Assembly: GCA_024226555.1 (NCBI GenBank)
Contig: JAAELO010000512.1
Location: 1-56,637, forward strand
Source of the DNA: Desulfobacterales bacterium
GTDB lineage: Bacteria; Desulfobacterota; Desulfobacteria; Desulfobacterales; JAAELO01
DNA length: 56,637 nucleotides
Direction: 5' to 3'
Shown here: in pieces, positions 1 through 56,637 of the stretch
How positions within the stretch are numbered: the first letter of the stretch is position 1
Layout: each line of letters opens with the position of its first letter
Translations under genes and position numbers: made by a program
Notes under the pieces: model-generated
Told to the model about the DNA's origin: nothing
Database searches by the model: none
The model's input: the letters and a program-made list of their open reading frames with translations, nothing else

Positions 1-19
1 AAAAAAAAAAAAAAAAAAA
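1..19. other. Terminal poly-A run
   Basis: The contig opens with 19 consecutive A. Nothing links it to a gene or structure. It is most likely an assembly or library artefact at a contig end, possibly caused by the inverted repeat shared by the two ends. Confidence 0.6.
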
Positions 20-44
20 CTCTAAAAATCCACACCGTGCCAGC

Positions 45-183
45 TGGGAACATGATAACTGAATAAGAAACACAGCTTACTAAAAGGTCAAATGAAATTG
101 GGGTGTTGGGTGTACTAAAGACACTATTACAACCTAACTGCAGGACTGCATAACAATATTACATATGTTACAAAATTACATAG
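45..183 (+). repeat. Left copy of a diverged terminal inverted repeat (decayed gene fragment)
   Basis: From about 84 this strand matches the reverse complement of the far right end (56484-56580): AAGGTCAAA, TTGGGGT, GTACTAAAGAC and CCTAACTGC are shared in the same order, followed by TTACA-rich sequence. A weaker match (AGCTGG) reaches back to about 45. The right copy is read as the open end of a gene; here the same frame carries TAA at 81 and TGA at 93. This copy is therefore noncoding, either a decayed paralogue or a noncoding repeat. Confidence 0.6.
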
Positions 184-305
184 ATTACAAATAATCCTTG
201 CCTTCTACTTTAATATGTGTTACAATAAGACAATGGGTGAATTTCATTCAAAGAATGATATTCTTTAACAGCCTGCAATAGCTAGCTAACAGAGAGGAGT
301 TTGTT

Positions 306-317
306 ATGACCATGTAG
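306..317 (+). promoter_or_regulatory. Three-codon leader ORF with its own ribosome site
   Basis: GAGAGGAG at 293-300 sits at good spacing before ATG ACC ATG TAG. The product would be only Met-Thr-Met. A perfect inverted repeat follows 13 bases downstream. A mini-ORF followed by a hairpin ahead of the first gene resembles a leader that tunes downstream translation. This is inference from arrangement only. Confidence 0.3.
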
Positions 318-330
318 TTAAACGCTATCC

Positions 331-364
331 TAGTTAATAAGGAAGAGCGCATCTTTATTAACTA
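331..364 (+). promoter_or_regulatory. Leader hairpin upstream of the first gene
   Basis: TAGTTAATAA (331-340) is perfectly complementary to TTATTAACTA (355-364), with short extra AAGA/TCTT pairing inside the loop. There is no following T-run, so it is not a classic intrinsic terminator. It lies 35 bases before the first start codon. The rest of 184-398 holds no gene that I can support. Confidence 0.5.
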
Positions 365-398
365 CGGTGGAAGTTTAACCAAAAGAGAGGAGAAAAGA

Positions 399-596
399 AT
401 GAGTAAAATAAAACAAGCAGCAAAAGATGTAGGTTTAAGAAGTTACAAGCGTAAGTATAAAGATTCTGATCCATATGTCAGTGATTCTGATTTACATGGC
501 TTTGTTGTTTGCGATTTTAACCTTATAAATGAAGATAAGAAATACTTATGGAGAGATAAGATGTTTGACTTTCTCAGACGAGTATTTAAAGAATAA
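399..596 (+). CDS. Hypothetical small early protein
   Basis: A 65-residue charged protein, Lys- and Asp-rich, with no motif I recognise. GAGAGGAG lies 8-9 bases before the ATG and fixes the start. It is the first gene of the rightward arm, where phages often carry small host-takeover proteins, but no function can be assigned. Confidence 0.75.
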   Translation: MSKIKQAAKDVGLRSYKRKYKDSDPYVSDSDLHGFVVCDFNLINEDKKYLWRDKMFDFLRRVFKE

Positions 597-607
597 ATTC
601 AAGAAAC

Positions 608-620
608 GTCAAATTTTAAC
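608..620. repeat. Variant copy of the dispersed palindrome (GTCAA-N3-TTaAC)
   Basis: AAGAAAC followed by GTCAAATTTTAAC, one base away from the perfect GTCAA-N3-TTGAC palindrome found elsewhere. It lies in the gap between the first two genes. Confidence 0.6.
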
Positions 621-642
621 CATTTAACTGGGAGGAAGAAAG

Positions 643-804
643 ATGAAATGGATATCAAAAGATACTAGATTATTTTTTGAGCATACACTGGGGAAGAGAT
701 CACATTTAACCAAACTTGGTAAATTTGTTCTTTCTCCGTTTATACTCATAGCGGGTTGTGTATTTGGATTTATAGAACTTTTATTTACTAAAAAAGGAGA
801 ATAA
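643..804 (+). CDS. Small membrane protein
   Basis: A 53-residue protein with a basic N-terminal half and one hydrophobic segment at about residues 29-49, so a likely single-pass inner-membrane protein. GGAGGAAG precedes the ATG at ideal spacing. Family unknown. Confidence 0.65.
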   Translation: MKWISKDTRLFFEHTLGKRSHLTKLGKFVLSPFILIAGCVFGFIELLFTKKGE

Positions 805-832
805 AGATGTTAATTTTAAAAAGGAGGAAGAA

Positions 833-1351
833 ATGTCAGATAAAGAACTTGCAATTAGAAAGGTAGTACTTACAAACAAACCCACTTTGCTTCTTTGCTC
901 AGATAAAAAGAACCAAGAATCCACTAGGGTTATTCTTTATCATCTGAAGAGAAAGATGCTTAGTAAAGGGGAAGCAGAAACAATCGGGATTACTAAATTT
1001 TCCCATGAAGGAGTGCTTTTTATTAAAATTTTCAAGAGACCAACGCAAACCCTCTACGAGCTAGATGAAAATGGGATTCCAGTTTTAAGTGAAATACCGC
1101 CAGAGGAAGACAAAGATCTCCAAAGACAAATTATGCTGATGAGAAAAGATGGAGTGGAGGAGGAAGAAATCCAAAAGGTTATAGATGAAGCGAAGGGAGA
1201 GAAAAGCCCTTCCCCGAATCCACCCGAGGACTCAGCTGACGAAAACCGCGGAATTGATTTAAAACCAGAGGCTATCCTGACCGAAAAAGAAGAAATGAAG
1301 AAAATGCTTGAGGAAGAGGAAGATGAAGATAACTCTAAAGGAAAGAATTAG
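833..1351 (+). CDS. Hypothetical protein with acidic tail
   Basis: 172 residues. The first ~85 residues have the mixed composition of a folded domain. From about residue 88 the chain becomes strongly Glu/Lys/Asp-rich and ends in a run of acidic residues, so the C-terminal half is probably disordered or coiled. AAAGGAGG precedes the start. No known family recognised. Confidence 0.8.
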   Translation: MSDKELAIRKVVLTNKPTLLLCSDKKNQESTRVILYHLKRKMLSKGEAETIGITKFSHEGVLFIKIFKRPTQTLYELDENGIPVLSEIPPEEDKDLQRQIMLMRKDGVEEEEIQKVIDEAKGEKSPSPNPPEDSADENRGIDLKPEAILTEKEEMKKMLEEEEDEDNSKGKN

Positions 1352-1448
1352 AATAAAAAGAGAAAGTTTTTGGGTCGGCTTTTGGAGCGGTATAGCCGTT
1401 GCTACTACCATCTGGGTAATTTGTATTATAATAACTGAATCTATTTAA
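1323..1448 (+). CDS. Small single-pass membrane protein
   Basis: A 41-residue reading frame that overlaps the last 29 bases of the upstream gene in another frame. It has a basic N-terminus and a hydrophobic stretch at about residues 17-38. A GA-rich ribosome site lies inside the upstream gene, suggesting translational coupling. The prediction rests on composition and arrangement only. Confidence 0.45.
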   Translation: MKITLKERIRIKRESFWVGFWSGIAVATTIWVICIIITESI

Positions 1449-1460
1449 AAGGAAACTAAA

Positions 1461-1700
1461 ATGACAGTAGACGAAAGTATTATATCCGCAGTAGAAAACT
1501 GGATAAACCACGGACTTGACCCAGGTTCATGTACTCGCCTTTTGCTTGAAGGAAAGTACGAAGAAGCACTTTCTCACGCGCACCCACTGATTAAACCTCA
1601 CTGGCATGACCACATCGCCTTTATACAAAGCTTACCAGAGCAATGCCGTGGCGAGAATATGGAAGAATGGAAGAAACTGAAAAGAGAAGAATATAACTAA
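1461..1700 (+). CDS. Small phage protein, unknown
   Basis: 79 residues. The pattern of a Gly-Leu-x-Pro-Gly segment, then an 'EGKYEEAL' helix, His-rich middle and an 'LPEQCRG...W' end resembles small conserved proteins seen in many tailed phages whose function is unknown. That likeness is from memory. AAAGGAAAC lies before the ATG. Confidence 0.75.
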   Translation: MTVDESIISAVENWINHGLDPGSCTRLLLEGKYEEALSHAHPLIKPHWHDHIAFIQSLPEQCRGENMEEWKKLKREEYN

Positions 1701-1711
1701 AGGAGAATAAA

Positions 1712-1927
1712 ATGCAAGAAGGAATGTATTCATTACAAGAATTTAAAAAAGAGTTAAGAAAAGATTGTTTCGGGAATGATGCAGAAGAAAATTTATCTAA
1801 AGGTCTGTGTATTCAATGTAAAGAACTAGCAATTCCAAAATGCTACTCAGAGATGGGTATAAGAGAGTATGAGATTTCTGGTCTTTGCGAAAAGTGTTTT
1901 GACCAGATTTGTGGAGCGGAGGAATAG
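1712..1927 (+). CDS. Zinc-ribbon-like small protein
   Basis: 71 residues with two CxxC knuckles, CIQC at about 34-37 and CEKC at about 59-62, plus further Cys. This is the usual layout of a small zinc ribbon. AAAGGAG lies before the start. Function unknown; nucleic-acid or protein binding is possible. Confidence 0.75.
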   Translation: MQEGMYSLQEFKKELRKDCFGNDAEENLSKGLCIQCKELAIPKCYSEMGIREYEISGLCEKCFDQICGAEE

Positions 1928-1930
1928 AAA

Positions 1931-2308
1931 ATGAAAAGGAGAGAATCTATGAAAAAGAAAAGTAATAGAGATCTTTGTCTCCAGATGTACGAATGGTGTT
2001 CAAAGGAAGATGGAAGAGATAAAAGTGATTATCAAGACTATCTTGTCTCTACCGGTAAAAAAGAAGAGTTTGCAATTTGTTGGGCTTGTATAGAAGCGAG
2101 AGGAAGTTGTCGCATTTGTCCTATAGAATGGTCAAAAGATGAAGATAAAAGTTTAATATATCCATCTTCTCTTCAATGTATGGAAACTCATACAGCATAT
2201 GATAACTGGAAAGAGTCACTTGAAAACTGGGGCAGGGATAAAAGAGTCTCCACAGTCAAACACGCTAAAGCTATAATAAAACTAATCAAAGATACTTGGA
2301 AGGAGTAA
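1931..2308 (+). CDS. Cysteine-rich hypothetical protein
   Basis: 125 residues with Cys concentrated in the middle, including CWAC and CRIC about ten residues apart, suggesting one bound metal. The first ATG has GGAGG eight bases upstream. A second in-frame ATG at 1949 also has GGAG, so the true start could be six codons later. No known family recognised. Confidence 0.75.
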   Translation: MKRRESMKKKSNRDLCLQMYEWCSKEDGRDKSDYQDYLVSTGKKEEFAICWACIEARGSCRICPIEWSKDEDKSLIYPSSLQCMETHTAYDNWKESLENWGRDKRVSTVKHAKAIIKLIKDTWKE

Positions 2309-2312
2309 AGAG

Positions 2313-2399
2313 ATGAAAATACAAACTATAATTATGGTGTTACTTTACCTTCTTGCAGTTATGTTCGCGTTTAGCATACCGCATATACTTTACCCTTAA
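2313..2399 (+). CDS. Very small membrane peptide
   Basis: A 28-residue, almost entirely hydrophobic peptide with AAGGAG upstream of its ATG. It fills an otherwise empty gap in a tightly packed operon, which supports it being real. One membrane helix expected; function unknown. Confidence 0.45.
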   Translation: MKIQTIIMVLLYLLAVMFAFSIPHILYP

Positions 2400-2412
2400 A
2401 GGAGAAGCCAAA

Positions 2413-2628
2413 ATGCCAAAGAATTGGAAATTAATCTCGAAAGAAACTGGAAAAGAGATAAAGCTTGGAATGGAGGTAATTAACTTCCGAGGAAGGGTTT
2501 ATAAACTTAGCGGAGGAAATCCGCCTAATGAATCTAACTCTTCTGGGTTTATATTTGTTGAAGATGAGAATAAAAGAGATTGGCTACATTACCCAAATAA
2601 CTTTGGACTTAAATGGGAGAAGAAATAA
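2413..2628 (+). CDS. Hypothetical protein
   Basis: 71 residues starting 'MPKNWKL'. AAAGGAG lies 9 bases before this ATG, so I prefer it to the longer frame opening at 2353, which would run through the preceding membrane peptide. Aromatic and Gly-rich, resembling a small beta-barrel domain, but no family recognised. Confidence 0.7.
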   Translation: MPKNWKLISKETGKEIKLGMEVINFRGRVYKLSGGNPPNESNSSGFIFVEDENKRDWLHYPNNFGLKWEKK

Positions 2629-2840
2629 TGCAAAAATACACAAAAGCACTAGAAAAATTACTTGAGAAAAACGAGTGTGAAGTAAAAATTTTTAAAAATA
2701 ATAAAGGTACATTTACTGTAATCGCAGATGGTTTTGTTTTAGGTATAGGAGAACATAAACAGTGGAGACGTGCTTTAGTTCTTGCAGAAAAGGATTATTC
2801 TGATTGGATGTTAAAGGAGAAGGTTGATGCCGAAGATTAA
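2628..2840 (+). CDS. Hypothetical protein
   Basis: 70 residues. The start overlaps the previous stop as TAATG, typical of translational coupling; GGGAG lies upstream. A longer frame would begin at 2613. The layout suggests a short helix followed by a small alpha/beta domain. No family recognised. Confidence 0.7.
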   Translation: MQKYTKALEKLLEKNECEVKIFKNNKGTFTVIADGFVLGIGEHKQWRRALVLAEKDYSDWMLKEKVDAED

Positions 2841-3072
2841 ACCTACGGAAAAAGATGTTAAAAGAGCTATAAAGGTAATTCTAACAGATAAGAAAAGTTA
2901 CCCGAAGAGTCTGAATTACGCCGTGGAGTACTGCAGAGCAGGATTATTCCTATCCGGTGAACCACTCAAAACTCAAGTCCTCTACATACTTAACAACATT
3001 ACATCTTGGAGAGGGAACGGTAATAAAGAAGTTAGGCAATTATTGAAAGACTTTATAAAAAAGGAGGAATAA
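2827..3072 (+). CDS. Hypothetical protein
   Basis: 81 residues, basic and helical in character. GGAGAAGG precedes both TTG at 2824 and ATG at 2827; the ATG is preferred. It overlaps the upstream gene by 14 bases. No known motif. Confidence 0.7.
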   Translation: MPKIKPTEKDVKRAIKVILTDKKSYPKSLNYAVEYCRAGLFLSGEPLKTQVLYILNNITSWRGNGNKEVRQLLKDFIKKEE

Positions 3073-3073
3073 A

Positions 3074-3334
3074 ATGCAAATCACAAAGATACAAAAGTCA
3101 ACATTTGACCTTTCTGCGAAGGCGAAGCCTAAAGCTATGAAATCTTACAAAGTAACTATAAATTGGCATGGAGAAAGATTCTACTTCAAAGCAAATTCCA
3201 TGACAGAACAAGGCGCGCTTAGAAACGCTATGTGGGGACTTTCAAAGAGACTTCAAGTCAGCTATTCCAGCGTAAAGTTTCATACTATGGATTCTCAAAA
3301 AGACAGATGGAAAGTAAAAGAGATAGGGAAGTAA
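3074..3334 (+). CDS. Hypothetical protein carrying a dispersed palindrome in its 5' end
   Basis: 86 basic residues with a strong AAAAAGGAGG ribosome site. The central part ('YKVTINWHGERFYFKANS') reads like beta strands. The palindrome at 3097-3109 lies inside codons 8-12. Function unknown. Confidence 0.75.
   Translation: MQITKIQKSTFDLSAKAKPKAMKSYKVTINWHGERFYFKANSMTEQGALRNAMWGLSKRLQVSYSSVKFHTMDSQKDRWKVKEIGK
3097..3109. repeat. Dispersed palindrome GTCAA-CAT-TTGAC
   Basis: Perfect 5-bp arms. The CTTTCT flank on the right is the reverse complement of the AGAAAG flank seen at other copies. Located inside a coding region. Confidence 0.7.
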
Positions 3335-3362
3335 ATTAATACCAAAGAGAAAGCGAGGGGAA

Positions 3363-3551
3363 ATGAGTATAGTAAGGGAAAATCTTATGGAAGTTAAAAA
3401 TTATTCTCCGTATTGTGGAAACTGGCAAAGTTGGTGCAATAACCCCAGAATGAGTTTTAATGGGGAGCAGTTTGTTTGTCCGAAATGTAATTTTATTACA
3501 GAGTTCCCTAAAAGATTTATAAAGAAATATAAGCAGAAGTGGAATAAATAA
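3363..3551 (+). CDS. Small zinc-ribbon-like protein
   Basis: 62 residues. Cys at about 18 and 25 and a CPKC knuckle at about 39-42 could bind zinc. The ribosome site is weak (GAGGGGAAATG), but the gene fits the gap exactly. Function unknown. Confidence 0.65.
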   Translation: MSIVRENLMEVKNYSPYCGNWQSWCNNPRMSFNGEQFVCPKCNFITEFPKRFIKKYKQKWNK

Positions 3552-3581
3552 AACCATAACCAAGAAACAATAGGAGGAGAT

Positions 3582-3776
3582 ATGAGAGTCATACAAATAG
3601 AGGAATCCAAATTTAATGAGCTTTTTGCAAATCTAAGAAAAGATTTAGAGCTTAAAAAGTTTACCTGTAGAGAATTGATAGACCCAAGGGATCAAATAGA
3701 TACCATGTCTCACGAAATGCACAGGCATTTTAATTATCACATTTGCAAGTTTAAAGACAAATTAGAGGAAGGGTAG
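3582..3776 (+). CDS. Hypothetical protein
   Basis: 64 residues with a good AGGAGGAG ribosome site. Charged, helical in character, with a His cluster near the middle. No known family. Confidence 0.65.
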   Translation: MRVIQIEESKFNELFANLRKDLELKKFTCRELIDPRDQIDTMSHEMHRHFNYHICKFKDKLEEG

Positions 3777-3803
3777 AAAACATACATCAAGAAAGGAGAT
3801 AAG

Positions 3804-4001
3804 ATAGGAGTTACTAAGAGTTGTTATGACTGTAAGTGGTTAGAGTGGATAGATGCTGATGACAATATTTCTGGGTATAACTGTAATGGAAGGGATTATA
3901 AAACTGAAAAGGCCGCGTTTAACCATGTAGCCTTATTAGATAAAGAGTCTTATTTACAAAAAGGTAAGCCCTGTTGCGATCCCAAAAAGGAGCCAAAATG
4001 A
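3804..4001 (+). CDS. Probable small zinc-type protein with a non-standard AUA start
   Basis: The frame from 3804 encodes about 65 residues (SCYDCKWLEW near the N-terminus, a CC pair near the end) and ends in TGA at 3999-4001, forming an ATGA overlap with the next start. AAAGGAGATAAG ends directly before ATA at 3804 with ideal spacing, and no ATG, GTG or TTG lies in frame nearby. Either an AUA start is used, the start is mutated, or there is a base error. The coupling overlap and protein-like composition argue that the gene is real. Confidence 0.5.
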   Translation: MGVTKSCYDCKWLEWIDADDNISGYNCNGRDYKTEKAAFNHVALLDKESYLQKGKPCCDPKKEPK

Positions 4002-4372
4002 CCAACAAGAAAGATAAATTATTGCCGTTTACAGAAAAGGTAATAGATTTTTGTACTAAACAAAATTATGAAGGAGTTGGAGCTACTAATGAAAAAGAAT
4101 TTAGTCAAGTAGCTTTTAGATTATACGGATGTTTTACATTACAAGGGTTAACCCTTGAGCAAATAACAGAAATAACAAATTGTATTCTATGTGCAAGAGC
4201 CAGAGCAGAGACAGAAGAGTATAAGAAATATGAGTTTTGTAAGGCTGTTAAGTGCCATGAATTACAGGACGATAAATGTCTGTTTGACTCTACGCCTAAG
4301 TATTGTGTAAATGGGTATAAAGCTTTTGTTTATAAGTGGCTAAAAGAAAACAACTATAAAATAATAAAGTAA
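3998..4372 (+). CDS. Hypothetical protein
   Basis: 124 residues from the ATG preceded by AAAAAGGAGCC. The ATG overlaps the previous stop as ATGA. Six Cys are clustered in the second half (CILC, then C-x5-C). The C-terminus 'LKENNYKIIK' closely matches the corresponding segment of the gene at 4721, suggesting partial duplication. Function unknown. Confidence 0.7.
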   Translation: MTNKKDKLLPFTEKVIDFCTKQNYEGVGATNEKEFSQVAFRLYGCFTLQGLTLEQITEITNCILCARARAETEEYKKYEFCKAVKCHELQDDKCLFDSTPKYCVNGYKAFVYKWLKENNYKIIK

Positions 4373-4392
4373 GATAAAGAGAGGTTGGTATT

Positions 4393-4530
4393 ATGTCAGT
4401 AGTATATTGTGAGTATTGTGATGAATACGTAGATACGGATTTTGAATTGGAACATTTTGAGGACGATCTTGTGAATGGTGCTTTTTATTGCGCTACACAG
4501 AGAGAAGATGAACAGTCAGGGAACCAATAA
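4393..4530 (+). CDS. Small CxxC protein
   Basis: 45 residues, acidic, with CEYC at residues 6-9 and one further Cys at 33. GAGAGGTTGG lies upstream of the ATG. Probably a small metal-binding peptide; no family recognised. Confidence 0.5.
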   Translation: MSVVYCEYCDEYVDTDFELEHFEDDLVNGAFYCATQREDEQSGNQ

Positions 4531-4552
4531 CAATTAAGGGAGAGAGGTGGGT

Positions 4553-4702
4553 ATGACATTCTGGAAAGAGTTAGGAGCAAGAAAGTGTGAAAAGTGTGGG
4601 TGTTCTGGGATGGAAGGTAGAATATTCAAATATGTTGGTAGTGGGATTTGGTGCTGCCAAAACTGTGGATCGACATTTACAACTAAAACCAACAACAATT
4701 AA
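4553..4702 (+). CDS. Zinc-ribbon peptide
   Basis: 49 residues with the paired knuckles CEKCGC (about 12-17) and CCQNC (about 34-38), the spacing of a classic two-knuckle zinc ribbon. GAGAGGTGGG is upstream. Function unknown. Confidence 0.6.
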   Translation: MTFWKELGARKCEKCGCSGMEGRIFKYVGSGIWCCQNCGSTFTTKTNNN

Positions 4703-4720
4703 ACAAGGGAGAGTAAGAAA

Positions 4721-4897
4721 ATGAGAGTAAAAGAACCTAGCGCAAACGAAATCATCAACGACTTAATAGATTTCTTTACTCGCCATGTTTCATGGGTATT
4801 AGTTTTTAAGTGTATCTATGACGCACTGAAAGAAAACGGATATAAAATTATAAAGGAGAAGAAAGATGAGAAAAGAGACAATAGAAAAAATAAATGA
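4721..4897 (+). CDS. Hypothetical protein, partial relative of the 3998 gene product
   Basis: 58 residues. The segment 'ALKENGYKIIK' matches the C-terminus of the protein at 3998-4372, after which this frame runs on for a Lys-rich tail overlapping the next gene by 32 bases. It may be a truncated duplicate. Ribosome site GGGAGAG. Confidence 0.45.
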   Translation: MRVKEPSANEIINDLIDFFTRHVSWVLVFKCIYDALKENGYKIIKEKKDEKRDNRKNK

Positions 4898-5156
4898 GTA
4901 TTTTGATGTAAGACCTCAGTTAGTAAGACCAAAAGAGTCTATAATTTTTGGTTTTATTACTGATACCAAAATGAATTACTTCCTAGACTTCATAGTTAAA
5001 GAAAGTCAAGAAAGACAAGAATTAATCAATACACTTAAAAAAGAGATCAATCTTGCTGTTCCAAAAATAAGACAAGAAGGTAATGTTTCTTGTGAATGTC
5101 CTAAAGCTGAAGAATGCGTTTACTACGGAAAATCAGATACATGTCTTTATAAATAA
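4866..5156 (+). CDS. Hypothetical protein with C-terminal Cys cluster
   Basis: 96 residues. The first two thirds look helical. The last 25 residues carry five Cys (CECPKAEEC, then a final C), which could form a small metal site. AAAGGAG before ATG. Immediately upstream of the ligase gene. Confidence 0.7.
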   Translation: MRKETIEKINEYFDVRPQLVRPKESIIFGFITDTKMNYFLDFIVKESQERQELINTLKKEINLAVPKIRQEGNVSCECPKAEECVYYGKSDTCLYK

Positions 5157-5170
5157 AAGGAGAAAACAAA

Positions 5171-6055
5171 ATGATTAGAAAACCTCTTAAAGCCCCGAAC
5201 GCTTCACTGGAAGATTCAGAGCTAGAATTGCTCTCCTATCCAGTACTCGGCTCGGCTAAAATAGATGGGTTCCGCTGCTTGATAGATGGTTATGCTAAGA
5301 CTTCATCTATGAAACCTCAGCCAAACCCTTTCATACAAAACGAGCTTTCATTCCCTTGGCTTAATGGCTTAGATGGAGAACTTGTCATAGGCAAGCCAAA
5401 TGACCCTGGTGCTTTCAATAAATCCACCGGTCCACTAAGGCGACAACACGGTGAGCCAGATTTCACCTTCTACGTCTTTGATAGATTTCTCAAGCCGAAT
5501 GAGTCCTACGGCAAACGATGGATTCTAGAACTCCAAAACTTTCCCTATCACTCCAGAGTTATAGCCCTTCCGCAAGAAGTTCTTAAATCTCCTGCTCAAG
5601 TTATTGCATTCACAAAAGCTTGTATAAATCAAGGCTTCGAAGGTGCTATGATTAGAACTATAGATGGAAAGTACAAGCAAGGTAGAGCTACCTTCAACGA
5701 GATGAATATCTTCAAACGAAAACCGCTTTCTGATGCTGAAGCTACAATCATAGGCTTCAATGAGAAAATGACTAATTTAAACCCACAAGAAATTGACGAA
5801 ATGGGTTACGCTAAACGCGCTTCGAATCAAGAAAATAAAGTCCCTGCAGGTACTCTCGGGAGTTTTATTTTACAATCTGCTCTTTGGGAAAAACCGTTTA
5901 ACTGCAGAGGAAAAATTGACGATCCTTTAGCACTGGAAATCTGGAATAACAAAGAAAAATATCTCGGAAAACAGGTGACTTTTAAATACCAAGCGTACGG
6001 TTCAATCGATGCTCCAAGACAACCTATATTTCATAGATTCTATGAGGAGTTTTAA
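5171..6055 (+). CDS. ATP-dependent DNA ligase
   Basis: 294 residues. It joins nicked duplex DNA through a lysyl-AMP intermediate. Nucleotidyltransferase motif I is KIDGFR with the AMP-accepting Lys at residue 30. Motif III is 'LDGELV', motif IV 'EGAMIR', and motif V 'FKRKPLSDAEA'. A C-terminal OB-fold region follows. The compact length fits T7-like phage ligases. AAAGGAG precedes the ATG. Its role would be sealing replication and repair nicks in the cytoplasm. Confidence 0.93.
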   Translation: MIRKPLKAPNASLEDSELELLSYPVLGSAKIDGFRCLIDGYAKTSSMKPQPNPFIQNELSFPWLNGLDGELVIGKPNDPGAFNKSTGPLRRQHGEPDFTFYVFDRFLKPNESYGKRWILELQNFPYHSRVIALPQEVLKSPAQVIAFTKACINQGFEGAMIRTIDGKYKQGRATFNEMNIFKRKPLSDAEATIIGFNEKMTNLNPQEIDEMGYAKRASNQENKVPAGTLGSFILQSALWEKPFNCRGKIDDPLALEIWNNKEKYLGKQVTFKYQAYGSIDAPRQPIFHRFYEEF

Positions 6056-6056
6056 G

Positions 6057-6125
6057 ATGATTGAATTTATTATTTGGTTTACAGCAGGAAGTTTAGTAGG
6101 TGCAGTACTTTGTATTGATAATTAG
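6057..6125 (+). CDS. Very small membrane peptide
   Basis: A 22-residue hydrophobic peptide with GAGGAG ahead of its ATG, starting two bases after the ligase stop. It is probably translated together with the ligase. Function unknown. Confidence 0.4.
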   Translation: MIEFIIWFTAGSLVGAVLCIDN

Positions 6126-6140
6126 TATATTACAAATGTG

Positions 6141-6173
6141 TTGACAGCTGTAATATAACTATTGACAGCTGTA
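6141..6173 (+). repeat. Direct repeat over the -35 region of a promoter
   Basis: TTGACAGCTGTA occurs at 6141-6152 and again at 6162-6173, exactly 21 bp apart (two helical turns). The second copy contains the -35 box and the palindrome CAGCTG. Two same-face sites over a promoter are typical of a repressor operator. The ribbon-helix-helix protein at 9239 is a candidate binder, by inference. Confidence 0.5.
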
Positions 6174-6190
6174 TAAAAATATGTTATAAT
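6162..6190 (+). promoter_or_regulatory. Strong sigma-70 promoter
   Basis: A perfect TTGACA (6162-6167), a 17-bp spacer and a perfect TATAAT (6185-6190). Transcription should start near 6197. It reads the genes from 6214 onward and is nearly identical to the promoter at 9175. Confidence 0.88.
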
Positions 6191-6213
6191 TAAATATAAT
6201 GAAAGGAAAAAGG

Positions 6214-6447
6214 ATGAAACCAAAATTTAAAGTCAATGATATTGTAAAAATGAAAGATGATTTTCACTTTAATCCAGCATCAAAAACTACAAGTATTGGT
6301 AAAATTCAGGCAATTCATATTCATAAAGTATCTTGTAGAAAAGGAGAAAGAAATATTTTAGTACCAAAGTTTAAAATTACTTACACAATATCTGGATTTT
6401 CTCTTCAGCCAGGTGAACAACAACTTAAATTATATAAGGAGAAATAG
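6214..6447 (+). CDS. Hypothetical basic protein
   Basis: 77 residues. I prefer ATG 6214 over ATG 6199: the predicted transcript starts at about 6197, which would leave the first ATG leaderless, while AAAGGAAAAAGG precedes the second. Basic and beta-rich ('FKVNDIVKMKDDF'), resembling small KOW/SH3-type domains. First gene behind the strong promoter. Confidence 0.7.
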   Translation: MKPKFKVNDIVKMKDDFHFNPASKTTSIGKIQAIHIHKVSCRKGERNILVPKFKITYTISGFSLQPGEQQLKLYKEK

Positions 6448-6448
6448 A

Positions 6449-6646
6449 ATGAAACACGAAACAACTTTAGAACAACAATCAAATCTTCCAGGTGCGAAAT
6501 CAGACTTCACCCGACCTTTAATCCTCGAACTTATTGATAAAGACCAGGGAAAGGAAGTCCTAGAACTTTTACATTCAGTTGGTCTTGAACTTCAAGAGAT
6601 TTCTCGAAAACCTAAATTTAGAATTGTAAAAAGGGGGCAAAAATGA
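6449..6646 (+). CDS. Hypothetical protein
   Basis: 65 residues from ATG 6449, preceded by AAGGAGAAATAG; a GTG start at 6413 would give a longer but less likely product. No motif recognised. Overlaps the next gene by 4 bases. Confidence 0.7.
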   Translation: MKHETTLEQQSNLPGAKSDFTRPLILELIDKDQGKEVLELLHSVGLELQEISRKPKFRIVKRGQK

Positions 6647-7164
6647 AAAAGCCATGTGGTGGTTGCGAAATACTTTATATTTTTAAAAGGTCAGGAGTTA
6701 ATAAAAATCCATGTCCTTATGCAGAAGAAGGGTATTTTTGTAAAGACAATAACTATAAATTTTTTAGGTCGAAAAAAGTTGACCCTACCTACAAACTAAC
6801 AGAAAAGTATAAAGACGGGTTTTCTTTGGTTGATATTGCAAGAGAAAAGCTTTGTTGGGATGAGTTTATAAAACTTATGGAAGATGAGTATAACGATGAC
6901 CATAAGTTAAAGTATTCTTGGAACAACTGGAAAGAAGATGAAGTTATTAAAAACAATCTCGATTGGCTTGTAGAAAAAGGGTTTATTGAGGAAGAGGTTA
7001 AAGAGTATGATAAATGCCCACGATGTAAGTCTAATATGAAGCTTATAACTGTTGGAAATAGAAATAACTTTTATTTAACGTGTAGTAGTTGTCTTGTTAA
7101 AACAGAGATATACTATAATAAAAAGAAACTTATAAATGCGTGGAACAGGAGGGCAAAGAAATGA
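6643..7164 (+). CDS. Two-part Cys-rich protein with a Lar-like C-terminal domain
   Basis: 173 residues. The C-terminal ~50 residues have the signature of Lar-family restriction-alleviation proteins: CPRC, then CSSC, then the 'LINAWNRRA' ending. Lar in Rac prophage modulates EcoKI-type type I restriction; the family name does not prove that role here. The N-terminal half has its own CGGC and further Cys and is unknown, so this is a Lar-like ribbon fused to an extra domain. Starts at an ATGA overlap. Confidence 0.75.
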   Translation: MKKPCGGCEILYIFKRSGVNKNPCPYAEEGYFCKDNNYKFFRSKKVDPTYKLTEKYKDGFSLVDIAREKLCWDEFIKLMEDEYNDDHKLKYSWNNWKEDEVIKNNLDWLVEKGFIEEEVKEYDKCPRCKSNMKLITVGNRNNFYLTCSSCLVKTEIYYNKKKLINAWNRRAKK

Positions 7165-7451
7165 AAATACCTACAGCAGAAGAGCGAGAAGCTCTAGAAG
7201 AAATCAAGTCTAAAGCAATTCTTATAAAAGCATGGGGTAATTTCTACAAATGTGAGAATAACATCTTCTACTCCTTTGCGAAGTCAGAAATCACACCTCA
7301 CGCTTCGGGAACTTGGTTCAACTGCGGGGAAGAGGAAACTCGACAACTTCGTGAAGCAGTTCTTGCAGGAAATTTCGAAGTGAAGACTAAAATTCATAGA
7401 GGCGGAAGAGTATATAGACTTCCTAGCGAGTGGGTAGAGGAGAAAAAATGA
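7161..7451 (+). CDS. Hypothetical protein
   Basis: 96 residues. ATG 7161 has AGGAGGGC upstream and is preferred to GTG 7140. Charged N-terminal helix, then a beta-rich segment with scattered Cys. Ends in an ATGA overlap with the next gene. No known family. Confidence 0.7.
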   Translation: MKIPTAEEREALEEIKSKAILIKAWGNFYKCENNIFYSFAKSEITPHASGTWFNCGEEETRQLREAVLAGNFEVKTKIHRGGRVYRLPSEWVEEKK

Positions 7452-7789
7452 CTTTCTGCCCTAAATGTAAAAAGAGAGTAAAATCAATAAAAACTCGCTA
7501 CGGTGTAAGAAACCAGTGCTGTGATCTTTGGTCATGGGGAGAAAACGTACCGTTAGAAACTAAGTGGACACATCATGCAAGAAAATCAGCTCATGAAGAA
7601 TTTGATAAACTGTGGAAATCAAAGCTTATGAGTCGAAAAGAAGCTTATACATGGTTAGCTAAGAAACTAGATCTCTCGAAGAAAAAGTGTCATATTAAGC
7701 TTTTCAACGAATCTCAATGTTTTGATGTCGAGAGACTATCCATGAAAAAATTGAAAAGGTTGGAGGGAAAAGAAAATGGAAATAGCTAA
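7448..7789 (+). CDS. DUF3268-like zinc-finger-containing protein
   Basis: 113 residues. It opens with CPKC and has the features I associate with the DUF3268 phage family: 'AH..FD.LW', 'SRKEAYTWLAKKL', 'CHIKLFN' and a late Cys. Members are common in phage early regions and are of unknown function. ATG 7448 is chosen over GTG 7430 because of the GAGGAG site and the coupling overlap. Confidence 0.75.
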   Translation: MTFCPKCKKRVKSIKTRYGVRNQCCDLWSWGENVPLETKWTHHARKSAHEEFDKLWKSKLMSRKEAYTWLAKKLDLSKKKCHIKLFNESQCFDVERLSMKKLKRLEGKENGNS

Positions 7790-8189
7790 AGTTTGGTTCG
7801 ATGAAGTCAAGCAGTTGAAAATCGGGGAGGCAATCTTCCTCCGTGTAGCTAATAAAACCGAGCAAACGAATCTAGCAAGCGAGATGGAAAAAGAGCGAAA
7901 GGAATTCTCTTCTCTCGATCCAATTCATGCTAGTCAGCTCTTCGTAAACAAGGTTTTAAAAAATCTAAAGCAGTATGTAGTCATCGAAAGAAAGTATCGC
8001 TCTCCTTACACCGCTTTCCTCAAGGATACCGAAGGGAATCTCTCGAAGCTTACAATCGACCCTGAGAGAAAGAGACAACTTCGTCTTATGATAAAAGACA
8101 AGAAATCTCGGGAAGAGGTAGAAGATGCCTTGAACGGCTTAACCGATGAAGAAATAGAGGAGTTTTATCTAGATGAAAATAAAACATAA
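7776..8189 (+). CDS. Hypothetical protein
   Basis: 137 residues, charged, with an acidic helical C-terminus. GGTTGGAGGG lies upstream; it overlaps both neighbours by 14-17 bases, indicating tight coupling. No recognised motif. Confidence 0.72.
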   Translation: MEIAKVWFDEVKQLKIGEAIFLRVANKTEQTNLASEMEKERKEFSSLDPIHASQLFVNKVLKNLKQYVVIERKYRSPYTAFLKDTEGNLSKLTIDPERKRQLRLMIKDKKSREEVEDALNGLTDEEIEEFYLDENKT

Positions 8190-8709
8190 TTATATTGTAG
8201 AAAATGCGTTTATTCATGAAGGTCTTGAATGTACTATAATTTTTAGTTCTATGGGACATAGGTGCGGTTATGTAGGAGTTAAAAAAGATAGCCCACTTTT
8301 TAGAGTTAGTCAATTAGATGACCTTAAAAAGCCAGAGTTATTAAAAGAATTAAAACAAGCAGCAATAGGAAAGCGTGGAATGATACCTCTTTTTTGTTGG
8401 GATGGAAAGGAAACAACTCCATCAGTACTCTTTAATGTTCACGGAGGAATTACTTTTGCAGATGGTAATTCTTGCTATCCTATAACCAGACCTTACCCTC
8501 TTTGGTGGTTTGGTTTTGACTGTGCTCATTATGATGATGCTAAGGATTGGGATTTTGTAAAGGAAGTCTTCGATGAATCTCTATGGATGGATTCTTATGA
8601 AACAAGCAAAAAGTATTCTACAGGTGGGGTTATACGTACACTTGATTATGTAGAAAAGGAGTGTCAAAGTCTTGCAGAACAGATTCGTTGTGTTGAGTCT
8701 ACTTATTAA
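8173..8709 (+). CDS. Conserved phage protein of unknown function
   Basis: 178 residues. The combination 'MGHRCGYVGV', 'VHGGITF' and 'WWFGFDCAHYDDAKD' is one I recognise from a protein family found in many tailed phages without a known role. The conserved His, Asp and Cys could be catalytic or metal-binding, which is inference. The start lies inside the previous gene. Confidence 0.75.
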   Translation: MKIKHNYIVENAFIHEGLECTIIFSSMGHRCGYVGVKKDSPLFRVSQLDDLKKPELLKELKQAAIGKRGMIPLFCWDGKETTPSVLFNVHGGITFADGNSCYPITRPYPLWWFGFDCAHYDDAKDWDFVKEVFDESLWMDSYETSKKYSTGGVIRTLDYVEKECQSLAEQIRCVESTY

Positions 8710-8721
8710 AGGAGAAATAAA

Positions 8722-9147
8722 ATGTTAAAAGATTATATATACCAACAGAAAAGAAAAGCACGAGATGGATATAGAGGTAAAGTTAGAGAAATTGAAAATA
8801 ATAAAAAGAAACTTTTACAAAGAAGATTACTAGTAATAAAGCTACAGAAGACTTTTAAAAACTGTCCTGTATTAGATAATTATAGTCGTATAACTTTACA
8901 TTTAACTAAAGAATATAATGTAGCTAAAGACTTTGCTTTATTTTTAGAGCAAGAAGAAAGATTTTTAACTATAGTAGGAGGTTCTAAAGAGTATACAGTT
9001 AATCATTATCAAAATACATCTTTAGATCATACATGGAAAGACCTTACTATAGATGTATATTACGGTGAAGGTAAATGCGAGAGAGTGTTAATAGGCTCTA
9101 ATTCTAAAGTAGTTAATACTCCAATTTATGAAGTTAAGTGTTTATAA
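8722..9147 (+). CDS. Hypothetical protein
   Basis: 141 residues with a basic coiled N-terminal half (Lys/Arg-rich to about residue 45) and a beta-rich C-terminal half. AAAGGAG before ATG. Last gene before the second strong promoter. No family recognised. Confidence 0.72.
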   Translation: MLKDYIYQQKRKARDGYRGKVREIENNKKKLLQRRLLVIKLQKTFKNCPVLDNYSRITLHLTKEYNVAKDFALFLEQEERFLTIVGGSKEYTVNHYQNTSLDHTWKDLTIDVYYGEGKCERVLIGSNSKVVNTPIYEVKCL

Positions 9148-9174
9148 ATAATTTCCAAAACTATGAAATAACTG

Positions 9175-9203
9175 TTGACAACTATATAAAATCATGATAT
9201 TAT
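9175..9203 (+). promoter_or_regulatory. Strong sigma-70 promoter of the ribbon-helix-helix gene
   Basis: TTGACA (9175-9180), a 17-bp spacer and TATTAT (9198-9203). It resembles the 6162 promoter well beyond the two boxes: both share ATAACT-N-TTGACA-N-CT-N-TATAAAA and a similar sequence through the -10. Shared flanks suggest a shared regulator. Confidence 0.83.
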
Positions 9204-9238
9204 TAAACAATTAAAAAATGATTCCATGGAGTTAGACT

Positions 9239-9394
9239 ATGAGATACGCACAGGTTAGATTTACAGATGAAGAGTTTATAAAGTTGAAAAAGGCAGCATT
9301 AGACGATGAATTAACTTTTGAAGAGTTTTTAAAGTCTGCAATTATAGAATCATGTTCAGATTTAGATATTTTTGAGGAAATTAAAGATGAATAA
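9239..9394 (+). CDS. Ribbon-helix-helix (Arc/CopG-type) DNA-binding protein
   Basis: 51 residues. The layout 'AQVRFTDEEFIKLKKAA' followed by 'TFEEFLKSAI' matches the beta-strand, helix, turn, helix pattern of MetJ/Arc/CopG repressors, which bind DNA as dimers. The start is fixed by TGGAG at 9227-9231 and by the promoter upstream. As a gene behind one of the two sister promoters it is a natural candidate for their autoregulator; that link is inference. Confidence 0.65.
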   Translation: MRYAQVRFTDEEFIKLKKAALDDELTFEEFLKSAIIESCSDLDIFEEIKDE

Positions 9395-9414
9395 AACCTA
9401 GTTCAACTTGTATC

Positions 9415-9459
9415 AGGGAACAACTCCCTAATACTTTAAATTAGCAGAAATTATTCTGC
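9415..9459 (+). promoter_or_regulatory. Two leader hairpins
   Basis: AGGGA (9415-9419) pairs with TCCCT (9425-9429), and GCAGAA (9444-9449) pairs with TTCTGC (9454-9459) around a four-base loop. No T-run follows. They lie just before the AAAGGAGG site of the next gene and may tune its expression. Confidence 0.4.
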
Positions 9460-9478
9460 AATAAAGGAGGTAGTAAGA

Positions 9479-9892
9479 ATGGCGAAAAAAGATGAAGGAC
9501 AGGCGGTAGAAGAAACACCAGTAAAGAAAACTCGTAAGAGAAAATTAACAAAAACTATAGATGGTAATGTTTTAACTATTGCGGAAGCAACAACTGGTAC
9601 AGAAATGAAATTTGATTTCAGTGATCTTCCAGACGAAATCCAGGCTTTATTCGGACCCTTTGGAATGTCTCAGAAACTCGGCGACAGTGCGGCAGGTAAA
9701 ACCGGCGAAGAAGCTATTGCTTCGATTCAAAAAGTATGGGAAGGCTTGATGGCAGGTAATTGGACAGTTCGTGCACCGGCTGCTGAAAAAATTACTAAGA
9801 AATCTGTACTTAGTAAATTTGATGAAATGCCAGAAGGTGAAGAGAAAGAAATCACTGCCAAGCTTCTTAAAAACCTTGGTATTCTTGCTTAA
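9479..9892 (+). CDS. Hypothetical protein, paralogue of the 55644 gene product
   Basis: 137 residues. After a Lys-rich N-terminus, residues about 46-100 align with the protein at 55644-56114: 'FGMSQKLGDSAAGKTGEEA', an aromatic-rich helix and 'GNWTVRAPAA' match 'YGIKQKLADTGSATKDAEE' and 'GKFRVPRANA'. Strong AAAGGAGG site and an efficient terminator after the stop suggest high expression. Function unknown; the C-terminal helix may be an oligomerisation or DNA-binding part (inference). Confidence 0.8.
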   Translation: MAKKDEGQAVEETPVKKTRKRKLTKTIDGNVLTIAEATTGTEMKFDFSDLPDEIQALFGPFGMSQKLGDSAAGKTGEEAIASIQKVWEGLMAGNWTVRAPAAEKITKKSVLSKFDEMPEGEEKEITAKLLKNLGILA

Positions 9893-9912
9893 ATCTTAAA
9901 CCTTTAGCGATT

Positions 9913-9954
9913 TACAGGGAGGGTGTTATATGGATTTGCCCCTCCCTGTATTTT
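9913..9954 (+). terminator. Intrinsic terminator
   Basis: TACAGGGAGGG (9913-9923) is perfectly complementary to CCCTCCCTGTA (9940-9950), followed by TTTT. An 11-bp G+C-rich stem with T-run; the 16-nt loop is rather large. It ends transcription of the 9479 gene. Confidence 0.8.
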
Positions 9955-9962
9955 AAAAAGAA

Positions 9963-10085
9963 AGGAATGCACCGGCAGGCTCCGAAAGGGTAACACGCAT
10001 AGTTCTACTAGAGCTTACGCCAGCCTGTCAAGTGAATGTTTACACTTAGAGCTACTGGACGCAGATAGCTATCGGTCATATTCCT
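9963..10085 (+). ncRNA. Candidate multibranched structured RNA
   Basis: The ends pair: AGGAAT (9963-9968) with ATTCCT (10080-10085), then ACCG (9971-9974) with CGGT (10073-10076). Three arms fit inside: CAGGCT/AGCCTG (9976-9981, 10022-10027) with nested hairpins including AGTTC/GAGCT; AAGTG/CACTT (10030-10034, 10043-10047); and AGCTA/TAGCT (10050-10054, 10066-10070). This is a cloverleaf-like junction richer in G+C than its surroundings, with no convincing ORF. It sits between a terminator and the next gene, so it is either a separate RNA or a 5' leader. It matches no class I know. Confidence 0.55.
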
Positions 10086-10119
10086 GTATAGCCAGGACTT
10101 TAATAAGAAAGGAGAAGGA

Positions 10120-10368
10120 ATGCCTAAAAGAAAGTATAAAAGTAATTTACTAAACATTCTCACAATGATGCACCAACTTAATGCTAAGTACCCTTCTTTT
10201 GAAATTAAAGTAAACAAAGGATATAAATTTAATTCCAGTATGAAAAAGATTGAAAACTTATATTCATTAGATTTTTATCCTTTATCTTCAAACAGTAAAG
10301 GAGAACTTCGTAGAAAGAATATGTCTTATGTAGAACTTAGATTACAAGTATCAGATCTTTTACAGTAA
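10120..10368 (+). CDS. Hypothetical protein
   Basis: 82 basic residues, AAAGGAGAAGG before ATG. Its start lies 35 bases after the candidate RNA, so it may be controlled by it. No motif recognised. Confidence 0.68.
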   Translation: MPKRKYKSNLLNILTMMHQLNAKYPSFEIKVNKGYKFNSSMKKIENLYSLDFYPLSSNSKGELRRKNMSYVELRLQVSDLLQ

Positions 10369-10420
10369 GGTCTAAAAACAACCTCAAAACCTTTAAGAAA
10401 TAAAGGGAAAGAGATACAAA

Positions 10421-11362
10421 ATGACAGAAAATCAAATCGTACTCGATAACTCCGGCAGATCAACCTTCTGCCAATGCAAGCAAAAATACTTCCTACAAAA
10501 TATCAACGGCTGGCAGAGCAACTACGGCTCAACTGCGCTTCGTTATGGCTCTTGCTGGCACGCTATTCAAGAAGGATATTACACTTGGATAATGAAAAAT
10601 GGCTGGCCTCAAACTCCTGAAGACACTATGACAGCCATCACAGACGGTTTAAAAATGGGCAAAGAATCCTATGATAAAGACTCTGAGAAAAAAGAATACT
10701 ACGATGACTATAAAAACTTCAATACCGCAGTAGAAGGCTTCGCTGCATATATTGATTACTTCGCGACAGATAAAGACTTCGTAGAAATTATCTCTACGGA
10801 GCAGAAATTCTCCTGCCCGATGGAACCAGAAAACGCCCTCGAAGAAAAAATTCTTTCTAAACTCCCACCACTTATCTTCACTGGTAAACTCGATCTTGGA
10901 ATAAAAATGGATGGAATTAACTGGATAAACGACTTCAAAACTACCGGTTGGTATCTAGATAAAGTAATCCAACAAGCAAATCGTTCTGCCCAATTCCTTG
11001 GGTATTCCTATGCAGGTAAAAAAGTCCTAGACTTCGAAGCCCAGGGATGCCTTGGAAATTTCGCTTATGTAGGTTCAACAAAGTCTAAAGTAACAGGACT
11101 TTATGGAAAAAATCGCTTTCAATTTCGCAGAGTCCCTCAAGTCTATAACGAAGGAGATCTTCAAGCGTGGAAGCTCAGTTTCATTGACACCGCTAGGGAG
11201 ATTCACTTTGCAAAACAAGAAAATCTATTCCCCGAGTCTTTCGATAATTGCTACCAATACGGTGCTTGCTCTTATCTCAAACTCTGTCAACAACACGTAC
11301 CTTATGAAGAATTAAACACAGATGGATTCCATGTAGAATTTTGGAATGTACTGGATGAATAA
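10421..11362 (+). CDS. PD-(D/E)XK nuclease of the RecB/Cas4 type with probable Fe-S cluster
   Basis: 313 residues. Nuclease core: His47, Asp158 in 'FTGKLDLG', and Asp171-x-Lys173 in 'NDFKTTG', followed by 'QFLGYSYA'. Cys17 near the N-terminus and Cys277, Cys283 and Cys289 near the C-terminus have the layout of the 4Fe-4S site of AddB and Cas4 exonucleases. It probably resects DNA ends in recombination or replication. Located two genes upstream of several small ORFs and the Sak4-like ATPase, it fits a phage recombination module. Confidence 0.85.
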   Translation: MTENQIVLDNSGRSTFCQCKQKYFLQNINGWQSNYGSTALRYGSCWHAIQEGYYTWIMKNGWPQTPEDTMTAITDGLKMGKESYDKDSEKKEYYDDYKNFNTAVEGFAAYIDYFATDKDFVEIISTEQKFSCPMEPENALEEKILSKLPPLIFTGKLDLGIKMDGINWINDFKTTGWYLDKVIQQANRSAQFLGYSYAGKKVLDFEAQGCLGNFAYVGSTKSKVTGLYGKNRFQFRRVPQVYNEGDLQAWKLSFIDTAREIHFAKQENLFPESFDNCYQYGACSYLKLCQQHVPYEELNTDGFHVEFWNVLDE

Positions 11363-11374
11363 AGGAGATTTGAA

Positions 11375-11536
11375 ATGACAGAAAACGAAAAATATATTAA
11401 AGAAATTATGCAAATGACTATACATGAATTACTTGATGCTGTAATGGAAAGTCCTGAATATTTAACTGATTCTTATTATAGCGTTTTTGGTACAGCAATG
11501 ACTGAGAGGTATGGAGAGTTGAGAAAGGAGAAATAA
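11375..11536 (+). CDS. Small acidic hypothetical protein
   Basis: 53 residues, acidic and helical. AAAGGAG lies upstream. No family recognised. Confidence 0.6.
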   Translation: MTENEKYIKEIMQMTIHELLDAVMESPEYLTDSYYSVFGTAMTERYGELRKEK

Positions 11537-11537
11537 A

Positions 11538-11690
11538 GTGAAAAGTAATATTAAAGATAAATTAGACAATTTAGGAAATCTTCTTATAGTATTACAAGAA
11601 CAATCTTTAATTACAGAAAATGAAAGAGCTGATTACGAAGACATTTTTGATGATATTATAATTTTTATAGGTAAAATGAATGGAGAATAA
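11538..11690 (+). CDS. Small acidic hypothetical protein, GTG start
   Basis: 50 residues, acidic, with an amphipathic helical pattern. GAAAGGAG lies before GTG 11538, which begins two bases after the previous stop. No motif. Confidence 0.6.
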   Translation: MKSNIKDKLDNLGNLLIVLQEQSLITENERADYEDIFDDIIIFIGKMNGE

Positions 11691-11691
11691 A

Positions 11692-11877
11692 ATGAAATTT
11701 GGCGAGAGTGCATCGAGGAGTTATTTTAGTAGCAATATACCCTCCTCTCTGGAACAAATACTGAGCGTTAGTGTAGGCGTACGATGTACTACAGTGTTTG
11801 GCTGTCAGATACAGGGTAAAGGTATATGGAATAATAGTGACCTGGACACTCTTGCCATTGGTTTTAAGAAAGACTAA
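11692..11877 (+). CDS. Hypothetical protein
   Basis: 61 residues, Ser-rich and of unusual composition for this operon. GGAG lies six bases before ATG 11692. The reading frame fills a gap between coupled genes, but the protein lacks recognisable features. A noncoding role for this stretch cannot be excluded. Confidence 0.45.
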   Translation: MKFGESASRSYFSSNIPSSLEQILSVSVGVRCTTVFGCQIQGKGIWNNSDLDTLAIGFKKD

Positions 11878-11878
11878 A

Positions 11879-12115
11879 ATGAATAGAAAACTTTTAAACA
11901 GAGAGGAAGTAGAGAGAAAGCTTGCTGAAATAACCAACAAAGAAGATTATGAAAAGTTAGTCGAAGAGCAAGCACAATGTTTAGCTAATTGGATAGACAA
12001 CGAGTTAATAGAATATTACAAGAAACGTCAATTTTTGACCAATGGAGATAATATGTATTATTTTTATGCTTTTACTTTAGGGTTTGGTTTAGTACTTTAT
12101 TATTTTTTATGGTAA
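11879..12115 (+). CDS. Hypothetical protein with C-terminal membrane segment
   Basis: 78 residues: a charged helical N-terminal part and a hydrophobic aromatic end. An internal ATG preceded by GGAG could start a separate 20-residue membrane peptide at about 12053. The palindrome at 12027-12039 lies within the coding region. Start at ATG 11879. Confidence 0.6.
   Translation: MNRKLLNREEVERKLAEITNKEDYEKLVEEQAQCLANWIDNELIEYYKKRQFLTNGDNMYYFYAFTLGFGLVLYYFLW
12027..12039. repeat. Dispersed palindrome GTCAA-TTT-TTGAC
   Basis: Perfect arms, preceded by AAGAAAC on the + strand and followed by C. Inside a small coding region. Confidence 0.75.
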
Positions 12116-12145
12116 ATTCATAAATAAAAAGGAGGAAAATTAAAA

Positions 12146-12889
12146 ATGCCTAGTGCAAAAGATGTAACAGTAAATTCTGAGTATCTAAAAGTAATGTCCG
12201 TAGGGGAATCCGGCTCGGGGAAATCCGTATTCGCAGCAAGCTTCCCAACTCCAGGATTTGTATTCGACTTTGGAGGAGAAATCCTTTCCTACAAAGGTTT
12301 AGATTTCGACTACGAACAGTACGATGTAAGCCCTCAAGGTTGGGCTAAATTTGAAAAGGAATTTATTCAAGTTAAAAAGGATGTAGCAGAAGGGAAGTAT
12401 ATAACTGTAGTAGTTGATAATCTTTCTGCAATGACTGATCTTTGTATGGAGAAAGCTTTACAACTCGATCCAAAGCGAAGTGCTACAAACGGGCCTCTTT
12501 GGAACGTCCACTACGGAATGGTGAAGAATCTTATTGAGGGAAAAATCAGACAACTACTAAACCTCAAGTGTAACCTGATTTTCATAGCACACCTCAATAC
12601 AAAGTATGACGACAACGGAGCAGTAATTGGTGTCGAGCCAAGTCTAACCGGACAACTCTCTGTAGACGTACCTTCATACTTCGACGAGGTTTACTACCAC
12701 GCAACAAGAAAAGAAGGCGGCGAAACAAAATGGTATATTCAAACTGTACCACTTGGCAGAAACAGAGGAAGGTCTAGAGCAAGCGGAAAGGAGAGACTCT
12801 TGCCAGACATGATAGAAAATGATTATAACGAAGTAACTGCTTATCTCACAGGAGATAAAGTAAAGCCAAAACCAACAATTAGGAGATAA
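12146..12889 (+). CDS. Sak4-like / AAA_24 phage ATPase
   Basis: 247 residues. Walker A 'GESGSGKS' at residues 20-27, Walker B 'TVVVDN' with Asp91, and a later 'LIFIAHL' strand typical of RecA-fold proteins. It resembles the phage nucleotide-binding family that includes Sak4 single-strand-annealing proteins, thought to pair single-stranded DNA with help from an ssDNA-binding protein. The next gene is a plausible partner. AAAGGAGG precedes the ATG. Confidence 0.82.
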   Translation: MPSAKDVTVNSEYLKVMSVGESGSGKSVFAASFPTPGFVFDFGGEILSYKGLDFDYEQYDVSPQGWAKFEKEFIQVKKDVAEGKYITVVVDNLSAMTDLCMEKALQLDPKRSATNGPLWNVHYGMVKNLIEGKIRQLLNLKCNLIFIAHLNTKYDDNGAVIGVEPSLTGQLSVDVPSYFDEVYYHATRKEGGETKWYIQTVPLGRNRGRSRASGKERLLPDMIENDYNEVTAYLTGDKVKPKPTIRR

Positions 12890-12894
12890 CTAAA

Positions 12895-13431
12895 ATGGCA
12901 AAAAAAGAGACTACAACTACAGACGAAAACGAAAACTACGCAGACGAAGCAGAACAATCTGGAGACGAAGTATTAGCTGGAATGGATTTCAACGTAGATG
13001 ATGAGTACAAACCAGATCCGCTGATTCCAAAAGGTAACTACCACGGGAATGTTACTAATGTTTCAGTAAACGCTGCACAGAAATGTATTATCTGGGACAT
13101 CTGTCTTCACGACAACGGCGGAGTTATGAACGATGATGAGACACCTATTGACGGAGCTCATGTATGGTTCAGAAACTGGCTTCCAAGAGCAGGCGATGAA
13201 AATACTCTGACAAAATCAGGAAAGCATAGCAAGCGCCAGAGTAAGATCAACATGCTTAATGATTTTTCTAAAGAGCTTGACATTGATATGTCTACACCGC
13301 AGAAAATTGCTGAAAGTATTCAAGATGCTGTTTGGATTGGACTTGAAGTTAGTGCTGAAGTAGATATTGATGAGTATCAAGGGAAGTTCAGGAACGTAGC
13401 GAATAGACTTAGAAAATCTACATCGTTCTAA
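12895..13431 (+). CDS. Probable ssDNA-binding (DUF669-like) protein
   Basis: 178 residues. An acidic N-terminal tail, then a beta-rich core ('GNYHGNVTNVSV', 'WIGLEVSAEVDI') and a basic end. Composition and position directly after a Sak4-like ATPase fit the DUF669/phage SSB-like group. I see no unmistakable motif, so the name rests on layout and context. Confidence 0.6.
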   Translation: MAKKETTTTDENENYADEAEQSGDEVLAGMDFNVDDEYKPDPLIPKGNYHGNVTNVSVNAAQKCIIWDICLHDNGGVMNDDETPIDGAHVWFRNWLPRAGDENTLTKSGKHSKRQSKINMLNDFSKELDIDMSTPQKIAESIQDAVWIGLEVSAEVDIDEYQGKFRNVANRLRKSTSF

Positions 13432-13444
13432 GACTTTAAACTTT

Positions 13445-13608
13445 AGGGTGGTGGCGGAATAGGTAGACGCAAGCGCGAGCAAGAAAGATTAAAACCCACG
13501 CAGCTGGTGTAAAAGAACTTGCCTTAGCACAGACCACATCATGCAGGGTGACTATTCAGGTAATGAAAGCACGAAAGTGTCCCACCTGACAAATCCCTGC
13601 CCACCCTA
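13445..13608 (+). ncRNA. tRNA-Leu-like RNA with an enlarged body
   Basis: Acceptor stem AGGGTGG (13445-13451) pairs perfectly with CCACCCT (13601-13607), followed by A. TG plus a D-arm (GCG...CGC, 13454-13470) matches bacterial tRNA-Leu in sequence. CAGGG/CCCTG (13544-13548, 13595-13599) forms a T-stem ending CAAAT, but its loop holds an extra hairpin: TCAGGT/ACCTGA enclosing GCAC-GAAA-GTGT. About 73 bases replace a normal anticodon and variable arm, including a GCAAG/CTTGC pairing. It could be an interrupted tRNA or a tRNA mimic. No CCA is encoded. Confidence 0.65.
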
Positions 13609-13674
13609 ATTTTAAAAAAGAAAACAAAGAAAAGATTAATACAATTAAACTAAATTAAAAAAGGAGAAAGAAAA

Positions 13675-14595
13675 ATGAAAAAGTTATTTATACTAATCGG
13701 AGTTATATTTTTTATACTAACCGCTAATTCATACGCGCTCTTTGGTGGCGGAGGAAGCACAAACAAAAACACAAATATTAATACAAACGGTAACAGCAAC
13801 ATCAATAATATTTGTGTCAAACCTATTCAAAACAATACTCAACTGCAAGCACAACGACAGACACAACTTGCTATATCAAAAGCCGATGCTAAAGCTTGTG
13901 CAAGCGCTTGGTCAAAGAGTCAATCAGATTCTAAATCTAAATCTAAATCAGACTTAACTTTTACTCAAACTATTAAAAACGAAAGAGACTATGTAAATCC
14001 TGCTGACATTAAACTCGCAACAAGTGCTACAGGCTTTGCTGAAAGAGAAAGTGAAAAAGGTAGAAAATTTGTATCTAACGAAGAGCAATTTATGTTTGGA
14101 AGCTATCGTTCTGTTGAGGTTGCAACTAGAATGAATAAAAATCTCAGCCAATGGGTACAGACAGTAAAGTCTTCTACTCTAATTATGCCAGAAGTAGAAA
14201 TTGGAGATCATGAAGCAACAGATGGAATGTATGTATTTTCTACTAAAGAAGAATTTGTAGCTTTCTTAAAGCTTAACAGTGTTGAATTAAAAGACGTTAT
14301 AAAAATAGGTATGTCTTTTGGAAATACAACTTCAAAACGTGGTAATTCCGTAATGCTTACAAACCAAGCTATTATTAAAGGCTCTAACCTTGGAGCCAAT
14401 ATTCTACTCGACTTTGATGTAGATACAGAAAGCGAATTTAAACATCGCAATGCTGGTGGCGGGGCAGGAGCTGCAGATGCAACAAATAAACCTGATACAG
14501 TGTTGACAAGTATTTTAAGTTTCGTATTTGGAAGTCAAAGATATGATGAAAATCCTTACAGAATTGGACATCTTGTAAGAATAAAGTTACCATAA
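13675..14595 (+). CDS. Exported protein with signal peptide
   Basis: 306 residues. A Lys start, a hydrophobic core to about residue 18 and 'NSYA' before the mature chain form a clean signal peptide (cleavage near residue 22). The mature part begins with Gly and Asn/Thr repeats, then a Gln- and Ser/Lys-rich stretch, then a mixed domain of about 200 residues. It is probably periplasmic or on the cell surface. It could act in superinfection exclusion or be host-derived (inference). It begins 66 bases after the tRNA-like RNA. Confidence 0.8.
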   Translation: MKKLFILIGVIFFILTANSYALFGGGGSTNKNTNINTNGNSNINNICVKPIQNNTQLQAQRQTQLAISKADAKACASAWSKSQSDSKSKSKSDLTFTQTIKNERDYVNPADIKLATSATGFAERESEKGRKFVSNEEQFMFGSYRSVEVATRMNKNLSQWVQTVKSSTLIMPEVEIGDHEATDGMYVFSTKEEFVAFLKLNSVELKDVIKIGMSFGNTTSKRGNSVMLTNQAIIKGSNLGANILLDFDVDTESEFKHRNAGGGAGAADATNKPDTVLTSILSFVFGSQRYDENPYRIGHLVRIKLP

Positions 14596-14599
14596 ATTT

Positions 14600-14654
14600 A
14601 TAAATTCTTACACTCTGCCTTTAACTTCGGTTAAGGGTAGGAGTAATAATTTAT
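14600..14654 (+). promoter_or_regulatory. Long UUCG-capped hairpin
   Basis: ATAAATTCTTAC (14600-14611) pairs with GTAATAATTTAT (14643-14654) with one mismatch, and CTGCCTTTAAC (14615-14625) pairs with GTTAAGGGTAG (14630-14640) across a TTCG tetraloop. No T-run follows, and the AGGAGG site of the next gene begins right after. Likely an mRNA stability or processing element rather than a terminator. Confidence 0.65.
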
Positions 14655-14665
14655 AGGAGGAAAGA

Positions 14666-14938
14666 ATGGAGAAAAAGAAAAGAACAGCACAACTTAAATC
14701 ATTACTAAATTGGGAAAATGAACAAGATAGACTTCCTACAACACAAGATTTGTTTAATAAACAAGTATCTGAAACTCTTTATTTACGAGAAACTGCAGAT
14801 AAACTTTGGGTAGTAGAACGCGTGGAAGTAGAGAACGATAGTGTATCTATGACATCTATTCTTTTAAAGCATACAACTTTGATACAGTTAGGATTAAGTA
14901 TACTTGAAGCAGTTAAACTAACAGAAGATAGACTTTAA
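14666..14938 (+). CDS. Hypothetical protein
   Basis: 90 residues, charged, helical in character, with AGGAGG placed just after the long hairpin. No family recognised. Confidence 0.72.
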   Translation: MEKKKRTAQLKSLLNWENEQDRLPTTQDLFNKQVSETLYLRETADKLWVVERVEVENDSVSMTSILLKHTTLIQLGLSILEAVKLTEDRL

Positions 14939-14949
14939 GAGGAAATAAA

Positions 14950-15093
14950 ATGAGTTACGAAGCATGTGAAATATATGAAGAGGCTACCTGCCCTGACTGC
15001 AATGGGTCAGGAAAAGGACAAAACGAATTTATAAATTGTCGTTGGTGCGCTGGAACTGGAACAATCTATATAATAGAAACAGAGGAGGAATAA
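14950..15093 (+). CDS. DnaJ-type zinc-finger peptide
   Basis: 47 residues with two CxxCxGxG repeats, CPDCNGSG (14-21) and CRWCAGTG (30-37), the signature of the DnaJ cysteine-rich zinc domain. There is no J-domain, so this is a stand-alone zinc finger, perhaps binding a protein partner. GAGG lies upstream. Confidence 0.65.
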   Translation: MSYEACEIYEEATCPDCNGSGKGQNEFINCRWCAGTGTIYIIETEEE

Positions 15094-15095
15094 AA

Positions 15096-15236
15096 ATGTA
15101 TGACATGATAGCAATGGTAAGAATAGAGTATTGGCTTAGTTTAACTGCGGCTTTTATGTTTGGTTTTGCTGTAACTACTATAACTCTATGGCGTTTGGAT
15201 AGAGGTATTAATAAAAGGAGGCAGAATGAGACTTGA
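15096..15236 (+). CDS. Small membrane protein
   Basis: 46 residues with a hydrophobic segment at about residues 10-34 and a basic C-terminus, so likely N-out/C-in. GAGGAGG lies before ATG 15096, which is preferred to 15036. Overlaps the next gene by 11 bases. Confidence 0.6.
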   Translation: MYDMIAMVRIEYWLSLTAAFMFGFAVTTITLWRLDRGINKRRQNET

Positions 15237-15480
15237 AAATCTTTATCCTAATTTCGGAGAATCTTCACCCGAGGCTCAAGCACAATATGTAACTGAATAC
15301 AGAGCACGACGAGCAGAAGATATGATGAAAGAGCCTACTTGGCCTAAGCCTAAGAAAAAAGGAAAAGGAAAGAAAAGAGTAAAGGTTGCTCCGCTTACTC
15401 CAGAAGAAGAACAAGTTATGAAGCTAATGGGATTAAAAAAGAAAGATGTAATAGCAATGAGAGATATGAAAACTAACTAA
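15226..15480 (+). CDS. Hypothetical basic protein
   Basis: 84 residues with a very Lys-rich central stretch (about 39-52) that could bind nucleic acid, between two charged helices. AAAAGGAGG lies before ATG. Confidence 0.7.
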   Translation: MRLENLYPNFGESSPEAQAQYVTEYRARRAEDMMKEPTWPKPKKKGKGKKRVKVAPLTPEEEQVMKLMGLKKKDVIAMRDMKTN

Positions 15481-15496
15481 AAGAAAGGCGGTAAAA

Positions 15497-15697
15497 ATGG
15501 AAGAATTAAAAGTAATTCAAAATGATGTAATCAAACAGGCAGAAGCAGAAGTACAAGAAGAAGTTACAAAGAAAGCGAAGGAAAAACTTAAAGTTAAGTT
15601 GAGAGAAAAGATTCAGGCAGAGCATGTTCTTGCTAACATTAATCGTGAAATAGATGAAATCAAACTCAGCATAGGGCATGATCTTGGACAGGCATAA
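15497..15697 (+). CDS. Hypothetical coiled-coil protein
   Basis: 66 residues, Glu/Lys-rich with heptad-like spacing over most of its length. AAAGGCGG lies upstream. Probably oligomeric. Function unknown. Confidence 0.65.
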   Translation: MEELKVIQNDVIKQAEAEVQEEVTKKAKEKLKVKLREKIQAEHVLANINREIDEIKLSIGHDLGQA

Positions 15698-16238
15698 GAT
15701 ATTATCCCAACCACTCAAAATTTATTGGGCTGGCTGGGAAACAGATACATTTAAACTTCAATCAGAAGGTTGGGATATATCTGCACAGCAAAATATCAAA
15801 ACTAGTAGTATGCGATTAGCTCTTCGGTATAAAAAAGCTAGTATTCAAGGTTTGACAAGTCATATTGATTTTGATTATTTTAGACATAACCCTGAAGAAT
15901 TAAGGAGAATATGTTTTACTTGTCAGCTCGCAAGTAATTTTATAATTCAAGAACAGCCTGAAAGAGCAGCATACGATTTTCAACCGATAGACGCAAGGCC
16001 AGTTTATACTACTTATAACATGAAAAACCTTGAAGATTTTGCTCACTTTAAAACAGTAGATTACAATACAAAAGAAGTATTTTTAAAGCAAGCTAACATG
16101 AGTGAAATCCTTGAAATGGCTTTACAAAAACAAGAACCAAACCAAGAAAAGATAAGACAACAATTAATTCATAGAGAAAAAATGGAATCTATAAAAAGAG
16201 ATTCTCAATTAAAAGCTGAATTAAGACTTGTCGCTTAA
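15678..16238 (+). CDS. Hypothetical protein
   Basis: 186 residues. It begins inside the previous gene without a clear ribosome site, so coupling or a different start is possible. A compact mixed domain ('WAGWETDTFKLQSEGWDISA') is followed by a helical Lys/Glu-rich C-terminus. No family recognised. Confidence 0.68.
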   Translation: MILDRHKILSQPLKIYWAGWETDTFKLQSEGWDISAQQNIKTSSMRLALRYKKASIQGLTSHIDFDYFRHNPEELRRICFTCQLASNFIIQEQPERAAYDFQPIDARPVYTTYNMKNLEDFAHFKTVDYNTKEVFLKQANMSEILEMALQKQEPNQEKIRQQLIHREKMESIKRDSQLKAELRLVA

Positions 16239-16253
16239 ACGGAGGCGGTAAAA

Positions 16254-16718
16254 ATGTTTAATTTTAAATTAAGGGAAGAAAAACAAGCGCTACAAAAAGA
16301 AATTAAAGAACTAAAAGAAAAACGTAATACAGAAACAGAAAAACTTGATCTTGAGAAAGAAATTACTAAATTAAAAAAGAATATCGAACAGTTAAGAACA
16401 ACTCACAGCGAAGAAGGCAAAAGAAAACAACATGATAGGGAAATTGCAAACGCTAAAATAGAACACGATAAAAAGCTCGCTGATGAAGATATCAAGCATA
16501 TGGTAAAGATAAAAGAAGAGAGGCTTGAGCTTGAGTATGAAAAGAAAGTAGTTGAGATTGAAAAAGAGAAAGCTACAGCTATCGCTAAAATAAAAGATGA
16601 ATACCAGAATAAAATGGAAGAGCAATTGAAGCTAGAAACTAAAAACGTAGAAGAGAAATTCAAAGCAATCCTAAAAAGGCTTCCTAATGTCAACATGTCC
16701 GTTAAGAGGACAGAGTAA
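16254..16718 (+). CDS. Long coiled-coil protein
   Basis: 154 residues, nearly all Glu/Lys/Ile heptads with no Gly or Pro until the end. Strong coiled coil from about residue 5 to 140. GGAGGCGG upstream. It may act as a scaffold or spacer. Ends in a one-base TAATG overlap with the next gene. Confidence 0.72.
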   Translation: MFNFKLREEKQALQKEIKELKEKRNTETEKLDLEKEITKLKKNIEQLRTTHSEEGKRKQHDREIANAKIEHDKKLADEDIKHMVKIKEERLELEYEKKVVEIEKEKATAIAKIKDEYQNKMEEQLKLETKNVEEKFKAILKRLPNVNMSVKRTE

Positions 16719-17089
16719 TGAGTTTTACAGGCCCATATTACTACGAAAGAATGCGAGCAGCAGAACATGCTAGAGAAGCAGAACAAAGAACATATTCGCA
16801 AAGAACATATTCGCAAAGAAATTCGGCAGGAATACAATACACTCGCTGTGATCGTTGTGGTATTAGAACTCCTGCAAGAATGGATTATTATACTGATAGA
16901 ATAATATACTGTTGCGGGCAATGTGGGCATAATAATCAGCAAAACAGTACTATACAATATGCTCCAATTGAGTATTCGCATGGAGAACTTGAACCTTTAC
17001 CCGAACTCAAACCCGAACCCAAAACCTTTAGACAAAAACTACAAGATGAAACTGACGAGTGGTTGAAAGGAGTTAAACTTGAACTCTAA
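16718..17089 (+). CDS. Zinc-ribbon protein with a short tandem repeat
   Basis: 123 residues. Repeat TYSQR-TYSQR (encoded by the 15-bp repeat at 16789-16818), then a two-knuckle ribbon with CDRCG and CGQCG about 23 residues apart, then a Pro/Glu-rich linker and a short helix. Follows the coiled-coil gene and precedes the ParB-methyltransferase gene. Confidence 0.7.
   Translation: MSFTGPYYYERMRAAEHAREAEQRTYSQRTYSQRNSAGIQYTRCDRCGIRTPARMDYYTDRIIYCCGQCGHNNQQNSTIQYAPIEYSHGELEPLPELKPEPKTFRQKLQDETDEWLKGVKLEL
16789..16818 (+). repeat. Perfect 15-bp tandem duplication
   Basis: AACATATTCGCAAAG is present twice back to back and keeps the reading frame. A recent slippage duplication. Confidence 0.85.
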
Positions 17090-18407
17090 AAAAGAGATAG
17101 ACGAGAAAACAATATTCGAGATACAACCGGATAAAATAACTGTCCACAAAGACCTACCCCGACACCGTAAGGAACTCGGTGAAATCGAGAAAATGATGGA
17201 TTCAATTAAGACCTTTGGTCAGATGCAACCGATAGTTATCAACCGTGACAACGAGCTCATTGCAGGCGGTAGACGCTTAGCTGCGTGTCTTATGCTTGGC
17301 ATCAAAGCCCGAGTTTGCTATAAAGACACTATCGATCCTCTCCTAATGCGTGAACTCGAACTCGAAGAAAATCTTCAGAGAAAAGCTCTTACCCCTGCCG
17401 AGGAATGTCTCGCTGTAGACGAGCTTGTCAAGTTAAAACAAGCTAAGCTTGGTAAACCCACCCAGGGTCGTGAGGGTGGGTTTACACTCGAAGATGCTGC
17501 AGAAACTATAGGAAAGACTAAAGGAAATGTAATTGAATCTTTGCAGATTGCTGAAATGATCAAAGACTTTCCTGATCTCTCTAAGGCAAAAACTAAATCC
17601 GAGATAAAGAAAGCTTACAAAGGACTCCAGCGAGTAAGTGAAAACATTGCTGCGCTTGCTACTTTTGAAAAGACTATAGAGAAGGAAGATCGTTTTACTC
17701 TTGAAAATGCAAACGCCTTTGAGCATATGAAAAAGCAAGCAGATAATTCTATAGACTTGCTCTTCACTGATCCTCCATATGGAATAGACGTAGATGAAAA
17801 TGGTATGACTATCGGTGGACAAACAGGCGGGGAATTAACCTCTACAGGAACTACTTACCAAGATGATATCGAATACGCTACGAAGATTCTCACAGAACTC
17901 TCAAAAGAATCCTACCGGTTTACTAAACCCAATGCACATGCTTATATCTTCTGCGGTAGGGATAGGTTTATATTCCAACTCGCTTATGATTTAATGATAG
18001 AAGCTGGGTGGACTGTTTTAAAGTGGCCTATTGTTTGGGTTAAAATGTCCTCTGGTCAATGTAATCAACCGACTATGTGGCCTAGTTCTGCATATGAAGC
18101 TGTACTTTTTGCCAGAAAGACTACTTCAGCTTTAGCCCTCGAAGGGAAGCCCGACTGGATTCAGTGTGACATAGTCCCCAGCGGTAAGAAAGTACATCAA
18201 GCAGAGAAACCACTTCCTCTTTTGAAGGAATTGATTTCTAGAGTTGCTACTCCTGGAGTGAAAGTTTACGATCCGTTTACTGGAAGTGGGGCGATACTAG
18301 AAGCTGCTTGTGAAATGAAATTAATTCCAAGTGGGTGTGAATTAGCTGTAGAGAATTACGCCAACGCGCTCTCTAGAATGACTAAATGGCAGGGGGAGAA
18401 TAAATAG
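17079..18407 (+). CDS. ParB-like nuclease domain fused to a DNA methyltransferase
   Basis: 442 residues. Residues about 10-120 form a ParB/Srx-type domain ('IAGGRR', 'LEENLQRKALTPAEE'), followed by a helix-turn-helix-like segment. From about 200 a beta-class N4-cytosine/N6-adenine methyltransferase follows, with DPPY at 231-234 and DPFTGSG near the C-terminus. Such fusions are common in phages; they probably methylate phage DNA against restriction or mark replication. The TTG start with GGAG upstream is chosen; it overlaps the previous gene by 11 bases. Confidence 0.88.
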   Translation: MNSKKEIDEKTIFEIQPDKITVHKDLPRHRKELGEIEKMMDSIKTFGQMQPIVINRDNELIAGGRRLAACLMLGIKARVCYKDTIDPLLMRELELEENLQRKALTPAEECLAVDELVKLKQAKLGKPTQGREGGFTLEDAAETIGKTKGNVIESLQIAEMIKDFPDLSKAKTKSEIKKAYKGLQRVSENIAALATFEKTIEKEDRFTLENANAFEHMKKQADNSIDLLFTDPPYGIDVDENGMTIGGQTGGELTSTGTTYQDDIEYATKILTELSKESYRFTKPNAHAYIFCGRDRFIFQLAYDLMIEAGWTVLKWPIVWVKMSSGQCNQPTMWPSSAYEAVLFARKTTSALALEGKPDWIQCDIVPSGKKVHQAEKPLPLLKELISRVATPGVKVYDPFTGSGAILEAACEMKLIPSGCELAVENYANALSRMTKWQGENK

Positions 18408-18631
18408 TGACTAAATTAAAAAGTATTAAAGGAGGACAAATGAAAAATTTACCATTTGTACTATGGTTATTATTATTTCCATTAAATAATATAATACAAG
18501 AATATATTTTAGTAACACAACTACAGTACCATTTTAGTACTAATGCAAAAAATATAGTAACTCTTATAGAGTTTTTTATATGGGTATATGTAGCAATACT
18601 AGTTTACGAAGAAACTGAGGAGCAAAAATGA
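18407..18631 (+). CDS. Small two-helix membrane protein
   Basis: 74 residues from GTG 18407, or 63 from ATG 18440, which has a better AGGAGG site. Two hydrophobic segments. Its first codons 'MTKLKSIKGG' match the start of the gene at 19075, suggesting that a 5' end was copied between the two. Function unknown. Confidence 0.6.
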   Translation: MTKLKSIKGGQMKNLPFVLWLLLFPLNNIIQEYILVTQLQYHFSTNAKNIVTLIEFFIWVYVAILVYEETEEQK

Positions 18632-19062
18632 AAGACTTAGAGAACAACTTCGTAGTAGGGTTTGCCTTTACAGAAGATAAGAAGCAAGTTTTATTAGTAA
18701 GAAAAGAAAAACCTCCGTGGCAAAAGGGGCACTTAAACGGAGTCGGCGGGAAAGTAAAAAAGGGCGAAACTCCACTAGAAGCTATGATGCGAGAAGGGCA
18801 TGAAGAAACAGGACTCTATCTTCCTTGGAAGTATAAAGCACGAATGGAAGGAATTAATAACGATGGAGCTTATTTTATATGTCATATACTGTATACTTAT
18901 AGTGATAGAGTTCATAATTTTATACAAAAAGAAGAAGAAATACTTCGCTTATTTAAAGTAAGTCAACTTACTCTCTATAAAAGAATAGCTAACATAGACT
19001 TCCTTATTCACTTTGGTATTTGTGAAGATGGTTGCGATTTTATGACTTTGAGTTATGTGTAA
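18628..19062 (+). CDS. Nudix hydrolase
   Basis: 144 residues with a complete Nudix box: G-x5-E-x7-R-E-x2-E-E-x-G from about residue 41 ('GKVKKGE' through 'REGHEETG'). Nudix enzymes cleave nucleoside diphosphates linked to another group; substrates include oxidised nucleotides, NAD and capped RNA ends. The substrate cannot be told from sequence. Starts at an ATGA overlap. Confidence 0.9.
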   Translation: MKDLENNFVVGFAFTEDKKQVLLVRKEKPPWQKGHLNGVGGKVKKGETPLEAMMREGHEETGLYLPWKYKARMEGINNDGAYFICHILYTYSDRVHNFIQKEEEILRLFKVSQLTLYKRIANIDFLIHFGICEDGCDFMTLSYV

Positions 19063-19074
19063 GGAGAATAAAAA

Positions 19075-19251
19075 GTGACTAAATTAAAAGACATTAGAGG
19101 AGGCTCAACAGATTCCAATTATCCTTGGGTACAAGTTAATTTTGAGAATGGAGATTCTTATACTTTAACAATACAAACAAAAAACTCTAAAAAATCAGTG
19201 ATACACCTTTTTGAAAAACTTATACAAATGATGAAAGGAAAGGAAAATTAA
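19075..19251 (+). CDS. Small hypothetical protein, GTG start
   Basis: 58 residues starting 'MTKLKDIRGG', shared with the gene at 18407. The rest forms a small beta-alpha domain resembling 'KTS-type' phage peptides, with no sure family. AAGGAG before GTG. Confidence 0.58.
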   Translation: MTKLKDIRGGSTDSNYPWVQVNFENGDSYTLTIQTKNSKKSVIHLFEKLIQMMKGKEN

Positions 19252-19252
19252 A

Positions 19253-19432
19253 ATGGAATGGAAAATACTAAAAGAAAGTGAAGGCGTAGAAATACAGAAA
19301 GTTTTAAACCAATGGAGGCATCAATTTCATCTCCATATTCACGGAGTAACTACAGATGCTAACGGAAAGCTGGTAGTAATTTTAACAAGGGAGAAGAAAG
19401 GAGAAGAAAGATGTCAGACAAACCAGAAGTAA
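19253..19432 (+). CDS. Small hypothetical protein
   Basis: 59 residues with a His-rich middle ('RHQFHLHIHG') that might bind metal. It overlaps the next gene by 22 bases. Starts right after the previous stop. Function unknown. Confidence 0.5.
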   Translation: MEWKILKESEGVEIQKVLNQWRHQFHLHIHGVTTDANGKLVVILTREKKGEERCQTNQK

Positions 19433-19752
19433 AAATAAGTAAGAAAATAACTGATCCAAACGCACCGGAGGAAAAGCCTATATACGACGCAGTTACTACT
19501 ACACAACAAGCAATTAATATGGCAATAGCTGAGAACAGAGTTGTGCGGTATAAAACAACTCTTTCGAATCAAGAGATCAAAGATCAAATAGATGATAAGA
19601 AAGATTGTCTTCTTAGAAAGCCTGACCGTGAAGCTAACGAAGTAGCTATCATCCCGCCTGGAATCGAAGATTTCACCTTTGATAAAAATGTAGATGAAAC
19701 TATTATTTTACAATCAAGAAAATCTAACATATGGTTACCTGGAGATAATTAA
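19411..19752 (+). CDS. Hypothetical protein
   Basis: 113 residues. AAAGGAG before ATG. A Lys/Pro-rich N-terminus and mixed remainder. No motif. Followed by a coupled deoxyribosyltransferase-like gene. Confidence 0.72.
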   Translation: MSDKPEVKISKKITDPNAPEEKPIYDAVTTTQQAINMAIAENRVVRYKTTLSNQEIKDQIDDKKDCLLRKPDREANEVAIIPPGIEDFTFDKNVDETIILQSRKSNIWLPGDN

Positions 19753-19753
19753 A

Positions 19754-20170
19754 ATGAAAATAATAACATTATGTGGATCAACTAAATTTAGGAAAGAGTT
19801 TGAAGAGGTAATGACCAAATTGACACTAGAAGGTAATATTGTTATAAGCGTAGGTTTATTTGGTCATGAAATAAATCTTAATATGAATAGTCAAACAAAA
19901 AGAATACTTGATAAACTACACTTTAAAAAAATTGTTATGTCAGATGAAATATTTGTAATAAACCCTGGTGGTTATATTGGGCTATCGACATGCGATGAAA
20001 TTTACTATGCTATAGCAAATAATATACCAGTACGTTACCTTTCAGACCCAACAAAGAAAATGAAAGAAGTTTATTCTTGTGGCTGTAATTGTAATCCAAG
20101 ATATGGTCATGCACCATCTTGTATGGAAGATAGTTATTCAAATGAAACAATTTGGATTAAAGATAATTAA
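19754..20170 (+). CDS. Nucleoside deoxyribosyltransferase-like protein with Cys-rich tail
   Basis: 138 residues from ATG 19754 (GGAG upstream); the longer frame from 19694 runs through the previous gene. 'IITLCGSTKF', 'GHEIN' and 'EIFVINPGGYIGLSTCDEIYYA' fit the Rossmann-like nucleoside 2-deoxyribosyltransferase superfamily. The tail CGCNC...C adds a possible metal site. It may act in nucleotide salvage or nucleotide signalling. Confidence 0.7.
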   Translation: MKIITLCGSTKFRKEFEEVMTKLTLEGNIVISVGLFGHEINLNMNSQTKRILDKLHFKKIVMSDEIFVINPGGYIGLSTCDEIYYAIANNIPVRYLSDPTKKMKEVYSCGCNCNPRYGHAPSCMEDSYSNETIWIKDN

Positions 20171-20183
20171 ACTAACCAGAAAG

Positions 20184-20196
20184 GTCAAATAATGAC
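20184..20196. repeat. Variant copy of the dispersed palindrome
   Basis: GTCAAATAATGAC preceded by AGAAAG and followed by C; palindromic with GTCA/TGAC arms. Lies in the gap between two genes. Confidence 0.6.
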
Positions 20197-20223
20197 CATG
20201 AAACTTAATAATTAGGAGGACTT

Positions 20224-20475
20224 ATGAAGTTTAAGTGTATAGAATGTGGAGCAGCGTCTTGCTATTTAGAAAATAGTCAAATGGAAAAAGACACGTCACC
20301 TTTTACAGATCCTCAACCAAAGTTTTGCGCTTATACCAAGAACTCAATTGAAGCTATATGGGTAGAAATCAGATCCTCTGTTTGTAATTGTTACCGCACT
20401 CCGGATATTGCGTTAAGTATTAGAAAAGGTAAAACTTATTGTTCTTACTGTAAAAAAGAATACATACAAGATTAA
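20224..20475 (+). CDS. Cys-rich hypothetical protein
   Basis: 83 residues with CIEC near the start, CNC in the middle and CSYC near the end, a layout suited to one or two zinc sites. AGGAGG upstream. Function unknown. Confidence 0.7.
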   Translation: MKFKCIECGAASCYLENSQMEKDTSPFTDPQPKFCAYTKNSIEAIWVEIRSSVCNCYRTPDIALSIRKGKTYCSYCKKEYIQD

Positions 20476-20509
20476 TCACTTAACATCCTTAAACAAAAAG
20501 GAGCAAGAA

Positions 20510-20716
20510 ATGGGAAAAGTTAAAAAGGAAAGAGCTAAACATAAAGCCACTATTAAAGTACTAAATGAAATAGTAAAAAATTCAAGGGACGACATAATAG
20601 AAGTAGGAGATAAACCTTTTACTGGAGAAGTAATTATTGAGTTAATTGCTAAACAGGGAGCAATGATTGCGACATTAGCTGATATTATAAAAGATCATTT
20701 GCAGGAGGGTAAATAA
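20510..20716 (+). CDS. Hypothetical protein
   Basis: 68 residues, basic N-terminus then amphipathic helices. AAAGGAG upstream. A one-base TAATG overlap couples it to the polymerase gene, so it may be a small accessory factor (inference). Confidence 0.68.
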   Translation: MGKVKKERAKHKATIKVLNEIVKNSRDDIIEVGDKPFTGEVIIELIAKQGAMIATLADIIKDHLQEGK

Positions 20717-23118
20717 TGCGTGTAGAACTCGAAGGTCCCCCAGATGCAGATATCATGTTCGTGGGAGAAGCTCCAGGAGAAACAGAAGATAAACTTGGCA
20801 AACCTTTCTCCGGTAGAGCAGGAAGAACTTTAAACAATCTTCTTGCTCAGGCTGGAATAGCTCGATACCAGTGTATAGTAACAAACGTAGCTAAAGAGCG
20901 TCCACCAGCAAACCGCATTTCCTACTTCTTCGAAGATAAAAAATGTACTATCCCGAAGCCAAAGATGCAAGCTTGGGTAAATGAACTCAAGGAAGATATA
21001 GAACTATATAAACCAAATATCATAGTAGCCCTCGGCGCAACCGCTCTCTGGGCACTAACCGGAGAAAAGAAAATCTCCATCTTCCGAGGGTATATAATTC
21101 CTTGCTCGCTTGTCCCAGGAGTAAAAGTAATTCCTATATACCACCCCCAGGCTATCAACTACGACTGGAAATTATACTTTCAATCAGTCTTGGATTTCCG
21201 CAAGGCACTCCGGCATTCTAAAACCCCCGAGCTTCCAGAAGTAAAACAAATCTATCGTCCGAATGTAAACCTTCCAGAGTTCCTCGCATACATGGAGGAG
21301 TGTATTACTAACCCTGAGTGGGATCGCCTCGCAATTGACGTAGAAACTGTTCAACCAGGATCACATATAGAAGAACTTGGACTTTCTCATTCTCCTGACT
21401 TCGGTATATCCATCTTCCTTCTCAAGGGTAGAATCCCTACTCTTCCAGAGAAAGACGAACTTCTCCTTTGGCAGACTTTCGCTAGACTTGTAAAAACAAA
21501 GAAAATTATTATGCAAAATGGAGCGTATGATATTGGCATCCTCTGGTACAATCAACATATTCTTATCCCAGATCTCTACATGGACACGCTCATTGCTGCT
21601 CATGTCTGTTGGCCTGAGCTTCCTCGTGACCTAGGATTCCTTGGTTCCGTATGTCTCAATGTCCCACCGTGGAAGAGCGGTAGCGCAAAGAATGAACTTT
21701 ATAATCCTGCTGATGCAGCTAACACTTTCGGCATTTCAGAAGTTCTAGATCTTGAACTCTCTACTCAGAAAGTCCGACATACTTTCAACTTCGAAATGGG
21801 GTTAATCCCTGTAGCTCTTATGATGCAACTTCAGGGAATCAAAGTTGATAGAGAAACACAAACAGAGCTCAAAGAAAAGTGGAACACAGTAATGGTGGAG
21901 ATGAAAACTCAACTCGATACTATCATAGGTAGAGAGATAAACTTCAACTCCCCGAAACAAATGCAAGAACTTCTATACGGAGATCTTAAACTTCCTGCTC
22001 AGTATAAAAGAAGAAAGTCCGTCAGGGACAAACGAACATTAACAACTGACGCCGCAGCATTACGTAAATTAGCTGGTATGGTCCCAGATAATCCAATCTT
22101 TAATCTGATTCTAGATTACAAAAAAGCCAACACACTACTCCGTTTCCTCGATGTAAAACTTTCCCCGGAGTCTAGGGTTCATACCAGCTATAACATTACC
22201 GGCGCGTCTTCAGATGACGAAGAAGATACTAAAAAAACCAAGCGATCTTTCGGTAGATGGAGCTCTTCAAAATCCATCATCCTTCCTTTCGGTAGCGGGA
22301 ATCTTCAGAACATTCCTCCCGAAGCTAGGAAAATGTATCTTGCTGAACCTGGGTGGACAATTATACAAGCTGATTTAATTCAAGCCGAAGCTGTGGTAGT
22401 TTCTCACCTTACTGGTAATACAAAAATGCAGCAAATGTTTAAAGATGCTTTTGGTTTGGCTAATAAAGAAAGAAAACCCTACGACATCCACGTTTTAAAA
22501 GCAACAGAACTCTTTGGAGTCCCGTGGGAAGAAGTTAACAAGGTACAACGTAAAACTGGAAAAGTAATCCGACATGCAAGGAATTATTCAGCTGGCCCAG
22601 GTGTACTTGCCAACCGACTTGGAATTACCATGTCAGATGCTAAGAAGCTCATTGTTGCTGATGAAAGAGTAGATCCTTCTCTTGGCCTCTGGCATTTATC
22701 AATCCAAGAAGAATTAAAAAGAAATAGGGTTCTAACAAACCTCCTCGGAAGAAAGCATAGATTTTTAGACCGCTGGGGAGATACACTTTTCCGCTCTGCG
22801 TATTCATACATCCCGCAGTCAACTATCGGGGATTTATTGAATGTTTCACTTAGAAAAGTATACGATAAGCTTCTTGAAGTACCGTTTGAAGTTAAACTAC
22901 TCCTACAACTTCATGATGCTTTATATCCTATGGTTAGAAATGAAAACGTAAATGAAACTATTAAACTCCTTCGAGACAACATGCTTCATCCGTTGACTTA
23001 CAACAACCAAGAGTTCACAATAGATGTAGATTTTAAACTTCACACATCTTGGGCAGAAGGAGAAGAACTTGAAATTAATTGGAAGGAGGTTGGAGATGGA
23101 ATCCCAAAAATCATATAA
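20716..23118 (+). CDS. Family A DNA polymerase fused to a uracil-DNA-glycosylase domain
   Basis: 800 residues. Residues ~1-165 form a family-4-type UDG: 'GEAPG' 17-21, 'GKPFSGRAGR' 28-37, 'TNVAKERPPAN' 56-66 and 'IYHPQA' 141-146; only three Cys are present, so the usual Fe-S cluster may be lost. A 3'-5' exonuclease follows: DVE at 208-210, NGAYD and YNPAD. The polymerase has motif A 'DLIQAE', motif B around 'GKVIRHARNYSAGP' and motif C 'QLHDA'. SPO1-like polymerases have a similar N-terminal UDG domain. This is the replicative enzyme. Confidence 0.92.
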   Translation: MRVELEGPPDADIMFVGEAPGETEDKLGKPFSGRAGRTLNNLLAQAGIARYQCIVTNVAKERPPANRISYFFEDKKCTIPKPKMQAWVNELKEDIELYKPNIIVALGATALWALTGEKKISIFRGYIIPCSLVPGVKVIPIYHPQAINYDWKLYFQSVLDFRKALRHSKTPELPEVKQIYRPNVNLPEFLAYMEECITNPEWDRLAIDVETVQPGSHIEELGLSHSPDFGISIFLLKGRIPTLPEKDELLLWQTFARLVKTKKIIMQNGAYDIGILWYNQHILIPDLYMDTLIAAHVCWPELPRDLGFLGSVCLNVPPWKSGSAKNELYNPADAANTFGISEVLDLELSTQKVRHTFNFEMGLIPVALMMQLQGIKVDRETQTELKEKWNTVMVEMKTQLDTIIGREINFNSPKQMQELLYGDLKLPAQYKRRKSVRDKRTLTTDAAALRKLAGMVPDNPIFNLILDYKKANTLLRFLDVKLSPESRVHTSYNITGASSDDEEDTKKTKRSFGRWSSSKSIILPFGSGNLQNIPPEARKMYLAEPGWTIIQADLIQAEAVVVSHLTGNTKMQQMFKDAFGLANKERKPYDIHVLKATELFGVPWEEVNKVQRKTGKVIRHARNYSAGPGVLANRLGITMSDAKKLIVADERVDPSLGLWHLSIQEELKRNRVLTNLLGRKHRFLDRWGDTLFRSAYSYIPQSTIGDLLNVSLRKVYDKLLEVPFEVKLLLQLHDALYPMVRNENVNETIKLLRDNMLHPLTYNNQEFTIDVDFKLHTSWAEGEELEINWKEVGDGIPKII

Positions 23119-23470
23119 AGTTATTATTGCTGGTTCTCGTACAAATATAACTTATGAAAATGTTATACACGCTATTGCTCATGCTCCTTTTAATATTAAA
23201 GAAATAGTATCAGGTACAGCAAGAGGCGTTGACCAATTTGGTGAAGAATTTGGTAAAGTAAATAATATACCCATTAAAAAATTTCCTGCGGAGTGGGAAA
23301 GACACGGTAAATCTGCAGGGTATAAACGTAATATAGAAATGGCTGAATATGCTGATGCTCTTATAGCTGTATGGGATAGTAAATCTAAAGGTACAAAACA
23401 TATGATTGATTTAATGAAAAGAGTAGGTAAAGAAGTTTATGTTATGGAGGTAGAGTATGGCAAACAATAG
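23096..23470 (+). CDS. SLOG-superfamily protein (DUF2493-like)
   Basis: 124 residues. 'VIIAGSRT', 'IVSGTARGVDQFGEEF', 'FPAEWERHGKSAGYKRNIEMAEYADALIAVWD' in order are the pattern of DUF2493/YAcAr, a Rossmann-like family thought to bind nucleotides or nucleotide-derived signals. ATG 23096 has GGAGG upstream and overlaps the polymerase end. Phage versions may sense or sequester nucleotide messengers (inference). Confidence 0.82.
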   Translation: MESQKSYKVIIAGSRTNITYENVIHAIAHAPFNIKEIVSGTARGVDQFGEEFGKVNNIPIKKFPAEWERHGKSAGYKRNIEMAEYADALIAVWDSKSKGTKHMIDLMKRVGKEVYVMEVEYGKQ

Positions 23471-23708
23471 ATTATTCGTAGGAAATACTAAGACTAAAGA
23501 ATGGGTTATGCTAGCTAAAGGTTTTGGAAACGGTTGGAATACTAGACTTGTAGATAAACTTGATGCTTTTATTAGAAGTTGGGAATTTATCTGTGAGAGT
23601 GATGTAGGATGTAAGACTCAGTTTTTCTTCTTTACAGAATATGATAATATACATGCAGAAGTATTTGATGAAAACTCAGAATGGAAAGAATATAAGGAAA
23701 CAAAATGA
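23457..23708 (+). CDS. Hypothetical protein
   Basis: 83 residues, aromatic-rich with a likely beta-alpha fold. GGAGG upstream, 14-base overlap with the preceding gene. Phages often carry similar short proteins, but no name applies. Confidence 0.7.
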   Translation: MANNRLFVGNTKTKEWVMLAKGFGNGWNTRLVDKLDAFIRSWEFICESDVGCKTQFFFFTEYDNIHAEVFDENSEWKEYKETK

Positions 23709-23935
23709 CTCTATTTAACCTCCTCACAGGACTCCTTACCATCTTAGCTATAGTGGGAGTAATCCTGAACATAAAGAAAAAGAAAGCTTGTTTCTACATC
23801 TGGACAATCACCAACGCCTCATGGTGTGTAATAGACTTTTACAAAGACATCCCAATGCAGGGAGTTTTGTTTCTTATCTACACCGGTCTTGCAGTATGGG
23901 GTATATTTGAATGGAATAATAAAAATGACGATTAA
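23705..23935 (+). CDS. Short PnuC-like membrane protein
   Basis: 76 residues with three hydrophobic segments. 'NASWCVIDFYKDIPMQGVLFLIYTGLAVWGIFEW' reads like the core helices of PnuC nicotinamide riboside transporters, shortened as in other phage copies. A short protein would need to oligomerise to transport. May supply NAD precursors; alternatively an unrelated membrane protein. Confidence 0.65.
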   Translation: MTLFNLLTGLLTILAIVGVILNIKKKKACFYIWTITNASWCVIDFYKDIPMQGVLFLIYTGLAVWGIFEWNNKNDD

Positions 23936-23993
23936 ACAACGGTTTAAATATTGGTTGGTGTTGTGGTATTCGGTACGTGTTAAACATGAATAA
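23925..23993 (+). CDS. Possible 22-residue basic peptide
   Basis: Overlaps the PnuC-like gene end by 11 bases; Trp- and Arg-rich. It has no strong ribosome site, so support is weak. Confidence 0.22.
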   Translation: MTIKQRFKYWLVLWYSVRVKHE

Positions 23994-24054
23994 AAACCAC
24001 GTTTCACGGCGTTCCACGGTATGAATTAAACAATATTTTATGGGGATAAATCAA

Positions 24055-24285
24055 ATGAAATTTTCAGAAAGAGTAGACGCAACAAGAGCTGTAGAGGAAT
24101 GGTTTAAAACTAAGAATAAAAAAATCAATGGAGTATCTATCGCTGAAAATATAGGTGGAACTATTGCAGTACTAAAAATACTAGGTTACTTTAATAACTC
24201 TCCTATTTTAAAATGTTCAGCTTGCGGTAAGAAATACAATGAAGATCAATGGCCTAACGCTTGGCGTTGTAATAACTGTTTTTAA
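24055..24285 (+). CDS. Zinc-ribbon C-terminal protein
   Basis: 76 residues. A helical N-terminal region resembling a winged-helix, then CSACGKKY and CNNC separated by about 15 residues near the end. ATG 24055 with GGGGATAA upstream is preferred to ATG 24040. Possible DNA-binding protein. Confidence 0.65.
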   Translation: MKFSERVDATRAVEEWFKTKNKKINGVSIAENIGGTIAVLKILGYFNNSPILKCSACGKKYNEDQWPNAWRCNNCF

Positions 24286-24300
24286 AGGAGGAATAAAGAC

Positions 24301-24675
24301 TTGAAAACTACAGTAATATCTGTAAACTCTATCCCCGAAAGGGATATAAAAGTTAGGGAACTTTACCATACTCTAACTCGAAATCCCAATAAAAACTTTA
24401 TAATTCAACAAGATAGAGTAAACAGAATAAAGATATTTCACAACAAAGGAGGGTTGAGAATCCTACTCAAAATTTACACCGTAGTTATACTTCCTGTTTT
24501 GCTAAACTTTTCTCCACTTGATTCCATCTACGGTACAGTTGATTTTCAACTTGATAATACTATAGAAAAGTTAGAACTTCTTACAAGAAAACTTAGATCA
24601 ATCCAAGGAACTCGAACAGTCAATGGAAAAGTTGGCGCGCAGAAACTTAAAAACGCTTTAAATAATTTACTTTAA
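24301..24675 (+). CDS. Hypothetical protein, TTG start
   Basis: 124 basic residues with AAAGGAGG ahead of TTG 24301. One mildly hydrophobic stretch near the middle. No family recognised. Confidence 0.65.
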   Translation: MKTTVISVNSIPERDIKVRELYHTLTRNPNKNFIIQQDRVNRIKIFHNKGGLRILLKIYTVVILPVLLNFSPLDSIYGTVDFQLDNTIEKLELLTRKLRSIQGTRTVNGKVGAQKLKNALNNLL

Positions 24676-24686
24676 GGAGGGCCTAC

Positions 24687-24869
24687 ATGGATATAAATAT
24701 AAGTATGTATAAATTACCTATAACTAATACAAACTCTGAACCTTCTAAATATCAAATAGTTTTAAAAGCAGATGGGCTTCATTATGAAATAGAGAACTTG
24801 TTTAAAAGGTTACAGCACTTGTACAACAAAGAAGAATTATTAAAACTAAAATACTGGATTAAAAAATAA
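24687..24869 (+). CDS. Hypothetical protein
   Basis: 60 residues with AAGGAGG upstream. Mixed composition, helical C-terminus. Sits directly before the DUF3987-like gene. Function unknown. Confidence 0.65.
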   Translation: MDINISMYKLPITNTNSEPSKYQIVLKADGLHYEIENLFKRLQHLYNKEELLKLKYWIKK

Positions 24870-24881
24870 AGGAAACTCTCC

Positions 24882-26105
24882 ATGTCTCGACATACTAAGA
24901 ACTGGATAGACTCATATATAGAACTTCAATCAAATACCGAACCTGCAGCAATCTTTGACCGATGGGTAGCGTACTCTGTGGTAGCTGCAGCACTTCGTAG
25001 AAAAGTACATTTACAACTCGGTAGACTTACATACTACCCTAATTTATACATCGTACTTGTAGCCGGTCCCGGAGTTGCACGAAAGACCCAGTCGATAAAA
25101 TATGGTACTAACTTTCTAGACTCCATCCCAGAAATTCGCACTTGCGCAGACTCCGCAACAAAAGAAGCTATGACTGATGACATCGAAGGAAGCGCAATGG
25201 ACACAATGCTAGACAACGGAGAAAATATCAGGCATTCATCTTTAAATATCATCTCAAAGGAATTTGAATCTTTCCTTGGGCAGAAAAAAGAAAACACCCG
25301 AATGCTAACAGCTCTCACCGATCTCTTCGATTGTCCGAGCGAGTGGTCGAGCCGTACTAGACACGGAACTTCTAACGCAATAGTTGGACCTTGGATAAAC
25401 CTCCTTGCAGCTACTACTCCTGACTCCCTAGCTTCCTCTCTTCCCGCCAGCGCGATTGGTGGAGGACTTACTTCTCGTATCCTTTTCGTCTGGGCAGAGA
25501 AGAAAAAGAAGGCTATTGCAATTCCAGAAATGACAGAAAAAGAAAAGAAATTAAAGAAGAAACTTGAAGATGATCTCTACCAGATTTCTAGTATTTCAGG
25601 AGAATATAAAATGTCCCCCGAGTGTAAAAGAAATTGGGTAGATTGGTATACTAACTACGACGAAGATGAGTCAGGAGAACGCATTTGTGAAGACAAGTCT
25701 TTCTCCGGTTGGTATTCTAGAAAGCCTACTTATTTAATGAAACTCTCTATGATCCGCGCAGCAGCAGCCTCGCAAAGTCTCATAATCCAGTGGCATCATG
25801 TAGAAGAAGCTATTGAAGCAATTCAACAAGTAGAGTTCGTAATGGGTAACGCTTTTAAGGCTATAGGAAAGTCTGAGATCACAGCCGAAGTGGACACCGT
25901 AATGCAGATAATTCGTACTAAAAGAAGAGTATCGGAGAAAGAACTGATGTCGATTATTTGGAGGGATATAGACTCAACCAAGTTTGAAAATGTAATAGGA
26001 ACGCTTATGAAAACCGGTAAAGTAGTAAGAGAATATAAAGGTCCAGACGATGAAAGAGGAATCTGGTATCGTTGGACAGGAGACTTAGAAAAGGAGAATA
26101 AATGA
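24882..26105 (+). CDS. DUF3987-like P-loop ATPase (helicase/primase-associated)
   Basis: 407 residues. A P-loop 'GPGVARKT' lies near residue 62 in 'YIVLVAGPGVARKTQS'; it has Arg where GK usually follows Gly. A later Asp/Glu-rich strand and 'GGGLTSRILFVWAE' fit the DUF3987 group of RecA-like ATPases, often next to phage primases and polymerases. A winged-helix-like segment lies near the C-terminus. Probably the replicative helicase or helicase-like factor, as no other is visible. Confidence 0.75.
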   Translation: MSRHTKNWIDSYIELQSNTEPAAIFDRWVAYSVVAAALRRKVHLQLGRLTYYPNLYIVLVAGPGVARKTQSIKYGTNFLDSIPEIRTCADSATKEAMTDDIEGSAMDTMLDNGENIRHSSLNIISKEFESFLGQKKENTRMLTALTDLFDCPSEWSSRTRHGTSNAIVGPWINLLAATTPDSLASSLPASAIGGGLTSRILFVWAEKKKKAIAIPEMTEKEKKLKKKLEDDLYQISSISGEYKMSPECKRNWVDWYTNYDEDESGERICEDKSFSGWYSRKPTYLMKLSMIRAAAASQSLIIQWHHVEEAIEAIQQVEFVMGNAFKAIGKSEITAEVDTVMQIIRTKRRVSEKELMSIIWRDIDSTKFENVIGTLMKTGKVVREYKGPDDERGIWYRWTGDLEKENK

Positions 26106-26500
26106 ACACAATAACTATAACAAGATTATTTTCAACTCCACATCAAACAATAGGTACTCTATCAATAGACGAGAATCCTATTTGCTGGTCATTAGAGCCA
26201 CCTTGGAAGATGAATAAAAAAGCGGAAAGTTGTATCTTACCTGGAGTATACTTTTACAAACACTACGACTCTCCAAGATTCGCTAGAAAATGTATCCAGT
26301 TACTCGATGTACACAAAAGAGAATACGTATCAATGCACCCAGGCAACACCCACAAAGATACCAAAGCATGTATATTACCTGGAATGTCTATAGGCACTTT
26401 AAATAACGCTACATCTGTAATGCAAAGCTCCAAAGCTATAGATTTAATAATCAGTAAAACAAACTCAATCGGCAAGATTAAAATAATAGAAAGATTTTAG
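26102..26500 (+). CDS. DUF5675-like protein
   Basis: 132 residues. 'GTLSID', 'WSLEPPW', 'CILPGVYFY', 'VSMHPGNTHKDTKACILPG' match the DUF5675 pattern, a family found in phages near lysis or end-of-arm genes. It has an unexplored His/Cys-containing core that may be enzymatic. Starts at an ATGA overlap. Confidence 0.75.
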   Translation: MNTITITRLFSTPHQTIGTLSIDENPICWSLEPPWKMNKKAESCILPGVYFYKHYDSPRFARKCIQLLDVHKREYVSMHPGNTHKDTKACILPGMSIGTLNNATSVMQSSKAIDLIISKTNSIGKIKIIERF

Positions 26501-26526
26501 AAATGAAAACATCACTGGAGATTACA

Positions 26527-26739
26527 ATGGATCCTTATAAACGTTTATGTGCAGCTATAATCAGCAGAGCAGTACTTGACCTTACAAAGAAAAGGCACCA
26601 CAAAATCAAGGCTTTGAGTTGGATCAAGAGCTCTAAAGGAACAGATTGCCCTCAATCATTTGCTTGGTTTTGTAGTGCTTTAAGAATGGACCCAGATAAG
26701 ACTAAAGAAAAAATCTTAGAACTTAATCCACACCTTTAA
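26527..26739 (+). CDS. Hypothetical protein, last gene of the rightward arm
   Basis: 70 residues from ATG 26527 (GGAG upstream), or 78 from ATG 26503. Basic, helical. The 'FCSALRMDPDKTKEKI' end resembles a small helix-turn-helix-like domain. Overlaps the convergent gene on the other strand by 17 bases. Confidence 0.65.
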   Translation: MDPYKRLCAAIISRAVLDLTKKRHHKIKALSWIKSSKGTDCPQSFAWFCSALRMDPDKTKEKILELNPHL

Positions 26740-26890
26740 GTAAACCAAAGAAACCTGTCAAAATGGGTAGGATAACTAACAGCGCATCGTTAGCAGAAAT
26801 AAACTTTCCTGCCCATCCTACTGCTACAGCAAATCCTATTAAACTAATTCCAACAACAATTAATCTTTTTGTTTTAGGCTCGAAATCCAT
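26723..26890 (-). CDS. Two-helix membrane protein (holin-like)
   Basis: 55 residues. AAAGGAG lies ahead of ATG 26890. Charged N-terminus, then hydrophobic segments at about 11-28 and 36-51, then a short tail. Size and layout fit a small class II holin, and it is the last gene of the late arm beside other membrane genes. Family not certain. Confidence 0.6.
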   Translation of the reverse strand: MDFEPKTKRLIVVGISLIGFAVAVGWAGKFISANDALLVILPILTGFFGLLKGVD

Positions 26891-26891
26891 T

Positions 26892-27167
26892 TTACTCTCC
26901 TTTTTTATTCTTTATGTTCCAAACTTCTTCGTAGTAATTATCTTGATGTCTTTCTACTCTTGCCAATCTGTTATCCATAGCCTTTACTTGTTCGGTTAAA
27001 GCTATAGTTAGTTTAGTGCCTTCAATAATAGCAATAGTGTTTAACTCTTGTTTTACTGCAACTCCTTGAAATATGTATATAACTAATCCTACAAAAATTG
27101 GTATGCCTACAACTATTACCGAGTTTCTAAGCTGATCAAAATTAAACTTATCTTTTTTATTTACCAT
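26892..27167 (-). CDS. Membrane-anchored coiled-coil protein (possible lysis accessory)
   Basis: 91 residues. One hydrophobic segment at about 17-34, then a long charged helix suited to a coiled coil in the periplasm or cytoplasm. This resembles an inner-membrane spanin subunit or a holin regulator. No partner lipoprotein is visible, so the role stays open. Stop lies directly before the holin-like start. Confidence 0.6.
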   Translation of the reverse strand: MVNKKDKFNFDQLRNSVIVVGIPIFVGLVIYIFQGVAVKQELNTIAIIEGTKLTIALTEQVKAMDNRLARVERHQDNYYEEVWNIKNKKGE

Positions 27168-28111
27168 ATCATTTTCATATGCCTATTAATGTTACCAACT
27201 ACTGGTTTATATACATTAAGGCAGTACCTCCATATCGTTTTTTTAGTTCCAACCAGTGCTCTTATTTCTGCTTTTTTATCTTTATTAGTAATATTAGTAT
27301 TCTTTATAAAATATATCTCTGGATCAAGTTTTACAAGCGGCAACTTACGCTCTATCATTTCATTCTCGCCTAATAAAAACGTATATTGATACTCATCAAC
27401 ATAAACTGACACAGAATTAAACGGGAACGCAAATAAAGTTAATACCATACCTATAGGACTTTTAGGATATCTGTATAGCATTATTATATTATTTAGGTCT
27501 GGGTTATCTGCATACTCTTTATCAAAGCGTTTTAAATTCATATACAAAACGTATAAAACAAAAGACCATACTACAGGTAAAGCTAAGTCTTGAACATACC
27601 TATGAGTTATTGATATTCTACTTGCTGCTGACTTTCCTTTAGTTGCGAAGTTATCTATTAAAGTTTCTATAGGTATATTTGTTACTGTAGATAATTGAAC
27701 GTAAGTAAAAAATATACCTGCTAAAATAGCCCCTATTGTAAATACAAACCAGTATACTTTCCAGCTCATGTTAGAATAAGGTCGCGATCTGACTATTTCA
27801 ATACAAGTAAAAATCATTAAAACGTGTACAGCTATACAATGATAAACAAGAGATATAACAATACTATCTGTAAATAAAGGAATAAAATTCATATACAAAA
27901 ATCCTACTATAAAACAAGCCCATGAAATCTTCCAATCTACAGTCGAACGATGCTGTGATACTACAAGTGCTACACGTAATACAAATAGAAGAATATGTAA
28001 CGCAATACAGTGATATATAAGAGCTAATAAATAATCATTAGCAAAAACATAAACTCTACCCATACTTATAGCTAAAACTACAAAAAATAATTTTATTAAC
28101 TTATCTCTCAA
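27161..28111 (-). CDS. Multi-spanning membrane protein with an internal duplication
   Basis: 316 residues. Two roughly 65-residue units match: 'IYHCIALHILLFVLRVA' with 'VYHCIAVHVLMIFTCIE', each followed by a basic loop and 'DWKISWACFIVGF' or 'SWKVYWFVFTIGA'. About six hydrophobic segments in the first 200 residues, then a soluble basic C-terminal domain. The repeated HC-x4-H motif could bind haem or metal (inference). Overlaps the next gene by 7 bases. It may be a lysis, exclusion or virion membrane protein. Confidence 0.75.
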   Translation of the reverse strand: MRDKLIKLFFVVLAISMGRVYVFANDYLLALIYHCIALHILLFVLRVALVVSQHRSTVDWKISWACFIVGFLYMNFIPLFTDSIVISLVYHCIAVHVLMIFTCIEIVRSRPYSNMSWKVYWFVFTIGAILAGIFFTYVQLSTVTNIPIETLIDNFATKGKSAASRISITHRYVQDLALPVVWSFVLYVLYMNLKRFDKEYADNPDLNNIIMLYRYPKSPIGMVLTLFAFPFNSVSVYVDEYQYTFLLGENEMIERKLPLVKLDPEIYFIKNTNITNKDKKAEIRALVGTKKTIWRYCLNVYKPVVGNINRHMKMIW

Positions 28112-28435
28112 TTAAGGACCACCGCATTTTAGCGTAGAACCTAAAGTAATCAGTTCAATCAATGCACTTAACAATGATCTTATTAACCCAATACTTTCTG
28201 ATTTTGCGTAAACCGCTCCAACTGCTGTAATAAATTTACTAGCATAATCTAACTCATAATCTTTAGTCTCTTTACTCGGCATAGCGCAAATTGTCTTTAC
28301 TAAATTATCAAAAAACTCCATACGTCTTTCTGCTTCCCAAGGACAGTAACCATTAACCATTACTAAAATAGTCCTCGCATCTTTAAAATACCCATCTCTT
28401 TTAATAATGTTTGCTTTAATCTCTTCCGTTGTCAT
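28112..28435 (-). CDS. Hypothetical late protein
   Basis: 107 residues from ATG 28435, which has AAAGGAG upstream; the longer frame starts at 28459. Helical, with two Cys near each other and a hydrophobic C-terminal segment. Starts one base after the membrane gene's upstream boundary, so it is co-transcribed. Function unknown. Confidence 0.68.
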   Translation of the reverse strand: MTTEEIKANIIKRDGYFKDARTILVMVNGYCPWEAERRMEFFDNLVKTICAMPSKETKDYELDYASKFITAVGAVYAKSESIGLIRSLLSALIELITLGSTLKCGGP

Positions 28436-28467
28436 ACTATCTCCTTTAAATTTAATCATTAAGAAAG

Positions 28468-28480
28468 GTCAAAAATTAAC
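28468..28480. repeat. Variant copy of the dispersed palindrome
   Basis: GTCAAAAATTAAC preceded by AAGAAAG on the + strand; one base from a perfect palindrome. Lies between two late genes. Confidence 0.6.
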
Positions 28481-28489
28481 CTTTTTACC

Positions 28490-31400
28490 TTACCCACGAA
28501 CCGCTCTCCGTATTGCATTTACTCTTTTCACTTTCCTAGCTTTAATTTTTCTAGTCTTAATTTTCTTAGCTTGTACTTTTCTTATAGCGTTTTTCTCTAA
28601 ATTCTCTTTTCTCTTTTCTGACTTCTTTAGCTTCTCAATTCTTTCAGCCCCTCTTCCAAATCTATAATACCACCACTTACCAACTATTGGAATAGATTTT
28701 ACAGACTCCAACCCTTTACCATCTCCGGCGTTTAAAATATCTTTTGTTGCTGAATCTGGAAGCTGTGTAGGAGGCAGTACTTTCTCAACCATTGCTCTAC
28801 CGGCACCAACTCTTTTTACTCTCCTCTGTGTATACCTTCCTACTGCTATACTCATAAGTCTATCTTTAAAAGCTTTTCCAAAGTCTACCGGTCTACCAAG
28901 AAATAGATCAATTAACATATCGCCAGTTGCTTCCATCAAGGTTAAGAAAAATGCAATTTCCACAAGATTTTTAATTCCCTCTACTACTGTCTTTGGTTTT
29001 TTACTATTAATCTTTTGAAATACCTTCCGTCTATACACATCAAGCTTTTTTAAATCAAACCCTTTTAGCATATATGCAATTCTAGTATTCCCGCCCTCGA
29101 TAAAGCCTTGTGGATATTCTGTAAGAGTTGCTGGTTGATAATCCGAGAGTTTTCTCAAGAGGTAAAGTCTAACATCCCTTGAATCTTTATCCCCTTTGAA
29201 ATCTTTAATAAGAGCATTAGTTCTTTCTTCTCCAAATATTGGCTCAAGCTCTTTTTTAAATTTCTCAAGCTTTGCTGGATTAGTTGTCTTTGCTCTCTTC
29301 TGTGCAATATCATAAGATGCATTTATTAAAGTCTCCTTCCCTATTGCATCTATCTTAGTCAACCAAACAAGCCTAAACACCCTATCAACAGCTTTCGCTG
29401 ATGTAGTTTTATCACTAAACTCTGCTCCAACTTTACTAATCCCGAGGTCTTCTTTAGTCCATCTTGACTTCCTCACCAAGGCTTTTAAGAAAGCTTTATC
29501 AGTAGCAATCTGCCCATTTTCTACAAAACTCCAAGCAATATCACCAACTTGCCTTAATGCTGAAGTTGGACTTCCCATTACATCTATAACAGCAAGATTT
29601 TTCAGTGTAGTAACAATTCCCTTTGTCCCAACGGGGCTAAATCTAGCTTTCAAAATAGACCTAAGTTCAAGCTCTTTACTCGGTGAAAGCTTCTTTTGTT
29701 CTACAAGATTAAGAATATACTTACCTATAGTATTGTCTAGATTAAAGAGTTCTGATTTATCATTCACTCCTTTACCAAAAAGTTTCTTCTGCTCAATTGC
29801 CATTGTCACGTCAGATATATATCTCAACAAGGCGCTGTTAGAATCACCGAAAAACTGATCCATTTCTTTATCAAGAGTTCTTAGCTTCCTTAGCTTCAAT
29901 TGTCCAGGTTTAGAAAGTGTAATTCTTTCCTCAGCATAACCTCTAAAAATCGAGTGTACAAGTTCAATCTTTTCTTCTTTAGTTAAAACTCTATCAAGAC
30001 TCTTTTCTTTCTCTTTGATAAAAAGCTCAATAGTTGAAAGTTTTCCTTTTTCATACAAGTAATCCATCAGACCATCGAAGTCCTGTACTTCTCTAGGATG
30101 GTAGTCTTTTTTATAGTTAAACTTATACCCCGCGTTTATAGCTGCTTCACCAAGCGTATCAAGTAACCCTCTTATCTTCTTATACTCTTTTGCTAAATTA
30201 GGATACTTATCAAGATACATTTGAATAGTCTTTGCGTCGGAATTTTTCCTAGCTAAATCAAACGCAGCATAATCTTGTCTTGACATTTTCTTTGTAGCTT
30301 TGATAAACGGTAGGGATACTTTTATAAGTTCTTCTATTTTAGTATTACTATCAAGCTCAAACTCTAAAAGTAAATTCTTTACGCTTGGATCGATATTCTC
30401 CGCTCGAGTACTCAACGCGCCGAGATAATAATCAGTTAACTTTGCTGTTCTTTTTAGACTCTTATGAAGAGGAACTGTAACTGATTTTGCAGCTTTTTTA
30501 ATTGGGTCTACAAACAAAGTAGGATCGATTCCAGAGTAAAGAGTAAATCCTTTAGATTCTTCTTGGATTGGTTGTTTCTTCTCAGTATCCGTGTCAATTT
30601 TTGACGTTTCTTGGATAAAAAATTTCCCTTTTTCCTCTACTACTTTCCAAGACTTTCCTGCTTTAGCCGCAGCTTTTTCTGCAAAGACTCTATTCTTCCA
30701 TGGAATTACTGTACCTTCTTTAAATCCAGGTCTTCCGACAAGAACAACTTTAACTTCTGGAGTTTCTATTTTCTCTACTTTCTTAAACTCCTCAGGAAAT
30801 TCTTTTACTGGATCCCATTTACTTCTCTTCTGTTGATAAACCCAACCACCGTCTTTTTCAAAAACCTTAAACCCTGTAGGGTCAACACCAGCTTTCTGTC
30901 CCGCAACTTTCATTGCTTTCTTAGCTAGCCACTCTTTTGTAAAGGGAATTATCTTTCCACCAGAGTCCACGCTCTTCCCAACTACTGCAAATTTATCTTT
31001 AGACTTTTCTGGTTTTACTTCTTGTTTAGGAATAGCTTTAATCTCTCCGCCATAAACCTCAGCTGCTTTTTCTCTTGCGTACTTACTCACAACATCATCA
31101 AGTTTATATGCTTCTTCTACAGCTTTAACACTACCAAGTTCTTCTACTTTTTCATCTATAAATTTCTGTTGTTCTTTATCTTTCAGTGGTGTAACTTTTG
31201 TTTCTGTTTCTACCTTTACCTTTGCCTCATCAACCTTTGCCTCATCAACTTCAGCCTTTTCTTCTACTTCCTTCTCTACCTTTACTCCCTCATCAACTTT
31301 CGATTTCAACTCCCTCATATTTATAATACTTTCAGCAGTTTTCAAATCTGCATCAGTAGGAAATACTGAGCTCGCTTTATCCTTCTTCCCATGTAACTCT

Positions 31401-33229
31401 TTTACTTTATTATAATAACTTAACTCCGTCTCTCTTTTTACTTCGTTAACAGCACCATCAATCTTATCTATTACATCTTTAAGTTCTTGCTTCTTCGTTT
31501 TAACTTCTTTCAAAGAACTTTTTATCTGCGTACTTCCTACTGCTCCAGCAAGTGGCATGGCTACAAGACCTTCATACATACCAGCTTTAGTAACATCCCA
31601 AAAGTCTGCTATAAACTGATTTATCTGATCACTAGGAGACATACCTTCTTTCTTTGCTTTAGCCCAAATGTCTGTAGCTGCTTCTGGATACTTCTGCATC
31701 CACTCAGTTACAAACTCTACACCCATTACTTCACTTAATTCTTTAATAACTCTTTTAACACTTCCTGTAGGCTTCCAAACTTTTAAAGCTTTATTAATAC
31801 CAATAGCTTCAAGTGCACCTTGACCAGCAGCATCCATCATTCCTGAGTGAAATCTTCGTATGGGATCAACTCCTTCTTCTTCTAATTTTTCTACTTTACT
31901 ACCAAGAACTTGAGACCCCATGTACCCTATACTTAAAGGAACACCACCAACGATAGCTGCTCCAACTTGACCAACAAACTGAGGAATCATAGTCAAAACA
32001 TCATCATAATATTTCTTTATTCCTGTTCTTTCAGGTAATCTCGGAACAACTTCTTCAACTTCATCTGTAAATTTATTTATCTTATCGACTAATGTATTAA
32101 ACTGACTTATATCCTTCGAACCAGTTATTTTTTCTCTCGCTTCAAGAATTACATCTTTATGCTGTTTATCGTAAGTTTTAAAAGATTCTTTCTCCAAAGC
32201 ATCTATATATTGAGCCACACCTTTCAACGCATTAGCAGATGAAGTAATAACTTGTTCTGTACCAATAGCAAATTTATTCTTAATTCTTTCTACAAAATTA
32301 TATTCATCTTGTATAAGCTTTGCATTACTTTCAGGGTACTTAATATTTTTAGTCTTAGCTTCTGCTTCCGCTTCAGCCTTAGCTCTACTAAACACCGAAT
32401 CAACTTTTTCAGGAACATACCCTTCCATTATCTTTCTATTATGTTCTTGTGTCTCTTTAAATGGCGGTATTCCTTTATACTTTATTACATTCCCTCTTCC
32501 AGCATTATACGCAGCTACAGCATGACTCCAATCTCCAAATTTATCGTACTGATTTTTAAGGTACTTCAATGCCCCAGGAATAGCAGAGTTAGGATCATAT
32601 GGATCAACGCCTTGTTCTTTAGCAGTTGCAGGCATAAACTGCGCAATCCCTTCTGCACCAACTGGGCTTTTAGCTTTAGGATTAAATTGAGATTCAGTTT
32701 CAAACAACTTATAAGCAATATGAAAAGGTACACCATGCTCTTCCGCAGAAGTTTTTATCAGCTCATCGTACGGTGTTTCTGGATATTCTTGTTTAACTAA
32801 ATCCCCGTGTTCTAAGGGATCAAAAGAAGTTGGCTTTTTTACTTCAGGTTTTTCCACTCCAATCTCTGTAACATCAAATGGTTTACTGTACTGTTTATCT
32901 TGGTCAGAATGTAATTGCTTTGCATAGTTAGTAGCTTCTTCTGGAGTTTTAAAAATCCCAAGATGCTTATTTGTTTTCTTATACTGAGCAATCGCTTCTT
33001 TCGTCGACATACCTTTACCATCATCTGAAATAGTCGGGATTAAAACTTCCCCTTTATCTGTACCAATAGATATACTTCGAACTGTGCTAATAGACCCATC
33101 TTTGTTTTTAACTATAGGTCTACTGTTTAAATCTATATTCCCTTTCTCCTCAAAAGTATCAAACGACTTATTTAATTTAACAGTATCTTCTACTGGTTCT
33201 CCGTAATCTAGCGGATTAAATTGTCCCAT
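28490..33229 (-). CDS. Giant ejection (internal virion) protein with lytic transglycosylase domain
   Basis: 1579 residues. Residues ~30-110 form a short conserved N-terminal module ('[20 protein letters not shown]', 'KTNKHLG'). Residues ~155-260 form an SLT lytic transglycosylase: 'ETES' with catalytic Glu179, '[10 protein letters not shown]' and 'AYNAG'. The remainder is long, helical and charged, with Gly-rich hydrophobic stretches, and ends in a Lys/Arg-rich tail. This matches proteins injected with the DNA that cut peptidoglycan and build the tube across the envelope, like T7 gp16 or P22 gp16. AAGGAG upstream. Confidence 0.9.
30593..30605. repeat. Dispersed palindrome GTCAA-TTT-TTGAC
   Basis: Perfect arms followed by GTTTCTT, so AAGAAAC flanks it on the minus strand. 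It is inside the giant ejection protein gene, where the codons read Thr-Ser-Lys-Ile-Asp. Confidence 0.75.
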
Positions 33230-33238
33230 TACTTTCTC

Positions 33239-34366
33239 CTACTTTTTTGTATAAGTCTTACCTTCCCAAACAAAAGTATCCCCAGATTTCATAGCTTTAA
33301 TTTCTTCTTCTGTACTTTCTTTAATTTCAGCTGGGCCTTCTACTTCATTCTTCGCAACTTTCTCCCAGCCGCCAATCATTTCAGTTGGAGTACCAAATAC
33401 AGAATCTTTTACATCAAGCCAAGTCTCTTTAATATTATTAAACATTCCTTCTTTATCTTCTCTTTCTATAGGAACCTCGTGTATTTTAGCTTTCCATACA
33501 TACTTATGAGTATTTGATAATTTATTAAACTGTCGTATAGATTCTGAGTTTTTATCAAACAAATGGCTAGCCATATTTCCATCTTTATCTACAGCGTTAA
33601 TTTGCTTTTCTATACCCAAAAGAGTCTGATCTGTTTTATCAACAGCTGTACCGCTAGGAGCTTCATCTTTTGGGGTAATTTCAGATCTCTTCTTATACCT
33701 AACTTTTCCATCTTTACTTACAACTTTAACAAGTGTTTTATCGTTACTCTCTACTCCTGCCCATCTAGCTCCAGGATCTCCAGTAAGCTTTTGCAAATCA
33801 AGAACATCTCCGTGCTTTAAATCCCGCGTTGATACAGCGATAAACTTTCTATTCCCATCTCCATCTATCCAGGCTTTATACTCTGCAGTTCCTCTATTAC
33901 CTACTTTTCCTGCTTCAGTCATAAAACCTTCATAAATTCTTCGAAGTTTTTCTTGGTTCTCTTTTGTTATTCTATAGCCTGTCGGTGAACTTACATCTTT
34001 TTGTTTATACCTATCAAGATTCGGTAGTAACATTTCAGCATGATCAGCATAATCGCCACTTTTAAGTCTCTCTTGAAACTCTGATAAAGCTTTCCCTGTA
34101 TCATCATAAATAGTAGAATACCCGACACCCATCACGTTTCTTATAGCTTTAGCGCCGTTAAGCGTATTCTGTAATTCTTGCTCTTTAAGTATAGCATTTT
34201 TTATAGCTCTATCTGTTTTAATAGCTTCTGGAGAAAGTTTTATATCAAGCAAAGCGTTTTGTTTATCACGAGTTACTTGCCTTTCTCTAGATTCCTTTCT
34301 TCGATCCATACGATCTAAACCTTCTGTTATATCAATTCCCTTTGTATTAAGTGCTGGTAACGTCAT
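33239..34366 (-). CDS. Probable ejection or virion protein
   Basis: 375 residues, charged, mostly helical, Lys-rich. It lies between the gp7-like and giant ejection protein genes, as P22 gp20 does between gp7 and gp16, so it is the likely second ejection protein. The assignment rests on position and composition. AAAGGAG upstream. Confidence 0.7.
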   Translation of the reverse strand: MTLPALNTKGIDITEGLDRMDRRKESRERQVTRDKQNALLDIKLSPEAIKTDRAIKNAILKEQELQNTLNGAKAIRNVMGVGYSTIYDDTGKALSEFQERLKSGDYADHAEMLLPNLDRYKQKDVSSPTGYRITKENQEKLRRIYEGFMTEAGKVGNRGTAEYKAWIDGDGNRKFIAVSTRDLKHGDVLDLQKLTGDPGARWAGVESNDKTLVKVVSKDGKVRYKKRSEITPKDEAPSGTAVDKTDQTLLGIEKQINAVDKDGNMASHLFDKNSESIRQFNKLSNTHKYVWKAKIHEVPIEREDKEGMFNNIKETWLDVKDSVFGTPTEMIGGWEKVAKNEVEGPAEIKESTEEEIKAMKSGDTFVWEGKTYTKK

Positions 34367-34378
34367 TTCATTTCTCCT

Positions 34379-35140
34379 TTATCTTGCAAGGTCTGATGGA
34401 TTAAAAGAACTGCCTGTAGTAGTCAACCCTCCTCCGCTACTGTAAGAGCTTACTACATTCTGAGCTGCAGCATTAGTAGCAGGTCTATTTTTCCACTGAT
34501 CAAACAACGCCATAGCATTATTTACATTTGACTGACCTGCGCCAGTAATAGAGTTCATTGCATTTATATTTCCTGCAGCTATAGCATTTCCTGCAGCTAC
34601 CTGTAAACCACCGGCTGTATTCTGACCAGACAATAAAGTATTTCCAACGTTTGATCCAAGATTAGCACTTTGTCCAGCTGTTTGACTTGCAGTAGATTGA
34701 CCGACACCTGCAAGACTTTGCAACGGAGTTAAACTTTCATAGTGTCTACGAAGGAAATTATCATAATCATTTGTAGCAAAATTCTGTCCATACTTCAACA
34801 GTGCTTTCTGTTCTGCTCCTCCAAGTAAATTCCCTCTTGCGGCTGCTCCACGTTCAATAGCTTTTTGACCTTCCGCAAGTCTAAATTCATACCCAGGACT
34901 TGATTCAAAATCTCCAGGCCCTTCTGCAATTTTTAATTGTAAGTCTGTAAGTGCCTTTCCTCCTGCCTCTCTCCAAGGAGCTGTATCTGCTCTAGCTTGT
35001 GCATTCATTTCTTTCTGGAATGCTATTGCCTCTCGAGTTGCCGCTAAAGTATCTCTGGATACTCGTTTAGCAGTTTTTGCCTGCTCTTCACCAGTTTCTT
35101 TTGACGACATAGCCCCCATTGCTCCGGACATTGCTGACAT
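34379..35140 (-). CDS. P22 gp7-like DNA ejection protein
   Basis: 253 residues. The pattern 'APWREAGGKALTDLQ', 'SPGYEFRLAEGQKAIERGAAARG', 'YDNFLRRHYESLTPLQSLAGVGQ' is typical of gp7-like DNA transfer proteins; the C-terminal half is Gly/Ala/Asn-rich low complexity. It is packaged in the head and enters the cell with the DNA. AAAGGAG upstream. Confidence 0.82.
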   Translation of the reverse strand: MSAMSGAMGAMSSKETGEEQAKTAKRVSRDTLAATREAIAFQKEMNAQARADTAPWREAGGKALTDLQLKIAEGPGDFESSPGYEFRLAEGQKAIERGAAARGNLLGGAEQKALLKYGQNFATNDYDNFLRRHYESLTPLQSLAGVGQSTASQTAGQSANLGSNVGNTLLSGQNTAGGLQVAAGNAIAAGNINAMNSITGAGQSNVNNAMALFDQWKNRPATNAAAQNVVSSYSSGGGLTTTGSSFNPSDLAR

Positions 35141-35142
35141 AA

Positions 35143-35604
35143 CTAAATCTCCTTTATATAGTGTAACTCCAATAACTTATAACCACTTTTTTCATAAAAC
35201 TTTTTAAGTGAATCAGGATAAGAATCTACCATATGAACCATTCCAAGTTTTTTACACCCAAGCTTTTTAGCCTCTAGCTCAAACCTATCAAAAAGCTTTT
35301 TACCAAGACCTTTATATCTCGGATCAACAAACCAAAAGGCTTCTATTGCCATTTTCTTTCCATCATGTAAATCATTAGTAATTATAAATCCAATAGTTCC
35401 CTGGATTTGCTTTTCTTCAGTTTCTGCATAGTAAATCTTACAGACGCCCTTTTCAAGAAGTTCTTGATAACTATCATGAGCATACTGTACATCAACAGTA
35501 ATTTCACTACTTGCATCTTCAAACGCTTTCATAAATTCAGTATGTCTTAAAGTACCTCTAGCTTCTTCTGCTGTCCACTCTTTAATTTCACCGTGTTCTT
35601 TCAT
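35143..35604 (-). CDS. GNAT-type N-acetyltransferase
   Basis: 153 residues. The acetyl-CoA loop is 'RYKGLGKKL', after the strand 'AIEAFWFVDP', and the C-terminus 'FYEKSGYKLLELHY' is typical of GNAT folds. Its start overlaps the stop of the radical SAM gene as TAATG, so it is translationally coupled. Last gene of the modification cassette; it probably acetylates an amine made or exposed by the other enzymes (inference). Confidence 0.87.
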   Translation of the reverse strand: MKEHGEIKEWTAEEARGTLRHTEFMKAFEDASSEITVDVQYAHDSYQELLEKGVCKIYYAETEEKQIQGTIGFIITNDLHDGKKMAIEAFWFVDPRYKGLGKKLFDRFELEAKKLGCKKLGMVHMVDSYPDSLKKFYEKSGYKLLELHYIKEI

Positions 35605-36551
35605 TATGCCGCCTCCATTTTAGCAATCCCCTCATTGATCATAAGACCAAGTGGAATTGGGTAAAGTTTATTATTTTCAGTAACCATTTTTGGTGAGCAA
35701 TTTACTCCATCTATATCCATTGCCGTTCTTGCTGGCGAACAACATAAACTTACAATACCATTTTCTGTCAGGTAATTTAAATTATAAATCGTATTACCTC
35801 CCATTTTATCTGTAGTCTTAGCTTTTGGATAATGCTTCTCAAACTCACCAGCCATTTGAGACAGATAAATTGTTTTCTCTTCTTCCTGCGCCCATGTATT
35901 AAAAGGGCTACGTACTCTTATATTAAGTATAACATCATTCCACTCTTTCCAGATAGCTAAAACTTTCTCAATTTCTTTTACAGACTGAATTGCAAACATT
36001 GCAACATCTATTTTATACCCGAGTCTTCTTATATTCTCCAACGCTTCAAATTTAACTGCCGGCGCGTCTGGATGAATGCTAATAACAGCGTAAATCTTTT
36101 TATTAAAGCTTGCTACATCAATATACTCATGAAGGAAATTTATATCAGCAAACTTAATTCCATTAGTAAGACAATAATTAGCATTAGTTGTATTTGCAAG
36201 TATGTCAAGTATTTCTGGATGCATTGTAGGTTCTCCACCACTGAACCACATAGTATAATTTTGTAAATACCTAGCCTTGTCATAAATCCAATCTACAGGT
36301 TTATGGGTTTTACTAACTGGGTAATAACACAATTTACACTTAGTATTACAGTCATTAGTTATATTAAGCATTACAGCATTATAATAAGCCCAATTCTTTT
36401 GAGTCCCGTGTATGCAGTAAAACTCTGTATCCACTTCCATGATACCGTTAAATCTCCCATGTGTTTCACAAACACTATCCATATACACCCTATCGCTAAT
36501 AACAACCTTCGCTTCTGCTTCTTTATAGCACTTTGGACAAATTGATTTCAT
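35604..36551 (-). CDS. Radical SAM enzyme with N-terminal zinc ribbon
   Basis: 315 residues. The 4Fe-4S motif CNTKCKLC spans 68-75 (Cys68, Cys72, Cys75), with 'FSGGEPT' as the SAM-binding GGE motif. Residues 5-31 have the CPKC...C-x2-H ribbon seen in Tes/MJ0619-like radical SAM proteins. A Cys-rich end (LCCS...C) may hold another cluster. The substrate is unknown; peptide or nucleotide-sugar chemistry is possible. Starts at an ATGA overlap with the glycosyltransferase gene. Confidence 0.87.
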   Translation of the reverse strand: MKSICPKCYKEAEAKVVISDRVYMDSVCETHGRFNGIMEVDTEFYCIHGTQKNWAYYNAVMLNITNDCNTKCKLCYYPVSKTHKPVDWIYDKARYLQNYTMWFSGGEPTMHPEILDILANTTNANYCLTNGIKFADINFLHEYIDVASFNKKIYAVISIHPDAPAVKFEALENIRRLGYKIDVAMFAIQSVKEIEKVLAIWKEWNDVILNIRVRSPFNTWAQEEEKTIYLSQMAGEFEKHYPKAKTTDKMGGNTIYNLNYLTENGIVSLCCSPARTAMDIDGVNCSPKMVTENNKLYPIPLGLMINEGIAKMEAA

Positions 36552-37141
36552 TGTTTAGCCGCCTCTCTATAATCTCTTGAACATTCATAATTAAGATACC
36601 CATTATTCTCATGCTGTCTCCAATAATACCCTACAGTTTCAATATGTTTCCTTTCGTACTGCATTAATTCAGTTTTAAGATACTCTTCTGGAAGCTCTTT
36701 TAACTGCTTCATAATATATTTAATTCTAGAAGTAATTAATTCTCTTCTAAAAGTAAGTATATGATGGCAATGCATATTCTCCCCAATGTCTACAAAACCA
36801 AGTATATACTTTGTATAAAGCTTAGGGTCAGAACTCCAACCAGGCTGTAATATATTCCCACTTTCGTCTATAAGCATTTCATCTGTATAACACCACGGAA
36901 CACCAGTATCCATTACATCATTTATTTTCTTAAATATTCCTGGTTCAATAAGATCATCGTAATCTACAAAACTAACATAATCACTAGTTCCTGTTAAAAA
37001 TCCCTTTACTCTACCAGCTCCAATATTATCATCATTCTTTAAAACGAACAAATTTATACACTCTTCTTTTCCTAGTTGTTTAAGAAGTTGAGGAAAGAAA
37101 ACTCTTTCATCGTTGTGTCTAAGACAATGTACATCTATCAT
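36548..37141 (-). CDS. GT-A-type glycosyltransferase
   Basis: 197 residues from ATG 37141 (AAAGGAG 10 bases upstream). 'LKNDDNIGAGRVKGFLTGTSDYVSFVDYDDLI' matches the family 2-like GT-A core with the DxD metal site at 60-63. His residues in the second half are typical. The N-terminus is short, so it may lack part of a standard GT2 fold or act with a partner. Overlaps the B12/radical SAM gene by 23 bases. The acceptor is unknown: virion protein, DNA base or surface glycan. Confidence 0.75.
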   Translation of the reverse strand: MIDVHCLRHNDERVFFPQLLKQLGKEECINLFVLKNDDNIGAGRVKGFLTGTSDYVSFVDYDDLIEPGIFKKINDVMDTGVPWCYTDEMLIDESGNILQPGWSSDPKLYTKYILGFVDIGENMHCHHILTFRRELITSRIKYIMKQLKELPEEYLKTELMQYERKHIETVGYYWRQHENNGYLNYECSRDYREAAKQ

Positions 37142-38237
37142 TTGCTCTTTGCTCCTTTCTTTCGTTGCAGCTTTTAAGTGCTGGAAACTGATACATACCA
37201 TGAGCTTCGATGTATTTACCAAATTCAAGGTCTAGAAATTCTTCTTGTTCTTCTGTAATCAATCGAGTCTTTCCATCTTTAGTTCCAACAAACGGCTGAA
37301 CTAAAGCGGGGAATACATTATACCCTCTTGGAATAAGGCTAATTTCAGTAGTTATATCTTCATAACTTTCATTTTCAAATCCAACCAAGATACTCGAATG
37401 GTAACTTATATCGTACTTATGCAGTAAGTCTAAAGTGTTTATAATACTCTCTGCTTTAATTCCTTTACTCATTGCATCAAGTTTTACTTGATTAAAGCTC
37501 TCAACTCCAACTACAAAGTAATTACAGTTACTTTCTTTTGCAGCTTTTACCATTTCTTCATCAAAAGGTTCGCAACGAATACTTGCTCCCCATTCTAAAT
37601 CCTTTCCTTTCATCCAGTTGCAAATTTTCATAAATCTTGACTTTGACAAATTAAGAGTATTATCATTAAACACGATGCTTTCTATTTCATACTTTCTTTT
37701 ATAATACTCAATTTCTCCAAAAACCTTTCCAAGACTTCTAACTCTAAACTTACAGATCTGTGTACAAAACGTACAAGAATGTGGACAACCTCTAGAAGTC
37801 AATACGCCCATATATTTCAAACTATGTCTTTTATGATACTCTTCTACCCCGAAGCCTTCGTAATCGGGCAAGGGAAAATCGTCAATATTTGACGTTTCTT
37901 CAAATTCACCAACGATTATCTGATCAACATACTTCCCCATAACTTCGGGGATATACGTTGCAAGTGCTCCACCAAGCACAGTCCAGATTCCCATTTCCTT
38001 ACAAAGCGTAGCGTCTCTAACTATACTCTTAGCGAATTCTTCAAATCCAGTAAAACATACTACATCTTGATCTTTTACTTCCTCTATAAAATCGTAGTCC
38101 CAGAGGTTATAATTCAGTACTTTTACTTCATGCCCTTGTAGTTTCAAAGTACTAGAAACGTACATAAACCCCAGCGGATAACAACAAGGATCATCTAACG
38201 CTACATCGTACTTATGACAAACTAAACATATTTTCAT
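37119..38237 (-). CDS. B12-binding-domain radical SAM enzyme
   Basis: 372 residues. Residues 1-110 form a Rossmann-like domain resembling B12-binding domains of class B radical SAM enzymes ('PLGFMYVSSTLKLQGHEVKVLN', 'VLGG', 'VGE'), but I do not see the DxHxxG motif, so B12 may bind without it. The cluster motif CPHSCTFC is at 151-158. Typical family reactions are methylations or ring rearrangements. First gene of the cassette. Confidence 0.87.
   Translation of the reverse strand: MKICLVCHKYDVALDDPCCYPLGFMYVSSTLKLQGHEVKVLNYNLWDYDFIEEVKDQDVVCFTGFEEFAKSIVRDATLCKEMGIWTVLGGALATYIPEVMGKYVDQIIVGEFEETSNIDDFPLPDYEGFGVEEYHKRHSLKYMGVLTSRGCPHSCTFCTQICKFRVRSLGKVFGEIEYYKRKYEIESIVFNDNTLNLSKSRFMKICNWMKGKDLEWGASIRCEPFDEEMVKAAKESNCNYFVVGVESFNQVKLDAMSKGIKAESIINTLDLLHKYDISYHSSILVGFENESYEDITTEISLIPRGYNVFPALVQPFVGTKDGKTRLITEEQEEFLDLEFGKYIEAHGMYQFPALKSCNERKEQRANDRCTLS
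37881..37893. repeat. Dispersed palindrome GTCAA-TAT-TTGAC
   Basis: Perfect arms followed by GTTTCTT. Inside the B12/radical SAM gene; the codons read Thr-Ser-Asn-Ile-Asp, the same frame as the copy in the giant ejection gene. Confidence 0.75.
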
Positions 38238-38252
38238 TTCACCGCCCTCCTT

Positions 38253-38888
38253 TTAATGTTTATCTGTGTGTTCATACCATATAAGTTCCATACTAAATTG
38301 TAAATTACCGCTTCCTGTATTATCTCCAACTACTCTAAAGTAGTAAGTTGTATTAGCTTTTAAAATGTATTCATCTGTATGGGCGTGGCCATCACTTGCT
38401 GTTTTACCTTTTTTACCGCCTAATATTTCTGTATGTAAAACGGTTCCATCGCCGCTAACTGGAGTTGTGTCCCCATCTAGAACTAACGAAACTTCGTTAA
38501 CTGCAGGAGTTCCTCTTACAGACGATACTATACTTTCATTATCAGAATTTCTATTTCTGTTTCTTGGCTCATAAAATGTAGTTGGATAATTAGCAACATC
38601 AATCGTAGGAGCTTCAAGAATATCAAATGTTGATTTATCTGCCACATCAATCTGATAAACTAAATGTAAATATTTTGTAGTATCTGGAGTAGTAAACAAA
38701 ACTCCCATTTCGCCATTCTTAGCGAAAGTTAAATCAACTAAATGAACACAAAATGTAGATCCTCCATGAATCTCATGGTGAGCATAATCTACAGTTTGAA
38801 GAGAATTAGTACTTGCATCTATTCTAGCTTCATCTGTTTCTCCATCACCACTACCCCATCTACCATTTATAAGTTTCCAAAGACTCAT
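38253..38888 (-). CDS. Probable virion/tail surface protein
   Basis: 211 residues, rich in Thr, Asp and Gly with alternating beta-strand patterns ('TYYFRVVGDNTGSGNLQFSMELIW'), like a beta-sandwich decoration or tail protein. It follows the tail accessory genes. Starts one base before the preceding gene's end. Function from context only. Confidence 0.65.
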   Translation of the reverse strand: MSLWKLINGRWGSGDGETDEARIDASTNSLQTVDYAHHEIHGGSTFCVHLVDLTFAKNGEMGVLFTTPDTTKYLHLVYQIDVADKSTFDILEAPTIDVANYPTTFYEPRNRNRNSDNESIVSSVRGTPAVNEVSLVLDGDTTPVSGDGTVLHTEILGGKKGKTASDGHAHTDEYILKANTTYYFRVVGDNTGSGNLQFSMELIWYEHTDKH

Positions 38889-39539
38889 TTAAAACCACCC
38901 TTTAGTTGCATTATAATGAATATCTATTATTTCTCCAGATGCTAAACTTGAAGCGACTCCAGCCCCAGCGCCAAATAACTCTTCCGTACCATCTGGGTCA
39001 ACAGTTAAAGTATTACTTCCACAATTTATTATTTTAAACTCTTGTCCTTCTACACCAACTGGAAGTGTAGCAGTAAAACTCCCTCCATCAGTATCACAAA
39101 ATACTACATGATCAGATGATAAAATAGTATAAGTTGTTGTAACTTTAACGGTTTTAACAATCAACCTAGCTGAAGATATAAGACCAGCTGAAAATGTAGC
39201 ATCCCCTGTAGTTGTTGTTGTACCTGGAAAAATTAAATTACTTGGAAATGAAAGTGTTATAGTCCCATCCCCATCATCTGTCACAGTTATTTGGTTTGCA
39301 TTTCCAGCTATCCAAGCTTTAAGGTCACCAACTGAAACAAGTGCTTTATCCCCATCTGACGCAATTAGTCTATTTGTAGTAAGATTACCTAACGTTAGCG
39401 ATCCAAATTCTAAATCATCACCACTAAAACTTTCTGAAGCCATTAGTCTATCAAAATACTTTACCCAAACATTAGACATAGTATTTGATTCATTAAACAT
39501 AGCCTCTTTTATTGGAGCTTTTAATGTCATACTGTACAC
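38889..39539 (-). CDS. Probable tail or fibre-type structural protein
   Basis: 216 residues. A helical start followed by short repeats of beta sequence ('GSLTLGNLTTNRLIAS'), then a beta-rich C-terminal domain. This resembles trimeric tail fibre or needle proteins. It comes right after the gp10-like gene, where P22 has the gp26 tail needle, but no sequence match to gp26 is claimed. Confidence 0.65.
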   Translation of the reverse strand: MYSMTLKAPIKEAMFNESNTMSNVWVKYFDRLMASESFSGDDLEFGSLTLGNLTTNRLIASDGDKALVSVGDLKAWIAGNANQITVTDDGDGTITLSFPSNLIFPGTTTTTGDATFSAGLISSARLIVKTVKVTTTYTILSSDHVVFCDTDGGSFTATLPVGVEGQEFKIINCGSNTLTVDPDGTEELFGAGAGVASSLASGEIIDIHYNATKGWF

Positions 39540-41050
39540 TCCTCAACTTCAGCATACGCTGCAAGCATTACAATTTTAACTGGATCAGTCATTGTTATAC
39601 GGTAAATTCTATTTCTTGATTTCCCAAGCCTTCTTCTTACTACTCGAGTTGTAAACTCATTATACAAACCTAGACTAGTTGAATACTCACTTGAAAAAGT
39701 ATGTCCTCCATCATCTGACCAAGCAAAAGTTGCAGTAGGATTATATCCATCCGCTTCTTCAGCAACATCAAGTCCAACACCTGTCTCAAAATCAACTTCT
39801 AATCTATGCCATATAATATTCTTTCTTTCTTTATTAACTGTCGGAGATGTACGAATTCTTCTAATTGTGTTATCATCATCAGCATATACATCTATATCTA
39901 ATTCAAAAAGTTGCCCATAGGTATAATCACCAATAATATACTTACCATCAAACTTCACGCAACTGTTCATTCTATGCCTACTATACACATCAGCTACATC
40001 AGTAAAACTTTGCCATTCGTGCCAGAAATCTGTCGTTACATCATAAACCCAAGTTTTCATTTCTGTAGGGAAAGTTAAAACATAAAAAATATGACCCATA
40101 AGAGTATATGTAAACCCTTTTGCGTCAGTTGTAGTATCATACGTAGAAATTTGATAATCAATATGTACAGTAGAAACCGTATCAAACTGATAACCTCTTG
40201 AACGAATAATCCTTTTCTCGTTAGATAGCCAATAAATAATCCCATTAATTTTTACAGCAGAAGCTCTTGCTTGTATACCAAGTTCTAGTATTGCACCTGA
40301 AATTCTAGTAAACGGAAAATCTACATTTCCAGAGTTATAAAAAACTTCTGTTGTCTCTTCTCCAAATACCCAAAGATCATTAGCGTTAGATAATACAAGT
40401 AACGCTGCATCTGGATTTGCTTCTGCTGTAGTAAATTCTAACGGGTCCCAAGATGTGCCATCGTATAATCCTGAAATATATATTCTTCCTAAATCTGATG
40501 TTATAATAAAATAACCATCTTGAAATGTTACGCTTGTTGCTACCGGAAAATCTCCATCAGCAATCACCGCCAACACGCCAGCGGTAACTAAATATCCTTG
40601 GTCTGTTCCATCAACTACAATTACTTCCGTGCCGTTATCAGCAAAATATATATCTCCAACAGATGTACTAATTGTACCTAACGAAGAATTACTACCATTT
40701 GTTTCTACTTGATTTATTGAAGCATTAACTCCAGTATACATTACGCTACCAAAAGCGTGCGCACCTCTATTTGGTCCTACAACAAGAATTGGATCTCCCA
40801 AAATAGTATCCATTCCTGTATTCCAAAGAGCAGTCATTGCTGTATCCCAATAAGAGGTCATTACTGTATTCCAATAATTATCTAAATAATCAATTATTTC
40901 AGAAAATGACGTTATTCCAGGAGTCCCATACAACGCTACTATATTCTTCGCATCTCGTTGGTCTACAGCAGGAAACAAATTAATACACTCCTGTGCATTA
41001 ATGTTTTTGCTATATCCTGTATACGCTCCACCTACAAAAGGAATTTCCAT
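39527..41050 (-). CDS. P22 gp10-like packaged-DNA stabilisation (tail hub) protein
   Basis: 507 residues. The N-terminus 'PFVGGAYTGYSKNINAQECINLFP' and 'LYGTPGI' are typical of gp10-like proteins, which form the hub of the tail plug below gp4. The remainder is beta-rich with Trp/Asp turns, consistent with a propeller-like fold. P22 gp10 has about 470 residues. Overlaps the next gene by 13 bases. Confidence 0.85.
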   Translation of the reverse strand: MEIPFVGGAYTGYSKNINAQECINLFPAVDQRDAKNIVALYGTPGITSFSEIIDYLDNYWNTVMTSYWDTAMTALWNTGMDTILGDPILVVGPNRGAHAFGSVMYTGVNASINQVETNGSNSSLGTISTSVGDIYFADNGTEVIVVDGTDQGYLVTAGVLAVIADGDFPVATSVTFQDGYFIITSDLGRIYISGLYDGTSWDPLEFTTAEANPDAALLVLSNANDLWVFGEETTEVFYNSGNVDFPFTRISGAILELGIQARASAVKINGIIYWLSNEKRIIRSRGYQFDTVSTVHIDYQISTYDTTTDAKGFTYTLMGHIFYVLTFPTEMKTWVYDVTTDFWHEWQSFTDVADVYSRHRMNSCVKFDGKYIIGDYTYGQLFELDIDVYADDDNTIRRIRTSPTVNKERKNIIWHRLEVDFETGVGLDVAEEADGYNPTATFAWSDDGGHTFSSEYSTSLGLYNEFTTRVVRRRLGKSRNRIYRITMTDPVKIVMLAAYAEVEECTV

Positions 41051-41056
41051 TTAATC

Positions 41057-41770
41057 CTACCTAAAGTAATCTGAGTTTACACTATATCTATTATAGTTAT
41101 TTACTGGTAAAGTAATACCTACAGGCTCTACCTGATTAGACGCGTTTCTATTTGTAATTCTATCATATGAGTTACTAGCTACTGCCGCAACCTCTCTCGA
41201 TACAGACTTTCCAAACTCTGGAGCAATTCGTACCGCTAGATTGTAAATAATAGGTTCTTCATAACTAACAGGCATTTGAAGTGTATCATTTACTGTACCA
41301 AATGAACTTGTTTCAGTAAACGGTTTTAAGCTTTCAAGTTTTAATGTTTCTGCATTAACTGGAATAGGGTGAAGACTTATAGTCACAAGAGGGTAACCGT
41401 AAAGTGGAAATAAATAATACGGTCTACCAGTTGTGGTTTTTAGTGCTAAACTTCTATACTTCCCTTCAGAAATAGTATCTACTTTATGCGTTACTCCACT
41501 AGAGTCTAGAATAGAAACTCCAGTTACTTGATGAGGTCTTGCTGTATTAATATCACCACCAGACCCCCATGTATACTCATAAGTTCCACCAACTAAAGTA
41601 TGATCTTCATGTACTGAAGAAAAAACATTAAGCTTTTCAGCTGCCCAAGATCGAAGCATTACTTGCAAGCTTTCAAGCGCATCTGGTTGTTCATCACTAT
41701 TAAGACTTTCACCGCTAGCAATAACCCCAAGTTTTCTTGCAGCCGCATCGAGTATTTCTGAAACTAGCAT
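41057..41770 (-). CDS. P22 gp4-like tail accessory protein
   Basis: 237 residues. 'EILDAAARKLGVIASGESLNSDEQPDALESLQVMLRSWAAEKLNV' is the signature of gp4-like connector proteins, which bind under the portal. Longer than P22 gp4 (166 residues), with an added beta-rich part. It lies directly before the gp10-like gene, as in P22. Confidence 0.82.
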   Translation of the reverse strand: MLVSEILDAAARKLGVIASGESLNSDEQPDALESLQVMLRSWAAEKLNVFSSVHEDHTLVGGTYEYTWGSGGDINTARPHQVTGVSILDSSGVTHKVDTISEGKYRSLALKTTTGRPYYLFPLYGYPLVTISLHPIPVNAETLKLESLKPFTETSSFGTVNDTLQMPVSYEEPIIYNLAVRIAPEFGKSVSREVAAVASNSYDRITNRNASNQVEPVGITLPVNNYNRYSVNSDYFR

Positions 41771-41772
41771 AA

Positions 41773-42237
41773 CTATTTACCTTTCGTTTTTGAAACTGTC
41801 ATTCCCTTTACTGTTTTCTTTTCGGATTTATCAGTTTCTTCGGGTTTATCAGCTTTCTCTTTCTCTTTCTCTTTCTCTAACTCTTCAATCTTTTTATCTT
41901 TTTCTTCTACAGTTAACTTCAAATCTTTTATTTCTTTCTCTAATTTATCCAGATTTTCTAACTTCTTTTCTAGCTCTTCTGCTTCTTTTTCTTTTCTTTC
42001 CTGCTCTTCTTTTTCAAGCTTCTCTTGTTCTTCTTTCTCTTTCAAAAGTTCTTCAGCTGGCTTTTCAGTCCAACCCTTTTTCTTCATCATTTTTATACTC
42101 TCAACACCTTCATACGTTCTACCTTGCGGGTAATCTTCTCTGTAGAGTTTTAAAGGGCCTCTTTCGCCTACAGCTTTTACCTCTTCCTCTTTTACCGCCT
42201 CTGATCCAAGTAGTTTGTTGTTACTCATTTTAGCCAT
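41773..42237 (-). CDS. Coiled-coil late protein
   Basis: 154 residues from ATG 42237, which has AAAGGAGAAAG upstream; the longer frame from 42279 is less likely. Residues ~60-140 are an unbroken Glu/Lys/Leu coiled coil with tandem Glu-Lys repeats. It lies between coat and tail genes, so it may be a head-completion or scaffold-type factor. Function unknown. Confidence 0.68.
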   Translation of the reverse strand: MAKMSNNKLLGSEAVKEEEVKAVGERGPLKLYREDYPQGRTYEGVESIKMMKKKGWTEKPAEELLKEKEEQEKLEKEEQERKEKEAEELEKKLENLDKLEKEIKDLKLTVEEKDKKIEELEKEKEKEKADKPEETDKSEKKTVKGMTVSKTKGK

Positions 42238-42255
42238 TTTCTTTCTCCTTTGAAG

Positions 42256-42286
42256 TTGGTGGGTGACATAAAGCATCACCCACCAA
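42256..42286 (-). promoter_or_regulatory. Intercistronic hairpin
   Basis: TTGGTGGGTGA (42256-42266) is perfectly complementary to TCACCCACCAA (42276-42286). No T-run follows in the direction of transcription. It is placed between the beta-helix gene and the coiled-coil gene and probably protects or processes the late mRNA. Confidence 0.65.
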
Positions 42287-42305
42287 TTAAAATTAAAAAT
42301 TAAAT

Positions 42306-43271
42306 CTAGCTTAATGTTCCAATTGCAGGATACTCAAAACCAGATAGTGTAGCTTGGTAAGTGTAATAATTTTGACTACAGTAAATACCAGTTGCTCCGG
42401 TTAAGAACGGTGTTTCTCCCGCTACATCAAGAGCATAACAATGATTATACATCATCCAACCCGTACTAACAGCTTCAACCATAGAAATTCCTACTGCGGC
42501 ATCTGCGTCATGTAAGTTATGAATTAAATTATGGGTTACTAAAATATTCTTTGCGATCTCGTTATCTGCCATGTAAATCGGAGCAAACGGGGTTGCATTA
42601 AAATCTCCTACAATTTTATTACCGATAATCTTAGCATCATTAATATTTTTCAGTAAATCAATAGCTGTTACAGTAGCATCATCTTGAGTAAGAATTTCAT
42701 TCCCAATAATCTCCAAACCGTCTGCATCATTATCAGCTGCAGAAACATGAATAACATCTATCCAATTTAATGCTCCATTATCTTCTATGGTATTATGAGC
42801 TAATCTAAATCCTTTAGCTGTAATTAATATACCTACAGCAATATCAGCAACACCGGCTACTAGTTTACACCCCTCAAATGCAACATTAGCTGCCGTAACA
42901 AGCATAGTTCCAGCGGAAGTAAAAGTAAAAGTTGGACGTAAATCATATCTTCCTAAACCGATTATATTTACTCCAGCAACATCTAATGTAATACCTCCAG
43001 CGGCAGAAATAGTTTCACTATGCCCAGGCATAATATAAAGCACATCGTTTTGATTTGCTGTTAACTGACCTAAAGCAAAATCAAGCGTTTTATACGGTTT
43101 ATCTTTTGTTCTACCTTGACTTTCATAATCTAAACCTGTAGTACTATGAAGATATCGAACATCTCCAGTAGCTCCTACACCACTATAATTCTGAAGACTT
43201 CCACCTCCAAAATCAAACATTCTGTTTCCTTCATTCCACTCAAGTGGACTGTACCTTAAATTCATTCCCAT
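42306..43271 (-). CDS. Beta-helix virion protein
   Basis: 321 residues from ATG 43271 (AAAGGAG upstream). Many short repeats of the type 'NIIGLGRY', 'VAFEGCKLVAG', 'FRLAHNTIEDNG', 'LEIIGNEIL', 'KIIGNKIVGD' indicate a right-handed parallel beta-helix as in pectate-lyase-like and tailspike proteins. It directly follows the coat protein gene in an abundant-transcript region, so it could be a head decoration protein rather than a tail enzyme. Confidence 0.75.
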   Translation of the reverse strand: MGMNLRYSPLEWNEGNRMFDFGGGSLQNYSGVGATGDVRYLHSTTGLDYESQGRTKDKPYKTLDFALGQLTANQNDVLYIMPGHSETISAAGGITLDVAGVNIIGLGRYDLRPTFTFTSAGTMLVTAANVAFEGCKLVAGVADIAVGILITAKGFRLAHNTIEDNGALNWIDVIHVSAADNDADGLEIIGNEILTQDDATVTAIDLLKNINDAKIIGNKIVGDFNATPFAPIYMADNEIAKNILVTHNLIHNLHDADAAVGISMVEAVSTGWMMYNHCYALDVAGETPFLTGATGIYCSQNYYTYQATLSGFEYPAIGTLS

Positions 43272-43311
43272 TTTAAATTCTCCTTTGTTAAGCCCTGCTT
43301 TCATAAAGTAA

Positions 43312-43339
43312 CTGGGGCTTGTGGCTTAGTCAGCCCCAG
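43312..43339 (-). promoter_or_regulatory. Hairpin after the coat gene
   Basis: CTGGGGCT (43312-43319) pairs perfectly with AGCCCCAG (43332-43339). It lies between coat and beta-helix genes and lacks a T-run downstream, so a partial terminator or processing site is likelier than a full stop. Confidence 0.6.
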
Positions 43340-43354
43340 AAACCAATTAATTAT

Positions 43355-44569
43355 CTACTCACCCCAAACTCTAACTGCAAGCTCTGGATAAAGAGTTTTT
43401 GTTCCATAAAGAATATCCATTCTACAGATTTCTTCATCATTATCAATATCATATTGCTTGATTATTCTGATAGAGATTCCTGCATCTTTATCAGTTTCTC
43501 TTGCGCCCCAAACATTAGCAGGCATTTCAAGAGGAAGTGTTACAAGGCAAAACGCTTCTTTACAAAAAACAAGATTCTGCGCATACGCTGTAGACTCTGT
43601 ACCAACAAAAGTCAACGCATCTGGATCAACAGGAACTGCATCACAATTACTATAAGGATCAGTTGAAGCGTAAGTAACATTAGGTGCAATAGGCATTGCA
43701 GTCATATCACCGGAACCTGTTGAAGTTGTATTAGCTGTAACAACCCAATTTTTCAAATTACCAGTACTCACACCAGTCATTGTGTTGACTTGGTTAACTG
43801 TATCAATAGTAAAAATATCACCATCTTTAACTGTACTGCTAGTCGCATTCCAACCATCGGTTGAAAGTGTAGATGCTCCAGTAGTTACTGTTTCATCCAT
43901 TACCGGAGTTGCGCTTGTAGTAAATGCTCCAGTTGTATGCCTTTTAATATTCTGATCCATAAAGATTTTCAAATTTGCAACTTGACCAAGATACCCTTTT
44001 GTATGAATATCATTAGCAGCAGGTTGCGCAAATGTACCTTTTAAAGCATCAGCTAAAGTCCAGTTAGCAGCAGGATTCATAACTGCATAACGTACACCCT
44101 GAGGCGCTGACTCATTATCAAGAATAGTTTGAGCATCACCAAGAACTTTAAACGTATTTGGTGTTGTGCCTGGAGTTCCAGCCCAATTAAAAACATCTGT
44201 ATAAAGACCACAAAGTGTAGCATCTACAGAGTTTGCAAGCGCAGAAGCTGCAGGATCAATATATCTTTTAGCGTACTGCTCAACAGTTTGAGTTAATTCA
44301 ACACTTGAAAATCCCCAAGATACATGAGCTTGAGTACTTACGGTAAGAGTTGTAGAAGGCTCTGTTAAATCATTCTTATCAATTGCACGAGCCTCAGTTA
44401 CTCTGAATTTATTAGGTTTTCTTATAGTAATGGTTTGTCCAACTTTTCTAAACTCATTTTTATAAGTACGATAAACGTGTTTTGCCATTCCTAAATTATT
44501 CACTAACAGCATTAAAGCTTCTTTAGCAATAATTGTAGGAGTTAGTAATGTATTATCGGATATTGCCAT
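43355..44569 (-). CDS. Major capsid (coat) protein, P22 gp5-like
   Basis: 404 residues. 'IAKEALMLLVNNLGMAKHVYR', 'GQTITIRKPNKF' and 'VDATLCGLY' match the P22-coat family, an HK97 fold with an inserted domain. The middle part is Thr/Gly-rich. It is preceded by the scaffold gene, as in P22. AGGAG upstream of the ATG indicates strong translation. Confidence 0.88.
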   Translation of the reverse strand: MAISDNTLLTPTIIAKEALMLLVNNLGMAKHVYRTYKNEFRKVGQTITIRKPNKFRVTEARAIDKNDLTEPSTTLTVSTQAHVSWGFSSVELTQTVEQYAKRYIDPAASALANSVDATLCGLYTDVFNWAGTPGTTPNTFKVLGDAQTILDNESAPQGVRYAVMNPAANWTLADALKGTFAQPAANDIHTKGYLGQVANLKIFMDQNIKRHTTGAFTTSATPVMDETVTTGASTLSTDGWNATSSTVKDGDIFTIDTVNQVNTMTGVSTGNLKNWVVTANTTSTGSGDMTAMPIAPNVTYASTDPYSNCDAVPVDPDALTFVGTESTAYAQNLVFCKEAFCLVTLPLEMPANVWGARETDKDAGISIRIIKQYDIDNDEEICRMDILYGTKTLYPELAVRVWGE

Positions 44570-44578
44570 TTTATTCTC

Positions 44579-45616
44579 CTATGTCTTTTGACTTTCTCTA
44601 TAAGCTCTATACTCCTTGGGACTCATTTTTTCTGGGTCTTTTTCTATAACCCCATCAGTTTGAACAGGAACTATCGGAGCTGGAGCTTTTGATTGTTTTT
44701 TAGTAGGTTTAGGTTGTTCAATTTTAGGTTCAAGCTCAGACTCTTTTTCAACCTCAACCTCTGTTTCATTAATTAACTTAACTTCTATTTTAGCAATTTC
44801 CATTCCACTCCTTACAGGATCAAGATTAGAAATTCTTTCCGACTCTTCAGGATTACTTGCTAGATAGTATAAAATATCCTCTGGAATTTCTGTATCCAAA
44901 GTAATCTGCGTAACAGTAGGAGTAATGATTAAATTTTCATCTTGAACAAGTTCGTCAAAATCTTCATACTTGTCTCTACCTTGTTCTAAAGCATCATCAA
45001 GCCCGTTGTACGTATCTATCACTGCATCCTTTTCTTCCTTTTCTTTCTCTTTTTTAGTACTCTTTTCTTGCGACTGTCTAAGTTTATTATCGATTTTCCA
45101 ATCTGTCAAAGCTTCTATATAATCATCTTCATCATCAAAATCTTTTTTCTGCGGTCTACCTTCTACCGGGATTTTAGAAGATAATTCTTCTAGCTTCTTT
45201 TCAACTTCAAGTCGTTTTTCTTTCTCAAAATCTCTTTCACGTTCTGCAGTACGCCATTTTTTAGTTAAACCACCAATGCGTTTCTGTACTTTCTTTGAAT
45301 CGTCAGGCTTAGCTGCAAGACCATTATCGACTTTTTTCTCCTCTTTTTTCTTTGCGTTAGGTTCTTCTTTCTCTAACGAGTCGTCAACAATATCTTCCTT
45401 TTTACCTTCCCCTTCAGTTTCTTTTTCTTCCTTCTTTACTTCAACCTCTTCTTTCTTAGAGGTATCTGAATCCTCATCCAGTTTGTCCGTACTATCAGCT
45501 TTAGTTTCAACAGGCTCTGTTGAATCAACCGACATTAGATTAGCATTATCAACACCGTTGACAATGACGCCAGCCTTAATTTCTACATCTTTAATTTCTT
45601 CTACTGTTTTTAACAT
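44579..45616 (-). CDS. Scaffolding protein
   Basis: 345 residues, extremely Glu/Lys/Asp-rich, with an acidic N-terminal half, coiled-coil segments and a Pro/Lys/Gln-rich C-terminal part. Composition and position directly before the coat gene fit the P22 gp8-type scaffold, which guides coat assembly and then leaves. Assigned by composition and synteny. Confidence 0.8.
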   Translation of the reverse strand: MLKTVEEIKDVEIKAGVIVNGVDNANLMSVDSTEPVETKADSTDKLDEDSDTSKKEEVEVKKEEKETEGEGKKEDIVDDSLEKEEPNAKKKEEKKVDNGLAAKPDDSKKVQKRIGGLTKKWRTAERERDFEKEKRLEVEKKLEELSSKIPVEGRPQKKDFDDEDDYIEALTDWKIDNKLRQSQEKSTKKEKEKEEKDAVIDTYNGLDDALEQGRDKYEDFDELVQDENLIITPTVTQITLDTEIPEDILYYLASNPEESERISNLDPVRSGMEIAKIEVKLINETEVEVEKESELEPKIEQPKPTKKQSKAPAPIVPVQTDGVIEKDPEKMSPKEYRAYRESQKT

Positions 45617-45646
45617 TGCAAGCTCCTAACTTGTTATAATTATTTG

Positions 45647-45659
45647 GTCAAAAATTGAC
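45647..45659. repeat. Dispersed palindrome GTCAA-AAA-TTGAC
   Basis: Perfect arms followed by CTTTCTT, lying in the short gap upstream of the scaffold gene. Confidence 0.75.
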
Positions 45660-45677
45660 CTTTCTTACACGCCGCCA

Positions 45678-45917
45678 TTATTTACTTATTTCATCTAGCA
45701 TTTTTTGTTGGTTTTTCTTTCGTTCACTCATAGCACCTAAAAGCCCATCAGAATTAAGTTCAATTTCTACTTTCTTTTTCTTCTTTTTAGGAAAATACTT
45801 TTTCTTCAATCTCTGCACTGTAGATGTTGTCCCATCTATTACATCTTTTATAAAATTACTAGATTTACCTTTATTATCAGACTTATTAAACTTCTTCATT
45901 ACATTGTCTTTAGCCAT
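45678..45917 (-). CDS. Small basic late protein
   Basis: 79 residues, strongly Lys-rich with a KKKKKK run near residue 46. Between the SGNH protein and the scaffold gene. It may bind DNA or scaffold. GGAG upstream of ATG. Function unknown. Confidence 0.65.
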   Translation of the reverse strand: MAKDNVMKKFNKSDNKGKSSNFIKDVIDGTTSTVQRLKKKYFPKKKKKKVEIELNSDGLLGAMSERKKNQQKMLDEISK

Positions 45918-45936
45918 TACTTATTCTCCTATACTG

Positions 45937-48519
45937 TTATGATGTTTCTGATTCCCAGAAAGTTGGATTAGAAGCTGAGAGATAAAAAACAAGTTTGTTT
46001 ATAATTCCGTTAAATTGGTTAGCTGAACCGTCAGAACTTCCTACATAAAAATCAGCAATTGCCCAACTTCCATCGTAAGAGTCTTCTGCGCTACTGCTCC
46101 CACCGGCAGATAACTGTTTAGTAGTATCCCACCAGTATGAACTCATCTTAGTATAACCAGTAAATACTGCTGCAAGAGTTGTAACATTTGTTCCATCGTT
46201 GCTTAATAAATCATCTGTCCCACCATCACAATACATAGTTGAAATTACTGTACCTACAGCATCAATGGCAAGATCTGATGCAAGGACTTGAGCCTCTGCA
46301 TAAATAGCGCCTTTTGGATGCATAACTTCTTGACAAGTTACGTTATCAAAAGTCCCAACTCCAGATACATGGCTTCGCAACTCAAACCTAATTGAATTAC
46401 ATTCAAGTGTACCTGAATAAGAACCAGAAGCATCTGATAAAACAATAGTATCAGTAAAACCGCTAAGACGATTACTACCAGAAGATACTGTATAATCAAA
46501 AGAAATTTTATAAAATTTCCCAGATGTAACAACATCTTGGTATACAGAAGAAGCACTACCTGAACCATCTATATTCGCCACTCCACTACTAATAGTTGAA
46601 TTTGTTTTAGACCAATCTGTGTCAGCATCAAAACCACCATTAGCTATAACTGTAGTTCCAAAAGATTGCTCGATTAATTCTGTACTAGCAGTAAAGTTTA
46701 AATCCTGTGGATCAAGCGTCTCATCGCCTACAATAGGATGAGAAGATACCTGAGCGTAACCATCATCAAGTTGAGCCCAATCAAGGTATACTGCGTCCCC
46801 CGAAGTTACAAGACGAAGCCCAATTTCTGGGTCAGTAACAGTTGGAAGGGTAGTCTGAACTAAGTGCCAACCAGAACTGCCAGCTACTTGAGCAGTCACA
46901 TCGACCCAAGTGCTTCCACCATCAACAGTGACTTCGATATTACCAGTACCAGTTTTTCTCTTAACAAAAAATCCTCCTGCGTGAACACCACTTGCAGAAG
47001 TATAAGGGTCAATAATTATAGTTCCATTTGCTCCTGACGCAGTAAGAGTATTTTGATCTGCAATAGACTTCCCATCAATTAAAACAACTGCCCCAGCGGT
47101 TATTGAACAATTAGTTACATTCCAATCAGCATGTGTAAAATCACGGTAACGAGCAACCCCTATTTGGTTTGTAGTGGTAGGCCAAAAAGCAACTCCAATT
47201 ATATTTGTTAGTGGTATTGTGCTTGGTCTAATACTGCCAGTTAATGCAAGCTGATCATAAAAAGCATCAGCAACGTACGCCTGGGCTTGTTCGTGCCAAT
47301 GAAGATTACCAGTATCAATGAAAAATTGACTTGATGCGTCAGAGTCCCCATCCTCTCCAAACGCTTCATATACATCTAAAAGAAAATACCCATTTGCAGT
47401 ACAATATTCAGCTAACCAAGTATTATATGACTCAGTCCATGTCTGCCTGTCGGCATTCCAAGTCACTGCATCTTTCCAAGGGCTGATATTAATAAACATT
47501 GGGATGCAGTTATTAGCAACACAAGATGCAGTCATGCTGACTATAGCTGCTCGCATAACAGTGTTTTGATCTGCTACTGCAAACAATAAATCATTTACCC
47601 CGCCTTGGATAATAGCAAAATCCTGATTGGCAGGATCAACATCATTTACAAACCGAGCTTCTATCTGAACTAAAGTTTCTCCGCCTGTTCCATAGTCTTC
47701 TACTGTTGAATCTAGTACATTATTTAAAGTAGTTGTAAAAGGTTGAGAGGTAGCATTTAATTGAGAGTCGCCAATACCGGCTCCACCGTTAGGGTAATTA
47801 CCAGTTATAGAATTTCTTAATCTACCATCGTAATCTAAAACTTCAACCATCTCAGTATTGTAAGACTCTGTTACAGCGGCTGTAGTAGTGGTTAGTGCCT
47901 GAGCACCGTTTTGATTTGTTTGTCCAGTAACCTTCTCACATACAAAGTCTGTAATAGTTACCTGTTGCGGATCGTTGCTTGCTTTATAATCGGCAAACCC
48001 GCAACTAACTAAACCATCCCCTACTTTTCCAAGAAAAACTGCTGTATACCTTCTAGGAGTATCAGTTAACCTTAATGTCGTAAGATTTCCAGTTTCACTA
48101 TCTAAATGTACAAACCGATATTCTCTTTTAGCAATATCATTATTAACAACTGCAGAGGCAGTAAAAGATACGGCGTATTCTTCGCCCTCCACGGTAGTTA
48201 TATTCTGATATACCGCGTCCCCTGCGGAATCAGCAAGAAAACCGTCTGTACCAGTAATTACAACTCCACCATTTTTTGTCCAAGCGGCGTTACTGATATC
48301 ATTTGAGTATTTAAAAAAGTTTTCAACTCTCCTACCCCCATAAAAAGCAGGTTCATCAATCGCAGCAGTCTTTAACAAACCTTCAAAATCGAGAAAATTC
48401 ATCGGGCTTGCGCAAGCATATGTCCCAGAATATGCAGTTAACCACGCTTCAAATGTATCTGAATTAGAAAGATCTAATTCTACTGTTCCACCACCAGCCA
48501 TAAAATCCATAAAATCCAT
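45937..48519 (-). CDS. Large virion protein with SGNH/GDSL hydrolase domain
   Basis: 860 residues from ATG 48519; a TTG start six codons earlier is possible. Residues ~60-200 are a beta-sandwich of carbohydrate-binding type. The SGNH hydrolase spans ~245-420: block I GDS at 250-252, block III 'GGVND' at 306-310, and Asp402/His407 in 'DTGNLHWH'. Beta-rich domains follow to the end. Such enzymes deacetylate or cut ester groups on surface glycans. It lies in the head gene cluster between portal and scaffold. Confidence 0.82.
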   Translation of the reverse strand: MDFMDFMAGGGTVELDLSNSDTFEAWLTAYSGTYACASPMNFLDFEGLLKTAAIDEPAFYGGRRVENFFKYSNDISNAAWTKNGGVVITGTDGFLADSAGDAVYQNITTVEGEEYAVSFTASAVVNNDIAKREYRFVHLDSETGNLTTLRLTDTPRRYTAVFLGKVGDGLVSCGFADYKASNDPQQVTITDFVCEKVTGQTNQNGAQALTTTTAAVTESYNTEMVEVLDYDGRLRNSITGNYPNGGAGIGDSQLNATSQPFTTTLNNVLDSTVEDYGTGGETLVQIEARFVNDVDPANQDFAIIQGGVNDLLFAVADQNTVMRAAIVSMTASCVANNCIPMFINISPWKDAVTWNADRQTWTESYNTWLAEYCTANGYFLLDVYEAFGEDGDSDASSQFFIDTGNLHWHEQAQAYVADAFYDQLALTGSIRPSTIPLTNIIGVAFWPTTTNQIGVARYRDFTHADWNVTNCSITAGAVVLIDGKSIADQNTLTASGANGTIIIDPYTSASGVHAGGFFVKRKTGTGNIEVTVDGGSTWVDVTAQVAGSSGWHLVQTTLPTVTDPEIGLRLVTSGDAVYLDWAQLDDGYAQVSSHPIVGDETLDPQDLNFTASTELIEQSFGTTVIANGGFDADTDWSKTNSTISSGVANIDGSGSASSVYQDVVTSGKFYKISFDYTVSSGSNRLSGFTDTIVLSDASGSYSGTLECNSIRFELRSHVSGVGTFDNVTCQEVMHPKGAIYAEAQVLASDLAIDAVGTVISTMYCDGGTDDLLSNDGTNVTTLAAVFTGYTKMSSYWWDTTKQLSAGGSSSAEDSYDGSWAIADFYVGSSDGSANQFNGIINKLVFYLSASNPTFWESETS

Positions 48520-48520
48520 A

Positions 48521-48931
48521 CTATACCATCCGTACAAATGTAAGAATTATTAAATAAGTTGCTGAAACCGTTGCTTGATTTGCGACACTTAAAGTAAGCT
48601 TACCTTTCATAGGTATCCGTTTATTTTGAGAATCTATGTTTGGAATAGTTGCTTTAGTATCAGTTGCATGAATTAAACCAGTTCCATTCCCTCCCAAAAC
48701 ATCTAGCCCGTGTTCATCATTTATAACTACATCAGCAGCATCAGGCGCTGTACCTCCAGGTACTGATTCTACTGAATCTAATGACCAACCTTGCACTCTT
48801 TTGTACATATCGTCAGTTAATGCTGTATCTGCTATACTTCCATCACCAGCATCACAAAGACAGTCAAAAGTTATTGTACGAATGTCTGGACCATATTCTT
48901 GATATGATTGTCTAACTATCTCTCCTGCCAT
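48521..48931 (-). CDS. Hypothetical virion protein
   Basis: 137 residues from ATG 48931, preceded by GAGGAGATTG. Beta-rich with a C-terminal hydrophobic strand. It overlaps the portal gene by 20 bases. Phages of this type often have a small head protein at this place, but no family is certain. Confidence 0.7.
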   Translation of the reverse strand: MAGEIVRQSYQEYGPDIRTITFDCLCDAGDGSIADTALTDDMYKRVQGWSLDSVESVPGGTAPDAADVVINDEHGLDVLGGNGTGLIHATDTKATIPNIDSQNKRIPMKGKLTLSVANQATVSATYLIILTFVRMV

Positions 48932-50885
48932 TATCAATCTCCTCTACATTTTCTACAGTTTTCGTTTTTATATCTTGTTGTATCTGTATAAGTTTAGCTT
49001 GTTCTTGTTCGAGTTTTACTTTTTCTTGTTCAAGTTCTACTTTACTCTCTTCTAGTTTAATTTGCCCCTCTTGGAGTTTAAGCTGCCCTTCCTGTAACTT
49101 TAATTCTCTCTCTTGAATCTTCAACATCTGATCGGGAGGGGGCGGAGGTTCAGAAGGAAGAGGCGGCGTTTCTCCATTCTGTTTAGCATCTTTAAGAGCT
49201 TTTTCTTTTTTAACTTCTAGTGGAAGTAAAAATTCAAGCCTTTCGGATACATCCTCTGCCCCAGGCCAATCCATAGCTTTCGCATATAAGTCCCCGATTA
49301 ACGGAGCAGCATTTGGATAATACTGGATAAATTCTGACATTGACTGTCTAGCTTCTGTTCGTTGCGTATCAAAAGAAGGTCCGACAGATACAATTATATC
49401 AAATATACCTATAGACATATCGTTAAGTATTTGATTTGCTGCATCTCCTTCTGTTTCTACTTCTTCGTTGATTTTAACAAACTCTTGTTTTCCATCATCT
49501 AACCCAAGACGTATAATTCTTTCAGTATCGAGAATTCCTGGTGCAACATCAACAAGAACTCTACCGAGTTGCTCTATAGACCTTGAAAGGTTATCTATGA
49601 AAGCAAAAGTTCCAACATCACCTTCCTTTTTTCTTTCTACAATAGCTTTACCAGATCTTTCGTTACTTTGCATTCCAAGACTTGCTTTTTGCATCCCGAT
49701 AGTATCTCGCATTTCCTGATCGGTGCTCTGTATTCTTTCAATCATTGCACTTGAAGCTTGAGGAGGACTTTCTCTCTTAGGCCATCCAGGAGCTTTCTCG
49801 TCAAAGTTTACAAGAAGGTAAGGAAAATTCTTTCTATGAGATTCTTTCCACTGTGATTCATGACCGGAAATTTGCTTCGGCGTAACAAGAAATGGAGATT
49901 TAGGTTGAAGCGCAGCTACTTCTGTATCAAGAGAATTCCAGTAATTAAACATTCTTTGAGAATCTTTAGCATGCCTTATTAAGCCGCGGATTCTTTTCTT
50001 TCCACCTACATTTATTTCTTTACCCCAGATAGGAATAATCGGAATATACTTTTTACCGACCCACTCGTTTTTCTCAAGTACATCGTTCCCTGACACAAGA
50101 TAACGCATAACTTTATAGCTACGAACTATTCTACTACTTTCTTTCACATCATCTTTTTCTAATTCATAAACAGATCTACCATCCTCAAGAAAGTAAATTT
50201 TCTTCTCTGTATATTCCTTTACAAAGTATTCTGCAACTCGTACAGTTTCTTTTGTTGACCAACCTTCTACGTACTGACTATTAGCAGTATTAAATTCTAC
50301 AGGTTCTTTTTTATACTTCGCTTTAAATTCATCTCTATCAAGATCAGTAACTATAATACAATAATTAGCATCTGAACAATCATATTCAAGATGTTTACCC
50401 CAATAGATAGCTAAAGCATTTTCTACCTTTTCAATAAAAGCATCTTGGTCTTTAGAAGTATCGTTTATGTATTTAGTAACAACTCTTAAAGCTCCGTAAC
50501 CACAAGTAACTGCATGCTCAAATCCGTGGTCTATGGCTATGTCAGATTTAGAAACTTGCTCGACGTGTTTAATCCAGCCACTGAGAATCCTAGCAACCTC
50601 GATGTCTCCTTTTGAATCAACAGGAACTACTTTAATTGCAGGCCTGTTCATTCTCTGATCGCCTACAACCTGATCAATAAAAGCAGGCATTTTGTTGATA
50701 GTTAAACAAGGTCTTCCATCTGCTAATCTCATAGCCTTAACATCATCAGGCCATTGGGAATCTTCTATTCCAACAAATTCAAGATCCTCTAATGCAAGCT
50801 CTTTGTTCTTTTGGTCATCTTCTATAGACTTTGCGAGTCTATCTTGAATTTCCTGAAGAATTTTTTCATTAGCTTTTGAAGTCAT
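48912..50885 (-). CDS. Portal protein, P22-like
   Basis: 657 residues. 'MRLADGRPCLTINKMPAFIDQVVGDQRMNRPAIKVVP' and 'DIAIDHGFEHAVTCGYGALRVV' are hallmarks of P22 gp1-type portals. The C-terminus is a long Gln/Leu/Glu coiled coil, as in P22's barrel helix. The dodecameric ring is the DNA entry point and head-tail joint. Overlaps neighbours on both sides. Confidence 0.9.
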   Translation of the reverse strand: MTSKANEKILQEIQDRLAKSIEDDQKNKELALEDLEFVGIEDSQWPDDVKAMRLADGRPCLTINKMPAFIDQVVGDQRMNRPAIKVVPVDSKGDIEVARILSGWIKHVEQVSKSDIAIDHGFEHAVTCGYGALRVVTKYINDTSKDQDAFIEKVENALAIYWGKHLEYDCSDANYCIIVTDLDRDEFKAKYKKEPVEFNTANSQYVEGWSTKETVRVAEYFVKEYTEKKIYFLEDGRSVYELEKDDVKESSRIVRSYKVMRYLVSGNDVLEKNEWVGKKYIPIIPIWGKEINVGGKKRIRGLIRHAKDSQRMFNYWNSLDTEVAALQPKSPFLVTPKQISGHESQWKESHRKNFPYLLVNFDEKAPGWPKRESPPQASSAMIERIQSTDQEMRDTIGMQKASLGMQSNERSGKAIVERKKEGDVGTFAFIDNLSRSIEQLGRVLVDVAPGILDTERIIRLGLDDGKQEFVKINEEVETEGDAANQILNDMSIGIFDIIVSVGPSFDTQRTEARQSMSEFIQYYPNAAPLIGDLYAKAMDWPGAEDVSERLEFLLPLEVKKEKALKDAKQNGETPPLPSEPPPPPDQMLKIQERELKLQEGQLKLQEGQIKLEESKVELEQEKVKLEQEQAKLIQIQQDIKTKTVENVEEIDNGRRDS

Positions 50886-51075
50886 TATTTACCTCTTTTA
50901 TTGTACCAATAAGAAACTCGTTACGAACCATAGATTTAAACATTTCACTATAATCTTTCACGCTTAATAAACTAGTATACATTTCTTTAGTCACAGGTTT
51001 ATATTCCCATATATATTTAGTATTAAATTGAACGTATAAGGTTTCTATACTTTCTTTATAATTTAAAATCTCCAT
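50869..51075 (-). CDS. Small late protein between terminase and portal
   Basis: 68 residues from ATG 51075, overlapping the TerL stop as TAATG. Aromatic and acidic, helical. No family recognised. A longer start at 51090 is possible. Confidence 0.6.
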   Translation of the reverse strand: MEILNYKESIETLYVQFNTKYIWEYKPVTKEMYTSLLSVKDYSEMFKSMVRNEFLIGTIKEVNNDFKS

Positions 51076-52553
51076 TACATCCCCATCCATAAAGTGCCTT
51101 CATTACCCATACCGTAGTTTTTATACTTCCCAGTTTCATAATGATCTACTTTCTCTTTAGCAAATACTCGAGTAGAATCATTTGAAAAATACTCTGTGAT
51201 GCAAAGTGAATCAGCTATATTAGGACTATCAATACCTCTAGCTTTGAGATCTTTTTTACTTTCTATAACATACCCACCATGAGCGTTGAATGTATATCTT
51301 ACTGTAGCAAGCTCACTAGCAAGCCGTTGCCCAAGACTTTCAGTCTCTCCTGCTACTTTAATATCAGGAAAGGAGTATTTTCCAAGAAGGCAGTTGTCTC
51401 TAACTCTACACCAAAGCTCATCTCGGAGTCGGTGAAACTTCGCGACGTCGCTGGAAGACATAGTTACATTGACTTGGTATAGATTTTGCAAGTTCCTTTT
51501 CTCAAGCCAATCAGCTACACCAGCTCCAACACCTATAGAATCAATTCCAACTCCACTTGCGTCTAATTCTTGATGAGTTTGAAGTACATGACCGCCAAGA
51601 TCTATAGTGTTTAACTTATTAAACGTCTCCCAGGGGTATATTTTCAATCCCCTTCTAGGAAGAATTATAGAAGCATCGTTTCCATATCTTGCCACATCTA
51701 CACCAAGATAAAGAGGTTCATCTTCAGCAACTTCAAACTCCTGTCCAATGCACTGCTGTGCTGACCAAAGCGGAATTAAAGTATCATCGTCTTGAAGAGG
51801 AGGATTTCCTTCTACCCTGATTCTATATACGTTAGAGTCAAGGCCGTATTTTGCCTCGAAGTATGCCGGCATAGAGGGATCGACGTTAGTAGATTCCCGA
51901 GAATCAAAATGAAGTTTTGACCAGAGCTTTTTAATTTCTGAGTGAAAATGCGTATCGTAGAAGTAACCGGAATTCTTAGTCATATTCCCAATAAGAAGTA
52001 CTTTATTATCTTCTTGAGTTAACGCACCTTCAAGAGGAATATATGTTGGATCAGGTACACCAGAAGCCTCATCAATGATTATAAATAGATGTTTATCATG
52101 AAGTCCCGCAAGAGTTTCAGCTTGTTCCTCTTTTGTAGCGCGTACAGAAGGAGAAATTAATTTCAACCACCACTCTTTCGGGGCTTCTTTATGTACTACG
52201 GAGTCTCGCATAACTTTAAACTCGTCTGCGACAAGCGACTGACGAAGCCACATAGATAGCTCCGCAAGGAATATATCTCGAAGCTGGCGATTAGTAGGTG
52301 CAGTGACTACAACTTCTGCATAAGGTCGAGTTACAAGAAACCAAAGAGCAAGCCATGAAGCACAAGCATCTTTTCCGATTCCATGACCAGAGCGTACTGT
52401 AGTTCGCTTGTTTTCATTAACTGACTGAAGAAGCTGAATTTGCTGAGCTGTCGGTGTAACTTTTATACATTCAGTTACAAAAGCAAGAGGAGAACGCTTC
52501 CAATTAGAAAGTGTATCCAAAACTCCTTTATTTATATTTGTAGTATCAGTCAT
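51075..52553 (-). CDS. terL: Terminase large subunit
   Basis: 492 residues. The ATPase has Walker A 'SGHGIGKDA' near residue 56 (Asp where Ser/Thr is common), Walker B 'IIIDEAS' and a coupling segment 'LIGN'. The RNase H-like nuclease has Asp in 'YLGVDVARYG', 'GIDSIGVG' and 'NIADSLCITEY'. It pumps DNA into the procapsid and cuts it. Length and motifs fit phages using headful-type terminases, but packaging type is not shown. Confidence 0.9.
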   Translation of the reverse strand: MTDTTNINKGVLDTLSNWKRSPLAFVTECIKVTPTAQQIQLLQSVNENKRTTVRSGHGIGKDACASWLALWFLVTRPYAEVVVTAPTNRQLRDIFLAELSMWLRQSLVADEFKVMRDSVVHKEAPKEWWLKLISPSVRATKEEQAETLAGLHDKHLFIIIDEASGVPDPTYIPLEGALTQEDNKVLLIGNMTKNSGYFYDTHFHSEIKKLWSKLHFDSRESTNVDPSMPAYFEAKYGLDSNVYRIRVEGNPPLQDDDTLIPLWSAQQCIGQEFEVAEDEPLYLGVDVARYGNDASIILPRRGLKIYPWETFNKLNTIDLGGHVLQTHQELDASGVGIDSIGVGAGVADWLEKRNLQNLYQVNVTMSSSDVAKFHRLRDELWCRVRDNCLLGKYSFPDIKVAGETESLGQRLASELATVRYTFNAHGGYVIESKKDLKARGIDSPNIADSLCITEYFSNDSTRVFAKEKVDHYETGKYKNYGMGNEGTLWMGM

Positions 52554-52942
52554 TACTCTTCATAATCCTGTGGGATTTCTTTCCTAGCTTTTAAATTCTC
52601 TATCGCAACACGCCGACACTCAATAATTATTTTTTCGTTAATTTCAGTAGATAATGTTTCCTTTTTTATCTCTTCGTCAAGTTTCTTTTGATCTTCTGAA
52701 GAAATACTCCAACCCTTTTTATCATCCCAAATATGATACTTTGAAGGTGGAGGTAGTTTTTTAAGTCGTACTTTCCAACCACTGAGGAAATATACTTCTT
52801 CTGTTTTAAGGCACGAAGGAGGCTTTTCTATTGTAGCATTTGCTGGAATTAAAAACTTACCTTTTTCTAAAGGGTTTTCTCTAGCAAAGCTTTTCTCTTT
52901 AAGCATTCCTGTTTTATCATAATGATATATAACTTGTTTCAT
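52553..52942 (-). CDS. Probable tail-fibre assembly chaperone
   Basis: 129 residues. The pattern 'YHYDKTGML', 'NATIEKPP' and 'FLSGWKVRLKKLPPP' followed by a charged helix is like the Tfa-type chaperones that sit next to tail fibre genes. It lies directly after the collar-domain fibre gene and before TerL. Assigned by layout and neighbour. Confidence 0.6.
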   Translation of the reverse strand: MKQVIYHYDKTGMLKEKSFARENPLEKGKFLIPANATIEKPPSCLKTEEVYFLSGWKVRLKKLPPPSKYHIWDDKKGWSISSEDQKKLDEEIKKETLSTEINEKIIIECRRVAIENLKARKEIPQDYEE

Positions 52943-52951
52943 ATAAACTCC

Positions 52952-53791
52952 TTAATACCTTATAATATACATTACATTTATATTTTTAGGTCTAGATTCA
53001 ATACCGCCTGTAGAATTACTTGTAAAAGTATGAGTATGAGTAGTAGATGTTGTAGTAACCCCATTCTGCAATACTGGGGTTTGTCCATTTGCCCATGTTG
53101 TAGGATAAGTAAGCCCGCCAGCACTACCACCATTTTGATAAAATTGATGATTATGTGCTCCATCAGCGGCAGTTGTTCCTGTGTGAGTGTGTGCAGAATT
53201 ACCATAAGTTTGTACAGTACCTACAGAATCTCCTACAGTTGAACCATCCCCAGCGTCTGTTCTACTTGTAATCACTAAAGCATTGTTTGGAATTGAAGAA
53301 GTTGCTGCTTGACTGATAGTTATTGCAACACCGGAGTCTACACTACTAATTGTTGTACTTGCTGGTATACCTGATCCTGTTACAGTCATACCAATTTCCA
53401 TACCAGAAGTATCAGCTATGTTATCTATTGTAGTGTTAGTATGGGTATCGCCAGTAGTGTCTTGGTCCGCTCCAACATCAATTCCTGCTCCATGATCCCA
53501 ACATCTAAGAAATACGCCGCGATAGTCAGGAATTTCAAATGTCGTACTTCCATCTCCTATCCCATAAAGATCTCCTATGGCAGTGAAAAGGTCTGCATAT
53601 GTGGTTCTATTTATAGTCGACCCATCACACTCAAGAAACCCGGCTGGTACAGTTTCAAAAGGGCAAGTTAATATTTCTCCAGTAAGTAATGAATTAGCGC
53701 TAGTTGCATCGTACAGCTCAGTGTTCATAGCATTCTGCTTGCCCCAACCTTCTCCAAATGTATCGCCTATTACAATTATTGTCTTTGCCAT
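52952..53791 (-). CDS. Tail fibre protein with phage tail collar domain
   Basis: 279 residues. Residues ~38-100 match the tail collar domain: 'GEILTCPFETVPAGFLECDG', 'YADLFTAIGDLYG', 'FEIPDYRGVFLR'. The C-terminal half is Thr/Gly-rich with His near the end ('THTHTFTS'), like trimeric fibre tips. It probably binds the host. It lies beside the terminase genes rather than with the tail genes. Confidence 0.8.
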   Translation of the reverse strand: MAKTIIVIGDTFGEGWGKQNAMNTELYDATSANSLLTGEILTCPFETVPAGFLECDGSTINRTTYADLFTAIGDLYGIGDGSTTFEIPDYRGVFLRCWDHGAGIDVGADQDTTGDTHTNTTIDNIADTSGMEIGMTVTGSGIPASTTISSVDSGVAITISQAATSSIPNNALVITSRTDAGDGSTVGDSVGTVQTYGNSAHTHTGTTAADGAHNHQFYQNGGSAGGLTYPTTWANGQTPVLQNGVTTTSTTHTHTFTSNSTGGIESRPKNINVMYIIRY

Positions 53792-53803
53792 TTTATATTC
53801 CTT

Positions 53804-54394
53804 TTAGGTATCGTTTCCTATTCCGACGCACAGCGTCGTTGCGTTTTTGCGAGTCACCCCGAGGTTGGATAAGCTCAGTTTAAAGGCTGATACACCATGT
53901 GACTCGCCGGGTTGCTCGCCAGCATTGCCCGAGGGTGGCCTCAAGGGACTGAGCTTATATTCTGATACTATTTTTTTGAGAAGAGAAGTTTCAAGAGTTT
54001 TTACAGGGCTACCATTTTTCTTAGGCCACGGGTTGTCTATAAACCATCGCCATAAGATAACTCTGATTTGATTTGTATAAGTTGGTTTATGGTATTTGCT
54101 TGTGTGAAAAATTTTAGCTGCGGTAGTATTTACTGCAGTAATTCTATCATGATGATGTTCGCAAAGGAAAACTGTAAGTGATGGGTCGTAAGTAATATGA
54201 TGTTTTTGAAGATGGAAGACTCTGTTGCACTTTTTACACTTGTTTTTAAAGTCGTATTTCCACGGGCCAGCAAGCTTAGAACCACGAGGATAACGAGAGA
54301 CTTTTTTTGGTGGAAGTTTCTTCCCAAGACTCTCCGTAAGAAAATCTACAGAATGGTCAATTTTTGACTTTTTTCCTGTGTTGTTTTTTCTCAT
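53804..54394 (-). CDS. HNH-type nuclease with an unusual C-terminal extension
   Basis: 196 residues. The HNH/zinc core is CKKC (53-56), 'KHHITYD' (64-70) and 'CEHHHDRI' (78-85), so a DNA endonuclease, often paired with terminase. After about residue 150 ('EYKLSPL') the sequence changes to Gly/Pro/Ser-rich and is encoded by the G+C-rich element at 53824-53958. The real domain may end there, so the tail could be an inserted noncoding element read through. Confidence 0.75.
   Translation of the reverse strand: MRKNNTGKKSKIDHSVDFLTESLGKKLPPKKVSRYPRGSKLAGPWKYDFKNKCKKCNRVFHLQKHHITYDPSLTVFLCEHHHDRITAVNTTAAKIFHTSKYHKPTYTNQIRVILWRWFIDNPWPKKNGSPVKTLETSLLKKIVSEYKLSPLRPPSGNAGEQPGESHGVSAFKLSLSNLGVTRKNATTLCVGIGNDT
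53824..53958 (-). ncRNA. G+C-rich element with interleaved inverted repeats (pseudoknot-like)
   Basis: Perfect hairpin CGACGC-ACA-GCGTCG at 53824-53838. Repeat A, GCGAGTCAC (53849-53857), pairs with GTGACTCGC (53899-53907). Repeat B, ATAAGCTCAGT (53869-53879), pairs with ACTGAGCTTAT (53948-53958). The order A-B-A'-B' is the topology of an H-type pseudoknot. It is far richer in G+C than flanking DNA and coincides with the end of the HNH gene. An RNA, an inserted mobile element or a DNA recognition region are all possible. Strand is uncertain. Confidence 0.5.
54356..54368. repeat. Dispersed palindrome GTCAA-TTT-TTGAC
   Basis: Perfect arms, inside the HNH gene where the codons read Ser-Lys-Ile-Asp. 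The minus-strand flank is GGAAAAAA rather than AAGAAA. Confidence 0.7.
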
Positions 54395-54406
54395 TAAGCC
54401 TCTCCT

Positions 54407-54883
54407 TTAGAAATCCGAATCATCAATCCCGGCGAGGTCTTCAGCCAGCGTCTTTTCCTCTACAAAAACTTCCTCTGAATTTAAACCAATCACATTTTTC
54501 TCTGCGTCCTCTACAACTCCTTCCTGTTTTTCCAGATGAATCAAGTGAGCTACAAGTCCTTTAATTTCACTAGGCTTACCGTCGGTAACTAGTTCTTTGT
54601 CTTTTAAAATCTTATAGCTCATAACAAGATCCCGGAGGCCAGCTTCTTCGATCTTCTCCGGTGTAATAGCTTCTAGGACGCGGGCTTGAAGCTCTGTGAG
54701 TTGAAGACTCTGCACTGAGCGGTATTGGAGTAAAAGCCCTTGCTTTTTACTTAAGTCTGCGATTCTATTTCTTAGGGTAGGTGCGGAGATACCAAGTTCT
54801 GCAGCGACCGAGGGAATCTTCTCTCCGCGCATTACGAGATCAAGTGCTGCATCCATGTCTATGTCTGCTTTAGGTCTACCCAT
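54407..54883 (-). CDS. terS: Probable terminase small subunit
   Basis: 158 residues from ATG 54883, with GGAAGGGA upstream; it overlaps the previous stop as TAATG. N-terminal helix-turn-helix ('GEKIPSVAAELGISAPTLRNRI'), then a helical oligomerisation-like middle and an acidic C-terminus. This layout and its place at the head of the late arm fit TerS, which binds the packaging site. The exact family is not certain. Confidence 0.75.
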   Translation of the reverse strand: MGRPKADIDMDAALDLVMRGEKIPSVAAELGISAPTLRNRIADLSKKQGLLLQYRSVQSLQLTELQARVLEAITPEKIEEAGLRDLVMSYKILKDKELVTDGKPSEIKGLVAHLIHLEKQEGVVEDAEKNVIGLNSEEVFVEEKTLAEDLAGIDDSDF

Positions 54884-55137
54884 TAATTCCCTTCCTTTGT
54901 ACAAAATTCTACATCTTGGAAAGTACACTTTCCGGTTGCTCCTGGGGAAAAGTACATACACTCTTCTACTTCTACCTCTATACCCATACGAATATCAGTT
55001 GCTGTGCAGTAATAGACTGCTCTCAGCTCTCTCAAGTCCCTTGCTACAGTCTGCGGTCTTACCGCTTCTTTCGCTTCTTTCGCTCCTGCTTGTCCCGCAA
55101 GACTCTCAGATAATATTTCGTAGTTTCCGTTGTTCAT
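54883..55137 (-). CDS. Hypothetical protein, first gene of the late arm
   Basis: 84 residues with four Cys in the second half. It is the first gene after the divergent control region. The best promoter candidate would start transcription at about 55139, leaving the ATG at 55137 nearly leaderless, with no clear ribosome site; a later start is possible. Function unknown. Confidence 0.6.
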   Translation of the reverse strand: MNNGNYEILSESLAGQAGAKEAKEAVRPQTVARDLRELRAVYYCTATDIRMGIEVEVEECMYFSPGATGKCTFQDVEFCTKEGN

Positions 55138-55145
55138 AATTCATT

Positions 55146-55172
55146 ATTATCATATTCTTCCCTAGTTGTCAA
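55146..55172 (-). promoter_or_regulatory. Candidate sigma-70-type late promoter
   Basis: On the minus strand TTGACA (55172-55167) is followed after 15 bases by GATAAT (55151-55146); an alternative TG-extended TAATAA lies at 17 bp. It reads the late arm. The stretch GTTGACAACTA also occurs at the 9175 promoter. Spacing is suboptimal, so an activator may be needed. Confidence 0.5.
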
Positions 55173-55197
55173 CGAATTTCCCACCGCTAGGGAAGAA
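55155..55197. promoter_or_regulatory. Operator-like inverted repeat around the late -35 box
   Basis: TTCTTCCCTAG (55155-55165) and CTAGGGAAGAA (55187-55197) are perfect inverted copies, 32 bp centre to centre (about three turns), flanking the -35 box. Another TTTCCC lies between them and one more just outside. Looks like a multi-site regulator target. Confidence 0.6.
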
Positions 55198-55415
55198 AAT
55201 CTTTCCCTTGTTTTCTTGCTTGTTTGCCCAGCTAATTTCTTGGAAAATTCTACCTTGGGGGATATCTGGGGGTTGATATACAGAATACAAAGGAACCATG
55301 ACCCTCGTAGCCCCCCAAGTTATGGAAGACTAACATTGGCTGGAAGGGCTAAGGAAGTTAGGTTGGACTAGCTTAGTTAGGTGAATCAAACTCTGTTAGG
55401 TAGGTAAGTTGGGCG

Positions 55416-55450
55416 TGTCAATTTTTGTCAAAGTGTGACAATATTTGTCA
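55416..55450 (+). promoter_or_regulatory. Cluster of TGTCA boxes, probable activator-binding site
   Basis: TGTCA (55416-55420), TTGTCA (55425-55430), TGACAA (55436-55441) and TTGTCA (55445-55450). The middle two form the palindrome TTGTCA-N5-TGACAA. They lie about 90-120 bp upstream of the predicted sigma-54 start, where enhancer sites for NtrC-type activators sit. They also resemble the dispersed palindrome. The rest of 55198-55415 holds no gene or motif that I can support. Confidence 0.55.
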
Positions 55451-55511
55451 AGGGTTGGGGTTGGCTGTGGAACAGGGTGTGGATTCATGGGCGTTTCACG
55501 GGCTGGGTTGT

Positions 55512-55527
55512 TGGCACGAGGCTTGCA
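55512..55527 (+). promoter_or_regulatory. Sigma-54 (RpoN) promoter
   Basis: TGGCACG-AGGC-TTGCA matches the -24/-12 consensus at every key base, with GG and GC separated by exactly 10 bases. The start should lie near 55538. It reads the 55644 operon. Sigma-54 holoenzyme needs an ATP-driven activator; none is encoded here, so the host must supply it. Confidence 0.85.
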
Positions 55528-55643
55528 GTATATATAAGGTAGAAACGGTCTTTGACAATTTGTGGGTGTAGGTACAAACGAAGGGTAATACCCAAATTTC
55601 ACATTTTCCATGATAAGTCTGTTTTGGAAAAGGAAGGTATGTT

Positions 55644-56114
55644 ATGGCTAAAAGACTTATTGATTGGAATTTAAAAGGAAGTAGCTTAGTAATGGGGAAG
55701 TATATCGATGCAGATACACCAGCAACCGAACTGGCAAGCTTTGATATTGGAAAACTATTCCCAGGGTTTAATGAAATGACTGAGGTGCAGCAATTCCTAG
55801 TTGTTTACGGAATTAAACAGAAACTTGCTGATACCGGCAGCGCAACGAAAGACGCGGAAGAAAAAGCGGGACTTGCGGGCGAAATGTTCCAAATGTTCCT
55901 TGATGGAAAGTTTAGGGTTCCAAGGGCGAACGCGACTGGCGCGAAGGAAAATAAAGCCATTGCGGAAAAGGTTAGGGACACGGCGAAAGCGGTAAGTTAT
56001 GAAGGTTTGACCATTAAGAAATTAATGTTCCCCGATACGTTTACAGATGAAGATCAGGAAAAGCTGGATGAGTTTATAGGGATTATGAACGCACATGCTG
56101 AGAAGCAAAAATAA
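55644..56114 (+). CDS. Hypothetical protein in the sigma-54 operon, paralogue of the 9479 gene product
   Basis: 156 residues, AAGGAAGG before ATG. Residues ~37-95 align with the 9479-9892 protein (FDIGKLFPGF..., YGIKQKLADTG, EMFQMFLDGKFRVPRANA). It has its own start segment and a longer helical C-terminus. G+C and codon use look higher than in the early arm. Function unknown; the same fold made under RpoN control suggests a response to host nutrient or surface state (inference). Confidence 0.8.
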   Translation: MAKRLIDWNLKGSSLVMGKYIDADTPATELASFDIGKLFPGFNEMTEVQQFLVVYGIKQKLADTGSATKDAEEKAGLAGEMFQMFLDGKFRVPRANATGAKENKAIAEKVRDTAKAVSYEGLTIKKLMFPDTFTDEDQEKLDEFIGIMNAHAEKQK

Positions 56115-56220
56115 ATTTAGATTCAAAACTTAACTTAAAAATGAAAAATTAATCTTAACAGGCTTATCATGGAGGGTGTGAAAGGTAGGACAAAAAATAA
56201 ACTAATAAAAGGAGAAAGGT

Positions 56221-56364
56221 ATGAAATCTGTAGATGTAATTATAATAGTTGTTTTATGTATTCTTAGCGGAGTAGCCACTTTATACATAGATTCGTCTTG
56301 GCATTACGTATTTGGATTTGTTGTTAGTAGCTTTATACATACTGTTTTAAACTGTTTAAAGTAA
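56221..56364 (+). CDS. Small membrane protein
   Basis: 47 residues with AAAGGAGAAAGG upstream. Two hydrophobic segments at about 4-23 and 29-45. Second gene of the sigma-54 operon and followed by a terminator. Confidence 0.6.
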   Translation: MKSVDVIIIVVLCILSGVATLYIDSSWHYVFGFVVSSFIHTVLNCLK

Positions 56365-56371
56365 ACCAAAG

Positions 56372-56414
56372 AAAGGAAGTCGGGTGGATTCAAAATCTAC
56401 CTTGCTTCCTTTTT
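56372..56414 (+). terminator. Intrinsic terminator of the sigma-54 operon
   Basis: AAAGGAAG (56372-56379) pairs with CTTCCTTT (56405-56412), with inner GGTGGAT/ATCTACC pairing, followed by more T. Confidence 0.75.
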
Positions 56415-56466
56415 CTTCTTGGAATTCCTAAATCGATAGAGTCTTGGCAGAAAAGAATTAAGAAAG

Positions 56467-56479
56467 GTCAATTATTGAC
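56467..56479. repeat. Dispersed palindrome GTCAA-TTA-TTGAC
   Basis: Perfect arms, preceded by AAGAAAG on the + strand, in the gap between the convergent genes. Confidence 0.75.
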
Positions 56480-56483
56480 TATT

Positions 56484-56580
56484 TGTTATTTTTGTAATAT
56501 TGTAACATTTGTTAGGCTGTGTAGCAGTTAGGCTGTAACTTCGTCTTTAGTACCATGTTGACCCCAAATGTGTTTGACCT
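56484..56580 (-). repeat. Right copy of the terminal inverted repeat
   Basis: Reverse-complement relative of 84-183 (see the left copy). It includes the end of the truncated gene and the TTACA-rich sequence beyond its stop. Confidence 0.6.
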
Positions 56581-56637
56581 TTTCCAAGAGACCTTTCTCT
56601 TTCTTCCAGCTTGCCTTCTTTCCTCCTTTCCTTCTAA
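56528..56637 (-). CDS. C-terminal end of a gene cut by the contig edge
   Basis: An open minus-strand frame of 35 codons runs in from the contig end and stops at TAA (56528-56530). The visible part is Lys-rich, then 'LLEKVKHIWGQHGTKDEVTA'. It is 5'-truncated. The left end of the contig carries a decayed copy. Product unknown. Confidence 0.5.
   Translation of the reverse strand, partial: RRKGGKKASWKKEKGLLEKVKHIWGQHGTKDEVTA

Follow-up and report, generated by a model that had tools for sequence, protein, structure and literature searches.

A radical SAM and GNAT gene pair beside the ejection gene of environmental short-tailed phages

Some short-tailed phages from environmental DNA carry genes for a cobalamin-type radical SAM protein (rSAM1) and a small GNAT-fold protein directly in front of the gene for a gp14-like DNA-ejection protein (ejA), and in the proteins compared the first residues of ejA vary in step with the presence of rSAM1. 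This association was noticed post hoc and is not significant after correction for kinship, but it suggests that these phages may chemically finish part of their own injection machinery. We examined a window of 56,637 nucleotides from a Desulfobacterales bacterium metagenome assembly (GCA_024226555.1, contig JAAELO010000512.1), in which four overlapping genes encode rSAM1, a GT2-like glycosyltransferase (GT), a second radical SAM protein with a zinc ribbon (rSAM2) and the GNAT protein (Table 1).

A four-gene cassette with a conserved core

The original prediction described these four genes as a cassette translated as one unit and embedded among tail and ejection genes, and this observation was confirmed. 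The overlaps are 23, 4 and 1 bases, as predicted, when GT is read from the implied ATG rather than from the TTG further up (37228) used in the mechanical ORF list, and a purine-rich Shine–Dalgarno-like stretch precedes each start. Profile searches of each protein, a check proposed in advance, returned Radical_SAM (7.2e-16) and B12-binding (2.3e-10) for rSAM1, Glycos_transf_2 (6.7e-05, exactly at its gathering score of 23.3 bits) for GT, Zn_ribbon_HMPTM (7.2e-09) and Radical_SAM (3.7e-08) for rSAM2, and Acetyltransf_1 (1e-08) for GNAT; phrog_1249 was matched by 10 of 10 members of the set examined (A6). Upstream are the Hc3 head-closure gene and two probable tail or fibre genes with only weak matches. 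Downstream are ejA (phrog_598, 4.7e-31), a 375-aa protein without a family match (ejB), relatives of which follow ejA in other loci, and a 1579-aa protein with an SLT transglycosylase domain. Promoter-like and terminator-like sites in 34300–41100 were no more frequent than in shuffled sequence.

Table 1 Features of the cassette and its neighbours (window coordinates)
Feature	Position	Strand	Length	Description
Hc3	39527–41050			Head closure
rSAM1	37119–38237	–	372 aa	B12-binding + radical SAM protein; CX3CX2C (C151, C155, C158) and D-x-C-C-[YF]-P-L-G (C18, C19)
GT	36548–37141	–	197 aa	Short GT2-like glycosyltransferase; DYDD motif
rSAM2	35604–36551	–	315 aa	Zn-ribbon (HMPTM type) + radical SAM protein
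GNAT	35143–35604	–	153 aa	GNAT-fold protein, phrog_1249 family
ejA Shine–Dalgarno	35141–35160	–		aaaggag, written in the last codons of the GNAT gene
MSxxSG motif	35123–35140	–		Codons 1–6 of ejA, MSAMSG
ejA	34379–35140	–		gp14-like DNA-ejection protein; proposed substrate
ejB	33239–34366	–		Second ejection-type protein by position; neighbour, not part of the module

The interpretation offered with the original prediction, that the four enzymes form a joint pathway acting on a virion protein, a DNA base or a surface glycan, was only partly supported. Identities and operon position hold, but a search for the four-gene order in other phages, also named beforehand as a test, showed that the conserved unit is rSAM1, GNAT and ejA. 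Intact rSAM1 relatives recur in the same place in 14 other contigs, all from IMG/VR, indicating that the arrangement is beyond chance. GNAT sits beside rSAM1 in 14 of 14, with rSAM2 between them in three (loci L137, L156 and L158; L numbers denote the related loci and records compared here), and ejA follows in 13 of 14, the remaining contig being cut. By contrast, among 18 records searched rSAM2 is in 4 (L137, L146, L156 and L158) and GT in 2, once with GNAT and no rSAM1 (L126, whose GT relative is 64% identical). We therefore rejected the four genes as one conserved pathway. Of the proposed targets, a virion protein gains support, a DNA base loses support, and a surface glycan was not tested. 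The claim that no phage system with this set has been described stands within the literature searches made, although phage radical SAM modules of unknown role are in print (PMC11437467, PMC9723712); one tied to ejection genes was not seen in these searches.

INPHARED holds no close rSAM1 relative; a search with a distant member found 3 records at 25–27% identity over less than half of the query, so no isolate is at hand. All cassette phages are metagenome contigs. Single-sequence viral scans with rSAM1, rSAM2 and ejA were uninformative. A phrog_598 search of 389 genomes of the class gave a second phage in the same MAG (L187) and one doubtful hit (L186). Recent acquisition of rSAM1 from a host is disfavoured, as its distances follow those of Hc3 and ejA (Mantel r 0.81 and 0.80), the 8 other genomes among these 389 with a match at E 1e-40 hold longer cellular enzymes (474–762 aa), and a search of genome contigs gave one 22%-identical hit.

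Conservation of rSAM1 and the ejA N terminus

The B12-binding (PF02310) and radical SAM (PF04055) domains were found in one chain in 8 of 8 rSAM1 members, and the residues of the CX3CX2C and Cys-Cys motifs were invariant in 13 of 13. Structure prediction, proposed beforehand for both radical SAM proteins, gave an AF2 model of rSAM1 with a pLDDT of 82, for which B12-type radical SAM folds led the fold search; the rSAM2 model was poor (pLDDT 52) and was not used. AprD4, the best fold match of rSAM1, does not use cobalamin, and cobalamin use by rSAM1, which the domain alone does not prove, was not assayed. MgmA, a protein glutamine C-methylase, was among the leading folds (Z 23.5). Structural alignment covered only chains ranked by Foldseek, so families not listed are not excluded. 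In 8 distant loci rSAM1 remains 49–59% identical, whereas ejA, Hc3 and Ad3 are 18–36% identical in 7 and 43–50% in L157.

ejA begins with MSxxSG in 12 of 12 rSAM1 phages and in 0 of 18 without rSAM1. S5 and G6 are the invariant residues special to cassette phages, and the synonymous codons vary. L125 and L126, whose ejA proteins are among the window's three best BLAST matches, lack both rSAM1 and SG, and L126 and L128 have a GNAT but neither rSAM1 nor SG, which ties the motif to rSAM1. However, only 1 independent pair lies on well-supported branches, so the sign test cannot reach significance; one non-cassette ejA (L177, MSLFSAG) is a near miss; and a joint transfer of cassette and ejA start could give the same pattern. 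Of 8 ejA proteins re-scanned, 7 matched phrog_598; the ejA of L159 did not, had no INPHARED match and is tied in through L138. L121 and L132, 98.8–99.2% identical in DNA to L120 over rSAM1–GNAT–ejA, were left out of the identity table and ejA counts, as was L137 from the ejA counts because its contig ends inside GNAT. L175 (MCGGGN) and two ejA-like ORFs of L187 (MGRFSI and MAFWAA), none of which has SG, were left out of the ejA tree, and the non-cassette residue ranking used 17 of the 18 proteins, without L094. A cassette-wide motif was not found in ejB, which showed one invariant residue, P4, in 11 aligned sequences.

Whether GNAT is an active acetyltransferase is unsure. Active GNATs carry an acetyl-CoA loop, (R/Q)-x-x-G-x-(G/A). 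We observed [RK]GxG in 12 of 13 members, but the loop was two residues shorter in two of three alignments to solved GNATs, with the gap placed elsewhere in the third, an outcome compatible with either answer. A PDB search with the GNAT profile gave nothing at 1e-4, and weaker matches up to E 1 served only to view this loop.

Possible functions of the module

We tentatively propose that rSAM1 and GNAT form a late, virion-linked maturation module for ejA. The gene order, the intact motifs, the tight conservation of rSAM1 and the co-occurrence of MSxxSG with rSAM1 in the 30 proteins compared were observed directly; the chemistry is our inference. In this view, rSAM1 would carry out a radical reaction (C-methylation is the default guess for its fold) at or beside the Ser5-Gly6 dipeptide of newly made ejA, GNAT would bind or acetylate the same end, and rSAM2 and GT would add further tailoring in some phages. 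The altered segment would help ejA to fold, be packaged or enter the host outer membrane when ejected; T7 gp14 goes to the host outer membrane (PMC8954989). The location of the ejA Shine–Dalgarno inside the GNAT gene is consistent with this linkage. No modification is demonstrated; virion proteins were not examined by mass spectrometry. A bolder version, in which infectivity depends on B12-type radical chemistry carried out on the N-terminal MSxxSG during assembly, is not excluded but is doubtful.

Other explanations are each less likely, some only slightly so. The module may modify another virion protein (a fibre, the second ejection protein or the transglycosylase protein), with MSxxSG as a linked lineage marker; these genes share the operon and a fibre-type gene often lies just upstream of rSAM1, although this upstream gene varies in kind and in L159 is not a fibre, and ejB has only the single invariant residue. 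The fibre and transglycosylase proteins were not aligned for motifs. Nearly as possible is action on a host lipid or surface glycan late in infection (superinfection exclusion or envelope weakening), with operon position only setting the timing. The nearest solved relative of rSAM2 is tetraether lipid synthase (7tol, 3e-24) and the window contains a GT, but rSAM2 and GT are the optional parts, and the constant linkage to ejA is not explained. Somewhat more doubtful is the idea that GNAT is an assembly helper rather than an active enzyme, with rSAM1 doing something else: T7 gp13 occupies the same place before gp14, the GNAT loop is shorter than in solved GNATs in two of three alignments, and other fold types fill the slot in relatives, yet no sequence link to gp13 was found and G-x-G is kept in 12 of 13.

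RNA or translation-factor modification is unlikely. MiaB and RimO share the fold arrangement (Z 21–23), and Elp3 joins radical SAM and GNAT, but in one chain with CX9CX2C, whereas here the chains are separate, the motif is CX3CX2C and the 372-aa rSAM1 has no further matched domain; the NCBIfam model TIGR00089 scored 19.7 bits against a cut-off of 251, and such a role would not be expected to track an ejection gene. We rejected membership of both groups. DNA base hypermodification is the least likely. Radical SAM, GNAT and GT enzymes occur in thymidine hypermodification pathways, but PF00303, the family expected to hold pyrimidine hydroxymethylases, was absent from the MAG that includes the window and from 12 of 12 related records, several of them fragments; other routes to modified bases were not searched. 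For RiPP maturation, the cassette genes overlap or abut, leaving no room for a precursor gene inside, and RiPP models scored far below cut-offs, but small ORFs in the wider surroundings were not sought, leaving this possibility undecided.

No enzyme that chemically finishes a phage ejection protein turned up in our literature searches. A radical SAM enzyme far more conserved than the surrounding tail and ejection genes, locked to an ejection gene and tracking the first residues of its product, is a concrete candidate enzyme–substrate pair; if the proposal is correct, it would tie phage infectivity to host SAM, possibly B12 and low oxygen, and might give a new way to modify a protein at a short N-terminal tag. 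Even if the substrate is wrong, the slot before the ejection gene, filled by different small proteins in different phages, points to a neglected step of podovirus assembly.

Several known systems resemble parts of the cassette. Mycobacteriophages encode an enzyme proposed to modify their own virion protein by glycosylation (PMC11256854), whereas our proposal, not demonstrated here, is radical chemistry on an ejection protein. T7 gp13 (PF11090) is likewise a small gene directly before a gp14-type gene, but the likeness is of position, as GNAT had no match to this family up to E 0.1 in Pfam and an hhalign probability of 2.9%. The tetraether synthase Tes and the HMPTM family share the zinc ribbon and radical SAM domains of rSAM2, which scored 41.8 bits against a cut-off of 450 for NF045702. 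Phage-borne radical SAM genes of unknown role, in recurrent modules or with a B12-binding domain, are found in the Thermus phages Cumys and phiMa (PMC11437467) and in viruses of methane-cycling archaea (PMC9723712); the Cumys module comprises rSAM, a DUF483 protein and another protein, with no mention of GNAT or an ejection-gene link in the text consulted. Finally, the cobalamin-binding radical SAM enzymes AprD4, OxsB, TsrM and MgmA share with rSAM1 the two domains in one chain, CX3CX2C and the fold, but rSAM1 is only 14–19% identical over the best 15 structural matches, falls far below NCBIfam cut-offs, forms its own clade apart from 9 cellular relatives, and is distinguished by its Cys-Cys loop and its place in a phage virion operon.

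Genomic setting and recurrence of the cassette

The window is an entire contig of a 7.69-Mb MAG and holds a podovirus-like phage, with replication-type genes on the plus strand and a minus-strand virion operon running from the large terminase through portal, scaffold, major head protein, an Ad3-like adaptor and Hc3 head closure to the ejection genes. No 25-base repeat of the first 2 kb was found elsewhere in the contig, so it is not shown to be complete, and the inference that this phage infects the organism represented by the MAG rests on binning alone. Between two probable tail/fibre genes and a phrog_598 DNA-ejection gene (ejA) lie four genes encoding a B12-binding radical SAM protein (rSAM1), a glycosyltransferase (GT), a Zn-ribbon radical SAM protein (rSAM2) and a GNAT-fold protein. 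The observation made in the original prediction held: the coordinates and overlaps of the four genes were as described, and the domain search that had been suggested for each protein returned the expected domains. Each start is preceded by a purine-rich stretch. The Shine-Dalgarno sequence of ejA is written inside the last codons of the GNAT gene, which ties these two genes together and probably explains the frequent C-terminal KEI of the GNAT. Elsewhere in the contig, an 800-aa protein joins a uracil-DNA-glycosylase domain (residues 6-156) to a family A DNA polymerase (residues 381-781), a DNA methylase carries a ParB N-terminal domain, and an 866-aa protein with a GDSL lipase/acylhydrolase domain is encoded between the portal and scaffold genes. 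The same MAG contains a second phage with a phrog_598 ejection protein (contig G000:C461, locus L187), with no rSAM1 or GNAT match among the ORFs of the 3.6-kb stretch seen.

Coordinates of features in the window and in related loci (L numbers denote loci collected in this analysis)
Sequence	Coordinates	Strand	Feature
Window (G000:C511)	1-56,637		whole contig
Window	17079-18407	+	DNA methylase
Window	20716-23118	+	uracil-DNA-glycosylase/DNA polymerase protein
Window	34379-35140	-	ejA
Window	37119-38237	-	rSAM1
Window	45937-48537	-	GDSL-domain protein
Window	51075-52553	-	large terminase
L091	2135-2524		small cysteine-rich protein
L092	3698-4075		small cysteine-rich protein
L125	8219-9085		phrog_34170 protein before ejA
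L147	9908-10372		phrog_1249-type GNAT
L170	8241-9116		phrog_34170 protein before ejA

Whether the same four-gene order occurs in other phages had been set out in advance as a check. Single-sequence scans were unsuccessful, so relatives were reached through the terminase (80 IMG/VR loci). Of 40 records searched whole (38 from the terminase scan and 2 from an Hc3 scan), 10 hold Hc3 and 4 hold rSAM1 at 66-70% identity. Alignment-based scans raised this to 14 IMG/VR contigs with rSAM1; three are near copies of one phage (98.8-99.2% DNA identity), so there are 13 distinct loci with the window. The cassette phages seen are metagenome contigs, several of them fragments. GNAT lies beside rSAM1 in 14 of 14 contigs, either directly or with rSAM2 between (L137, L156 and L158), and ejA follows in 13 of 14, the fourteenth (L137) ending inside GNAT. 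By contrast, rSAM2 is in 4 of 18 records searched (L137, L156, L158, and L146/L160, where it precedes rSAM1), with the profile match in L156 reading through one stop. GT is in 2 of 18: L126 has GT-GNAT-ejA without rSAM1, and L137 has a partial GT upstream of Ad3. The original interpretation was partly supported: the identities and the operon position hold, but one joint four-enzyme pathway does not hold as a conserved unit. The four-gene set of the window is one variant of a slot whose fixed parts are rSAM1 and GNAT.

In relatives without rSAM1, the gene just before ejA encodes a phrog_1249 GNAT alone (L128), a short protein of phrog_12032/24280, annotated as tail fibre adhesin (phages VvAW1, BA3 and DSL-LC05), or the same kind with a weak C-terminal SET match (phage P26218 and L125). 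In L125 and L170, a phrog_34170 protein with a weak C-terminal SET-domain match replaces the GNAT. T7 has gp13 in this position, but no sequence link between gp13 and the GNAT was found. A phrog_1249-type GNAT is also present in an otherwise different phage (L147), with no ejA match beside it, and small cysteine-rich (CxxCxxCC-like) proteins, read from the sequence without a database search, are encoded in the structural regions of two relatives (L091 and L092).

Conservation and predicted enzymes

Comparison of the window with the eight distant loci revealed identities of 49-59% for rSAM1 and 26-40% for GNAT, whereas ejA, Hc3 and Ad3 were 18-36% identical in seven of these loci and 43-50% identical in L157. 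The major head protein was seen in three, at 30% and 33% (below rSAM1) and at 68% in L157 (above rSAM1). Distances between rSAM1 proteins follow those of Hc3 (Mantel r 0.81, 13 loci) and ejA (0.80, 12 loci). The 13 phage rSAM1 proteins form one clade (100/100) against 9 cellular relatives and share D-x-C-C-[YF]-P-L-G and FNDNTxN, which none of the 9 has. The first of these motifs includes two adjacent cysteines (C18-C19) after the first strand of the B12-type domain, invariant in 13 of 13 phage proteins and absent from 9 of 9 cellular relatives, whose role is unknown. Together, rSAM1 looks like a long-kept gene under strong constraint, not a passing passenger.

Structure prediction for both radical SAM proteins, likewise proposed beforehand as a check, gave a good model for rSAM1 (pLDDT 82) and a poor one for rSAM2. 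The best matches of the rSAM1 model are B12-type radical SAM enzymes: AprD4 (Z 28.7, 340 residues, 3.0 A), OxsB (25.5), TsrM (23.7) and MgmA, a glutamine C-methylase of methyl-coenzyme M reductase (23.5). MiaB and RimO follow at 21-23. Identity is 14-19% in the top 15 rows, too low for the reaction to be read off, and AprD4, which does not use cobalamin, shows that the domain alone does not prove B12 use. The MAG has two cobalamin adenosyltransferase genes, so cobalamin may be at hand. rSAM2 has the HMPTM Zn ribbon and its nearest solved relative is tetraether synthase (3e-24), yet it scores far below the cut-off of that family. The GNAT keeps [RK]GxG in 12 of 13 sequences, with a loop that looks two residues short against solved GNATs, observations that leave its activity undecided. 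The GT is short and only just reaches its Pfam score.

A candidate substrate in the ejection protein

In the ejA of 12 cassette phages, M1, S2, S5, G6, P55, G60 and G147 are invariant, as is G76 in one of two alignments. P55, G60 and G147 match residues that are also invariant in 17 non-cassette ejA, and S2 is common there too. S5-G6 is thus the feature special to cassette phages, found in 12 of 12 against 0 of 18 without rSAM1. Ten of those 18 start MSVVA or MSGVA, and the nearest miss is L177 (MSLFSAG). Codons for S5 (TCC, TCT, TCA and AGC) and G6 (GGA, GGG and GGT) differ between phages, so the protein is conserved rather than the DNA. The motif was noticed while reading alignments, not predicted. 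The ejA of L125 and L126 are among the window's three best BLAST matches and group with it in a tree built without the N-terminus, yet both loci lack rSAM1 and SG. Both traits need 5 changes on that tree and change together, although only one independent pair lies on well-supported branches, so the sign test cannot reach significance. L126 and L128 carry a GNAT without rSAM1 and without SG, which ties the motif to rSAM1. Seven of eight re-scanned ejA proteins match phrog_598; that of L159 does not and is linked through L138.

In T7, the counterpart gp14 is the first core protein ejected and is found in the host outer membrane, and gp14 homologues are said to keep membrane-spanning elements (PMC8954989). 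We propose that rSAM1 acts on the ejA N-terminus during assembly, that the GNAT binds or acetylates the same end, and that rSAM2 and GT add to it where present. Our data demonstrate the gene order, the conservation and the covariation, whereas the reaction, its site and a role in membrane entry are inferences. The main alternatives are that the target is another virion protein, that it is a host lipid or glycan, or that the GNAT has a non-enzymatic role.

Relation to known phage systems

Literature searches for phage radical SAM systems identified an rSAM + DUF483 module of unknown role that recurs in phages and prophages (PMC11437467), B12-binding radical SAM enzymes in viruses of methane-cycling archaea (PMC9723712) and a mention of one phage radical SAM gene (PMC10773633); a further paper concerns bacterial EVE loci (PMC7641849). 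None of the material examined ties a radical SAM enzyme to ejection genes or to a phage GNAT, although absence is not proven because preprints and most subscription papers lay outside the search. Phage radical SAM modules are already known, as is virion modification by phage enzymes (PMC11256854).
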